Shown here: in pieces, positions 1 through 64,000 of the stretch
Layout: every line of letters begins with the position of its first letter
How positions within the stretch are numbered: the first letter of the stretch is position 1
Assembly (NCBI GenBank): GCA_032622095.1
Contig: CP136061.1
Coordinates: 4,644,505 to 4,708,504 of the forward strand
Origin: Siphonodentalium dalli
Lineage: Eukaryota > Mollusca > Scaphopoda > Gadilida > Siphonodentaliidae
Direction of reading: 5' to 3'
DNA length: 64,000 nucleotides
Program-made: the position numbers and the translations under genes
The notes under the pieces: generated by a model
Databases searched by the model: none
The model's input: only the letters and a program-made list of their open reading frames with translations
What the model was told of the DNA's origin: nothing

Positions 1-1046
1 TAAAGGGAGATAACTCTGCAAATCAAGTTAGGACAAAATCCTATATAGCCCGATGCACTACAACTATCATAGGGCTATAAACATACCAAAATCCAGCGCT
101 CTATCTCACATACTTCCTGAGATATAAGGGTTATAAAATTGCTTAGTATAATAATAATAAATAATATTGGAAAAAAATAATAAATTGAATAACAATATAC
201 TTCCATATTAAAATATGGAAGTATAATAAGGGATTCGCACGGAATTGATTGGTATGTCGATAGTATGGTTTATTGACATTTCTGTGTTCAGTTGGAACGT
301 TCTGGTGTGACCCCCACCCTTGCCTCGGAATTAGGTGATGCGTGTAGAAAAGTCGCCATATCTCGGCCAATCTTCGAGATATCGAGCTAATTTTTGCGTC
401 ATTGTGTTCGCATTTGATGCCCCTTTAATATTTAGTAGGGTTCTAGTAAGATATTGTGGCGATATTCTACTATATAGACCTATATTAATGCTGTTCAGTA
501 CATACATTTCGATTATATCTGGCTTCCATCGACATAATAAGGCAAGTCGGTAATCGTTTAAAAGTATTATAAATTCCCCACCGAATGACACTAAACAATT
601 GACGATTGGTTGAAGGAATTTGAATTCATAGTGCATCTTCTGTAAACTTGAAAAAAATGAAGAGGCCACAATTTCTACATTTTTCAACCGATTCACAAAA
701 TTCACTCATAATGTCACTCGGTACATCTTATAGATACTTCACAACAATTTTGGTTCAAATCGGAGACCAAAAAAATATGACAATTTTTGCCCCCTCCCTA
801 ATATGGACCAATGTTTTTTTGGATCTTCGTCAAAATTGCACCATTTCGTCTTCTTTCTATGGATAACACGCTCACATAGACCAAATCCAGTTCGCGTGCG
901 TCGTCTAGGAGGAGTTTTGTCCACAAGCACTTTCTCCTCAATCGATGTATGAATACAATTTTCGATGGTCTGTAACTTGGACATTTCAAATATATTTATT
1001 TACTAAATCCGACTATAATAAAGACATGGATAATATAGTTTATAAA
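1..1046. other. Unassigned AT-rich sequence
   Basis: No exon, RNA gene or repeat array is recognised. The first ~25 bases (AGGGAGATAACTCTGC) resemble the start of a dispersed repeat common in bivalve genomes. Short open stretches on both strands have no recognisable domain and no convincing splice context. The left edge of the large duplicated block lies at about 1047. Confidence 0.5.
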
Positions 1047-2606
1047 AAATTGAGGCTTGAAGTAGATATTTTGGAGACTGCTGATAAAAACACGTCGTTC
1101 GAATATTCAGTTTCTACATTGATGACTAATTCTAACAGGAGTCATTTGGATAGAGGTGGGAATTCGCACAGGTTTTCTCAGGATTCGCATGAGATAGTTT
1201 GTGTGTTTTGTAATGGATCTTGCTTGCCTGCCAATTGTAATGTGGTGTCTGATGTTGGACCGCGAGTTGCTTGTGTACGACAACACAAGCTCTGCTTTAA
1301 CTGTCTTTATTCTACGCACCGATGTACAGAGTGTATGTCGCGGTTATGGTGTAGATCCCGGGTCATATTCCAATTCCTGAACATAGCACTCATCCGCGGA
1401 AGATGTAATTTTCACTCAAAGGGCCATAACCTCAGAAAAAGTGAATGCACCACAGAGTACCCCCCCCCCCCCCACTCATATAGAGAGCGCCAAAGTTGTT
1501 AAAGAAGGCCGGATCGATGGGAGGAACATATTCTAATATACCCCCGCCAAACCTGGTCAGCAAAACGTCAGAGTCAACGGCTCTCTGCACCCTCACAGCT
1601 TGACTCACTGTGGTCAAATGTAGCCGCAATAATCGGGTTGTCAACGGACAAATATTACAGGTTTGTATGATCCATGTAAAACGCTAAATACACGATATTT
1701 ACAGAGATTGCATGCATGTGTGTATCCATCCTAAGTTAACGAGCACGTCTGGTTTGATTACTAGACGCTAAATTCTAAGCGACGCTTGTTCTGTAGTTGA
1801 TCCGCTCGGGTTTGTATCGACAGTTACCATACGAACAACGTTGTTTATGCAAACTCACTGTTCACGGAATGTTAAATGGCAAATGGGCTTAGTTACTGAA
1901 CTACATACTAGTACAGGAAAGGCCGGTCATGTGAGAGCCGTGAATCTAAAGACGAAACATGGATTTACAAACAGACCTATTTCGAAGTTTTACCTACTAG
2001 AAATTGACTGCAATGTTTCGTTAACCGTGAACGCAAATCTATAAAGAAACGCTCTGTGTGTGAAGTTCGTTTATGTAAAAGATGTATAACCTATTACAAA
2101 CAGAGAATACAGGATATAAATATATACATGTATATATGGATATATATACATGTATATGTATATATATATAATATAAAGGAAACCCACATATACAAGAGCG
2201 TTACATTGTGTGTGTATACGTATAACTCTATACAAAACTAAATGTTTAGTAGTTGATGATCCATGGTTTAAGTCTCTCCTATACACTTATATTATTGTTT
2301 TGGACTTTCCCCATATTATATTGTATGCAAATGGTTCTTTATTATCAAAGTGTCACGTTTTTGTAATATGTATATTGTATGGGCTACCATCGCCAAATAA
2401 ACAAATGTACGTCCGATTAGCAGACACATTGTGTGCGGAATTCAATAACGCAATATTCTCACTGCTTGCTGTCTGATAATTAGCTCCATTTCCAAACACG
2501 TTCACCCGACAAAACGTTCAGTCGGTGGGTTACATCCAAAGTAGGTGTTACCCATGGTTGCTAATAATAGTATATAAAACTCCAGTCCGCCCTAAACAGA
2601 TTTATA
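1047..2606 (+). mobile_element. BEL/Pao LTR-retrotransposon fossil, copy A
   Basis: Fossil of a BEL/Pao-family retroelement. Parts seen: a gag segment with the family's cysteine-rich knuckle region (about 1195-1375, with the recognisable string KLCFNCLYSTHRC), then a short stretch matching the end of the protease/RT-linked part of pol, and the C-terminal DUF5641-like segment near 1870-2010 (GHVRAVNLKTKHG). Most of pol is absent and the element is broken, with several breaks. No LTR pair was recognised. It runs into an AT-rich stretch (2110-2175) and ends where homology to copy A' (31160-32688) ends. By eye roughly nine in ten bases match A', which suggests an old insertion later carried along by a segmental duplication. 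Confidence 0.8.
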
Positions 2607-2828
2607 AATACATGGATGTGTATTGTTTTACTATTAATGAGTGTGATGCATATTATCGGTAACTACCGCTCACCGTACACCATGTATATGTTTAAATCTA
2701 AAATAACCAATATGAAATCATAGGTTTATATTCCAATTTTCTAATAAAACGTGCTCACTCATTATGTTATTGATATGTCAGTTAAATGTATTTGTCCCAT
2801 ACTGATGCTTAATGTACTGATGCTTAAG
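2607..2828. other. Duplicated non-coding block, left part
   Basis: Non-coding sequence matched by 36061-36268 in the second copy of the duplicated block (shared strings include ATACATGGATGTGTATTG and AATAAAACGTGCTCACTC). Nothing coding is seen. Confidence 0.6.
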
Positions 2829-3048
2829 GGCCATCAGTTGTTCAATCGGTTAGAGGTACAACTCCAAGCGTTTCGCTTTCAGTGATGGCGATAAGGGTTC
2901 ATATCCACATGTTTTCTTCATCGACTTTGTAACTCTAAATAGTTATACGGTGTAGAGTTGATATTTACTCGCTGATGGCCGGTGGTTTGCAACACATTTT
3001 CGACGAGTTTATCAGCCATTGAAATCACTGTTAGATTAACCGTAAGTT
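2829..3048 (+). mobile_element. tRNA-derived SINE, 3'-truncated
   Basis: The tRNA-like head carries an A-box-like segment (CAATCGGTTAGAGGT) and a B box (GGTTCATATCC at 2896-2906), followed by a conserved body (CGCTGATGGCCGGTGG). The fuller sister copy at 36268-36580 retains the tail that is missing here. About 240 bp present in the paralogue between the body and the GACATAGCTCC sequence is deleted in this copy. It is not a functional tRNA gene because the head does not fold into a complete cloverleaf. Confidence 0.75.
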
Positions 3049-3720
3049 CGCAAATGTGACATAGCTCCATCATAAAATGTTGGACTGAACCAAGATTCGA
3101 ATGTGACCTGTATTTTCATGTTATTAGCCCACATACTCATATTAATTTGATAGCTATCCTGTAATTATAACATATGTTATCAGCCGGATAAAATTATAAG
3201 CGAATAATAAGTTGATAAATTGCAAAACTCTGCACGAAATGGTCGGATCGAATCCAAATTCATCCCGTACTATAATTCATATTAACATCCGGATAACAAC
3301 ATGATCGGCAAATTATAAGCCGAACAAGAGGCATAACTCATTCAGAACTGGTCAGAGCGAACCCAAATACGAAAACTGACCTGTTCATGTGATTAATCCA
3401 CATACTAAATGTGTTAAAGTTATCAGCTGATAATCATATTAAGTCGAGTTATCATCTAGTCTACAAATTATTCAGCAAAAGGTGAATTAAGGGGCATAAC
3501 TACGCCAAAAATGATCGGACCGGATCAAAATGTGAACTCGATCGGGAAACGTACAAAGTTTCATGACATTATATCGAATAATATTCAAGTTTATATCGGG
3601 AAAACAAAAAATCGCCAAATTCCTATATGAAAAAGGGGCATAACTCTGTCAGAAATGGTCGGACGAAACCCAACCGAAACCCGAATGAACACACACGCAG
3701 ACGGACGGACACCGCTCAAT
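3049..3720 (+). repeat. Dispersed 'GGCATAACTC..GTCGGA' repeat
   Basis: Four related stretches (about 3058, 3325, 3490 and 3630) repeat the pattern GGGCATAACTC followed by AAAATGGTCGGA and TCGAACCCAAAT-like sequence, ending in an ACGCAGACGGACGGACACC tail at about 3690-3712. This is a non-coding repeat style I recognise from bivalve genomes; its parent element is not identified. The same stretch is present at 36740-37251 plus 51488-51620, where a 14-kb element splits it. Confidence 0.6.
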
Positions 3721-3907
3721 TATATAGTCTCCCGAAGTTATTTTCTTGGCAACAATTGGACAAACAGCATCATATTCAATCAACACAGTCAATGACACCA
3801 GATTACTTTTATTACATTCTAGTCTTATCAACACGAGTTACGGGGCTCTCCGACAACATCCAATAACCCAAACTATCTTCTGTTCAACTGTGACACATTT
3901 TACTCAC

Positions 3908-4210
3908 CCTGACAGTCAACTCCAGCATCGGTTGAATGTGAACAGGCTGTACCAGTCGAATAAGAGCAATTCCAGATTGCAGCCTCGTCCCCGGTACATG
4001 CGACGTCTATCATCCACATAGGCCCCGTACCTTGTCCGTAGGGTGCCGACAGTCTGGCGATGCCTCCTCGAAATCCAAGCATCTTGCACACGACAGCTGC
4101 ATCCGAGTCATCCCACCCGTAATGACACACTGTTCCCCATTGACCGTTCATATACACCTCAACTCGACCAGATGTTATTAATCCACCAACTAGGCGAATG
4201 TTTTCTGCAA
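3908..4210 (-). CDS. SRCR-domain exon (exon unit 1)
   Basis: A complete scavenger receptor cysteine-rich domain encoded by one exon. On the minus strand the acceptor is TTTTATCAG before 4210 (an alternative CAG would start it at 4204) and the donor is CAGG|GTGAGT with the last exonic base at 3908. The exon is 303 bp and phase 1-1. The translation opens IRLVGG, continues GRVEVYMN and GQWGTVCHYGWDDSDAAVVC, and closes DAGVDCQG. Six cysteines are present (TVC, VVC, VAC, WNC, AC, VDC), the group-A-like set. SRCR domains are extracellular, disulfide-bonded ligand-binding modules of secreted or membrane receptors, often tandemly expanded in invertebrate immunity. No signal peptide or membrane segment is visible nearby, so this is an internal exon of a larger gene. 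It is closely related to the exon at 51811-52110. Confidence 0.9.
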
Positions 4211-5988
4211 CTGATAAAACACATCAATTGGTCGATGTCACTCGATGTGTCGCAGTTCGACCTCATAAGCGATTTACACCATTACTGCCTGCATAATATA
4301 ATAAATGCAATGCTGATACCTGGCGTATATTGATGTACATCCTTGCATTACTGTCTGCATAATATAATAAATTTCATGTTGATACCAGGTGTTATCGATG
4401 TGCAACCTTACTGTCAGCAAATTATATAGCATCAATGTTGGTGCCCGTTATATATCGTTGTGCAGCTTTACTGTCGGCATAATACAATACATTCAATGTT
4501 ATGTTAAAGCCCAGTGTATATCGCTGATGTATATCAAACCATTGAAATGGACGTATATGTCTTGCAATCTATTGGTGAGTAATATTGGAACCATGTATTG
4601 GCTAAACAACTGATGCTGTAATGATGGAGTTTCCATAATATAACTTCATGAGTAATCATATACAATTATTCGGACAAGTCATTGAAGGTTACCAAAATGC
4701 AATTCGTTGATTATTTAGTGTTTATGTGGCTATGGTATACAGTATATGATGACAGAGCTGCACTGTTGAGTTGTCAGCTCTAAAGCCACATTCGTGTTTG
4801 TAACGGACTGTGATAGTCTGCTTAACATAGCGTCGCGTCAGAACTAAACTGTTATATCTCAGTTTTGGCGGGAAAATGAGATATTGGTATATTTCGTTTC
4901 GGTGCGGGATTTCCTGTCCGAAAATAATCAGATATCGTATACCATTGATAATTTGAATGAAAGGTTGTTTAAATCTGTTCCATCTCAAAACTCACCTTTT
5001 TATTTACAGTGCTATTAGTCCGGGAGCTGATATGGGTACCATTGCACCCCCTGGGACTTAACTTCACCCAATTCATTTTGTTCCTTATTATGTCCTTCAA
5101 CTTTAAAGCAATGTTAACAAGAAAAAGAAATGGCCGTGTAGACTCCAGACAAGATGGCGTCCAGCATGGCCGCCGTTTTTTCAGAACAGACCTTAAGTCA
5201 GTTCTGTGCAATTTATAGCGGGAAAATCTTGTAAAATGTATACACATGTTTATATTTTCGTTCAGCTAAGACATCATAACACATTTTTGGGCCAAAATTG
5301 CAACTAACCATCCAAGATGGCCACCAAAAATGATCATTGGAACAATTAAATATGCAATTATTGGGGTCCTAGCCCCTTCCGATCCCTCAAAATTCGATTT
5401 TACAGAACGCGGTATAACATTTCACACAAAAATCAAAATTGGGATTCTATTCATATATCAACAAGAAATGAACAGAACCACGAGTGACGTCATGCTTAAT
5501 CACATCTGAGTTAATTATAATACCACATTTTAAATATACAGACAGCGAAATGTTGATTTTTTCTGGGGTCAGCAGCCACTACCATGTTTGGTTTACTTCT
5601 TCCTACTTCTTATCAATTATGTCCATATAGAACGATTTAGCTATATCAAAATGATTATTTAAACCACCGGTATTCAATAAAATACAAAGAACAAATTAAA
5701 TGTGTTCTGTTTAAAAGTACATTTTGTCGTAATGGTCTCTAATCTACACACATACACTAGGGACTGAAACGGTCTGCCTAATGTGTGCATGCTATTCACA
5801 ATTAGTTATCTGGCGCTTTAATTGTTAACACCTCTCCTTGTTCAACCGATTTAGGTTGTCTTTTGTCTATAAAATGATGGGATTGAAAAAATTGTTGTTA
5901 AGGGAATTTCAGCCCCGATAATTTTGAGACATGTATATTCGATTGAAATATAGTTTCATCAGTGTGCGGTCTTTTTTCAATCCGGAAA
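4211..5988. other. Presumed SRCR intron, duplicated block
   Basis: Colinear with 52111-53990. It contains a diverged ~62-bp tandem (four units at 4282-4530, each with ACTGTCTGCATAATA and a CAATGTTG-like core). Relative to the paralogue it lacks about 115 bp near 5320. Homology between the copies stops at the string TCAATCCGGAAATT (ending ~5988). No coding exon is seen. Confidence 0.6.
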
Positions 5989-6830
5989 TTAAATCCATTG
6001 TGCGGTCTGCAGGTCGTACTGTTCGTCTGATCATCATGAAGTTTGTCATGGATGTTAATATTGACATTTGGCTGGGAACGAGTCCTTTTGGGGTCATTCG
6101 ACCAACAAACATGGCCGTCAGCAGCCATCTTGGATTTTACTCTTTGTATGACTAAATCCACTGGCATAGGCTACAGGTCGTACCTTTGGTCAGATCATTA
6201 TGAGATTTGTCATGGCTATTGACATCTAGATGGGAACGGGTCATTTTGGGGTCATTCTGCCAAAAAACATGGCCGCTGGCAGCCATCTTGGATTTCAAAA
6301 TTCAATCAATTGGCGCTAGCTACAGGTCGTATTATTCGTCTGATCATCGTGAAATTTGACATGAATGAGTCTTTTCGGGTTCATTCGGTCAAAAACCATG
6401 GCCGCCAGCAGCCTTCTTGGATTGTACTCTTTGAATGACTAAATCCTTTGGCGCGGGCTACAGGTCGTACCTTTGGTCTGATCTTTATGAAATTTGTCAA
6501 GAATGTTGACATTAACATGTAGATGAGAACGAGTCATTTTGTGGTCATTCGGCCAAAAAACATGGCCGCTGGTGGCCATCTTGGATTTCAAAATTAAATC
6601 CATTGGTGCGGTCTGCAGGTCGTACTGTTCGTCTGATCATCATGAAGTTTGTCATGGATGTTAATATTGACATGTGGTTGGGAACGAGTCCTTTTGGGGT
6701 CATTCGACCAAAAAACATGGCCGCCAGCAGCCATCTTGGATTTTACTCTTTGCATGACTAAATCCTTTGGCGCGGGCTACAGGTCGTACCTTTTGTCTGT
6801 ATCAGTATCCTATTGATTTTTCCATGGACA
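5989..6830 (+). repeat. ~155-bp satellite (ATGGCCGCC..ATCTTGG family), array 1
   Basis: Six units begin near 5990, 6155, 6302, 6441, 6595 and 6762 with AAATCCNTTGGCGCGGGCTA then CAGGTCGTACC, and each contains GATCATCATGAAATTTGTCA, GGGAACGAGTC and ACATGGCCGCCAGCAGCCAT. Spacing varies from 139 to 167 bp. The same family occurs at 14100-15060 and, more diverged, at 33715-34870. Short open stretches on either strand are by-products of the repeat. Confidence 0.85.
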
Positions 6831-7025
6831 ACGGACATAGGAAAACTCGTCGTTTTGAATGTAAAATTCCCGGGAGAGGTTCACAGAACCCCCTCCCATA
6901 CGAGAGGGGGATCCCCGTTCTTGTGCTCTCCCACGCTTTGCGGCTCGGATGATGCTATGCATCATATATGCCTATATTAATGGTGCCCCCCCCCCTCTTT
7001 TCAAATTTCCTGAATCCGCCCCTGT
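6831..7025. repeat. Dispersed repeat shared with 23478-23640
   Basis: Contains AAATTCCCGGG, CCCATACGAGAGGGGG, TGCTCTCCCACGCTT, CGGATGATGCTATG and a C-rich run before TTTCAAATTTCCTG and ATCCGCCCCTG. The same order of strings recurs at 23478-23640, so this is an interspersed element of about 190 bp. Family unknown. Confidence 0.6.
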
Positions 7026-7119
7026 ACCGCACATGTGCCGGTAGGTCACTAGATAGTTTGAAGTGAGGTACATGTACACTGTATTTGGAATAAAGCACTG
7101 CATTATCCATCATTACCTG

Positions 7120-7310
7120 CACATGTATGACACGATACGATACATGTATTGTTTGAAATGTACATGTATAGCGGTACACTGGATTCACGATGAGTCTTTA
7201 CAGGCCTATACATGTACATGTGTGACACAATACGATATATGTATTGTTTGAAATGTACATGTATAGCGGTACACTGGATTCACAATGAGTCTTCACAGGC
7301 CTACTGTTTA
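7120..7310 (+). repeat. 94-bp tandem duplication
   Basis: Two units (GACACGATACGATACATG at 7129 and GACACAATACGATATATG at 7223) are 94 bp apart. Both contain TGTACATGTATAGCGGTACA and CACAGTG-free flanks ending in ACAGGCCTA. No function is visible. Confidence 0.7.
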
Positions 7311-7829
7311 GTAGTAGATCTGTTAATATTGATCAATCTGATGAATATCCTAATATGTAATTAGCCTTTTGCCACATTAGTTACTTTTAGTTCTAATTAT
7401 ATACCATACATGAATATGTGCATGTAAATAGTAATGGGCCAATTCCATGTGACTGACATAACATTCAAAGAAGTTTTTCCAGATTCAATGTCATGTTATG
7501 ATCTACAAATATACATGTAACTATAAAATCTTACTGCTACATGTACATGTATGTGTGCACCCAAATATTGTATTGTTTCGAATTTGGCTTATGTTATGAT
7601 TGTTATCGTGACTGACATTACACAAACCTATCGAAGATACATGGTACTAGTAACTTGATTTCAAATTTAATGTATAGATGTGAATATATATTCATTGCTG
7701 ATTTGTCTTACATACATGTATGTTACACTTATTAACACTGTTCAAATTAGCATTTCTGCATAAACATAACAAATTGATACATAACGGTTTACTTAATCTA
7801 ACTCAAGTACAATTATTTCACCCAAACCT
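7311..7829. other. AT-rich unassigned stretch
   Basis: Only scattered ACATGTACATGTA-type palindromes are seen, a background feature of this genome. No gene or array is recognised. Confidence 0.4.
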
Positions 7830-7909
7830 TGGGTGTTTATTTCACACGACATTCTGGGATAACCTGTGTGTCGACTGAGAACATGCGTGCCAATTGAGGA
7901 GAACACGCG

Positions 7910-8042
7910 AAGGATTTGTGTAAATGTTAGCCCAAACGACATTTCGAAGTAACGACTGCTTTGTTGTTTATTTCGAGGAATAATACCGCATCATATGAAT
8001 TCAGCCCAAATATATTGACAGGTGTCAAGGGTCTAACTCTAT
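7910..8042. repeat. Dispersed repeat shared with 32755-32885
   Basis: Both sites carry AAATGTTAGCCCAAAC, TTTGTTGTTTATTT, GAGGAATAATACCGC and CCCAAATAT in the same order. Interspersed element fragment of unknown family. Sequence from 8043 to about 8600 holds nothing I can identify. Confidence 0.55.
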
Positions 8043-8619
8043 ACTGAGCAATACAAAACTAATATAATAAATACCGAGTATATTTAATTTTAACGCCAAT
8101 GGGTCGTTTATGTGCGTTTAAGAGTGTATTTATGCTTAAAGCAAAGTGAAATAACGATCTTAAAATGAATTGGCCGGTATATTTTATTAGTTATCAGGGT
8201 TACCAGGGTCGTAGTTGCATAAATTACAATATATTTTTATGCTAAGATAATTGCGTGGTAATTTGTTGGTTAATGGATTGATCGGTGATCATGTTAACAC
8301 AAATCCCATATATGGAAAGTGACTTGCGCATGCGCAAAACAGATACAATGGTCTAATTTTCCAATGCCGATGACAATCGAAGCGGACGCGATGTGCATTT
8401 TAATTTTTTCATTACGACTGTTTTGGCGTCCTAATCTATTAAAATATTCTTCTATATCTTGGAAGGTGTTCTGGAAGGATTATTTCAATATGTGTATATC
8501 GGATTAACCTTCCAAAAAGATGAGTTTGACGCCTGTATTTCTTGGCATGAATATTAACGAGCGCTCGTCTGCAAGTAGGTCATCTGGATTCGGAATTGGC
8601 GTGTTTTTGTGAAAATGTC

Positions 8620-8955
8620 AAATTCAATTTCTTCCATCTAAAACATAATTACGCGCTGGACTCGGTCATTTTAGGAACATATATGTATCACACGCACATA
8701 TACCAAGTCTCAGTCTAAAAGTTTGAAAAATGACAGTTTTATCGACATAAATCGATGTTAATGGTAAATTCAAATTTCCATGTTAAATTTTATCATTGAA
8801 AAAAATTCATTTCTTCCATCTAAAACATAATTGCGTGCTGTACTCTGTCATTTTACGAATATGTAGCTATCCCACCAACACACTCCAAGTCTCAGCTTAA
8901 AATTTTGAAAAATGACAGTTTTATCGACATAAATCAATTTTAATGCCAATAATGG
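8620..8955 (+). repeat. 181-bp tandem duplication
   Basis: The string TTTCTTCCATCTAAAACATA occurs at about 8628 and 8809, each followed by GTCATTTTA, CCAAGTCTCAG and AAAATGACAGTTTTATCGAC at matching spacing. Two diverged direct units. Non-coding. Confidence 0.7.
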
Positions 8956-9039
8956 CAAATGGAGTGTTAAATAAATTTTAGGCCAATTAGGGCCCTGCGA
9001 ATGTTTTCTGACCTGTTCTATATTGGTCACTAGAGTTCA

Positions 9040-10075
9040 TATTTGACCGGTTACACCTGATAATTATGCGACAGTATAGTCGCGTTACTTTATAGGTCAA
9101 CATTGGTCATTATCACCTGACAAATTTATTTTGGTCTATCGTATCAACCCCTATTTTCTCCCGCGCGTAGCCTGACTACCGCTATTCTCAAAGTAATTGA
9201 CCAGAAAAACGGGGTGATACCCCGGTCATGACCACGGTGATACCGGTAATAAACGGTAGCTGTATCGAGGCGGTCATGGCAGTGGAATTACGGTATTGGG
9301 CGATGATACCGCGGTCTTTTAGCGGGCACCGCATTAATTTTTTTGAATACCGCAGTGATTTTCATGGAACACTTTGAGGGGAGGTATTTACTCCCACATA
9401 CGTTAACAAGCGGTATCAGTACCGCGGTATTGGAGGATACCGCGGTATAGTACCGCAGTATTAACGGGGTGACACCACGTTGCTGGTGGTCAATTACTTT
9501 AAGTATAGCGGTAAGTGTCAACATTGGTCATTATCGCTCCACTAATTTGTATCGTTTCATCGGTATGAATTCCATATCCAATTATCCACATATAACCAAC
9601 CCAACCTCTAATCCCGGTCCAATTTATTTATTTCTTTCATCGGTATATTCACGTAACGTAATATTTTATCACGTGATATTTGTACTTATATGTCTATGGT
9701 ATTACTATAGTATACTGTATACGTATATCAATTGCTATTCCTATCTATATAATCCTGGTGCCATCTATAAAGATAGATAATTTCAGACTCCTCCCCCCCC
9801 CCATTTTACATCATTGCTGCTTTAGTACAGTCGCGATGCAACATCGCTCCACTAATTTATGTCAGTTCATCGGTACAAACCACTTTTTCTCCGAGTCCAT
9901 ATAACCAACCCAACATCTTATAGATGACTATTCTGGCACTATATAGAGATGACTAAGATTCTGACACCCCCCTATTTTATAGCCATGTTGCAACAGTAGA
10001 GTTCAGATGCATATTATGTCAACATCGGTCGTTATCGCTCTACAAATTTATATCGGTTCAACCCTTAGTTCCCTG
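9040..10075 (+). repeat. Diverged direct repeat around GTCAACATTGGTCATTATC
   Basis: Related stretches near 9095, 9515, 9840 and 10018 share GTCAACATTGGTCATTATCG and CTCCACTAATTTATATCG, then TTCATCGGTA. They look like decayed units of one element, with a separate MITE inserted at 9179-9511. Confidence 0.5.
9179..9511. mobile_element. 333-bp MITE with TA target duplication
   Basis: The left end CCGCTATTCTCAAAGTAATT and the reverse complement of the right end (CCGCTATACTTAAAGTAATT) match over about 25 bp with two mismatches. TA flanks both ends (9177-9178 and 9512-9513). The interior is rich in GGTATNACCGCGGTAT-type dyads. No coding capacity; a Tc1/mariner-like TA-inserting non-autonomous element is the likely class. 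Confidence 0.75.
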
Positions 10076-10371
10076 TATCGCCCACCCCTCCCTCAGTTTA
10101 TTTTTTCAGTTGTATTATAGTCTCATTACGTACACATTTTATCTTTTCTAACTTTTGCTTCAACGCGTTGAGTTCCGCTGCAGACAATATAAAACTGACA
10201 ACATTTTGAAATGTAAGCAGGCTTCAAACTCATCTTATCCAAGAAAAACTCTGGTTACATAAGAAATTTGTGTATAAGGTGTACGCGCATTTGTCGCATT
10301 AAAAACAAAAGGTCCCAAGTCAAGGTCCAAATCCCCAACACACTGATGTGAGGTTTAACTCCATCTACATA

Positions 10372-10500
10372 CAGTAATGTCCAAAGTAATTGATCACTTA
10401 ACCACAGCAAAATAATGGGTATTTTTTCATGATTTTAAATCCTGAAAAATTACCCATAATTCTGCTGTGGTTAAGTGGTCAATTACTTTGGGCATTACTG
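10372..10500. mobile_element. 129-bp palindromic MITE, unit 1 of 3
   Basis: Almost the whole element is one inverted repeat: CAGTAATGTCCAAAGTAATT ... AATTACTTTGGGCATTACTG, with TA on both sides. The arms contain TTAACCACAGC and its complement GCTGTGGTTAA. Non-coding, TA target site. Confidence 0.85.
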
Positions 10501-10546
10501 TAACCAATATAAGGATTTGAGGTGTAATAATAACTCAATCCTCATA

Positions 10547-10675
10547 CAGTAATGTCCAAAGTAATCGACCACTTAACCACAGCATAATTATTGGTAATTT
10601 GTCAGGATTTTAAATGCTGAAAAAATACCCATAATTCTGCTGTGGTTAAGTGGTCAATTACTTTGGGCATTAATG
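10547..10675. mobile_element. 129-bp palindromic MITE, unit 2 of 3
   Basis: Same element as 10372-10500, exactly 175 bp downstream, together with a repeated 46-bp spacer (TAACCAATATAAGGATTTGA). The tandem spacing implies segmental amplification after insertion rather than three separate insertions. Confidence 0.85.
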
Positions 10676-10721
10676 TAACCAATATAAGGATTTGAGGTGT
10701 AATGATAACTCAATCCTCATA

Positions 10722-10842
10722 CAGTAATGTACAAAGTAATTGACCACAGCTGAATAATGGGTAATTTGTCAGGATTTTAAATGCTGAAAAATTACCAATA
10801 ATTATGATGTGGTTAAGTGGTCAATTACTTTGGGCATTACTG
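10722..10842. mobile_element. 121-bp palindromic MITE, unit 3 of 3
   Basis: Third unit, again 175 bp from the previous start, and 8 bp shorter in the left arm (the TTAACC segment before ACAGC is lost). A fourth partial spacer (AAGGATGTGAGGTTTAATGA) follows at about 10850. Confidence 0.8.
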
Positions 10843-10879
10843 TAACCAATATAAGGATGTGAGGTTTAATGAGAACTCC

Positions 10880-11840
10880 ATCCACATAACTAATAAATAT
10901 GTGTGAAAATTAAACCAAAAAAAATAAATTCCATGATGGCGTCCAATATGGACTGCCTAATTCTGCTCCAAAACATGTATATTGAATATATGGTTGTTTA
11001 TCAATTGGGGGAAACTGATTATTTCAATGATATTTTCATTAACTGCATGGGATCCAAAACCCGACTTACGGGAGCTCGCTTCGTGCACGACTGTATCTTA
11101 AGCATATGTGCATATTTAATGAGCCAACAATTGGAATCCAAATAGAGAAGATTGGCACGTTGACCCTGCGCATAGACATCATTGATGATCTCTATGGGAA
11201 TCAAAATTGACATTTAATAGACAATTTCGATTAACCGCAATAACTTAAGGAATCTCTAATTATGATTAAGCCCAATGAGAATGCAATAAGACATTTCTTA
11301 TTACCCTTAACCGCAATTACTTCCCATTGCACTTTAACACAATTAATATCTCTCTCTCCCCCCCCAACAGCTTATCAATACCACTCAGGACAGTGGGTGT
11401 TTTTCCTCAATTAATTGAATTTCTTGTTAGTGACCATAAATCTTTACCTTCGGTTTTGCCGAATAACCGAACAAATGTTGTCAACTGTTTCCACGTTTAT
11501 TCTCACTTATACCGTTTTTATATCCGTTTTATCCTATTTGTTGTTGTGTATTGCATTACTTTGATAAAGTCTGCGCTTGTGTTATTATCACAAAAGGTAA
11601 TCCGTGTTTACATTTCACAATTCCGCCTTACAGTCTGCGAGTGCGACGGAAAAAATTTCCACATGTCCGAGCGCCATTGGCATTGATTCCTTAAATACGA
11701 GACTATTTAATCGAATGAGGTCAAATATTCGCATATAACTTGACTCATATGTTATTCTGCACAATTCTGGCCAGTGCCGACTTTCATTTCGCATTACTTT
11801 CGTTTTTATCGAAATATAACCGTTTTCTATGGAGATTCCC
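10880..11840. other. Unassigned sequence
   Basis: No exon with supporting splice sites or domain is seen. A 119-residue open stretch at 11327-11686 is hydrophobic but has low-complexity AT-rich codon use and no recognisable family, so it is not called. Confidence 0.4.
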
Positions 11841-11844
11841 ATGT

Positions 11845-12795
11845 AAATTTGTTCAACCAAAAAAATTCATAGTTTTGCCAATTTCAAGCTAGTTTAATAC
11901 TTTATAGCATGGTCAGGGCATAATCTGGCCTATCGAGTGATGGTAGACGTTCCTTCAGTGTGCACAACAAATATTTGGTCCCAACGAAGCAGGCTAAAAT
12001 CCTGAAATTTGTCAATTGACTTTGAGTGTGAAGAAAATATTCATTTAAACTTCCAAAATTGGTTGAAATATGCTCAACAACATTCAGTTGAATGGTGACA
12101 TTATTTATAGTCACCGACTAACTTCCACGATGAATAAAATTTGTTTTTATTGATGACAATTATGTCGCGAGTCATAAAAATGTTAATTTTCTGAAGAAAA
12201 AAAATTCATTGTTTCGCCAATTTCAAGCTAGTATTGAGCATGGTCAGGGCATTACATATAATGATTAAGATTGCTAAAGAACTGAAATAATGAAATGGGA
12301 AACTTTTACTGACATCTGGTAAGGATTGAGGAGCAGATGCTAGAGGCCCCCACCCCACCCCCATGGAAGACGGAATACCACTTAACACAGAAGTTGGAAT
12401 ACGGAATACCATATGGAATACATAAAAATATATGAAAACTTCATTTTTTGGAAGGTCGGCGTACGAATACCGGTATTTTTGGAATACCGAATACCTCCTA
12501 ACAGAGGGGCCGGAAATACGGCGTACTTCATAACAGGGCATGGAATACGGCATACGAAAAAGGGGGGTGGGGGCCTCATGCTATGGAGCCTCCCAATATA
12601 TTGTCTGCTCCACATCTCAATAGAATTCAACAACATTCAGTTGAATGGTGACATTATTTATAGTCACCGACTAACTTCCACGATGAATCAAATTTGTTTT
12701 TATTGGTGACAATTTATGTCGCGAATCATAAAAATGTAAATTTTCTGAAGAAAAAAAATTCATTGGTTTGCGAATTTCAAGCTAGTTTATAGCGA
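11845..12795 (+). repeat. Direct duplication around CAACATTCAGTTGAATGGTG
   Basis: A ~170-bp segment beginning CAACATTCAGTTGAATGGTG occurs at about 12076 and 12630, each copy ending GCCAATTTCAAGCTAGT-like. A partial third copy of that end lies at 11860-11905, followed as at 12206-12255 by AGCATGGTCAGGGCAT. The copies are separated by an inserted TIR element at 12343-12577. Confidence 0.7.
12343..12577. mobile_element. 235-bp element with G/C-rich inverted ends
   Basis: The left end GAGGCCCCCACCCCACCCCC is the approximate inverse of the right end GGGGGGTGGGGGCCTC (12562-12577). Inside are many GGAATACGGNATAC-type repeats and a central GAATACCGGTATT dyad. It interrupts the direct duplication around it. 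Family not recognised. Confidence 0.55.
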
Positions 12796-13019
12796 ACATG
12801 GGAACCAAGGTACAATTTATGCCATTTAGGCACACTTCAGAGTGAAATCTGGGCTTATATTTCGGCGAGAATCCAAATCTAGATTCTCGCAAATTACCCT
12901 GGATTCTCATGAAAAAGTATATATGGATTCTCGCAAAATCAGATGAAATATATGCCCTAGTGGAAATATAGCAAATCGTTTAATGCTTTAGAATTTTTTT
13001 TTTCGGAGATTTATATATA

Positions 13020-13420
13020 TGTTTAAAGACATATTATGGAATTTTTCGGGAGCGAGAAATTGATAAGTTAGTGCTCAGGCACTTTTCCAACGTGGGGAAT
13101 GTTATCATTCTACTAACATCACTGAAAATTTCCAAAAAGATCTACCACACCACTTCATATAGAACATCGTCTGAACTACTCCAAATTGTAAATATTTACA
13201 TCTCGATTCGGGGCGCAACTATCGGCTGTAATTAAACAAAAATCATTTTGCCATCGAGAGTCATTGCTTTTAACTAATATATAAGAATGACGTTGTGTAA
13301 CATCCATTTGGATTAATATTCGTAACAAATAACTACTTTGAGAAAGATTATTCTTAATTTCTATTTATTTGATCACTCTGCCCGGTGTCTGCCGGAGTGT
13401 TTCACATCACTTTAATCAAG
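13020..13420 (+). repeat. Dispersed repeat shared with 22990-23370
   Basis: The two sites agree in order over about 380 bp: ATTCTACTAACAT, TTGTAAATATTTA, TCGATTCGGG, ATATAAGAA, ACTACTTTGA and GAGTGTTTCACATCACTTTA. Both copies are non-coding and well diverged. Family unknown. Confidence 0.7.
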
Positions 13421-13519
13421 GAAGACTGTTAAGAAAAACTGCATTTCAAGACCACCAAACAACTTTCCTTTTTAGGGCCACCACATCTTCCAAATATGTA
13501 TTTCTTCCATTTTGCTATC

Positions 13520-13705
13520 AAAGACCGAAAAATGTCGTTAAACTAGAGATCCAAATACCCCCTAAGGGCCCCTCTATCTTGAGATATTAAAGACCGAAAA
13601 ATGTCGTTAAACTATAAAGACCGAAAAATGTCGTTAAACTAGAGATCCAAATACCCCCTATATCTTGAGATATTATAAAGACCGAAAAATGTCATTAAAC
13701 TATTA
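13520..13705 (+). repeat. TAAAGACCGAAAAATGTCGT short tandem cluster
   Basis: The phrase AAAGACCGAAAAATGTCGTT occurs at about 13522, 13589, 13617 and 13677 (the last with one change). It recurs after the SINE near 14010 and in weaker form near 15140. Units are joined by AGAGATCCAAATACCCCCTA. The SINE at 13707-14000 was inserted within this cluster. Confidence 0.75.
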
Positions 13706-13706
13706 A

Positions 13707-14000
13707 TTGTTGTTGCTGTTGTTTATTAGGGTTTATCGTCATTCTAGCCGCTAGGCCACACACGACGTTGTCAATTTTACGGGTGGAGGAAAGACCACGC
13801 AGAGGCTCAATTTCACCGGTAAGTTGTTCCACTGCGTGTAGAAACCACCGACCCCCGGAAAGCAATTGACAAACTTGCCCAGATACACGATTCCGGTCAC
13901 CCTCCCTATGGTGGGGTTAGAACCAGCTTCGTCAGCGCTGGACGGCCTGGGACGACGTAATTCACCTGGCACTCTACCGACTGGACCACCGGGGGCCCCT
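13707..14000 (-). mobile_element. tRNA-derived SINE (minus strand)
   Basis: Read on the minus strand: GGTGGTCCAGTCGGTAGAGT (A-box region), GGTTCTAACCCCAC (B box), a ~180-bp body, and the tail GATAAACCCTAATAAACAAC with CAA repeats. Sequence distinct from the SINE at 36268-36580, so this is a second SINE family. Flanked on both sides by the AAAGACCGAAAAATG cluster that it interrupts. Confidence 0.8.
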
Positions 14001-14099
14001 ATTAAACTGTTAAAGACCGAAAATGTCGTTAAATTGTAAAGTTTGAGCTATTGCCATGGCTTTGTCGTCCGTGTGTATGTGTGTACGTAAGGCGTCAAC

Positions 14100-15060
14100 A
14101 ATGCAGGCTACAGGTCGTACCTTTGGTCGGATCATTATGAAATTTGTCATAGCTGTTGACATCAACATTTAGACCAGATTATTAATTTTGGGATCATTCG
14201 GAAAAAAAACATGGCCGCCAGTGGCCATCTTGGATTTCAAAATTCAATCCATTAGCACGGGCTACAGTTCGTAATGTTTGTCTGATCATCATGAAATTTG
14301 TCAAGAATGTTAATAATGACATGTAGATGGGAACGAGTCCTTTTGGGGTCATTCGGCCAAAAAACATGGCCGCAGCAGCCATTTTGGATTTTAGTCTTTA
14401 TATGACTAAATCTTTAGCACGGGCTACAGGTCTTAACTTTAGTCTGATCATCATAAAATTTGTCATGGCTGTTGAAATTGGAATGTAGATGGGAACGAGT
14501 CATTTTGGGGTCATTCGGACAAAAAACATGGCCGCCAGTGGCTATCTTGGATTTCAAAATTTAATCCATTAGCACGGGCCACAGGTCGTACTGTTTGTCT
14601 GATCATCATGAAATTTGTCATGGATGATAATATTGACATGTAGATGGGAACGAGTAATTTTGGGGTTATTCGGCCAAAAAACATGGCCGCCAGCAGCCAT
14701 CTTGGATTTTACTCTTTGTATGACTAAATTCTTTAGCACGGGCTACAGGTCGTACTTTCAGTCTGATCATCATAAAATTTGTCAAGAATGTTAATAATGA
14801 CATGTAGATGGGAACGAGTCATTTTGGGATCATTTGACCCAAAAACATGGCCGCCAGCAGCCATCTTGGATTTTAATCTTTGTATGACTAAATCCTTTAG
14901 CACGGGCTACAGGTCGTACCTTTAGTCTGATCATCATGAAATTTTTCATGGCTGTTGAAATTGGAATGTAGATGAGAATGAGTCATTTTGGGGACATTCC
15001 GACAAAAAAACATGGCTGCCAGCGGCCATCTTGGATTTCCAAATTCAATTCTAAATCTTT
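14100..15060 (+). repeat. ~160-bp satellite (ATGGCCGCC..ATCTTGG family), array 2
   Basis: Six units with starts (TTAGCACGGGCTACAG) near 14252, 14413, 14570, 14732 and 14898, plus a first unit at about 14103; spacing is ~160 bp. Each has GATCATCATGAAATTTGTCA, ATGTAGATGGGAACGAGTC and AACATGGCCGCCAGCAGCCA. More regular than the array at 5989-6830, which suggests later or better homogenised expansion. Confidence 0.85.
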
Positions 15061-15630
15061 CCATTCATTGCTCATCACACAAATTTAACTTCTTCTCAAA
15101 GTTGAGCTACAGTGTCATTGACACTTTCATTTGAGACATTAAAGAACGAAATATGTCGTTACACCATTAATGATCATTAATACATAATTTGTGTTTATGA
15201 AAGTCTGGTACAGACAGTTTGTTTCCAGTACATATTCATTGGAACGTAAACAATTATTCTCTGACAAATCATGTTAATATTGCCTTTCGTTACTGGTTTC
15301 CTTGACTCACATATCTCTCACTTCTTAATACTTATAATTAAAACAAATGTTCTGTGTTTTGTGTCACTTCTTAATAGCATTCTGTATTCTGCTATTGAAA
15401 AGAAAAACAGTTGTAGTATACCTTAAAGGTATGAAGGCCTTGGTGGGTATCATGTGAACATATTTCCACCGCTACAAACGAAATAATATTCAAATATAGA
15501 CAGACTTTGTTAATATACAAATGAGAAATATCTCATAAACATTATGTTATAGTCGTAAATTTGCCGACTGTTATGTAAACAAAGCATAAAAAGTTACTTT
15601 CCTGGTGTTTCTTTATATTATGATGGTAAA
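15061..15630. other. Unassigned sequence
   Basis: Nothing beyond one weak AAAGAACGAAATATGTCGTT relic at about 15140. Confidence 0.4.
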
Positions 15631-15948
15631 CATAAAGAGCGTTCTTTGTTGCTCAATTCCTTATTTGGAAATAATAAAGAGCGTTTATACCATTTGTGTG
15701 TGATTAGCCAGTAGCATTATGCTGCCTTCTATAACACAATCAGACTCTTGTTTAGGCAAAATTTAGTAGGTCTTTATGTAAGCATGATGTTTAAGGGATT
15801 ACAGTGCTCATGAAACAACAAAACTCTATCGGAAAGCCACCCCTATTGTGATCACAATAATCCAAGTCCCATAAAAATCGCGTAATAATTAAGCCGATAA
15901 ATAAATAAATAATACCGCCACCGGTTGTCGGCTATCTCCGTCGCAAAA

Positions 15949-15970
15949 CCTCGCATGACGTCAAGCGAGG
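15949..15970. promoter_or_regulatory. Dyad centred on a full CRE (TGACGTCA)
   Basis: CCTCGCATGACGTCAAGCGA followed by GG. The central octamer TGACGTCA (15956-15963) is the full CREB/ATF consensus, and the flanks CCTCGC/GCGAGG extend the symmetry to 22 bp. It lies about 345 bp upstream of the THAP-like fragment. Regulatory use is inference. Confidence 0.4.
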
Positions 15971-16314
15971 TAAACTAATTAAAAACACGGAATCGGAGTT
16001 ATTTGTGTCTACCTATATGACGATGGAAAATCCGGAATAGACATCAGCTCGTGAGCGTGATGGAATTACTGCGGGGCATATCAATAGCATTGTGTACACA
16101 TGGTTAATTGTCATCGCGCGGTGAGTTATATTCACTTGTGATTTGTCTTAAGCGCTGTTTGGAAAGTTATTGTTTTGACAAAAAAACTATAGAAGGCCGA
16201 TTGAGCGGGGTAGGTAACACTTTCGTGTCAAAAATAAAGCTTATAAAAACATGAGCAGGCATGTGAACTCTATTCGGGCGCGTGTTCACGATGTTGTTTT
16301 AATTTTCCGTATAT

Positions 16315-16533
16315 ATGCCCCGAGTGTCCCGTATTTACAATCATTCATTCGTAACATTGCCATATAAATGCAGTGTTTTCGGCTGTGGCCGGTCTAGTGA
16401 CTCTCAGTTAGGTATAATGCTGTATTCATTTCCAAACGATGTTCGTTTACGTGCCATTTGGCGGCATTTCTGTGGGAAACCCGTTGCGCAATCATCAGAA
16501 ACCGATTACATATACCAAATAAAGAGCGTTTAA
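16315..16533 (+). CDS. THAP-like zinc-finger N-terminal fragment
   Basis: A 72-codon open stretch with the hallmark start of a THAP domain: KCSVFGCG (C-x4-C), then LYSFPND (the FP motif) and RLRAIWRHFCGK (the conserved Trp helix). THAP domains are C2CH zinc-binding DNA-binding modules of transcription factors and of P-element-type transposases. The later C-x2-H pair and AVPTIF-like motif are not in this stretch, so it is either a first exon joined to a downstream exon I cannot place, or a decayed fragment. The Met at 16315 is the first in the open frame and lies 22 residues before the first domain Cys, longer than usual; an upstream acceptor is also possible. No transposase domain is seen nearby. 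Confidence 0.4.
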   Translation: MPRVSRIYNHSFVTLPYKCSVFGCGRSSDSQLGIMLYSFPNDVRLRAIWRHFCGKPVAQSSETDYIYQIKSV

Positions 16534-17732
16534 TTTGACAAGTCAGTCATGGTTACGAATACATACAATTGCAGTTAAAGTGGAGAGTATGTTGAATAAA
16601 TCACGATAACAACTATTCTTAGTCGATTCCCCATTTCCTTCACCATGGCTCCATAAAGAGCGTTCCATGTTAAGAGTTTTCCTAATATGGTACGAATAAA
16701 AAGAGTTTAATAAAGCGGAAATTGCTATGACTTGGAAGGATATATAAAGCATGCATATCGGAAGTTCGTGTACATGTATTGACCTGTATTGGTGTAATCA
16801 TTAAAAAAAATGACGATGAAAACTGTTCTAAGTCGAGTCCCTTTACCTTGACGCAATAAAGAGCGTTCACTATTACGATATATTGCGAATAAAGAGCACT
16901 TGAATATGTGATTCCATATTAAACCGGATTATTATCCCTCCTTCAAAAAGTGTTATATATGATTGGATGTTTATAACCCTATTGTTATGCGTAATTGCCA
17001 CATAGAGGTCGATTTATGACCTGGATATTCAATAGACCGCATCGCTAGAGTGCTAATTTAATAGGTCAATAACGATGCATAGATGTAGTGAATTTCCACC
17101 AGTGACAGTCGGCTAGATTGTTTTGGGGTGGGGGAAGCAATATTCCGAAATATATATAAACACCATATTGCCCAAATAATTACATGATTCATAACCAAGG
17201 AAAAATGAACATATCATATTGGTAATGAATGACTTGATTATAATTGATTAAATCCGACAGCAATAAACCAATTGTGTGTTGTTTTACCGCGTTACGATAA
17301 TTAAAACGAAACGCTCTTTATTGACACACGACTAATGTCATCTGGAAATTGGAATGTTTACGAGATGATAATTGCCTAATAACTGTGCAAGTCTTCGCGT
17401 ATATATGCAATCTTGATATGCATATATAATATAACTTGGACTATTCCGGTAACGAAAAAATATATATAAACACGAGCACGCGTTTATATAGATAAATGCG
17501 CGCAAAACTGAATAATATACGGGCATGGCTTTATAGTAACAACACATCGCGATACATATAATAATAGTAATAATAACACGATAAAGATCGACATTTAATT
17601 ACGAGAAAGGCGATGTTTCGGCGAAGTTTTGCATTCGCAGTGTGATAACGCGACAATCGTCAAAGGCCGCGATCGACTACATGCTAACTTAAAATACCGC
17701 CGTCGCGTATCTATGCGTTGTCAATGAGTTGC

Positions 17733-17802
17733 CACGTGATCGATCACGTGCTATGCTTCTGTTTACATGTGACAATCACGTGATCGGGCTGATGATCACG
17801 TG
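17733..17802. promoter_or_regulatory. Cluster of four CACGTG E-boxes
   Basis: CACGTG occurs at 17733, 17745, 17777 and 17797. The first two form the perfect 18-bp palindrome CACGTGATCGATCACGTG. The last, ATCACGTGAC, differs by one base from the 10-bp CLEAR motif bound by TFEB/MITF-type bHLH-Zip factors. Local GC content rises around 17640-17830. No transcription start or gene can be assigned. Confidence 0.45.
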
Positions 17803-17830
17803 ACTTCGTCTACAACAAAATCTTCGGCTA

Positions 17831-19260
17831 ACTTCGGAATTTTTTTGAATCGTTATAAAAATAACGATTGGCGGCCGAATATTAGATTATATGCGCCCAA
17901 TGGACATTTTATATATATATTATCGGTATATTGAAAGAAAATAATATTGTTTTTTTCAGGACCGTATTCCTTTAAGGGATAGTGATCGTATATTTGAACC
18001 AAAATGTATGCGTTTTAATATTGATCTGTTTACGGTGTTTGGAACAAATATTTTCGACAACTAAACCCTCTCGTCCCTTTAATATAATTAATATAACATC
18101 CCTCATCCAATAATCTCCAAATTGCATATCTAATTTCAATCCTAGTTACACATCACACCGCCCCTCATCATTTGCCAATTGTACACCCTTTTTTGCTGCT
18201 TCTGTTGCAACTGCTCAATTTATTTAAAAATTATTGAAAAAATGGTCCTCCGGCCTGCGACATTTACCTCCGATTTAGTTTTTTCGATCATCGGTCCACA
18301 CCAAAATTGAGCACACGTCCCTATATAATATACCTATTTAAACCGAGTATACACGGTGGTGTAATAGAAGAACCATTAATTTAACCGTAACCGTAGCATA
18401 TTTCCACGTATACGTGTACGTTTTCACGACAAATCCCCGCTGATCTGTTATTAATGAACCAAACAATTAACATGTCAACACACTCTGGCCCGCCAATGCT
18501 ACAGTGTATAAACGTAACGGGGCAAATATGCATATTATATTGACAGCTAACGAGAACATTCATCACCAATAATCTGCTCACCCCTTTCAGTCGATACGAT
18601 AGAAACTAAACGATTTGTTACTTCTAATTACCCGTACTTAATTACACTACTTGCGTGTTAATAAAGTACGACACACCCCCCCCCCCCCCAATCACAACTA
18701 AAGGTGAAACATGGGATTTAGAACATTAATATTCACTCTTACACAGTTCCACATTCAAGGTGTGTCTTGTGTAATCGTATGTCAGTTGTAACGTTGTGAA
18801 ACCGCAACCGAACTGAATTATTCTATTGCTAAATAGTTCATGGGTGACCTGATGCATGCATCTTAGTTTTCTTGTTTATACTGTGGATGGATGCATATCA
18901 TTGCAAGGGCGAAAACAACATCCCGTGATGTGGACACGCCCCGCATGGACTATTTTCGCCATGCAGAGCACAATAATTCTGTTGACATTTTGTTTCTGGG
19001 CGTCAGATATCTGGCCCGGTGCCAAAGTTTTTCTATAAACATAGATATAGCAATTCTAACTGTGGTGTCTAATTTGTTTGCACAAACGCATGTATAGAAC
19101 CATGATTAAATGAAATATTTATCCAATGCACCGGCCCAAACCATATGGTCCACCTGGTAGCCCTGGGCCCATTCAATTGCACTCATTGAACTAGCTGTAA
19201 GCATGCGGCTAAATAATTATAAGCTGACCAATTAGTAGTATTTTGAACACATACCAGTAA
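17831..19260. other. Unassigned sequence
   Basis: No gene recognised. A poly-C tract lies at about 18677-18690. The string GACCTGATGCATGCATCTTA at 18846 (with TTTTCTTGT after it) is shared with 36031-36060 and looks like the 3' end of an interspersed repeat. Confidence 0.4.
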
Positions 19261-19319
19261 TCCGCACTGTTGACACATAAATGCCTGCAATACATGTATA
19301 TTTTGAGGACATATCACTG

Positions 19320-19465
19320 CACTGTAAAAAGGACTGTGTGGCAGCTTCCACACAATGACTGTGTGGAGGCATTATCTGAACATAAATGTGTACACAATAC
19401 ACACATATGTGTGTATCACCCAATATCCACACATATATGTGTACATCACCACACATATTTGTATG
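19320..19465. repeat. CACAC/GTGTG dyad cluster, minor site
   Basis: Short inverted pairs such as TGTGTGGCAGCTTCCACACA and ACACATATGTGTGT are packed into about 140 bp, like the larger cluster at 22258-22850. Confidence 0.5.
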
Positions 19466-19479
19466 TGACGTCGGTTTTT

Positions 19480-22257
19480 TTAAATTTCACGTGGTGGTCA
19501 CGCGCGCGTCGTTGTTTCGTACAGGCTCACAGGCTGCCGTAAAGTGTACACATGGAGTCTTGTTGATTGTGGTGGATCTCGAAATTCGATATATTGGTCG
19601 GTCTCTTCGATTATTTCTATAGTTAAGGTAAGATTATATTTAAATTGGCAAGATATTCACCTTTGTGAGAATTTCCGTATCTATTTTGTATAAAACATGA
19701 TTGAACGAAATAATAAACTTGATTTGGATTTTCTGATTCATCAATTCCCTGTCGCATAGTCATATATTTACATTTTAGAGTTGTGCGTTTATCTGGGTTT
19801 ATCTGTTGTTTCTGTGGTCTATATGATACACATCTTTCCGAAGCACAAAACCTGCTCGAAAATTGTCTTTATGTAAATTGACAAATTCAACTGTGTGGTG
19901 AAGACATTTACTGAACAAATGTGTGTTCATCACATACACACTATATATTATACAGCGTGCTTTAAACCAGAACCACAATTTTATTATTTTGCACGGTAAG
20001 GTTCTCATGTTGATAAAGTAACGACGTTTTTTGTGTTTATATGGAATGCAGATGAGAGGAAATATATACTGAGACCAGTGACGTGGCGACAGGGCGGATA
20101 TTGGGAAGGGTGTGTCTATAACCCTATCCCAAACCTCGGTAAAATTTACTAAAAATTCCAACAGTTGGAAATTTCATGCCTGACGCAAAGTTACAAGTTT
20201 TACACCACATGCATTATAATAGGTTGAAATTATTCTCTTTGTTTGATTTTTCAACCAGTAATTAGTGGGAAATTTATAGTTTTTTTTAGACAAACAGTAG
20301 CATATTTTTCTACTTTTGGTAAAACAAAAATGGTCTCAAATGGCCATCGGGTGGAAGACTTCCATTTGGTTGGAAATTCTAATAGTTGGAAAGCTTGAGG
20401 TACCAATTGGAAAATTCAGAACGAGAGGGGGGTGTGCAAATATAATTCTACAAATATGGTTCAAGGGGGATGGTGGGGTGTACTTCGACATTTGAATGTG
20501 GACACCCCCCCCCCCCCACCAACAGCGACCACTGAGCCGCGTCCACGAATGAGACTTGTGGCTGTCACTGAAATGCCCTAGTCGCATACTACGAAGTGAC
20601 ATGTGGCACCCGGAATCACACAAAATGTGTGAAATTGGTGTTTCAAATTAATTTAATTTGAATATGATGAGCATCACTGTTGCAATAAACCTTGAAATAC
20701 CACAATGGACGATCAATGTACCAAGGGAAACAAATTGTTGGGTGTGTGGGTGGGGTATTTATTTGTCAATTATATTGGTGGTTTACCAAGACGATGTGAA
20801 AAATTAACATGCATAATTTGGCTCCTCTGCTATGTATAACTTGCGTAAATTTGGTTACCGAGGGAGGGGCCCGGGGGGGGGGGGGGGTGATGTCGTATAT
20901 CTAATACATATGTAGCCACCGTTTGTGTCCAAAACTTTAAATTGTGAAGAATATTGTGTCATTCAATAAATGTCATAGCAAATAATGAACTTAGAAATAA
21001 TCTAAAATTATAAATACTGCAGAATAGTGAGATGTGTCATTAAAGTATTATTAGCATTTGGACTAAGTGACGTACATGGTGAAGAGTTATCGTTTATACT
21101 ATAAAAAAGGGGTGGGGGGGGGCTATGAATGTATTGTGTTATATATAGCTACAATTCCTTATGTAAAATTGCAAATTTCCCGTGTCAAGATTGCGCTTAA
21201 TGAGGCATCGATCTGGCCATATAGATAAAGTAAAATATATTTATAAATTGTCCGAACATTCATTATGTGAAGCTATAATGAGTAGTACATGTATATATTT
21301 AGTATCATTCAAAAACTATATTCCTTTCTGAAAATGCGCTCTTTAATGTATGAATTATAATACTGTTATAGATGTACATACAATGTATACTGTAAATAAT
21401 ATTCCCAATGGCATGTTATAAACAAAATAACTTCTCTGCTTACAGGTTCAATGGTGAAATCATGGCGGTCACGCGGTGTAACGTCGATGTAAATAACAAG
21501 ATATGGACATGGCTGCCTTGGCAACGACTATAATCAACCAACCAAGAACCACGGTGGAATGTATGAGTTAGACACAAATTCCACAGTCAATGATTTTGGT
21601 ATACATATGATGTCATGTGCTGTAATTTGGTTTCTGTGCAAGAGGCGATTACATTCAAAAAGACTATCCTCTTTGGAGCCCTTAATTTTCTTGTATAGTT
21701 CAAGGGATCTCAGAAAGCTTCAGTTAGTTTTAGAGCTTGTTCTTCTACACACGTGAGTGTGAGTCTGATGTAAGACAGCCAACCAGTAGCAATATATATG
21801 TATATATAGCAGAGACTGACTTTCGAATTGTTCCAATACATTCAAGTTGAAGGAAAATTCTAGTTATTGATGTGAAACCCATTAATGGAACTGAAACATG
21901 CACGCTTATAGTTTAAAGGATAACCAAAATATTACGTGAATGTGTTAAACGGCTGTTTGTTTTGTGTCTTTGTATTATTGAAATTAAAGACTATAGCTAT
22001 ACTATATCATTCGACAATCACGATTTCTGCTGTGTACACAAAAGAAGGCCGCGGACCCCCGGGATATGCATGTTTGCTGTTTGATAAGTTAATATTCGAA
22101 AACGTCCAGCGCAGCACGTCAATCATCAGTAGACTATAACATTTCATATGTATGGCGGGAAAAAAAGGTCCAATGATAGCCGAACTATATGTTTGGCCAA
22201 TAAATATCGGTAAACACTCTTCGTTGAATATGATTTTTTTTTTGCAGGATTAGCAGC
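19480..22257. other. Unassigned sequence
   Basis: No domain-bearing reading frame and no array. Homopolymer C or G tracts occur near 20505, 20873 and 21115. Individual open stretches (for example 19799-20161 minus) lack any recognisable family. Confidence 0.4.
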
Positions 22258-22850
22258 CTATTGTTTGGATCGACCACACACTTTTGTACACATGTAATGA
22301 ACACATATGTGTTGTCTTGCCCAACAGCATTGTGTACAAGAACAATACAAAATAGTGTAATGGCGGTGAACACTATTGTTTGGATCAACCACACAAATGT
22401 GTACGCATGTGATTAACACATATGTGTAGTCTCGCCCAACAACATTGTGTACAATAACAATACAAACGTGTGTGGTAGCGGCGAACATATTGTTTCCTTA
22501 GTGCAAACATATTTGTGTCCATTCAACGAACAAATAAATGTGCTGGACCCAAACATCTTTGTGTGTGTCAACTACACAACTTTGTAGGTCAGTAACCACA
22601 CATAAACTGTTCATCTGCATCCACACAATCTTGTGCGCAACTTAGCACACATTTAATGTGTGCCTACAAAGAACAAGTTGTTTTGGTCGATCCACACAGT
22701 ATGTTCGCCACCACCACACAACAGATGTGTGGTCATTTGCCACACAATTCACCACACAATGTTGTTGTCGATCAAATGGCTACACAAACTGTGTGGTAAC
22801 TGTGTGGATCTACCACACAGTCGTTTTAAGAGTGTGGTGTGAAACCACAG
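22258..22850. repeat. Field of CACAC..GTGTG dyads with a ~118-bp tandem
   Basis: Two ~118-bp direct units (ATTGTTTGGATCRACCACAC at about 22258 and 22376, each with AACACATATGTGT, TCGCCCAACAACATTGTGTA and AATACAA) lead into 350 bp of closely spaced ACCACACA and TGTGTGGT elements in both orientations. The result is many overlapping potential hairpins. Non-coding. Confidence 0.7.
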
Positions 22851-22989
22851 GACCTTTAATCTTCTATCACGCACTGCATGCACGACTCTCCATATAGCAT
22901 ACCGAATGGCCATGTTTATAAGTACTGCCCCCATGTGTGATGTACCCAGTCCCGGTGCAGTAACATTGATACATCCATTGATCCGAGTA

Positions 22990-23370
22990 AATTTAAAGAC
23001 ATACAGTGTATTATGTACTTATTCGGGTCCGTGAAACTGATCAGTTAGTATCCAGGCACTATGCCATCTGGAGGAATGTTTTATTCTACTAACATTACCG
23101 AACATCTGAAGCAAATCGACCGTACCACTCGTCGGATCTACATGCACGCTCAGTTGTAAATATTTAATTTCGATTCGGGACGCATCTATCATCGATAAAC
23201 TAATGAAAGCGAACTCATCATCAAGAGTCGCTGCATTTAATTAATAATATAAGAACGACGGTGTGTGTTGTCAATTTGGCCATAAAATTGTAAAAATTAC
23301 TACTTTGAACAAGATTTTTCTCCATTTACATTTGATCACCCTACCAGAGTGTTTCACATCACTTTAATTG
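22990..23370 (+). repeat. Dispersed repeat, partner of 13020-13420
   Basis: Same order of shared strings as the 13-kb copy (TTCTACTAACAT, TTGTAAATATTTAATTTCGA, GAGTGTTTCACATCACTTTA). Both copies lack coding capacity. Confidence 0.7.
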
Positions 23371-23477
23371 TCACTACATGTAGCTCCATATACATGTAAG
23401 CTACATAAACTTAGTTTGTGTTTTATGTGTGCATACCCAGATTGGAACATATCAAATTTATATAGTAGTATCCAAAA

Positions 23478-23640
23478 AATTCCGGGGGGTTGGTCCCCCA
23501 TACCCCCACATATCAGAGGGGGTATCCCCTCTCATGCTCTCCCACGCTTGTCGCTTCATGGGTCGGATGATGCTATGTGTCATATACATGTACATATTAA
23601 AGGAGCCCCCCCCTTTCAAATTTTCTGGATCCGCCCATGG
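23478..23640. repeat. Dispersed repeat, partner of 6831-7025
   Basis: Shares CCCATACCCCCACA-like, TGCTCTCCCACGCTT, GGATGATGCTATG and the C-run plus TTTCAAATTTTCTGGATCCG terminal segment with 6831-7025. Confidence 0.6.
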
Positions 23641-24754
23641 TTATCCTCAATGCACTCAAACATTCATCAATATTCTACTACTAGTATGTACAAATGTACA
23701 TGTATAAATATACAGGTACGGGTATATAATCACAGTATTTCAAGCGCGAAATCAGGTGATGAAAAAATGGGTTTTTGTGAGGTCTCACACGTACATCCAT
23801 GTATGTAACGCAGAAATTTGTAGTTGGCTTTTATTTGTACTGCCACTCTGGCACTCACCATGTATTACTGACATTCTTATGAGGCATGGATGGATGTTAA
23901 CCATATAAATATGATTATACCCACATGCTGAGGAGGATAAATTGAGGAACGACACTACACAGAAAAAATATATAAATGCCACAAATGTAATGGTAGAATG
24001 ACCCTAATTTCATCATAGTAGATGTACCTTAGATACATGGCTTATTTGCAATGTCTGCATACATATAAACTTCCAAATAAGGCCTATGGAAAATATAGGT
24101 GTGATTTCCCCTAATTGCCCCCTCTCAGAATTAGGGTCGATAAGAAGCCATTTTGTCAGTATTTTTCGTTAAACATACTGCTTACAATGTACCATATACA
24201 TGTACTTGTACATTAATGTAGAAGTGTACTACATCTACATGTAGTATAATTGGGCTTGGTTAAAGGTGGTGTGATGTAAGTGAATAAACCAAGGAGTTCA
24301 CAAGTGAACAACAGCTGGGGACTCTGGGAAGGGGTGGATTGGGAAAACACAATTTTTAAAAAGTTTTTTCGAATCCAGAGGGGTGGGGTAAAAACAAATT
24401 TGCAGGAAGCTATGCCGGTGTGGGAGGGTGGTCCGAGAGTCAAATGCACATTTTTTTACAACATTATGCAAATTGAATCTCACTGGATATTCAGGGGTCA
24501 TGCTACATGTGGATATGTATGTATAATTTGTTTTCGTAAAATTGAATGCATATAATGAACGGTGCCATACATGTACATGTATAATATTGTTTTATTTGGA
24601 TCTGAGCTTCTTAATGGGTTACTGTATTTTTCCACTATTAACATGTCAAGCTGTATTCCACTATTATAGTGGTATATGACTATACAACCAAGACAGATAT
24701 TAAAAAACAAATTAATATCAGGAACCTGTTCAATACTAACCTTCAGAATTCACA
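23641..24754. other. Unassigned sequence
   Basis: No gene or array seen. ACATGTACATG-type strings are scattered throughout. Confidence 0.4.
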
Positions 24755-25560
24755 ACGGCCTATAGTGTGTCTTATAGGTGTGGATTATCAATATCCACTG
24801 GCCTTATATGTGTCTTATAGGTATGCATTATCAATAGCCACCGGCCTTATGTGTGTCTTATAGGTATGGATTATCAATATCCAACGGCCTTATGTTTGTC
24901 TTATATGTATGGATTATCAATATCAACCGGCCTTATGTATGTCTTATAGGTATGGATTATCAATATCCACCGGCATTATGTGTGTCCCATAGGTATGGAT
25001 TAGCAATATCCAACGGCCTTATTTGTGTCGTATAGGTATGGATTATCAATATCCAACGGCCTTATGTGTGTCTTATAGGTATGGATTATCAATATCCACC
25101 GGCCTCATGTGTGTCTTATAGGTATGGATTATCAATATCCACCGGCCTTATGTGTGTCTTATAGGTATGGATTATCAATATCCACCGGCCTTATGTGTGT
25201 CTTATATGTATGGATTATCAATATCCACCGGCCTTATGTGTGTCGTATAGGTATGGATTATTAATATCCAACGGCCTTATGTGTGTCTTATAGGTATGGA
25301 TTATCAATATCCAACGGCCTTATGTTTGTCTTATAGGTATAGATTATCAATATCCACCGGCCTTATGTGTGTCTTATAGGTATGGATTATCAATATCCAC
25401 CGGCCTTATGCGTGTCTTATATGTATGGATTATCAATATCCACCGGCCTTATGTGTGTCTTATAGGTATGGATTATCAATATCCAACAGCCTTATGTATG
25501 TCTTATATGTATGGATTATCAATATCCACCGGCCTGTAGTTATCAATTATCAATATCCAT
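24755..25560 (+). repeat. 43-bp minisatellite, about 18 units
   Basis: The consensus unit runs TTATGTGTGTCTTATAGGTA then TGGATTATCAATATCCACCGGCC. Spacing is 43 bp (for example ATGGATTATC at 25081 and 25124). Units differ by single bases (ACCGG/AACGG, TATAGG/TATATG). The period is not a multiple of three, so no long frame is sustained. It ends 190 bp before the 45-bp array. Confidence 0.95.
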
Positions 25561-25749
25561 TTATGGACATTGGATCAGATAATACAGCATACATAGGTTG
25601 GAGTGACAGAATAAAATCTCTATCTCATTGTCCGGGGAGTGTTATTATGTATCATGCATACATTTGTATATGACTACTGTTTGCCCGTTAATAAAGACGA
25701 AATTGGCAGTTAGTTATCGACAAATTATCAAAGGTCCTATTGAATTATG

Positions 25750-28700
25750 TCATGGTGATAATTGTTTACTAGTGAGTGGTATAAGTAGGTTATATCATGG
25801 TGATAATTGTTTACTAGTGAGTGGTATAAGTAGGTTATATCATGGTGATAATTGTTTACTAGTGAGTGTTATAAGTAGGATATATCATGGTGATACTTGT
25901 TTACTAGTGAGTGTTATAAGTAGGATATATCATGGTGATACTTGTTTACTAGTGAGTGGTATAAGTAGGATATATCATGGTGATAATTGTTTACTAGTGA
26001 GTGTTATAAGTAGGTTATATCATGGTGATAATTGTTTACTAGTGAGTGGTATAAGTAGGATATATCATGGTGATAATTGTTTACTAGTGAGTGTTATAAG
26101 TAGGTTATATCATGGTGATAATTGTTTACTAGTGAGTGGTATAAGTAGGTTATATCATGGTGATAATCGTTTACTAGTGAGTGTTATAAGTAGGTTATAT
26201 CATGGTGATAATTGTTTACTAGTGAGTGGTATAAGTAGGATATATCATGGTGATAATTGTTTACTAGTGAGTGGTATACGTAGGTTATATCATGGTGATA
26301 ATTGTTTACTAGTGAGTGGTATAAGTAGGTTATATCATGGTGATAATTGTTTACTAGTGAGTGGTATAAGTAGGTTATATCATGGTGATAATTGTTTACT
26401 AGTGAGTGTTATAAGTAGGTTATATCATGGTGATAATTGTTTACTAGTGAGTGGTATAAGTAGGTTATATCATGGTGATAATTGTTTACTAGTGAGTGTT
26501 ATAAGTAGGATATATCATGGTGATACTTGTTTACTAGTGAGTGTTATAAGTAGGTTATATCATGGTGATAATTGTTTACTAGTAAGTGTTATAAGTAGGT
26601 TATATCATGGTGATAATCGTTTACTAGTGAGTGTTATAATTAGGTTATATCATGGTGATAATTGTTTACTAGTGAGTGGTATAAGTAGGATATATCATGG
26701 TGATAATTGTTTACTAGTGAGTGGTATAAGTAGGTTATATCATGGTGATAATCGTTTACTAGTGAGTGTTATAAGTAGGTTATATCATGGTGATAATTGT
26801 TTACTAGTGAGTGGTATAAGTAGGTTATATCATGGTGATAATTGTTTACTAGTGAGTGTTATAAGTAGGATATATCATGGTGATACTTGTTTACTAGTGA
26901 GTGTTATAAGTAGGTTATATCATGGTGATAATTGTTTACTAGTGAGTGTTATAAGTAGGTTATATCATGGTGATAATTGTTTACTAGTGAGTGGTATAAG
27001 TAGGTTATATCATGGTGATAATTGTTTACTAGTGAGTGTTATAAGTAGGATATATCATGGTGATAATTGTTTACTAGTGAGTGGTATAAGTAGGTTATAT
27101 CATGGTGATAATTGTTTACTAGTGAGTGGTATAAGTAGGATATATCATGGTGATAATTGTTTACTAGTGAGTGTTATAAGTAGGTTATATCATGGTGATA
27201 ATTGTTAACTAGTGAGTGGTATAAGTAGGTTATATCATGGTGATAATCGTTTACTAGTGAGTGTTATAAGTAGGTTATATCATGGTGATAATTGTTTACT
27301 AGTGAGTGGTATAAGTAGGATATATCATGGTGATAATCGTTTACTAGTGAGTGTTATAAGTAGGTTACATCATGGTGATAATTGTTTACTAGTGAGTGTT
27401 ATAAGTAGGTTATATCATGGTGATACTTGTTTACTAGTGAGTGTTATAAGTAGGTTATATCATGGTGATAATCGTTTACTAGTGAGTGTTATAAGTAGGT
27501 TACATCATGGTGATAATTGTTTACTAGTGAGTGGTATAAGTAGGTTATATCATGGTGATAATTGTTTACTAGTGAGTGGTATAAGTAGGTTATATCATGG
27601 TGATAATTGTTTACTAGTGAGTGGTATAAGTAGGTTATATCATGGTGATAATTGTTTACTAGTGAGTGGTATAAGTAGGATATATCATGGTGATAATTGT
27701 TTACTAGTGAGTGTTATAAGTAGGTTATATCATGGTGATAATTGTTTACTAGTGAGTGGTATAAGTAGGTTATATCATGGTGATCATTGTTTACTAGTGA
27801 GTGTTATAAGTAGGTTATATCATGGTGATAATTGTTTACTAGTGAGTGGTATAAGTAGGTTATATCATGGTGATAATCGTTTACTAGTGAGTGTTATAAG
27901 TAGGTTATATCATGGTGATAATTGTTTACTATTGAGTGGTATAAGTAGGATATATCATGGTGATAATCGTTTACTATTGAGTGTTATAAGTAGGTTATAT
28001 CATGGTGATAATCGTTTACTAGTGAGTGTTATAATTAGGTTATATCATGGTGATAATCGTTTACTAGTGAGTGTTATAATTAGGTTATATCATGGTGATA
28101 ATTGTTTACTAGTGAGTGTTATAAGTAGGTTATATCATGGTGATAATTGTTTACTAGTGAGTGTTATAAGTAGGTTATATCATGGTGATAATCGTTTACT
28201 AGTGAGTGTTATAATTAGGTTATATCATGGTGATAATCGTTTACTAGTGAGTGTTATAATTAGGTTATATCATGGTGATAATTGTTTACTAGTGAGTGTT
28301 ATAAGTAGGTTATATCATGGTGATAATTGTTTACTAGTGAGTGGTATAAGTAGGATATATCATGGTGATAATTGTTTACTAGTGAGTGGTATAAGTAGGT
28401 TATATCATGGTGATAATTGTTTACTAGTGAGTGGTATAAGTAGGTTATATCATGGTGATAATTGTTTACTAGTGAGTGGTATAAGTAGGTTATATCATGG
28501 TGATAATTGTTTACTAGTGAGTGGTATAAGTAGGTTATATCATGGTGATAATTGTTTACTAGTGAGTGTTATAAGTAGGTTATATCATGGTGATAATTGT
28601 TTACTAGTGAGTGTTATAAGTAGGTTATATCATGGTGATAATTGTTTACTAGTGAGTGTTATAAGTAGGTTATATCATGGTGATAATCGTTTACTAGTGA

Positions 28701-29955
28701 GTGTTATAATTAGGTTATATCATGGTGATAATCGTTTACTAGTGAGTGTTATAATTAGGTTATATCATGGTGATAATTGTTTACTAGTGAGTGTTATAAG
28801 TAGGTTATATCATGGTGATAATTGTTTACTAGTGAGTGGTATAAGTAGGATATATCATGGTGATAATTGTTTACTAGTGAGTGGTATAAGTAGGTTATAT
28901 CATGGTGATAATTGTTTACTAGTGAGTGTTATAAGTAGGATATATCATGGTGATAATTGTTTACTAGTGAGTGGTATAAGTAGGTTATATCATGGTGATC
29001 ATTGTTTACTAGTGAGTGTTATAAGTAGGTTATATCATGGTGATCATTGTTTACTAGTGAGTGGTATAAGTAGGTTATATCATGGTGATAATTGTTTACT
29101 AGTGAGTGGTATAAGTAGGATATATCATGGTGATAATTGTTTACTAGTGAGTGGTATAAGTAGGTTATATCATGGTGATAATTGTTTACTAGTGAGTGTT
29201 ATAAGTAGGTTATATCATGGTGATAATTGTTTACTAGTGAGTGTTATAAGTAGGTTATATCATGGTGATAATTGTTTACTAGTGAGTGTTATAAGTAGGT
29301 TATATCATGGTGATAATCGTTTACTAGTGAGTGTTATAATTAGGTTATATCATGGTGATAATCGTTTACTAGTGAGTGTTATAATTAGGATATATCATGG
29401 TGATAATTGTTTACTAGTGAGTGTTATAAGTAGGTTATATCATGGTGATAATTGTTTACTAGTGAGTGGTATAAGTAGGATATATCATGGTGATAATTGT
29501 TTACTAGTGAGTGGTATAAGTAGGTTATATCATGGTGATAATTGTTTACTAGTGAGTGTTATAAGTAGGATATATCATGGTGATAATTGTTTACTAGTGA
29601 GTGGTATAAGTAGGTTATATCATGGTGATCATTGTTTACTAGTGAGTGTTATAAGTAGGTTATATCATGGTGATAATTGTTTACTAGTGAGTGGTATAAG
29701 TAGGTTATATCATGGTGATCATTGTTTACTAGTGAGTGTTATAAGTAGGTTATATCATGGTGATTATTGTTTACTAGTGAGTGGTATAAGTAGGTTATAT
29801 CATGGTGATAATTGTTTACTAGTGAGTGTTATAAGTAGGATATATCATGGTGATACTTGTTTACTAGTGAGTGGTATAAGTAGGTTATATCATGGTGATA
29901 ATTGTTTACTAGTGAGTGTTATAAGTAGGTATTATCATGGTGATAATCGTTTACT
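25750..29955 (+). repeat. 45-bp minisatellite, 94 units with no indels
   Basis: The unit is TATATCATGGTGATAATTGT then TTACTAGTGAGTGGTATAAGTAGGT. CATGG occurs at 25751 and 29936, 4185 bp apart, exactly 93 periods. One plus-strand frame is therefore open through most of the array (15-residue unit LYHGDNCLLVSGISR), interrupted by one TAA at about 27206-27208. Recurrent variants (GGT/GTT, TTA/ATA, TGT/CGT, AAT/ACT, AGT/ATT) nearly all change the amino acid, so there is no sign of protein-level constraint. It lies about 270 bp downstream, in transcription order, of the minus-strand SRCR exon at 30223-30528 and so is probably intronic or 3' flanking DNA. Confidence 0.95.
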
Positions 29956-30222
29956 TGAAATAGCCTCTCGCTAAGGACTCGATCGTGAATATTTCTCGTA
30001 TACGATTCTCTCTATGATGTAATCTATACGTATACACTTGACATCAGTATATTCCGAATGTCATTTATATTAATAAACGTAAGTTTGGTAGAAACGTTGA
30101 GAAACAAACAAGTTAATGTGCATGTTATTGCTGCTCCTTCCCATCATTGATTTTCACCCTCGAGATTGTCTCGATGTGTACTCCGGTATACAGCAGTGTA
30201 ATATATACAGTCATTGACTTAC

Positions 30223-30528
30223 CCGGACATTCCACCCCAGCGTCCTGGGTGTGTTGACAGCTATTTGTTCCCCATCCGTTGTGAGTGCAATTCCATACGG
30301 AATTCTCATTTCCAACGCATGTGACTCCGTCCAGCCAGATAGGTCCAGTCCCTTGCCCATATCTTGCTAAACTTCTGGCAATCCCCCCTCGTAAACCAAG
30401 CGTCCTGCACACGATGGTTGCATCAGTGTTGTCCCATTCGTTGCTGCACACCGTTCCCCATTGGCCGTCCTTATACACTTCAACTCGACCAGATGCTGTA
30501 CTATTCCCACCAACTAACCGAATGTTGC
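30223..30528 (-). CDS. SRCR-domain exon (exon unit 2)
   Basis: A single-exon SRCR domain on the minus strand. Acceptor ATTTTAG before 30528; donor CCGG|GTAAGT with last exonic base 30223; 306 bp, phase 1-1. The translation runs NIRLVGG, GRVEVYKDGQWGTVC, WDNTDATIVC, RYGQGTGPIWLDG, VTCVGNENSVWNC, GWGTNSCQHTQDAGVEC. Six cysteines sit at the group-A-like positions. The GWG..CxHxxDAGV ending is closer to the vertebrate SRCR consensus than the other two exons here, so this is a different domain of the array rather than part of the recent duplicate pair. It would encode an extracellular ligand-binding module. Neighbouring domain types, signal peptide and membrane anchor are not in the window. Downstream in its reading direction lies the 45-bp minisatellite. 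Confidence 0.9.
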
Positions 30529-31159
30529 CTAAAATGGAGCACCCATGAAGTCATTTAATGTCAAGCCAGTATGTGTAGGTAGATTTATTTATTGTGTAGC
30601 TGTTATTGTTACAATATATTGTAAGTGCACTCTCATATCCGTATACACATTGAGTATGTTTATTGTATATGCAAAAACATATGGGTACATGTAATACTGG
30701 TCATGCAGATGACCTGCGACTAAATTAGAAATGAGCATTGAGACTGATCTAAAATAGGGAATGTAAATACCATAAAAAAGCTGGGCTCCACCGAAACGGA
30801 TTAAGGAAGACTAATAATAGTGAACCATTGTATGCTGGTGTGACATAATTATGAATGTGACATTTCGGTGATAACTGCATTAACGCGGGCCAGGACACGT
30901 CAAAGTATAATAATATGTACAAGTATGCCCGAGTCACATTCGAAAAAAAGTCGCTGTGTTTCTATATACACAAGCTGGGGAAACCGATTGATATACTCAA
31001 AGAAGGATTCGGTTAGACGCATACAGTTGTTCATGCGCACAAGCAAGCATTAATTAATTTACCGACTCCACAGAACACAGTTCACAGTCTTGGTAATTTC
31101 CAGGACATTATTGAGGGGGATATAAGGACTTTGTAAGTTCTAGATCAACATACATCATG
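30529..31159. other. Unassigned sequence, presumed SRCR intron
   Basis: Lies upstream (minus strand) of the SRCR exon and next to the BEL/Pao fossil. No exon or repeat is recognised. Confidence 0.4.
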
Positions 31160-32688
31160 CAATGATATGTTTATATCGATGGTTATGCAGAAATTGCCAG
31201 CGCCACTGCGAGGTAAATTGGTTCGGTGCTATGGCAATCGTCAGCTATCATTGACGGAAATACGTGAGTTTTTTAGGCTTGAAGTAGATATTTTGGAGGC
31301 TGCTGATATTGGTCGTTCGAATAATCAGTTTCTACATTGATGACTAATTCTAACAGGAGTCATTTGGATAGAGATGGAAATTCGCACAGGTTTTCTCATG
31401 ATTCGCATGAGATAGTTTGTGTGTTTTGTAATGGATTTCACTTGCCTGCCAATTGTAATGTGATGTCTGATGTTGGACAGTGAGTTGCTTTTGTACGGCG
31501 GCACAAGCTCTGCTTTAACTGTCTTTATTCTACGCATCGATGTACACAGTGTCTTTCGCGGTTCCGGTGTAGATTGTGTGCCCGGAAGCATCACACGAGC
31601 ATATGCGGGTCTGGTCATCAGCGGAAGCGAAAGTTTAATGGGAAGTCCGGTCATGTTCCTCTACATAGCACTCATCCGGGTGATGGGCTATCTGGTCAAC
31701 AAAACTTCGGAGTCAACGGCTACTGTGGTCATACGTAGCCGCAATAATTGGGTTGTCAACAAACAAATATTACAGGTGTGTATGATCTATGTAAAACTCC
31801 AAATACACGATATTTACAAAGATTACATTCATGTGTATATCAACCATAAGTCAATCAGCACGTCTGGTTGTATTAATACACGAGAAATTCTAAGCGACGT
31901 TTGTTCTATAGTTGATCCGCTTGTGTTTGTATCGCCAGGGACCACAAGAACAATGTTGTTTATGCAAAATCTCTGTTCACGGAATGTTAAATGGAAATTT
32001 GGCTTAGTTAGTGAACTACATACTAGTACAGGAAAGGCAGGTCATGTGAGAGCCGTGAATCTAAAGACGAAACATGGAGTTACATGTACAAACAAACCTA
32101 TTTCGAAGTTTTACCTACTAGAAATTAACTGCAATGTTTAGTTAACAGTGGAAGTAAATCTATAAAGAAACGCTCTGTGTGTGAAGTTCGTTTATGTAAA
32201 AGATGTATAACCTATTACAAACAGAGAATACAGGATATATATATAAAATATAAAGGAAACCCACATATACAAGAGCGTTACATTGTGTGTGTATATATAT
32301 ACGTATAACTCTATACATAACTACATGTTAAGTAGTTGATGCTCCATGGTTTAAGTGTCTCCTATACACTTATACTATTGTTTTGGTCTTTCCCCATACA
32401 CTATTGTATGCAAATGTTTCTTTATTCTCAAAGTGTCACTTTTTATAATATGTATATTATATGGGCTACCATCCCCAAATAAACAAATGTACGCCGATGA
32501 GCAGACAAATTGTGTGCGGAATTCAATAACGCAATATTCCCACTGCTTGCTGTCTGATAATTAGCTCCATAACCAAACACATTCACCCGAAAAACTTTCA
32601 GTCGGTGGGTTACATCCAAAGTAGGTGTTACCATGGTTGCTAATAATAGTATCTAAAACTCCAGTCCGCCCTAAACAGACTTATTTCG
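31160..32688 (+). mobile_element. BEL/Pao LTR-retrotransposon fossil, copy A'
   Basis: Paralogue of the fossil at 1047-2606, and slightly more complete at the gag side (extra gag sequence from about 31160). Parts: gag with the cysteine-rich knuckle region (about 31415-31620), a short pol piece with ILSDVCSIVDPL (near 31890), and the DUF5641-like C-terminal segment (about 32030-32130). Most of pol is missing and the element is broken, with several breaks. The same parts are joined in both copies, so the shortened structure predates the duplication. It ends in the shared string CCAGTCCGCCCTAAACAGA. No LTR pair was recognised. Confidence 0.8.
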
Positions 32689-33397
32689 GCCAATTTGGCC
32701 GGTTACTTCATGTGACTTTTTCATCTGACGTGTGTGTCGGATAATTGATCTGGAGGATTTATCTAAATGTTAGCCCAAACTACATTTCCAAGTAACGATG
32801 GTTTTGTTGTTTATTTTGAGGAATAATACCGCGTCAGATGAATTCATCCCAAATATGTTAACAGTTGTCGTGTCAAACATTCGGCAGTAGGTTAGCGTTA
32901 TTTAGTATTTGTGGATGTCCTTTAACATGGAGAAAATAGACTACTGCGCTTGAACGAGCATGTGAATTTGTCGTTTTTAATGTACAGCAACTTGATAATC
33001 AATAACAGAGGCATTCTCTGTCAAATAAGGTCGCTCTATTTACGGTATTAATTGCGGAACTTTCTAAAGTAAACTACGCGTAAACGGATACATACGGTAA
33101 ATTATAGAATGTGCCGGAAACGGCCTAATCGCCCCAGGGCCAACTCGCCCAGTCGACGTGTGTCAATTCGGTACCTACTATAACATGTACCCGAGTCCGA
33201 TACGGAATAAAAGATGTATACGGGTGTTATATAGCGTTTGGTCCGTTGTTTCTCAATGAATATTATTGAAATTTGGTGTATATGTCCGGGCTGGGACATG
33301 GAATACAACAACGTTTGAATTGTTTTTAAATTTACAAATTTGTTGATTTTATTCAATTTTTTTTCGTTCTGAAAACACACTATAAAGTGTATATAAT

Positions 33398-33710
33398 ATA
33401 ATAACGAACACGAGACATACATAATTTATAAACTGTTAACAAAAGATATCAAATTCAATACATGACAAAGATGACTCAGTGGAGTTTATAAAGTGAACAT
33501 AAAAACATTGAGGTAAGAATCTTTTTAAGGAATGCAACTTTATTTAATGATAATAAACACATAAATTAAAATAACAAACATGAGACATACATGATTTATA
33601 AACTGTTAACAAAACATATCAAACTCAATACATGACAAAGATGACTCAGTGAAGTTTATAAAGTGAACATAAAAATATTAAGGTAAGAATCTTTTTAAGC
33701 ATTACTAAAC
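33398..33710 (+). repeat. 170-bp tandem duplication
   Basis: CATGACAAAGATGACTCAGT occurs at 33461 and 33631, exactly 170 bp apart, each preceded by ATTTATAAACTGTTAACAAA and followed by AGGTAAGAATCTTTTTAAG. Non-coding. Confidence 0.8.
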
Positions 33711-33714
33711 CGTT

Positions 33715-34870
33715 TAGCACAGACCACAGTCCAATTCACTCATCCGATCATCACCAAACTTCATATTTATCTTGATATTGATCTATCAGATGAGAGCTAT
33801 CAAATATTTTTTTTAGAATGGTCGCCAGCGGCCATATTGCATTTACCTTATATTTTATCGCGTCATGTCGATATCTAGTATTACTTAGAAATTTCACCTT
33901 TCCAGATTCATAATTGCTCCATTGACTGTAACAGATGAAATTATTCCCCTCTTCGGATAGAGTGTCACTGAAACTTTATTTTGTCAGACTGTCTGTATAA
34001 TCACTGATTATATATGGCAATAATCTGTAATAAGATGTAGCACTATTTTATTTTATATTTACATGCAGTGCTGTTTTTATACATCAATTCTAATCCCCCT
34101 AGATCATCATGTGATCGATCATACATCGCGCGAGGACCTGGTTGAATTAAGGGGGGTTTTATGGATCACTTCTGTCCTCAAGCTAGATTATACTTATGAC
34201 ATTTAATGGCATGTTTCTATCGTGGAGGGTTAGATATGCTTGAGAAACCACCACTCTTTAATTCACACCAAGTTCTCAGCTGTCATGTTCGGATATTAGA
34301 ACCCATAGCCATGATATATGGTTTATTTTGTGTATACTAGTAATATAGTTATTTTCAGTACCTTTATATACCAGTACTATGTATAACAATGCATATAAAT
34401 TAATCCATGTATACATGTATATTGATTCAACGGATTCAGTGGTTTTGTCCATCAGTCTATCAAATTTGCGGGGAAAACATGGCCACAAGCAGTACACCCT
34501 GCTAAATTTCGAATTTGAATCAATTGGCGCACCCTGCAGCCAGCTTTTATTGGAGAACGTTTTCTTATGTGGATATTTTGGGTCACCGCTAGATGTGAGC
34601 CATATTTTGTTCTCAAACTGTCCGTGTGAAGACATCACTGCCAGCGGTGATCTTCAATTTTACTATTTTTATGGCTAAATAATTTGGTTGATCCTACAGA
34701 CGACACCCCTTGTCCGATCGTCATCAGATTCCACAATTATCTTCTGGATAACCAGGGTGAGAGTAATCTAATTTTCCCGAATTTCGTTAAAAAACATTAC
34801 CACAGGCAGCAATTTGGTATCTTACTCTTTGATCCTCTTTTGCATGACTCAATTGTTTAGCAACTGTACA
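33715..34870 (+). repeat. Diverged ATGGCCGCC..ATCTTGG satellite relics
   Basis: Weak units near 33715 (TTAGCACAGACCACAG, CCGATCATCACCAAACTTCA, GTCGCCAGCGGCCATATTG), 34470, 34680 and 34850 match the family seen at 5989-6830 and 14100-15060. They are much more decayed and therefore older. Confidence 0.5.
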
Positions 34871-35139
34871 GACATATCCCTCATCTGGTTTTTATATACA
34901 TGTATATCTCTTCATGCGGATAGCCAGTATTACGTAGGTACTTCAACTTTCTGCATTCCTGTCATCATTTGAAATATAAAAATTTACCTGATACATGCAC
35001 CCTTCAAAATTTGTTTCGTCGTATCTATTTTAATGACCCGTATGGTAATATTGATACAGATATATTTGTCAAACATTTCTTTGTACAATATACAGGTATT
35101 TAGTTTGTAACTAAATCTAGAAATATATAATAGTAGCTC

Positions 35140-35620
35140 GTGGACCCCACTTCGTCCGGGATGTTCCCCTCTGATTTTCGGAGAAATGCGCGATTTAACC
35201 TTGAATTGACTATTTTAAAGGTGAAGGTCATGTCGGAATCACAATTTGACCCGTCCAAAACACTCCCCGGACAAAAGTCACGACAAAAGTACCCGTCGAA
35301 ATCCGCCCGGCTTTATACCCGATTTGACCTTGAATTGACAATTTTGAATGTCAAGATCAGGTCAGGGTCATGATTTGACCCACCCGAAACACTCCTGGGA
35401 CAAAAGTAACAGTAGCTATCAAATTTCGTTGAAATACTTCCGTTTTACCAGATTTGACCTTGAATTGATCTTTTTGAATGTCAAAGTCAGGTCGGGATCA
35501 AGATTTGACCCGTCCAAAATACTCCCTGGAAATAATTTCCCCTAGGTATCAAATTTCGTCAAATCTGTCCGGCAGTTTTCCCGGCCATAGCTAACAGACA
35601 AACAGACAGACAAATGTCCA
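35140..35620 (+). repeat. ~127-bp tandem repeat, three units
   Basis: GATTTGACCTTGAATTGACN occurs at about 35193 (one change), 35327 and 35452, each followed by TTGAATGTCA, GATTTGACCCGTCCAAAA and CACTCCCNGGACAAAAG. It ends with CCCGGCCATAGCTAACAGAC and a CAGACAGACA tract, a common tail of mollusc dispersed repeats. Short open frames arise because the unit is nearly stop-free. Confidence 0.75.
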
Positions 35621-35639
35621 AAATATATATTAAACTAGC

Positions 35640-36060
35640 TGATGTACTCGACTTCGTTCGGGCTAGTTAGGGAATTTTTTTGTGATCGCCTCCATCTGGA
35701 CAGTACCCAGTATATACAGCGTCTGGCCAAACTATTGTTCAATTGGTCCAGAAACATGCCTATATCAGCACGTTCGAGAACATGGTCCCACGTAAAATTG
35801 GACCCGTCCATATTGCTCCCGGGATCGAAGTAGTCCTACACACACATTTTTAGTCGGATCTGTCAAGGTCCAGAAACATGCCTATGAGCGAGGTCAAGTT
35901 GACACGTTAAATACCAAATTCGAGCAGTGTTAGAGTCTATAACACATACACACATGCATTCACGCATACACACATACATACATACATACATACAGGTGTT
36001 TCAAAATTCTATGGTAGATAGTTCACGGCCGACCTGATGCATGCATCTTAGTTTTCTTGT
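35640..36060 (+). repeat. Related repeat tail with CATA microsatellite
   Basis: Begins with GATGTACTCGACTTCGTTCG (compare CTCGTGGACCCCACTTCGTC at 35133). It includes GGACCCGTCCATATTGCTCC and a CATACATACATACA tract at about 35970-35993, then the 3'-end string shared with 18846. Confidence 0.5.
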
Positions 36061-36267
36061 AAATACATGGATGTGTATTGTTTTACTATCAATGAGTGTT
36101 ATGCATGTTATCGGTAACTACCGCTCCCCGTACACCATGTGTATGTTTAAATCTAAAATAATCAATATGAAATCATAGGTTTATATTCCAATTTTCTAAT
36201 AAAACGTGCTCACTCATTATGTTATTGATCTGTCAGTTGAATGTAATTGTCCCATACTGATGCGTTA

Positions 36268-36580
36268 TGACCGTCGGTTGCTCAATCGGTTAGAGGTACA
36301 ACTCCAAGCGTTTCGCCTTCAGTGATGGCGATAAGGGTTCAAATCCACATGTTTTCTTCATCGACTTTGCAACTCTAAATATTTATACGGTGTAGAGTTG
36401 CTATTTACTCGCTGATGGCCGGTGGTTTGCCGCACATTTTGGACGAGTTTATCAGCCATTGAAATCACTGTTAGATTAGCCGCAAGTGCGCGAATTTCCT
36501 CCATCACTAGAGCTGGCAACTCCGTGATATGGCTTTAGTTGCTGAAAGCAACATTAAACCCAAATCAATCAATCGATCAA
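36268..36580 (+). mobile_element. tRNA-derived SINE, full length
   Basis: Head with CTCAATCGGTTAGAGGTACA and the B box GGTTCAAATCC (36336-36346), a body containing CGCTGATGGCCGGTGG, and a tail GATATGGCTTTAGTTGCTGA, AAGCAACATTAAACCC, then ATCAATCAATCGATCAA. Tails of this type are widespread in mollusc tRNA-SINEs. The truncated relative is at 2829-3048, at the same place in the duplicated block, so the insertion predates the duplication. Confidence 0.85.
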
Positions 36581-37251
36581 CTGATGCCCACTAGTATAAA
36601 TACCGGTAGCGCAAGACAAATATATTAACTTTTTTTTTTTAAATAGTTATGTATGTTACCGGTATTTGATGTGACAGCACATCTACTTTAATTCGTCAAC
36701 AATATTTAGTTATATATTCAAATTCGAAAAATGGACATAGCTCCATCATAAAAGGTCGGACTGAACCAAGATTCGAATTTAACCTGTATTTTCATGTTAT
36801 TAGCCCACATACTCATATTAATTTGATCGCTATCCTGTAATCATAACATATGTTATCAGTCGGATAAAATTATAAGCGAATAATAAGTTGATAAGTTGCA
36901 AAACTCAGCCCGAAATGGTCGGATCGAATCCAAATCCAAATCGGAACGTTCAAATACCAAGTTTCATCAAATTCTGTCCCATACTATAAATTCATATTAA
37001 CATCCGGATAACAACATGATCGGTAAATTATAAGCCGAACAAGAGGCATAACTCCTTCATAACTGGTCATGTGATTAATCCACATACTAAATCATATTAA
37101 GTCGAGTTATCATCTAGTCTACAAATTATTCAGCAAAAGGTGAATTAAGGGGCATAACTCCGCCAAACATGATCGGACAGGATCAAAATTTGAACTCGAT
37201 CGGTACACGTACACAGTTTCATCAAATTATATCGAATAATATTCAAGTTTA
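36581..37251 (+). repeat. Dispersed 'GGCATAACTC' repeat, left half
   Basis: Colinear with 3055-3590 from GACATAGCTCCATCATAAAA (36734) onwards, with small deletions. It is cut at 37251 by the 14-kb TIR element and resumes at 51488. Confidence 0.6.
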
Positions 37252-37545
37252 CCCATATAAAAATGTACCTGGGTAAATCTTGGTGTTTACCTATGTATAC
37301 CCCGGTACATATAGGTTTTACCCTGGTTCCACCCAGGTCACACCCAGGTTACACCCAGGTAAATCAGGGATTTATATAGATTTACCCAGGTGTTTTCTAT
37401 ATATGTTAGGTATAAACCCCAGTTTACCCGGGTTTTTACGGATTTACACCAGGTATTTACACCCAGGTATTTACACCAGGGTTTCGCCCAGGTATTTACT
37501 ACAGTGTTCACCCGGATATATACACCTGTGGTATTTTGTTAAACT
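37252..37545 (+). repeat. Left subterminal repeats of the 14-kb element
   Basis: About ten ACCCAGGT/CACCAGGT words in 290 bp (for example CACCCAGGTCACACCCAGGT at about 37332 and CACCAGGTATTTACACCCAG near 37447) separated by TATTTAC/TTTACC. These mirror the ACCTGGGT words of the right end. Confidence 0.8.
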
Positions 37546-37564
37546 GTATAATCTGCATTGAAGT

Positions 37565-39325
37565 CACCTTATTAACCCTTTCTATATTACAGCACCATTG
37601 GCGTGTAGTTACCTTATTAACCATTCTATATTAAATCATTAATTGACAGGTAGTTACCTTATTAACCCTTTCTATACTAAGTAACATTGGTGAGTAGTTA
37701 CATTATTAACCCTTTCTATATTAAAGCACCATTGATGTGAAGTTACCTTATTAACCCTTTCTTTATTAAAGCATCATTGACGCGTAGTTACCTTATTAAC
37801 CCTTTCTATATTAAAATATCATTGATGTGTAGTTACAATGTTAACCCTTTCTATAGTATAGCATCATTGGCGGGTAGTTGGCTCATTGTCGTATATAGTT
37901 ACCTTATTAACCCTTTCTATACTAAGTACCGTTGGCGTGTAGTTGCCTTATTAACCCTTTCTATATTAAAGCATTAATTGACAGGTAGTTACCTTATTAA
38001 CCCTTTCTATACTAAGTATCATTGGTGAGTAGTTGCATTATTAACCCTTTCTATATTAAAGCGCCATTGGCGGGTAGTTACCTTATTAACCATTTATGTA
38101 TTAAAGCATCATTGACGTGTAGTTACCTTATTATAACCCTCTCTATATTAAAGCATCATTATTGCTGGGTAGTTATCTTATTAACCCGTTCTATACTAAG
38201 TATCATTGGTGAGTAGTTACAGTATTAACCCTTTCTATATTAAAGCATCATTGACGTGAAGTTACCTTATTAACCATTTCTGTATTAAAGCAGCATTGGC
38301 ATGTAGTTGTTAACCCTTTCTATATTAAAGCACCGTTGACGGGTAGTTGCCTAATTAACCCTCTATATACTAAAGTATCATTGTCGTGTAGTTACCTTAC
38401 CAACCCTTTATATACTAAGTATCATTGGCGTGTAGTTACCTTATTAACCTTTTCTATATTAAAGCATTAATTGACAGGTAGTTACATTAAACAACCCTTT
38501 CTATACTAAGTATCATTGGTGAGTAGTTACATTATAAACCATTTCTATATTAAAGCGCCATTGACGGGTAATTACCTTATTAACCATTTTTGTATCAAAG
38601 CATCATTGACGTGCAGTTACTATATTATAACACTTTCTATATTAAAGCATCATTGACTGATAGTTACCATATTAACCCTTTCTATATTAAAGCACCATTG
38701 GCGTGTAATTACCTTATTAACCCTTTCTACGTTGAAGCAATAATTGACAGGCAGTTACCTTATTAACCCTTTTTATAATGAGTATCATTGGTGATTAGTT
38801 ACATTATTAACCCTTTCTACAATAAAGCATCATTGACATGTAGTTATCATAGTAGCCAGTTATATATTAAAGCATCATGGACGGTAGTTACCATATTAAC
38901 CCGTTCTATATTAAAGCACCATTGGCGTGTAATTACCATATTAACCCTTTCTATATTAAAACATCATTGACGTGTAGTTACCCTATTAGCCCTTTCTATA
39001 TTTAAGCATCATTGACGTGTAGAACTTTATCTTATTAACCCTTTCTTTATTAAAGCATCATTGACATGTAGTTACCTTAGTAACCATTTCTACACTAAAG
39101 CATTATTGACGGGTAGTTACCTTATTAACCCTTTCTATATTAAAGCATCATTGACAAGAAGTTAAATTATTAACCTTCTATAATAAGTATCATTGCCGTG
39201 TAGTTAGTTACCTTATAAAACCTTTCTATATTAAGACGTCGATCATTGACGGGTAGTTGTTACCTTATTAATCATTTATGTATTCAAGCATCATTGACGA
39301 GTAGTTACCTTATTACTTGAAGTTT
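37565..39325 (+). repeat. Second 45-bp satellite, about 39 units
   Basis: The unit is GTAGTTACCTTATTAACCCT then TTCTATATTAAAGCATCATTGACGT; CCTTATTAACC occurs at 37567, 37612 and 37657. It is more diverged than the 25.75-kb array and has small indels. A three-unit block (AATTGACAGG, ACTAAGTATCATTGGTGAG, AAAGCGCCATTG) recurs near 37635, 37968, 38462 and 38737, which shows higher-order amplification. Not related in sequence to the other 45-bp array. Confidence 0.9.
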
Positions 39326-40055
39326 ATTATGACAGTATGACAATACACTACCCCGGACAAATGAAGCAATATCATACTTTATCTAACAGCCTAGCTATAA
39401 TTAGTGAACATTAAACTGACAAACAGACAATTTTCAGGGCCATTATTTAATATTAAAGGGATACAAAATAAAGAGATTTCTAATTATCAGTAAGAATTAT
39501 TCTCTAAGTGATACTTATTATTTCAAATAAATGATTGCATATACTATAGTAGACCATATACCAACAGGAAAATATTAGTGAATACAATTATTGTGTTTCA
39601 AAATTCGTTTCGTTTCGTTTCTGCAGCCAAATTACAATCTTAACTTTTAGTTATCGTTCTTCAAAATGGAGCGCGGATAATTCCTTGTGGTATTTTGAGT
39701 TAATTTTGTCGCGAATCAACGCGGATTGACAGAAGGAAATGGTGTATTGGCTACAAACGGATAAACTGTGGACTTATATATAAGATTCGCCGATTTCTCC
39801 CCATGGATGTGCGCAAATATCGAAAAAGACTGAATTTCATGTGACAAAAAATATTTCAATTCCCGGAACAGTAAGAATTAAGCTGCGATAACGAAACGGA
39901 TCAACTATAGTATTGAACAGTACATCAGCTACCTGGCCATAACCAGAATATTTTCTCAAAATTGAATTTGTGGTACCGGTACAATCATGATGTAGTGCCA
40001 GTGGCCTGCTCATAATGCACCTGTCCAGAAGAAGAAGAATTGAGAAGTTTGAAGA
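39326..40055. other. Unassigned interior of the 14-kb element
   Basis: No reading frame with a domain and no array. Confidence 0.4.
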
Positions 40056-40565
40056 TCATCATCATTCATGGACTACGCAGACACCATCTGGGACCCCTAC
40101 CAACAAAATCACATCGACAAGCTGGAAAGAATCCAGCGTAGAGCAGCCCGTTTCATTAAAAGAGACTATAAGAGCAAAGAAGATGGATATATGAAAGATC
40201 CTCTACGAGCTAGATTTACCAACATTGCAGAAACGGCGGAAAATAAATCGGCTGGGATTCATGAGTAAGGTGGTGGGTGGATTGGTCCCGGCTATACCGC
40301 CTAATCAATACTTTACACCCGAAACAAGGCGTCTTAGATCGCAGAGCAAAGTTCTGACAGGCTACGTCACCAGCCAAATTCCTCGGCACCTAATTTAAAG
40401 GAACAACAGTCAGTGCTACGAGGCTATACCATACGTGTCAGCTCAGTTCGCTAATTCCACATTTGTTCGAACTATATGCGACTGGAATCAGCTGGAGGAA
40501 TCCTTAATCCTACAACAACAGCCTGTGGATTCCTTCAAGAGTGCGCTGAAGGAAAAGATCTGAGA
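40056..40565 (+). mobile_element. LINE 3' fragment (CR1/jockey-like RT C-terminus)
   Basis: C-terminal end of a non-LTR retrotransposon reverse transcriptase. From 40068 the frame reads MDYADTIWDPYQQNHIDKLE then RIQRRAARFI, the highly conserved segment beyond the RT core. A shift of frame at about 40197-40210 leads to LPTLQKRRKINRLGFMSKVV, GLVPAIPPNQYFTPETRRLR and, after a TAA at about 40396, WNQLEESL and VDSFKSALKEKI. The catalytic core and the 5' part are absent, so it is a dead 5'-truncated copy. Such truncation is typical of LINE insertion. No poly-A or clear 3' end was located; the match fades by about 40600. Confidence 0.85.
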
Positions 40566-40814
40566 CTCTCTCGCCCGCTGCGAAATTACCATAATTGGGA
40601 TCTGCAGCGTAACCATTCAGATTCAGATTGATCCACGATAGTAAGGGGTCAGTACATGTAGTAAGTACTGATAGTGATAAGCCTGCTGTACAATAATACT
40701 ACTTTTGCTGTTTTACTGGTCTTAACTGAGTACTGTGTCAATGTGACATTGTTAATTCAGTTCCACTCTAATGTACATTAACTGGCAATGATGCATCTGA
40801 CGCTATTAAAGGCA

Positions 40815-41035
40815 CCGGTAATCCCTAAATACCAGGAGGACGCGGCGTAGAAACTTGGTACAACAGTTGTTACACGACAAAGAAAATTATCAACAAGCTT
40901 AGTGAGCGTCATCATCAAAATTGCAAATTAAAACACGGCAATGGTAAATTGGTAATCCCTACATACCAGGAGGACAAGGCATTGAAACTTGGGACAACAG
41001 TTGTTACACGGCAAAGAAATTTAAAACACACTGTG
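40815..41035 (+). repeat. ~134-bp direct duplication
   Basis: GGTAATCCCTAAATACCAGG near 40819 and GGTAATCCCTACATACCAGG near 40952, each followed by AGGAC, GAAACTTGG and ACAACAGTTGTTACACG. Two units, non-coding. Confidence 0.75.
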
Positions 41036-41337
41036 CACAGATGAATGTTTATACATGTACTGTGCAGTCGAGATCACCTGGACTACAAATATTTGAGGAT
41101 TATACTATTTGATGAGTAGATGCGTGACTGATAAAAGAATTAGAGACTCCATATTTACTCGGAAGATAACAGTATACGAATCATACGATGCCATACAGTT
41201 GTTCCATAACACCTCAACCTTTGGTGGATATTAACAGTAAAACTAATGAAAATGATGAAAGCCAGACTCAACATCAAGACAACATGTGCATGCATAAGTG
41301 ACGGTTCAATGATTTTGACTCCATCAGATGATATTTA

Positions 41338-41716
41338 AGCGACACCAATTTTTAAGTCTGGTTTACGATGTGGGGAGAGAAAAAAGTAGATGCAGGAGGG
41401 AAAAAAATAAAAATAAAAAAGATTGTCCCCCCAATTTATATCAAGTAAATCGTGGAATTTTACATAAATTTTACAAAAATTGTGAAAAAATGTTTTTGAA
41501 TGAAATTCTGTTCAAACCAAACAAGACATATCTTGTCATGAAATACATGAAAATATGGATCTGTAAATGATCATAAGCAGAACCGGATGCGACAGCACAT
41601 GAAAATCAGTACGCGTGTAAAATATTTTGGGACAAAAAAAGTAAAAAAAAATTTCATGAAATGGAAACAAAGTTGTAGGAGGTGTTCTTAAACCAGACTT
41701 AAAAATTGGTGTCGCC
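41338..41716 (+). mobile_element. 379-bp Harbinger-like MITE, copy 1
   Basis: TIRs GCGACACCAATTTTTAAGTC and GACTTAAAAATTGGTGTCGC, with TTA on both sides (41335-41337 and 41717-41719). Three-base TTA/TAA target sites are typical of PIF/Harbinger. The interior is A-rich with no coding capacity. Its inverted sister is at 48670-49050. Confidence 0.85.
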
Positions 41717-41902
41717 TTAGGCTCATGTTAACACAGGATCACATATTCTCAAAATAATTGTCTCCCTCAAGTTGGCCTCAACCATACTAGTATTTATATT
41801 TGATAGAACCTCAGTGAGACCATGTTGAAAATTACCATCAATGCAGTTCCAGTGTTGACGCAACGCGGTCATGTTACTTCAAACCAGTTGCAATGTTCCT
41901 TA

Positions 41903-42595
41903 GGCCAAAGAAAAAAGATACTATGTTTCCGTACATCGACCGACCCTAAAAATAACCCGCCGACCCTAAACTTTTTATTGATATTTTGAGAAAAAGTCAA
42001 AATTTTCGCAATTTTAATTTCCTGAGAGTGGATCTCCTGCCTGCTTTATGTCTTGTTTGGGACTTATGGAACACTATCAACAGACATGGTGGGTGTGTAT
42101 CTGTATATATACATGTAAAGAGGTTATCACTGCATATATTAGGGGTATACATGTACTAGTAGCTACTGTTTCCAAAAACCAGGCATGCTCGGTGGGTGTA
42201 CTGGCTACCCCCAGACAATGGGATGTAATCGTCACAATACATGTACGGTATAATGGCGGTATTATTGGTAAAATTCTTATAAAAAGTTAGTGACATCAAT
42301 TTTGTACCAAGTTTATAGCCAAATTTATGAAAATGTGGTATTAGATATAATAAAAAACATACGTAAGCATGAAGTAAGTTTGATTTTTTATCAATCTTAA
42401 TGTATATTTCCACTGTGTTGATCAAGTAATACTTTCCCCATGGCACGGGTTGGCATTTTATGTCACTTTGGTCGAGGTAGTTCAATATTTCTGCAGCTGG
42501 ATAAAAAATATCAAAATAAAATAAAATAAAAAAAATTCCCTACCTACCTACCCTAAATTTTTTTACCGGAAACATACAATCTTTTTTCTTTGGCC
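41903..42595. mobile_element. 693-bp TIR element
   Basis: Ends GGCCAAAGAAAAAAGATACT and, reversed, GGCCAAAGAAAAAAGATTGT, continuing to ATGTTTCCG (29 bp, few mismatches). Subterminal CGACCCTAAA / CTACCTACCCTAAA repeats. TTA-like sequence flanks both ends but the exact target duplication is ambiguous. No transposase. Confidence 0.7.
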
Positions 42596-42634
42596 TTTAG
42601 CATGGTAATTCGTGAAAATAAATGTCAATGCAAC

Positions 42635-43576
42635 TTACTCTCAGGCTCCAAATAAAAGTGCAGGCCCAAATAATAGTGCGGGGGGGGGGAAATTCCATTG
42701 AAAGTTAATAAAAGTACAGACCCAAATAATAGTGCAGGGGGAACTCTGAGCAAAACATCAACTGTGGTTAACCAAATAATTTTTATAGCAGGTTCAGGTA
42801 TACGAGTCAACATGTAGTACAGGTACATGTATGTATCATGTGGTGTTTTTTTGGTTTGCCACATACTTGAATATGTACTACTCTTGAGTGCCTAATGTAC
42901 GATTATTAAAATCGAGGTAAAATTCCCACCTGTACGATCGTTATTTGGTCCTGTACGTTTATTAAATTAACCAAAATAAATAATTCACCAATCTTAAATT
43001 GTGTTATTCATATAAGAAATGAACGGCGGTTTCAATGCGGTCATGGGGTTTTGACCGCGAGAAAAAATCAGCAAACTTCGGGGTTCATGCAGAGTTTGCT
43101 GATTTTTTTAACGCGGTCAAAACCCATGACCACGTTGAATCCGCCGTTTATTATTTATATTTATATACTTAAATTCATTATGAACTAGGATTGTATGTCT
43201 TTCCCATTATTTATTCATCTATTTAAACAAACGCATGGAGTTCAGTTCAGACAGTTCGAATCCTTGTTTTTTGGAAAACCAAACATTTTGAGAATCCGTT
43301 CATGGAGAACGGAAGAAACGCAATTTCACAGTAAAGTATAAACATATGACAAAATGTCTTGTTTAGCTAGTAACTAATGTAGACGTGTTGATCATTTTTA
43401 CATCTGAATCATATAGAAATCTTGAATTTGTGCTGATTTAAATTTTCATAGCTTCAAAATATTAATAAACGTGCAGACCCAAATAAGCACTGTGCAAGGG
43501 GGGGGATTTCCCAAGAAAAATAATAAACGTGGATGCAGCTGGTGCATGCATATTTATTTGGAGCCCAAGAGTAAAG
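42635..43576. mobile_element. ~940-bp inverted-end element
   Basis: TTACTCTCAGGCTCCAAATA at the left is matched in reverse by TATTTGGAGCCCAAGAGTAA at the right (three mismatches). Inside the ends, AGACCCAAATAATAGTGCAG and a following G-run recur in direct orientation at about 42650, 42715 and 43470. A hairpin element (43022-43149) lies inside. Confidence 0.55.
43022..43149. mobile_element. 128-bp near-perfect hairpin (MITE-like)
   Basis: AACGGCGGTTTCAATGCGGT, CATGGGGTTTTGACCGCG and AAAATCAGCAAACT are followed after a 16-bp loop by their complements, ending CCGCCGTT. It was probably mobilised as a foldback MITE; no target duplication was resolved. Confidence 0.75.
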
Positions 43577-44678
43577 AGGTGGAGGTGAATGTTACATGTA
43601 AGTTGGTATTAACGAAATGGAACGATGCCTTTAATAGGTTCCACCAGCAATAAGTCGCGACTTCTTTATATTGGCCTGACAGATTGGTTTTTGTTGGCGT
43701 CATGCCTGTCGACCATTATGATGGCCACATATATTGTCATATAACAGCGATTTACGATCTGTCTTGTTGGCTCATAATATAAATTAAGAAAGTGGCCTTG
43801 TGTTCGTTCCTTGCGTAAAAAAATATTTTTTAGTACAAACGTCCTCATTGATTGTGTCCCTCGACTCCTTGTGTAATTGGTCAAGTAACTTACATGTATG
43901 TGCATGTACAGACCACTCACAAATTTCTTAGAAAAGCGACCACATGTTCGAATCTACTTTGCGATTTTGGAGCAACGCATTTGTAAATGCGTTCATATTT
44001 TAACACATTTACCTTGATTTATTCACAAACAAATGTCTTGATGCAGGCCTTAAAATCCATCAGATTTTTGGCAATAATCAAAATGTTAGTGTTTCACTTT
44101 CTACAGGGAATCAAGACTTTTTACTAGAATCAAAATGAGAATCATGATTCTCAGATTCTGATTATAAAACAATTAATGTCAACAGTGTTTATTTATGTTT
44201 ATTCCATTTTGAATGGAAAACTACATCATGAATGTCCGATTCCGAACATATACATGTACACCAGGAGTGGGAAAATAACACAGAATTATTCAGATGTGAA
44301 TTTAAATTAAACAAAATTATAACTAAAATTGCAAAATACACTATCGTATCGTTATTTGGGTGTTCATACTAGTATACTTTTTCGGCGCAATGATCGGTAA
44401 TTTCAATGCGACTGCGATTATTCCCAATGCAGTGCATTTAATTTAAATGCTGTCATTAAGGCATTTACAAAGTGGTGTGACACAATGCACCCTCAATGCA
44501 TTTTAAATGCAACAACCGCATTTCATTGATCCACGTTGTAAAGGACATTTATTTTTAGAATACATGTATGTACGTGTATATAACCACAAGAATAAAGAAC
44601 AAATCAAATGTTTTTATTACTTTGTAAACCTCTGATGTTTCCCATACAGTATACATTTGTATATTATAAACCATGTTA

Positions 44679-44893
44679 CAGTAATTCTAGAGCTAATTAA
44701 TCGACTCCTTAACTACAGCAGAATTATGGGTAACTTTTCAGGATTTAGTCCGAAATATGGCTTGTTGCCATTCATCGGAAAGCTCTCACCGAGAGCTCCG
44801 ATGAATGGCATCAACCCATATTTCCGACTAAATCCTGAAAAGTTACCCATAATTCTGCTGTAGTTAAGGAGTCGATTAATTAGAGCATTACTG
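44679..44893. mobile_element. 215-bp palindromic MITE (CAGTAAT family)
   Basis: Starts CAGTAATTCTAGAGCTAATT and ends AATTAGAGCATTACTG, with TA on both sides. The arms share CTTAACTACAGCAGAATTAT and GGGTAACTTTTCAGGATT with the 129-bp elements at 10372-10842, so they are one superfamily. The loop is formed around CTCTCACCGAGAG. Confidence 0.85.
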
Positions 44894-45014
44894 TATATCC
44901 TCTATAACTGTTTATTCAACATCACGTGCTGCAATCCATAAATGCGGTTCAGATTTCGATGTCCGGTAAAACCATATTATCATATGGTTTTATAGCAGAA
45001 ATACTCAGTTTGGA

Positions 45015-46390
45015 ATGTTATACCATACAAGTTTTACGAGTTGCTCTTGCTCAAGAATGGATAAATTTATAAACCTGATTTTTGGCGCATTAGTTAGAAT
45101 TATATTTTTGCACAAGAACACACCACAAATATCGAACTGGACATCAAAAGCAGAACCGGATTGTATCGATTGCATAAACATAAGAAGTTGGTCACTGACC
45201 GACAATTGCTATTCTCTGGTGTGGTTTATAGGACTACCGTACGCAATGCCGACTTAAAAATAAAAATTCACATAAACATCGCATGAAGCGGTCTATCCAC
45301 AAACTCAGGTATTCGGTAATTCCAAATGTATGAACTATCACCATGATATCCCGGTATATCATTGTCAGGACTGTTTGTACAAAAGGTTGTTATTCTACTA
45401 TGCATAATTTTGCTATATCATTGTACTCGGACTGTATTGCAATGTAATATATCAGTACATGTACCGGTATACTGGGTGCACATTATATACATGTAGGCCT
45501 ACTTTCACTTTAGTACATGTATGTGTCATAAAAGACTCATGTTGTTAAATTGAAAACAAACATGTGTGAAAACAGAGAGAATACATGTACATGTGCCGGT
45601 ACTATATACCTCTTTGTGTGCTGTACTACCGGTACTATTCATGTACATGTACTACACTACAATAAGAGAAATTTTAATTGATTCTGCTGCCCTTGTGCCA
45701 CAGGCCTCAAACACGCCAAACAAGTATCTGTAGCCAGGCCCACCAGTACCAGGCTACTAGTAAATGAAGTACTGAAAGTGTCACATCATTAATCGAGCCC
45801 AATCTTAGTTATACTAGTCTCTTGTGTAGTTTGGGTTACTATTAATAAGATATTTAATGAATGTTTGGAATGTATGGTAGCATTCTTACCTGGATCAACA
45901 TATGCCATGCACAACGCTGGTCATCATATCATCACCGCTGTTGGCAGTAAACCGCTCATCGGGCTATAACAGTTAGAGTTTTCCATACCAGGGCTAATCT
46001 AATCAGTTAAAATTAGTCATTTTAGAGGGAATACCAACCAGTGGAAGACGTACAAAAGTCATGTATATTCAGATATCAGTTTTCGAGAAAAAACCCATCT
46101 TAGTCGAGCGGACTTAGAATATCGGGGTAAACTTAAATTTCATTCAGCAACACTTTCACAGCAGAATATAAAAATAGTACATTATAATCACTTACAGTAC
46201 ATGTACATGTAGCCCAAGTGCAGTGCTAGCCTATATTATATACTACCAAAACTTTTGGTCAGTTTCTCGATGACTGACACTTGTAAACGCTTGAACGGGT
46301 ACTATATAGTACATGTACATGTACATGTGTACCATATGTGAATTAAAGATCTTATTAGTGACACAACAGGAGGCTAGACATACATTTGTA
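45015..46390. other. Unassigned interior of the 14-kb element
   Basis: Rich in TACATGTACATGTA palindromes (45450-45660, 46195-46330). No gene is recognised. Confidence 0.4.
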
Positions 46391-46394
46391 ACTA

Positions 46395-46559
46395 CAGTAA
46401 TGCTCTAATTAATCGACTCCTTAACCACAGCAGAATTACGGGTATTAAACTCGGGGAGAGCTTTCCGATGAATGGCAACAAGCCATATATCCGACTAAAT
46501 CCTGAAAGTTACACATAATTCTGCTGTGGTTAAGGGGTCGATTTCTTAGGGCACTACTG
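46395..46559. mobile_element. 165-bp palindromic MITE (CAGTAAT family)
   Basis: CAGTAATGCTCTAATTAATC at the left; GATTTCTTAGGGCACTACTG at the right; TA flanks. Same arm sequence as 44679-44893 (CTTAACCACAGCAGAATTA) but with part of the left arm lost, so the pairing is asymmetric. Confidence 0.8.
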
Positions 46560-46980
46560 TATCTGTTTTAGTGCACATCAAATGTATTTGTTGTCTTTCC
46601 TCTTGTAATTTGTCTTTGGTTGTGTTCGCCATTTCGATGGACAACTACATGTACTGACATCAAATGACTGAAATGAGTCAAAATTTAGCAGTGCAGCCAA
46701 TTATATAGATAAACAGAATTAAATAGCATCCAAATTCCAAATGAGCATAAATGATAAAACAAACTTTATTGAGCACTCTTTTAATACTAGTAATTACAGC
46801 TACAATGAAAGCACCTAATAAAAATTCTAAGTTTGGTAAAACTGTCTGTATACAAAGTTTATCTGGCCGTGATGAATAAAACTTATAAATGGGATCATAT
46901 ACATGTATGTTAGATATCATTACATGATTATTTGAAAACACGTATCCGTATGGAAAACAAACTATTTTACCACTGGCCAA

Positions 46981-47098
46981 GTGGTCCTGCTAATATGCTA
47001 TGATGCTGGTGGTCCTGCTGAATTGCTATGATGCGGGTAGTGCAATTCATAGCAATTAAGCAGGACCCAACCGCATCATAGCACATTAGCAGGAACAC
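46981..47098. repeat. Double hairpin (118 bp)
   Basis: The outer arms GTGGTCCTGCTAATATGCTA / TAGCACATTAGCAGGAACAC enclose inner arms GGTCCTGCTGAATTGCTATG / CATAGCAATTAAGCAGGACC. The inner arm is itself a near copy of the outer one, so the arms can pair in more than one way. Confidence 0.75.
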
Positions 47099-47698
47099 TT
47101 TAACAGGGTATATTTACAGTGTCAAATCGAATGGGCATCTTTTAACAATATTTTTGAACAATTTCCTAGAAGTGTTCGAAAATTGAGAACTGAATTTCAA
47201 TTTTTTTTTATGAGGTTTCGATTAAAAAATTTCTAACTTAGCTCATCAGGATTAACATTGTCGCACAGCTATATTCTCTTTCCCAACAAAGTCTATAGAA
47301 CATACATGTAAAATTACAGCTTTAATTAATCAACTCGCCTTATATTACTCGGGTATTACTGCAGTATTCAGGCGTGTTCATGCGATCAACCGCAGTCAGT
47401 TATACCGCCGCAGAATGTGGTCCACCTCACATTTGCAGTTAGGCTGTATTTTTCATGCGATGTTAATATGAATTTTGTTTTAAAGTTGACATTGTAATCA
47501 CACCAGAATTTTTTTTTATTGTTTCAAAATGTCTAGATAGAATTCAGAATTTTTGTGGTAAAAACAATTAACTTGGTTATCACAGTTAACACATATTACT
47601 GTGGTAAGATTACCAGCGGATACCGCATGTCAACAGGGACTGCATGCTCTAATTAATTATCAGGTTTAACATGTTTATACTGGATACAGTTCATTTTA

Positions 47699-48636
47699 AA
47701 GGTACTCAATCAGGTTCGATGATACCCATATAATCAGATTCCAACATCATACATTTGTATTTAGAAAGGCTGCTTCAGTTACGTTATCAGAATTGATTAA
47801 TTGCCCTAAAATAATGCTAACCACTGTCAACTAAAGTATACAATTGCCTGACATATGTTATTTATCAACATGTTGTTCTACAAAATTTGGCCTTATTATC
47901 AACAGAAAGCCTCTTGATTTTAGAGTTATCCATCTTCATCTGAAATTTGGTCCGAGACCGTGGGCCACTATTAATTCTTGATCGTGAAAAATAGTATATT
48001 TCAAAAATTGATATCTAATAACTCTGAGCTTTGATAGGTGGTGGGTTCCTCGACTCGTACCAAATATCTTTTACCCCCCAAGTCCAAATAAAGAGTAATG
48101 TGCGAGCATTAATTCAGGGGGCCCTTAATCATCAGATTATGCATCTTTAAATTCAAATACAGTTTAAAGATGCATAATCCGATTAAGTGCCCCTCATTTG
48201 CTATTTACATATACATGTATATGGAATCGGGGGGGGGGTAAAAATATTTTAATCAAGTCGAGGGACCCACCTACATGTATCAAAGCTCAGAGTTATTAGA
48301 TATCAATTTTTGAAATTTTAATATTTATCACCATCGATACTTAATAGTGGCCCAGAAAAATTTGACGAGCCGACGGTCTCAGACCAAATTGCGGATGAAG
48401 ATGGATAACTCTAAAATGAAGAGGCTTTGTGTTGATAATAAGGTCAAACTTCGTCGAACAGCATGTTGATAAATATAACGTATCAGGCGATTTTATACTA
48501 TACATGTAGTTGACAGTGGTTAGCATTATTTTTGGGCAATTAATCGATTCTGATATTACTGAAGCAGCATTTCTAAAAAAAATGTTGTTGTTGGAATCTA
48601 ATTATATGGGGACCATCGAATCTGATTGAGCACCTT
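47699..48636. mobile_element. 938-bp full-length foldback element
   Basis: Nearly the whole element is one inverted repeat with arms of about 460 bp. The left end AAGGTACTCAATCAGGTTCG and the right end GAATCTGATTGAGCACCTT match in reverse, as do inner strings such as TTGATATCTAATAACTCTGA (48009) and TCAGAGTTATTAGATATCAA (48286). TA flanks both ends. The centre is near 48165 (ATGCATCTTTAAA). Arms differ by scattered substitutions and small indels, so the insertion is not very recent. Confidence 0.85.
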
Positions 48637-48669
48637 TAATAGTTAGCTATATGAGTTATATACACATAA

Positions 48670-49050
48670 GGCGACACCAATTTTTAAGTCCGGTTTACGA
48701 ACACCTCCTACAACTTTTTTTCCATTTCATGAATTTTTTTTTTACTTTTTTGTCTCAAATTTTTTTTACACGCGTACTGATTTTCATGTGCTGTCGCATC
48801 CGGTTCTGCTTATGATCATTTGCAGATCCATATTTTCATGACAAGAAATGTCTTGTTTGGTTCAGAATTTCATTCGAAAAAAATTTTTTCACAATTTTTG
48901 TAAAATTTATGTAAAATTTCAAGATTTACTTGATATAAATTGGGGGGGACAATTTTTTTTATTTTTATTTTTTTCCCCTCCTGCATCTACTTTTTTTCTC
49001 CCCACATCAGCCCACATGTTCGTAAACCAGACTTAAAAATTGGTGTCGCC
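48670..49050 (-). mobile_element. 381-bp Harbinger-like MITE, copy 2 (inverted)
   Basis: Same element as 41338-41716 in the opposite orientation, with TAA at both ends (48667-48669 and 49051-49053). Shared interior strings include GCATCCGGTTCTGCTTATGA. Confidence 0.85.
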
Positions 49051-49074
49051 TAATAGACATTTAAACTTTGAAAA

Positions 49075-50640
49075 TTGTAGGTTTCCGGATGATAACTTCA
49101 GTTTGTGTGATCATATCTGAACCAAATGTGGTATGTAAGTTTATCAGACCAAAATACAGGTCAAGTTCGAATATAGGTGTGCTCCGCTCATTTTTGCGAG
49201 AGTTATGGCCCTTTTTCGACTTAGAATCGTGTTAATTTCTGGTTTCCGCATCATAATTTTAGTTTGTGTGATCAAATCTGAATCAAATTTGGTATGATAG
49301 TTTATTATCCACCATTTCATGGGACACTGGTTGGATTGTTCTGAAATGTAGTATCGGATTTAGGGGACCTTGATATATTTTTCAGACAAGCTGATGCCCC
49401 AAAGAAGCCACTTTTTCTCACATTTGCTGAAATAGTATCCAAAACATCAACATATCAAGAGCCATTAGACTGAATTAGATAAAAATATATCACTTGGGTC
49501 TGTTTAAGCTGGAAAATACTCAAAAATTTATAATTTTCTGCTATTATATCTGCATACTAGCCTTTTTGCTGAATCGTGAATGCCGGTTATATTGCCGTGT
49601 GAAATCCTAGTACCAGATAACATTGGGTATGTACATGTATATAGCATACCACCTGAAAATGGCTTGAATATCACATACCAAAGCGGGGTGGGGTGTGTGT
49701 GACACCCTCCTTGATCATAGTCTGTATTCTACAGGGTATGTTAACTGTTTCGAGTTGGTGCAATTAATGTGATTGTTTAATCTCTACCATCTGAAATCTA
49801 TTTATAGCATATTTTGCTATCTGATCAATATTGCTACTTAGTACTGATATAAAACAGGATAAAGATGGTGTGTCTCTTTCCTGAATGTTCTGTTTACATG
49901 TACATTTGGGGGTTTATGAGTCAAATAATATCAGACAACATGTCCTTCTAACACTAAGAAATAATATGTTCTTATCAACCAGGACAAAATATGACTATTT
50001 CTGGAGCATTACAGCACATTATTACAAATCTATATTTGTAAGCAGTAAGATAATGACAGGAAACATGTCCTCAGACTAAGAAATAATTTTTTGGTGTGTA
50101 TTTCACACCACAGCTCATGTGTATACTCACATTAGTTTATGTCATTCAAAGGGAGAAACCCATTTAGAAAGTTTAAATGAGACAAAACTACCTCACTGTA
50201 GATGTAGTTGCAAGGTACAACATGTACATGTATTCTGGTAAATGACATTGGAACTAAAATAATGATTTTTGTGTCCACCGGTATGTCATGTACCGGTACT
50301 AGTATACATTGCAACTACATGTACATGTAACTTGCCTAACATACCATATACATGTATGAAGAGGGACTTTGCAAGTGTTTTTTAATCAAAATTTTAACCC
50401 AACGCTTGTTGTCAGTAAGTTTTAACCCATGCAGTTTAATGAGTTTATATATTTATATATTACATGTGTTTCTATACATGTATTTTATCTTTAGTTAGTT
50501 TGTTGTCCTTGAATAAACTTGTATTGCTGCACAATCAGTTTCCTTAATGTTCTATTATACTAAAACAACTCCATTGATAACAATACCCCTGCATCCCATC
50601 AAAATCTACTTCATTGCCATCCTCATCATTTCACTTTGGT
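49075..50640. other. Mostly unassigned interior of the 14-kb element
   Basis: A dispersed repeat of the GAGAGTTATGGCCCTTTTTC type lies at about 49075-49320 (GTTTGTGTGATCAAATCTGA twice). Otherwise there is no array or gene; short open stretches have no recognisable domain. Confidence 0.4.
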
Positions 50641-50645
50641 ATCCC

Positions 50646-51487
50646 CACCCAGGTGTACCTTGGTGTTATTCACCCAGGTGTTCCTTGGTGTTTCCTACCC
50701 ATGTGTACCTTGGTGTTTTCTTACCCAGGTGTACCTTGGTGTTTTCTTACCCAGGTGTACCTTGGTGTTTTCTTACCCAGGTGTACCTTGGTGTTTTCCT
50801 ACCCAGGTGTACCTTGGTGTTTCCTTACCTGGGTGTACCTTGGTGTTTTCTAACCCAGGTGCATCTCAATGGGAAATCCACCTGGGTAAGAAAACACCAA
50901 GGTACACCGGCGTAAAAAAAACACCAAGGTATACCTGGGTTGGAAACATCAAGGTACACCTGGGTGGGGAACACCCAGGTAGGAAACACCAGGGTACACC
51001 TGGGTGAATAACACCAAGGTACACCTGGGTGGGAAACACCCAGGTAGGAAACACCAGGGTACACCTGGGTGAATAACACCAAGGTACACCTGGGTGGGAA
51101 ACACCCAGGTAGGAAACACCAGGGTACACCTGGGTGAATAACACCTAGGTAACCTGGATGGGAAACACCCAGGTAGGAAACACCAGGGTACACCTGGGTA
51201 AATAACACCATGGTACACCTGGGTGGGGAAACACCCAGGTAGGAAACACCAGGGTAGACCTGGGTGGGAAACACCCAGGTAGGGTACACCTGGGTGTGGT
51301 CACCTGGGTAATTACACCCAGGTTTACCCATACCAGGGTTTTTATCCAGTTTCAGGTGGGTAAATCATGGTAAAACCCAGGTTTCGCGGGGTCTTGATGG
51401 TTGGTGGATGTCTTGGTAGATAGATTTTTACCTGGGTTTCGGCCCAAAAAACCTGGGTGGATTTACCCAGGTACATTTTTATATGGG
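50646..51487. repeat. Right subterminal ACCCAGGT/ACCTGGGT array, head-to-head
   Basis: From 50646 to about 50870, 26-bp units GTACCTTGGTGTTTTCTTAC then CCAGGT run in one direction. From about 50878 to 51300 the same unit runs inverted (ACCAAGGTACACCTGGGT), organised in a 65-bp higher-order unit (AGGGTACACC at 50991, 51056 and 51121). The inversion centre is near 50871. Open frames of 80-170 codons here come only from the repeat. The array contains more than 25 CAGGTG/CACCTG words. Confidence 0.9.
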
Positions 51488-51810
51488 TATATCGGGAAAA
51501 CAAAAAAATCACCAAATTCCTATATGAAAAAGGGGCATAACTCTGTCAAAAATGGTCGGACAAAACCCAAACGAAACGCGAATGAACATACACGCAAACG
51601 GACGGACACCGCTCAATTCTATAGTCTCTGGAAGTTACTTTCCTGGCAACAATTGGACAACCAGCATCATATTCAATCAACACAGTCAATGACAGCAGAT
51701 TACTTTTATTACATTATTGTCTTACCCTTATCAACACGAGTTACGGGGCTCTCCGACAACATCCAATAACCCACACTAGCTTCTGTTCAACTGTGACACA
51801 TTTTACTCAC
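51488..51810 (+). repeat. Dispersed 'GGCATAACTC' repeat, right half
   Basis: Resumes the sequence interrupted at 37251 and matches 3591-3907, including AGGGGCATAACTCTGTCAAA and the CGGACGGACACCGCTCAATT tail. It is intronic with respect to the SRCR exon. Confidence 0.6.
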
Positions 51811-52110
51811 CCTGACAGTCAACTCCAGCGTCGGATGCATGTAAACAGCCTGTTGTCGAATAAGAGCAATTCCATATTGCAGCCTCTTCCCCGGTACATG
51901 CGACGCGACTCATCCAGGTAGGTCCCGTACCTCGTCCGTATGCATACATTCTGGCGAGTCCTCCTCGAAATCCCAGCATCTTGCACACAACAGCTGCATC
52001 AGAGTCATCCCATCCCGCGTCGCACACTGTTCCCCATTGACCGTTCATATAGACCTCAACTCGACCGGATGTTATTATTGATCCACCAACCAGACGAATG
52101 TTTTCTGAAA
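51811..52110 (-). CDS. SRCR-domain exon (exon unit 3)
   Basis: A single-exon SRCR domain on the minus strand, paralogue of 3908-4210. Acceptor TTTTATCAG before 52110 (an alternative start at 52104 uses the next CAG); donor CAGG|GTGAGT with last exonic base 51811; 300 bp, phase 1-1. The translation includes SENIRLVGGS, GRVEVYMN, GQWGTVCDAGWDDSDAAVVC, KMLGFRGGLARM, YGRGTGPTWMSRVACTG, EEAAIWNC and DAGVDCQG. Six cysteines are conserved. Compared with its paralogue it differs mainly in the loop after LAR and near the C-terminal disulfide (TTGCLHASD versus TACSHSTD), while the core is kept and the frame is intact in both. That pattern fits two functional exons, although pseudogenisation elsewhere cannot be excluded. 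Confidence 0.9.
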
Positions 52111-53990
52111 CTGATAAAACACATCAATTGGTCGATGTCACTCGATGTGTCGCAGTTGCGACCTCATAAGTGATTTACACCATTACTGCCTGCATACTAT
52201 AATAAATGCAGTGCTGATACCCGGCGTATATTGATGTACATCCTTGCATTACTGTCTGCATAATATAATAAATTTCATGTTGATACCAGGTGTTATCGAT
52301 GTGCAACCTTATTGTCAGCAAATTATATAGCATCAATGTTGGTGCCCGGTATATATCGTTGTGCAGCTTTACCGTCTGCATAATACAATACATTCAATGT
52401 TATGTTAATGCCCAGTGTATATCGCTGATGTATATCAAACCATTGGAATGGACGTATATGTCTTGCAATCTATTTGTGAGAAATATTGGAACCATGTATT
52501 GGCTAAAAAAACTGATGCTGTAATGATGGAGTTTCCGTAATATAACTTCATGAGTAATCATATACAATTATTCGGACAAGTCATTGAAGGTTACCAAAAT
52601 GCAATTCGTTGATTATTTAGTGTGTATGTGGCTATGGTATACAGTATATGATGACAGAGGTGCACTGTTGAGTTGTCAGCTCTAAAGCCACATTCGTGTT
52701 TGTAACGGACTGTGATAGTCTGTTATAACATAGCTTCGCGTCAGAACTAAACTGGTCTATATAAGTTTTGGCGGGAAAATGAGATATTGGTATATTTCGT
52801 TTCGGTGCGGGATTTCCTGTCCGAAAATAATCAGATATCGTATACCATTGATAATTTGAATGAAAGGTTGTTTAAATCTGATCAATCTCAAAACTCATCT
52901 TTTTAGTCCGGGAGCTAATATGGGTACCATTGCACCCCCCCCCCCCCACATGGGACTTAACCTCGCCCAACTCATGTTGTTCCTTATTATGTCCTTCAAC
53001 TTTTAAGCAATGTTAACAAGAAAAATACATGGCCGTGTAGACTCCAGACAAGATGGCGTCCATCATGGCCGCCGTTTTTTCAGAACAGACCTTAAGTCAG
53101 TTTTGTGCAATTTATAGCGGGAAAATCTTGTAAAATGTATACACATGTTTATATTTTCGTGACGCTAAGACATTATAACACATTTTTGGGCCAAAATTGC
53201 AACTAACCATCCAAGATGTCCACCAAAATGGCCGCCGGAAGTTGAAAATATGACGTTTTTTCCACAAATATCCTCTAGATCAGTTCATGCTGTTTGGAAC
53301 TGATTGAGTAATATGACTTTATTTTGTGTTTTGTATGTTAACTTATCATTGGAACAATTACATATTCAATTATTGGGGTCCTAGCCCCTTCCGATCCCTC
53401 AAAAATTCGATTTTACAGAACGCGGTATAACATTTCACAAAAAATTCTAAATTGGGATTCTAGTCATATTTCAACAAGAAATGAACAGAACTACGAGTGA
53501 CGCCATTCATAAACAAATCTGAGTTAATTATAATACCACATTTTAAATCTACAGATTTTTTCTGAAGTCAGCAGTCACTACCATGTTTTGGTTTACTTCT
53601 TCCTACGTCGTATCAATTATGTCCATATAGAACGATTTAGCTATATCAAAATGATTATTTAAACCACCCTTATTCAATAAAATACAAAGAACAAATTAAA
53701 TGTGTTCTGTTTAAAAGTACATTTTGTCGTAATGGTCTCTAATCTACACACATACACTAGGGACTGAAACGGTCTGCCTAATTTGTGCATGCCAGTCACA
53801 ACTGGTTATCTGGCGCTTTAATTGTGAACACCTCTCCTTGTTCAACCGATTTCGGTTGTCTTTTGTCTATAAAATGATGGGATTGAAAAAAATGTTTTTA
53901 AGGTAATTTCAGCTCCGATAATTTTGAGACATGTATATTCGATTGATATATAGTTTCATCAGTGTGCGGTCTTTTTTCAATCCGGAAATT
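52111..53990. other. Presumed SRCR intron, second copy
   Basis: Colinear with 4211-5988, including the ~62-bp tandem (52184-52440). It retains about 115 bp (around 53226-53343, starting AAATGGCCGCCGGAAG) missing from the first copy. A C-tract lies at 52937-52947. Homology ends at TCAATCCGGAAATT. Confidence 0.6.
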
Positions 53991-56900
53991 TGTACTCAAT
54001 TTCGATGTATGCACCAGATTTCTCGATGTTTTAGTGACATTTGGCCAGTTATCTCCTTTTTTGCTGCATCCTATACATACAAAATGCAAAACCAGAAAAG
54101 TTGATTTTTGAAAGACCGTTGTGGATGTTTCGACTTTAAATTCAATAAAGAATTGTCCGCCTAAAACTGGATTTATGCATAAAATATATCGGGTCTACCA
54201 AATACTGCTACTACTGTCACCCGGCAAACAAAAATCTTAGCTTCGCGTTCGTTTCGTGCGATACTGCGGCTTCAAATGTGTGGTCTCGTGCAATATATCC
54301 ACCGATATACAACACATTAGGCCTAACATTGAATAACCTATACACACTGACTGGTCGGTCACCGACGGGCGTCCCGATGTGTATCTTGTATGAAGCTTGT
54401 TTTTAGCGTTATACTAGGCCTATAACAATTGTCAACATGAATAACCTGGACTTCAATTTTTTAAATTACAACCTTTTTAAAAACTTAATTTTGGATAGTT
54501 TAGCTTTAAATTTAATTAAAATTATTATTATTGAGAACACCCACCACTATGTCAGACAGCATTTTTACCAAGTCCATCTCACCGAGCTATACAGCCTTTA
54601 TCCGTTTCATCCACAGATAATAGGTCTAACTGTCATCCAATTTGGTCGCCCTTGAATAAGTTACGTTATTATCTCATTTATGACATAATTAATTAATGTC
54701 AACTCAAACACAGGGCGGAACTTTAATACTCATCGGGCCGAAATACCACTATATATAGGCTAGGCCTATATATATGTCATATCTCGATATGCTCAGAAAA
54801 GTTGAAGTTGACGTCACGATGACCAATTGAGTCACATTGAAAATTGACAATAATGTAAATATGACGTCATGCGCCGCTCAAGTCCAGGTTATTCATGTTG
54901 ACAATTGGTATTTCAAAAAAGACTATGCGCAACGTGGCGTATCAACCGATCTATCGCCTCGAAATTGGGTCATAATTTTAATTTACTCTAGCATATCGGA
55001 AGGCTTAAACGAATACATTTGTCCATTTAAGTGTCATAAAATAGTATTGTAGCTACATATACAATGCAGCATGATTAAATGTCACTAATATAACTCAATG
55101 TGAGTTTTCGTCTATATTTTCTGGTCATTTTAGACGCTTTCATCGCAGAAAAATTGCAAAAATTACGAATATACGATGTATTGTACACTTTTCTCAGAAT
55201 GTGCATGTTATTTTCAATCTTGTGATTTCTGAACTATAATAGTTTTAAATGTTTTGCTTTTTGTTTGCGACCATTGACATTTGATTTCGACAGGTCCGAT
55301 ATCTGAACATGATGAATATTGAATCGTTACTTATATTTTGTTTAATGCCAACAAATCAGCCCAATGTTCCATAAATATGCGACCTCGTCACGTCTATACT
55401 GTAACTGCGTATTTATGTTTAACGTGAATTACTCTTCGAAATTACCGAATTGCAGGTTGTTTTTGTCTCAAAACTGACATAAATTGGGCCAAAAATTAAA
55501 TGTGGGTCAGCAAAGATAAATATAACAATAACATAGTGTGTTTTGAGATGTGTGCACCATTCACTATATACATTATTATATACAGGCCTTTATTATTAAA
55601 GGCCGGTATCTAAACCATAGGCTATATTAAGGAATATATAATTATCGAAGTCCATTGGCATCCAAAACGTTTACACTATTAATCAAGCATTCGCCTCGTT
55701 GATATGCGTATATGCCTAATATATATGCATATAGTTTCATGACTATTTACACGATCCTTCGAAATGTCCGTTTTCTAACTATTCAATATATCCCTTGCAT
55801 ATTATTATAATATTAGTACTATAGCATACAAATTTATAGTTTTTTTGAAAATTCACTAATTCTTAAGAAAAAGGGAATTCAAACAGTTTTAGTAAAGAGA
55901 TTTAAATGTGAAATCCAAGTATTCTTCATGCGGAAATATTAAGTTAGATTACGATTAGATGGCAGATATAGCCTATATGGTGTGCACACGATTTGAGTAA
56001 TTCAGAGGGTAGAATCCAAGATGGTTGCCGCCAGTCATATTTTTCATTGGAAGTCGCTCAAATTCAAAATGTGGAGATTAACGTTATTTAAATATATATA
56101 TGACGAGACTTAGAAATACACTGGACCACTGGGAATCATTCCGTTTGCTTGAACCAATTTCGTAAAACGTGCATTTTGTTTCAAAAGCCGATATATCGCA
56201 AGCCGATAAATAATGTAGACCAGTCAAAGTGCCAAAATTCAGTGCGTAGCTTTAAGTTGCATGTATTGTTAGCCTTAAATATAAGATGTGTTCTTATGAA
56301 AAGGCAATTGGAGGGCTAATTCATGATATAATTTATTACATATTCCTACCCTTATTCCATTCAATAAACACATTATATAAATTGTGATGTGAAACGTTCG
56401 TTGCATAACAGGATAACAGGAAATCGTGCCAGGTGTGCCAAAATGTATTATTGTTGCACATTCGTGATCTACGACTTCCGGTTTGTCGTATGTTTACATT
56501 TTGTAAGCTATATCTCAAAATACTATGGATTCCTATATCTTTCCGACACACTCTAATGAATGAAGAGTTTTAAAAGTTATTTCATTACATTTACGCCATA
56601 AAATACGTCAAAGAGTCTTTAGTTATCTGGGACTATTTCATTGCGCAGGCTAACAACACACAGTTAAGTGAAACGTCATCGCAGGTTTGATATAAGCGGT
56701 TATTATATGACCATTACTTTCTACTCCAAATCCCATAGTAAATTGCCATGTCTAATTATGAATAATTCCCAATGTCCACTGCTCCTTTTATACCTTTTAT
56801 AGCACCACAGGTTAATATAACGCTTAGCAGGTTAATATAACATTCCGCTGACCTCTTACTATAAATAGATCTGGGTTTTCCCTACGCGCTAAATGTGACA

Positions 56901-57077
56901 GCCAATGACGTTGCGTACATTACGAATGGGGCGTTGCGTACATTACGAATGGGGAATCTTATCGCTTCGATATACCGATGATTTTGAAAATGAAAGAGAA
57001 GTGTTTATCATTTATCATATCTGAGTAGATTTCCCTTGCATTTGATATAATCGCCCGTCATATAATAAAACAGTTAT
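53991..57077. other. Unassigned single-copy-looking sequence
   Basis: No domain-bearing frame and no array. A short direct duplication of CGTTGCGTACATTACGAATG GGG type lies at about 56909-56954. This is upstream territory of the minus-strand SRCR exon. Confidence 0.4.
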
Positions 57078-57206
57078 TGCATTCCTCCTTGGTTAACATA
57101 AGGAATTATCAACCCTCGGAAGTTGATATTCACCGCGGCCTTCGGCCTTGGTGAATATCAACTTCCTCGGGTTGATAATTCCTTATGTTAACCTCGGAGG
57201 AATGCA
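57078..57206. mobile_element. 129-bp near-perfect hairpin (MITE-like)
   Basis: TGCATTCCTCCTTGGTTAAC, ATAAGGAATTATCAACCC and GGAAGTTGATATTCACC are mirrored by GGTGAATATCAACTTCC, GGGTTGATAATTCCTTAT and GTTAACCTCGGAGGAATGCA around a GCGGCCTTCGGCC centre. Near-perfect pairing suggests a recent foldback MITE. Target duplication not resolved. Confidence 0.75.
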
Positions 57207-58088
57207 ACAATTGTATAATGTTAGTTGCACGTTCCATTTATTGATTTAAGTATATATTTATTTGAGTGTTTCGATCATGTAATAAATATAATTTACAACT
57301 TGTCCGCATTTTACAAAGCGAAATATACAAAACTCTACCAGTGAATGCCAGTAACTCGTTTTTTAAATTCCGCTATAAACTGGGGACTCGTTGTAGATCC
57401 TCTATATATTGCATTTGTATTTGCAATACAAGTGCATTGATATATTATATCGTGAGCAGCGTACATCACATTTACATATTATCACTTTATGTTGATACTT
57501 AAACAGATACATCTTCACACTGTGTCAGCAAATACCTGCGAGCTAGATCGTGTGGTTACATTAAGATCGCGTGTGTTTGTGTTATGAAAAGAGGATCATG
57601 TCTTCATTCAAAAACTATTTTGAAATTATTAAACGAAACATTAATCACATCACAGGTGATCGGGAGTCCATCGCGACATGCTTCGGACTAGTCATGCAAA
57701 ATTACGCAGCATTTGTACTGTCTGGGCCGCGTTAAATCGGACGAAAAGTTATGATTTGCATAGTTTTGAACAGATCAGCGTTCGGAAGCGAAGAAGTATT
57801 TCAGGAGTAGAACTCTTTCCTCTCTAAATACTAATTACAAACTAACTAAGCCTTTCAGTTTTAACAAACAATGACTCTCAAATGATACCCCGATATACTG
57901 GTAACCTGTTGATTTAAAGGCCCCTGTATCAGTGGTAACTCAACACGACTTTGAGCTCGTAAAATACCGCTATTGATGTTATGTTAGATTTGGCCAGATA
58001 TGTCACGTGGACACTATAGCATGTACGTCCATGTGTATGGCTTGTATGCATTATTATTGGGAGGATGTAGCAACTAACAGTAACTTAC

Positions 58089-58128
58089 CTGTGGTATTTG
58101 CAGATCCACCGAAGGTTGAGAGCTTTAC
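58089..58128 (-). CDS. Possible 40-bp micro-exon
   Basis: Minus strand: CATTCGCAG acceptor, 40 bases, then ACAG|GTAAGT donor. One frame is open and reads VKLSTFGGSANTT plus one base. GGSANTT resembles the linker at the start of SRCR domains, and the exit phase (1) fits the phase-1 SRCR exon at 52110. The polypyrimidine tract is weak and the open frame is too short to be evidence by itself, so this is only a candidate. Confidence 0.2.
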
Positions 58129-58284
58129 CTGCGAATGACGAAAATAATGCATGTAAATTAACCGGATTAAAAATGTAGTCATGCTTCCTAATTTAATTAT
58201 TTACCTGCATGAAAAATGCAGTGCAATTTCCAGAGCCGTAAATCACCGTTATATTGCGATACGCCAGTCGGAAATAATAGTGAA

Positions 58285-61200
58285 ACATCACGCAAGGGCG
58301 TTAATAGATGGCTGAGCTACGAGGCAATGGATGTATAGGCACAACATTAATACATCATGCAAGGGGCGTTAATAGATGGCTGAGCTACGAAGACAATGGA
58401 TGTATAGGCACAGCATTAATACATCATGCAAGGGCGTTAATAGATGACTGAGCTACGGAGACAATGGATGTATAGGCACATCATTAATACATCATGCAAG
58501 GGCGTTAATAGATGGCTGAGCTACGAAGACAATGGATGTATAGACACAGCATTAATACATCACGCAAGGGCGTTAATAGATGGCTGAGCTACGAAGGCAA
58601 TGGATGTATAGGCACAGCAATAATACATCATGCAAGGGCGTTAATAGATGGCTGAGCTACGAAGACAATGGATGTATAGGCACAGCATTAATACATCATG
58701 CAAGGGCGTTAATAGATGGCTGAGCTACGAAGACAATGGATGTATAGACACAGCATTAATACATCATGCAATGGCGTTAATAGATGGCTGAGCTACGAAG
58801 ACAATGGATGTATAGGCACAGCATTAATACATCATGCAAGGGCGTTAATAGATGGCTAAGCTACGAAGACAATGGATGTATATGCACAGCATTAATACAT
58901 CATGCAAGGGCGTTAATAGATGGCTGAGCTACGAAGACAATGGATGTATAGACACAGCATTAATACATCATGTAAGGGCGTTAATAGATGGCTGAGCTAC
59001 GAAGAAACTGGATGTATAGACACTGCATTAATACATCATGTAAGGGCGTTAATAGATGGCTGAGCTACGAAGGATGGATGTATAGACACAGCATTAATAC
59101 ATCATGTAAGGGCGTTAATAGATGGCTGAGCTACGAAGACAATGGATGTATAGGCACAGCATTAAACATTATGCAATGGCGTTAATAGATGGTTGAGCTA
59201 CGAAGACAATGGATGTATAGACACAGCATTAATACATCATGCAAGGGCGTTAATAGATGGCTGAGCTACGAAGACAATGGATGTATAGGCACAGCATTAA
59301 TACATCATGCAAGGGCGTTAATAGATGGCTAAGCTACGAAGACAATGGATGTATATGCACAGCATTAATACATCATGCAAGGGCGTTAATTGATGGCTGA
59401 GCTACGAAGACAATGGATGCATAGACACTGCATTAATACATCATGTAAGGGCGTTAATAGATGGCTGAGCTACGAAGGATGGATGTATAGACACAGCATT
59501 AGTACAACATGTAAGGGCGTTAATAGATGACTGAGCTACGAAGACAATGGATGTATAGGCACAGCATTAATACATCATGCAAGGGCGTTAATAGATGGCT
59601 CCGCTACGAAGACAATGGATGTATAGACACAGCATTAATACATCATGCAAGGGCGTTAATAGATGGCTGAGCTATGAAGACAATGGATGTATAGACACAG
59701 CATTAATACATCATGTAAGGGCGTTAAAAGATGGCTGAGCTACGAAGGATGGATGTATAGACACATCATTAGTACATCATGTAAGGGCGTTAATAGATGG
59801 CTGAGCTACGAATGATGGATGTATAGACACAGCATTAATACATCATGTAAGGGCGTTAACAGATGGCTGACCTACGAAGGCAATGGATGTATAAGCACAG
59901 CATTAAACATCATGCAATGGCGTTAATAGATGGTTGAGCTACGAAGACAATGGATGTATAGACACAGCATTAATACATCATGCAAGGGCGTTAATAGATG
60001 GCTGAGCTACGAAGACAATGGATGTATAGACACAGCATTAATACATCATGTAAGGGCGTTAATAGATGGCTGAGCTACGAAGGATGGATGTATAGACACA
60101 GCATTAGTACATCATGTAAGGGCGTTAATAGAAGGCTGAGCTACGAAGGATGGATGTATAGACACAGCATTAATACATCATGTAAGGGCGTTTATAGATG
60201 GCTGAGCTACGAAGACAATGGATGTATAGGCACAGCATTAATACATCATGCAAGGGCGTTAATAGATGGCTGAGCTACGAAGACAATGGATGTATATACA
60301 CAGCATTAATACATCATGCAAGGGCGTTAATAGATGGCTGAGCTACAAATGCAATGGATGTATAGACACAGCATTAATACATCATGTAAGGGCGTTAATA
60401 GATGGTTGAGCTACGAAGGATGGATGTATAGACACAGCATTAATACATCATGCAAGGGCGTTAATAGATGGCGGAGCTACGACGATAATGGGTGTATAGA
60501 CACAGCATTAATACATCATGCAAGGGCGTTAATAGATGGCTGAGTTACGAAGGATGGATGTATAGACACAGCATTAATACATCATACAAGGTCGTTAACA
60601 GATGGCTGAGCTACGAAGGATGGATGTATAGACACAGCATTAATACATCATGCAAGGGCGTTAATAGATGGCTGAGCTACGAATGATGGATGTATAGGCA
60701 CAGCATTAATACATCATGTACGGGCGTTAATATATGGCTGAGCTACGAAGGACGGATGTATAGGCACATCATTAATACATCATGTAAGGGCGTTAATAGA
60801 TGGCTGAGCTACGAAGACAATGGGTGTATAGACACAGCATTAATACATCATGCAAGGGCGTTAATAGATGGCTCCGCTACGAAGACAATGGATGTATAGA
60901 CATAGCATTAATACATCATGCAAGGGCGTTAATAGATGGCTGAGCTATGAAGACAATGGATGAATAGACACAGCATTAATACATCATGTAAGGGCGTTAA
61001 AAGATGGCTGAGCTACGAAGGATGGATGTATAGACACATCATTAGTACATCATGTAAGGGCGTTAATAGATGGCTGAGCTACGAATGATGGATGTATAGA
61101 CACAGCATTAATACATCATGCAATGGCGTTAATAGATGGCTGAGCTACGAAGACAATGGATGTATAGACACAGCATTAATACATCATGTAAGGGCGTTAA

Positions 61201-64000
61201 TAGATGGCTGAGCTACGAAGGATGGCTGTATAGACACAGCATTAGTACATCATGTAAGGGCGTAAATAGATGGCTGAGCTACGAAGGATGGATGTATAGA
61301 CACAGCATTAATACATCATGAAAGGGCGTTTATAGATGGCTGAGCTACGAAGACAATGGATGTATAGGTACAGCATTAATACATCATGCAAGGGCGTTAA
61401 TAGATGGCTGAGCTACGAAGACAATGGATGTATATACACAGCATTAATACATCATGCAAGGGCGTTACTAGATGGCTGAACTACAAATGCAATGGATGTA
61501 TAGACACAGCATTAATACATCATGCAAGGGCGTTAATAGATGGCTGAGCTACGAAGACAATGGATGTATAGGCACAGCATTAATACATCATGCAAGGGCG
61601 TTAATAGATGGCTAAGCTACGAAGACAATGGATGTATATGCACAGCATTAATACATCATGCAAGGGCGTTAATTGATGGCTGAGCTACGAAGACAATGGA
61701 TGTATAGACACTGCATTAATACATCATGTAAGGGCGTTAATAGATGGCTGAGCTACGAAGGATGGATGTATAGACACAGCATTAGTACAACATGTAAGGG
61801 CGTTAATAGATGACTGAGCTACGAAGACAATGGATGTATAGGCACAGCATTAATACAGCATGCAAGGGCGTTAATAGATGGCTCCGCTACGAAGACAATG
61901 GATGTATAGACACAGCATTAATACATCATGCAAGGGCGTTAATAGATGGCTGAGCTATGAAGACAATGGATGTATAGACACAGCATTAATACATCATGTA
62001 AGGGCGTTAAAAGATGGCTGAGCTACGAAGGATGGATGTATAGACACATCATTAGTACATCATGTAAGGGCGTTAATAGATGGCTGAGCTACGAATGATG
62101 GATGTATAGACACAGCATTAATACATCATGTAAGGGCGTTAATAGATGGCTGACCTACGAAGGCAATGGATGTATAAGCACAGCATTAAACATCATGCAA
62201 TGGCGTTAATAGATGGTTGAGCTACGAAGACAATGGATGTATAGACACAGCATTAATACATCATGCAAGGGCGTTAATAGATGGCTGAGCTACGAAGACA
62301 ATGGATGTATAGACACAGCATTAATACATCATGTAAGGGCGTTAATAGATGGCTGAGCTACGAAGGATGGATGTATAGACACAGCATTAGTACATCATGT
62401 AAGGGCGTTAATAGAAGGCTGAGCTACGAAGGATGGATGTATAGACACAGCATTAATACATCATGTAAGGGCGTTTATAGATGGCTGAGCTACGAAGACA
62501 ATGGATGTATAGGCACAGCATTAATACATCATGCAAGGGCGTTAATAGATGGCTGAGCTACGAAGACAATGGATGTATATACACAGCATTAATACATCAT
62601 GCAAGGGCGTTAATAGATGGCTGAGCTACAAATGCAATGGATGTATAGACACAGCATTAATACATCATGTAAGGGCGTTAATAGATGGTTGAGCTACGAA
62701 GGATGGATGTATATACACAGCATTAATACATCATGCAAGGGCGTTAATAGATGGCGGAGCTACGACGATAATGGGTGTATAGACACAGCATTAATACATC
62801 ATGCAAGGGCGTTAATAGATGGCTGAGTTACGAAGGATGGATGTATAGACACAGCATTAATACATCATACAAGGTCGTTAACAGATGGCTGAGCTACGAA
62901 GGATGGATGTATAGACACAGCATTAATACATCATGCAAGGGCGTTAATAGATGGCTGAGCTACGAATGATGGATGTATAGGCACAGCATTAATACATCAT
63001 GTACGGGCGTTAATATATGGCTGAGCTACGAAGGACGGATGTATAGGCACATCATTAATACATCATGTAAGGGCGTTAATAGATGGCTGAGCTACGAAGA
63101 CAATGGGTGTATAGACACAGCATTAATACATCATGCAAGGGCGTTAATAGATGGCTCCGCTACGAAGACAATGGATGTATAGACACAGCATTAATACATC
63201 ATGCAAGGGCGTTAATAGATGGCTGAGCTATGAAGACAATGGATGAATAGACACAGCATTAATACATCATGTAAGGGCGTTAAAAGATGGCTGAGCTACG
63301 AAGGATGGATGTATAGACACATCATTAGTACATCATGTAAGGGCGTTAATAGATGGCTGAGCTACGAATGATGGATGTATAGACACAGCATTAATACATC
63401 ATGCAATGGCGTTAATAGATGGTTGAGCTACGAAGACAATGGATGTATAGACACAGCATTAATACATCATGCAAGGGCGTTAATAGATGGCTGAGCTACG
63501 AAGACAATGGATGTATAGACACAGCATTAATACATCATGTAAGGGCGTTAATAGATGGCTGAGCTACGAAGGATGGCTGTATAGACACAGCATTAGTACA
63601 TCATGTAAGGGCGTAAATAGATGGCTGAGCTACGAAGGATGGATGTATAGACACATCATTAATACATCATGAAAGGGCGTTTATAGATGGCTGAGCTACG
63701 AAGACAATGGATGTATAGGCACAGCATTAATACATCATGCAAGGGCGTTAATAGATGGCTGAGCTACGAAGACAATGGATGTATATACACAGCATTAATA
63801 CATCATGCAAGGGCGTTACTAGATGGCTGAACTACAAATGCAATGGATGTATAGACACAGCATTAATACATCATGTAAGGGCGTTAATAGATGGTTGAGC
63901 TACGAAGGATGGATGTATAGACACAGCATTAATACATCATGCAAGGGCGTTAATAGATGGCGGAGCTACGAAGATAATGGGTGCATAGACACAGCAGTAA
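58285..64000 (+). repeat. 66/68-bp satellite with nested higher-order repeats
   Basis: The unit is GATGGCTGAGCTACGAAGAC, AATGGATGTATAGGCACAGC, then ATTAATACATCATGCAAGGGCGTTAATA (68 bp), with a 66-bp variant in which GACAATGG is GGATGG. About 85 units, continuing past the window. A block starting near 59207 recurs 2283 bp later (near 61490) with very few differences and one extra 68-bp unit in the second copy near 63400. Within the block a half-size repeat of about 1.14 kb is also seen (59998 and 61136). Open frames of 60-90 codons (MYRHSINTSCKGVNRWLSYE) occur only where 66-bp units adjoin and are not genes. Confidence 0.95.

Follow-up and report, generated by a model that had tools for sequence, protein, structure and literature searches.

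A family of 14-kb non-coding DNA transposons, probably moved in trans, in the scaphopod Siphonodentalium dalli

The window analysed here, a stretch of 64,000 nucleotides from Siphonodentalium dalli, contains one mobile unit of 14,236 bp (37252–51487). The unit has fixed and distinct left (L) and right (R) ends, inserts as one piece and is present in hundreds of copies. It is probably a giant cut-and-paste DNA transposon of the non-autonomous (non-coding) kind that is moved in trans, and an enzyme of the CMC group (EnSpm/CACTA, Mirage, Chapaev) fits best. A first-pass annotation of the same DNA had also read it as a single, very large element with terminal inverted repeats (TIRs), a reading borne out both by the ends of the window copy and by their pairing across the genome.

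End comparison shows that the inverted repeats at 37252 and 51487 are identical over exactly 28/28 bp, a pair for which the chance expectation is about 3e-8 at equal base frequencies. The left repeat (CCCATATAAAAATGTACCTGGGTAAATC, 37252–37279, plus strand) recurs family-wide and is matched exactly by the right one (51460–51487, minus strand); the 64-kb window holds no further copy of the terminal 28-mer. The L subterminal region (37252–37561, plus strand) carries 12 ACCCAGGT-type repeats at one mismatch or fewer and is conserved at 95–99% in 39 other scored copies. It is followed by an array of 45-bp tandem repeats of the TAGTTACCTTATTAACCCTTTCTATATTAAAGCATCATTGACGGG type (37562–39315, plus strand), detected by TRF, which agrees with the satellite cargo proposed earlier. 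The non-coding interior (39316–50646), with its nested short inverted-repeat elements, is colinear in other copies; within the element lies an inverted pair of about 390 bp, the arms of which (41335–41719, plus strand, and 48667–49053, minus strand) are 88.6% identical. The R subterminal region (50647–51487, minus strand) consists of 26-bp and 65-bp tandem arrays of ACCCAGGT/ACCTGGGT in both orientations, and its outermost 208 bp are identical in 40/40 scored copies (695 candidates).

The motif count (one mismatch or fewer, both strands) places subterminal repeat arrays at both ends: the left 310 bp contain 12 occurrences of ACCCAGGT and the right 847 bp (from 50641) contain 53, against three in the 13,079 bp of interior and 13 in the remaining 49,764 bp of the window. 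Beyond the 28 bp, L and R have the motif in common, and alignments between them are short (52 bp at most) and motif-driven; the two ends are distinct from each other, being different arrays of one motif. Foldback elements have long inverted repeats that make up much of the element. The foldback-like character once attributed to the ends therefore holds for the ACCCAGGT subterminal repeats at both ends but not for the inverted repeat, which is of 28 bp only, and a foldback element proper was rejected on the same grounds.

That the unit inserted at this place is demonstrated, as had been claimed, by a paralogous empty site in the same window. The block at 3587–3605 (plus strand) reads AAGTTTATATCGGGAAAAC and has a single TA (3592–3593) where the two flanks join, while the element is bordered by TA on the left (37250–37251, from comparison of the flanks with the empty site) and again on the right (51488–51489, from flank comparison). 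The suggested alignment of the duplicated blocks across this junction pairs 3052–3593 with 36729–37251 at 79% identity and 3592–5329 with 51488–53228 at 92%, and is interrupted at the element. The empty site pertains to the window copy only. The element lies between two minus-strand exons that encode SRCR domains, at 51806–52123 (PF00530, E 4e-27) and 30128–30550 (PF00530, E 6.6e-31), in keeping with the intronic location inferred at first.

In the 2.23-Gb genome exact matches to the right end number 461 and those to the left end 383, distributed over all nine contigs, and reversed-pattern controls gave none of either. Positions were listed for 300 of the R ends and 100 of the L ends. Among these matches, 80 of the 100 L ends face an R end within 40 kb, at a median distance of 14.37 kb, whereas only two have an R end in the control arrangement (misplaced or misoriented relative to the L end). 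Paired lengths range from 7.39 to 34 kb. Within 40 kb no exact R end could be paired with the remaining 20 of the 100 listed L ends, and of the first 100 ends flanked by TA, 36 lacked a partner. The interior behaves as part of the same unit. A marker at 43640–44240 (plus strand; genomic copy comparison) is listed as 100% identical in 40/40 scored copies, from 1310 first-look candidates; of the 23 copies for which an R end was listed, 22 have it 7.81–8.01 kb from that end and one elsewhere, and of the 16 with a listed L end, 13 have it 6.34–6.45 kb away and three at another distance. Two other copies were scored over longer interior stretches, one matching over 7.9 kb (100%) and one over 8.9 kb (99%). 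Since many copies are nearly identical, amplification was recent, and the family is a recently amplified one rather than a chance pair of short elements. If each exact R end represents a full unit, 461 units of about 14.4 kb would amount to roughly 6.6 Mb, or about 0.3% of the genome.

Independent insertion of two short elements 14 kb apart, or a composite formed only once, would account for ends that are short and repeat-rich and for the absence of the motif from the interior. This scenario, set out in advance as the one that would undo the interpretation, is hardly credible given the pairing of 80/100 listed L ends against two at the control position, the colinear, near-identical interior, and a target duplication that matches across the unit in 19/19 pairs. 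Besides the window copy we read a 16.6-kb copy and a 5.9-kb copy in whole, and 5 kb of a 20.3-kb copy; the 5.9-kb copy is a palindrome, its own flanks included. Palindromes of this kind can arise in assembly, but an assembly artefact as the source of the family is next to impossible to reconcile with hundreds of copies, spread over nine contigs, that differ in their flanks and show 2-bp duplications that match.

The target duplication is 2 bp long and unconstrained in sequence. It was found in 19/19 pairs with both ends read (the window copy and 18 others, picked without regard to flank; chance about 1e-23), its length being ambiguous for longer matches in one AAA and two TATA cases. The specificity for TA that the window copy had suggested does not hold for the family: the duplicated dinucleotides comprise nine different sequences, with TA in three of the 19 (the window copy and 2/18 others). 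A Tc1/mariner-type element inserting at TA would explain these three; it is contradicted by the other dinucleotides in 16/19 pairs and by the base preceding the 461 exact R ends (A in 187, T in 124, G or C in 150, so that 274 are not preceded by A), and its probability is negligible. ISL2EU (PHIS) elements, the duplication of which is given as AT (PMC4482050), were likewise rejected, AT being found in 0/19 pairs. The termini are CCC...GGG in all 19 pairs, as well as in further single ends read.

Plant En/Spm elements have dense subterminal repeats, and non-autonomous members are common in CMC. Target duplications are described as 2–4 bp for CMC (PMC4482050) and as 2–5 bp for the CMCT clade, with termini 5'-CA..TG-3' in most cases (PMC12730594). 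The family resembles CMC in its short TIRs, its subterminal repeats and a 2-bp duplication within the CMC range; it differs in having CCC...GGG instead of CA..TG, in that no CACTA transposase was found within the paired copies, and in its 14 kb of non-coding DNA. Among known groups CMC best matches the length of the duplication and the build of the ends, and a CMC (EnSpm/CACTA-like) enzyme is most likely, although termini of CCC...GGG speak against it. The genome has 78 matches to the CACTA-type transposase profile PF02992, with open frames of up to 1016 aa. None of the 78 falls inside the 80 paired units; the closest approach of any match to a listed end is 21.4 kb, from outside the unit in question (C3:13476285), and the second closest is 82 kb. 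The longest frames of four PF02992 loci (L102–L105, two families), compared by tblastn with the window, the 16.6-kb and 5.9-kb copies and the end loci, gave only matches with E of at least 2. CACTA was considered as the left boundary of the CACTA family L102/L103 and rejected, as the two copies differ there.

Alternatively, the enzyme may not belong to CMC at all but to a DDE lineage not yet described, whose elements have CCC...GGG termini and whose 2-bp stagger is indifferent to sequence. We regard this as a tentative possibility. It would fit the departure from CA..TG, the unconstrained duplications in 19/19 pairs, the lack of PF02992 matches within the 80 paired units, and a Plavaka profile that gives just five weak matches in the genome (best E 3e-4). 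However, CA..TG holds only 'in most cases' according to PMC12730594, and the profile search covered only two transposase profiles, PF02992 and Plavaka.

The window copy shows no transposase reading frame, as first noted; its longest interior open frame is of 127 aa. Neither the 16.6-kb copy nor the 5 kb of the 20.3-kb copy has an open frame of transposase length. Inside the element 87 frames of at least 45 aa were counted, and none of seven element-internal open frames reached the Pfam cut-off. Comparison of codon phase between the window and 16.6-kb copies gave no p < 0.05 over 13 aligned stretches, some of them overlapping. At three ends with a diverged interior (L033, L036, L038) nothing was recognised by eye. 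The exact 28-mer end has no match in viral contigs, Rfam at gathering scores gives none over 37000–51700, and there is no tRNA in the window. Polintons/Mavericks encode their own polymerase and integrase. They were excluded, their duplication being 6 bp (PMC10045372) and not 2 bp, and the window copy having no interior frame above 127 aa.

Could the family nevertheless be autonomous, with some copies encoding a transposase and the 14.2-kb form an internal replacement derivative? Paired lengths that reach 34 kb, and the extra DNA in the longer copies, would allow it. Four long copies were sampled with 20 probes of 300 bp, 15 of which at least partly match the window or 16.6-kb copy. One probe in a 21.3-kb copy (L118) is open across all 100 codons, but without a Pfam match; in a 28.5-kb copy the extra DNA is virus-like in appearance in three probes, and the 20.3-kb copy has no frame above 119 aa in the 5 kb around its extra DNA. 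We consider autonomy somewhat improbable, although a transposase-bearing copy may exist among the hundreds of unread ones. As to the shorter or autonomous relatives that the first-pass annotation proposed to look for, the 80 pairs include none below 7.39 kb, and no transposase was found in the copies read. MITEs are non-coding and short, about 1 kb or less, and this minimum length rejects them as well.

On the preferred reading, a giant element moved in trans, a DDE transposase encoded elsewhere would bind the ACCCAGGT arrays at both ends, pair the ends, cut at CCC...GGG and insert the unit with a 2-bp stagger. Ordinary repair following replication-linked transposition would raise the copy number, and the non-coding interior and the 45-bp satellite would be carried along during amplification. 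Possibly, though we think it unlikely, the interior is required in cis (for example for a replication or repair function, for end spacing or as a non-coding RNA), so that only the complete unit of about 14 kb is amplified and short derivatives are lacking; on this view the CCC...GGG ends and the sequence-neutral 2-bp stagger would be those of a DDE transposase not yet described.

Helentrons are rolling-circle elements, unlike the window element with its TIRs and 2-bp target duplication. The non-autonomous Helentrons of Crassostrea gigas that bear satellite-like arrays (PMC7492417) are nevertheless similar in being non-coding mobile elements that spread a tandem array. Tetris, a foldback element of Drosophila virilis, is also apparently non-autonomous, with ends rich in tandem repeats and a link to satellite DNA; its TIRs are described as containing internal tandem repeats of about 220 bp, whereas here 28 bp are inverted and the ends differ (PMC4079207). 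LARDs offer an analogous parasitism, a large non-coding unit moved in trans, but consist of DNA between LTRs, which is said rarely to exceed 10 kb, compared with a DNA transposon of 14 kb here (PMC6431247). The enlarged En/Spm families of Chondrus crispus (16–20 kb; cited in PMC6431247) are alike in size and presumed superfamily, but are reported to have 4–5 ORFs, where none is recognised here. MITEs and the 'large' non-autonomous Tc1/mariner elements of Callosobruchus (654–2,199 bp) are non-coding, TIR-ended and mobilised in trans, as is likely here; the Callosobruchus elements are six- to twentyfold shorter and belong to another superfamily (PMC10849321). Among the titles and abstract openings of open-licence PMC papers we found no description of a multi-kilobase non-coding DNA transposon family with such ends.

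Short length is the expectation for non-autonomous DNA transposons, since transposition usually falls as length increases; the lack of short derivatives among the paired copies is the most surprising feature of the family. A non-coding unit of about 14 kb in hundreds of copies makes both the size limit of cut-and-paste transposition and a possible cis requirement for the interior directly testable. Moreover, the family spreads a 45-bp satellite, and the copy in the window has landed between the exons of an SRCR gene.

The element at window 37252-51487 (14,236 bp) is a member of a genuine family of giant non-coding transposons that have terminal inverted repeats (TIRs) and a sequence-neutral, 2-bp target duplication and were amplified recently. 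As the first-pass annotation had described, its two ends are identical inverted repeats, the identity spanning exactly 28 bp at both, TA adjoins the element on either side, and the unoccupied site is preserved in the same window, where both flanks are joined once, without interruption, at 3587-3605. When the duplicated blocks are aligned, homology breaks at the element, with 79% identity between 3052-3593 and 36729-37251 on the left flank and 92% identity between 3592-5329 and 51488-53228 on the right. The element lies between two Pfam-confirmed minus-strand SRCR exons (51806-52123 and 30128-30550), which points, as had been proposed, to a host site that is presumably an intron of an SRCR gene. 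The window also carries a 90-bp tandem array of a YHGDNCLLVSGISRL-type repeat (25607-29974), one frame of which has just one stop across ~1,450 aa, whether as a possible coding minisatellite or by chance, and a tandem array with a period of ~68 bp (58285-64000) that continues past the window end.

Inside the left 28-bp TIR lies a subterminal region of ~310 bp, followed by a 45-bp tandem array (37562-39315), a non-coding interior of ~11.3 kb holding nested inverted-repeat elements, and a right subterminal region of ~840 bp, made of 26-bp and 65-bp repeats, that adjoins the right TIR. The motif ACCCAGGT, counted on both strands with at most one mismatch, is concentrated at the ends of the element, with 12 copies in the left 310 bp and 53 in the right 847 bp against 3 in the intervening 13,079 bp; the remaining 49,764 bp of the window contain 13. 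Motif repeats at both ends had suggested a foldback element, but the inverted repeat is only 28 bp long; beyond it, the left (L) and right (R) ends share the motif and match, in both orientations, only over stretches of at most 52 bp, and are thus distinguishable. The segment at 40020-40560, with three open frames lacking a Pfam match, resembles a non-LTR retrotransposon in its 3' terminal part and is perhaps a nested fragment.

In the whole genome (2.23 Gb, nine contigs), the TIR plus TA has 518 and 513 matches on the two strands with at most three mismatches, and the reversed sequence, used as a control, none on either strand. Of the first 100 matches listed, all of them exact, 64 pair up with a facing end no more than 40 kb away (32 pairs), and the other 36 have no partner within that list. 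The genome contains 461 exact R-type and 383 exact L-type ends. For 100 listed L ends, from contig C1 to part of C3, where every exact R end is listed, a facing R end was found within 40 kb in 80 cases, against 2 cases, taken as a control, in which the R end was misplaced or misoriented. The paired units have a median length of 14.37 kb, and 55 of the 80 measure 13.5-15.5 kb (shortest, 7.39 and 8.70 kb; longest, 34.1 kb). The partners of the 20 L ends without a facing exact R end within 40 kb are possibly mutated, truncated or farther off. Evenly spaced R ends of like orientation also occur (C1:244441341-244471504, 15.9 kb; C7:136086385-136190119, 14.97 kb; C7:130357413-130365344, 3.95 kb), perhaps reflecting local tandem duplication of the whole element or its parts. 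In a 5.9-kb copy (C7:2398500-2404600, L081), two R ends together with their flanks form a palindrome, either an inverted duplication or an assembly fold, and at C4:147166490-147166640 (L127) the R ends of two opposite-orientation copies are 8 bp apart, with CGGCCATA between.

The element moves as a unit. All 40 scored copies (of 695 candidates) agree in every base of the R end's outer 208 bp, and for a 601-bp mid-element marker an identity of 100% was reported in each of 40 scored copies (of 1310 first-look candidates). Of the 40 marker copies, 23 have an R end among the 300 listed and 17 do not; the marker-to-R distance is 7.81-8.01 kb in 22 of the 23 (window copy, 7.85 kb) and 8.78 kb in one. 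Likewise, the L end lies 6.34-6.45 kb from the marker in 13 of the 16 copies with a listed L end (window copy, 6.39 kb), and at 8.66, 9.85 and 14.19 kb in the other three. A 16.6-kb copy in the opposite orientation, ~79-95% identical to the window copy in most stretches, represents another subfamily.

Insertion had been thought specific for TA. When ends were searched for without flanking sequence in the query, however, the neighbouring bases varied: all 19 pairs with both ends among the best 40 L and 40 R matches have a 2-bp duplication (AA, CT, TT, GT, AG, GA, TG, CA or TA), which is TA in only three, and a longer one is compatible in one (AAA) and two (TATA) of the 19. The base preceding the 461 exact R ends is A in 187, T in 124, and G or C in 150. 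Thus, the target is two bases of any sequence, a rule that excludes Tc1/mariner as well as ISL2EU, whose duplications are described as AT (PMC4482050).

No transposase had been visible in the window copy, and the longest open frame in its interior is indeed 127 aa. Long open frames are also absent from the 16.6-kb copy (longest, 166 aa) and from the 5 kb read of a 20.3-kb copy (longest, 119 aa), and none of 13 stretches aligned between the window and 16.6-kb copies showed codon phase in its substitutions at p < 0.05. Of twenty 300-bp probes from four long copies, 15 match the window or 16.6-kb copy at least partly and 5 do not; three of the latter, in a 28.5-kb copy, are open over 99-100 aa and virus-like. 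This copy (C6:16569921-16598381, probes L121-L125) has ~14 kb of additional DNA, possibly a nested, virus-like element; of its three open probes, one gave a weak, below-cut-off match to TBP (PF00352, E 0.0015), and another encodes the Walker-A-like GATKSGKT. The L118 probe (C6:53070900-53071199, 21.3-kb copy) is unlike the window and 16.6-kb copies and open over 100 codons; its frame has no Pfam match and is possibly a gene inside the long copy. Among the copies read, none bore a recognisable transposase.

The CACTA-type transposase profile PF02992 has 78 matches in the genome, many with intact frames; the 80 paired units contain none of them, and the closest to any of 561 listed end positions (some of which denote one end with slightly shifted coordinates) is 21.4 kb off, outside that end's unit. 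Matches to a Plavaka profile numbered 5, all weak. These searches linked no enzyme to the element. Our best guess is a predicted enzyme of the CMC type (EnSpm/CACTA and relatives), because the duplication length and subterminal arrays fit: CMC duplications are given as 2-4 bp (PMC4482050), and those of the wider CMCT clade as 2-5 bp (PMC12730594). The latter source, however, gives CA..TG termini as usual, and the CCC...GGG termini of the element argue against such an enzyme. Twelve PF02992 matches with nearly equal scores and one in-frame TAG each cluster in ~5 Mb (C7:18858452-23974121). CACTA-type frames of 909 aa occur with equal scores at ten places (for example, C6:123313353, L105, and C6:1785449, L104), and two of these share 99.9% identity across 3.57 kb, marking a recently active DNA transposon in the same genome.

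Miniature forms were absent among the 80 paired copies, which have exact ends and come from C1 to part of C3, so that altered-end miniatures would escape. Non-autonomous TIR elements are usually short. Those termed 'large' in a beetle measure 654-2,199 bp (PMC10849321), segments captured by animal Pack-TIRs have a reported median of 224 bp (PMC8277862), and even DNA enclosed by a pair of LTRs is seldom longer than 10 kb according to one review (PMC6431247). In contrast, the successful form of the present family is ~14 kb long and non-coding.
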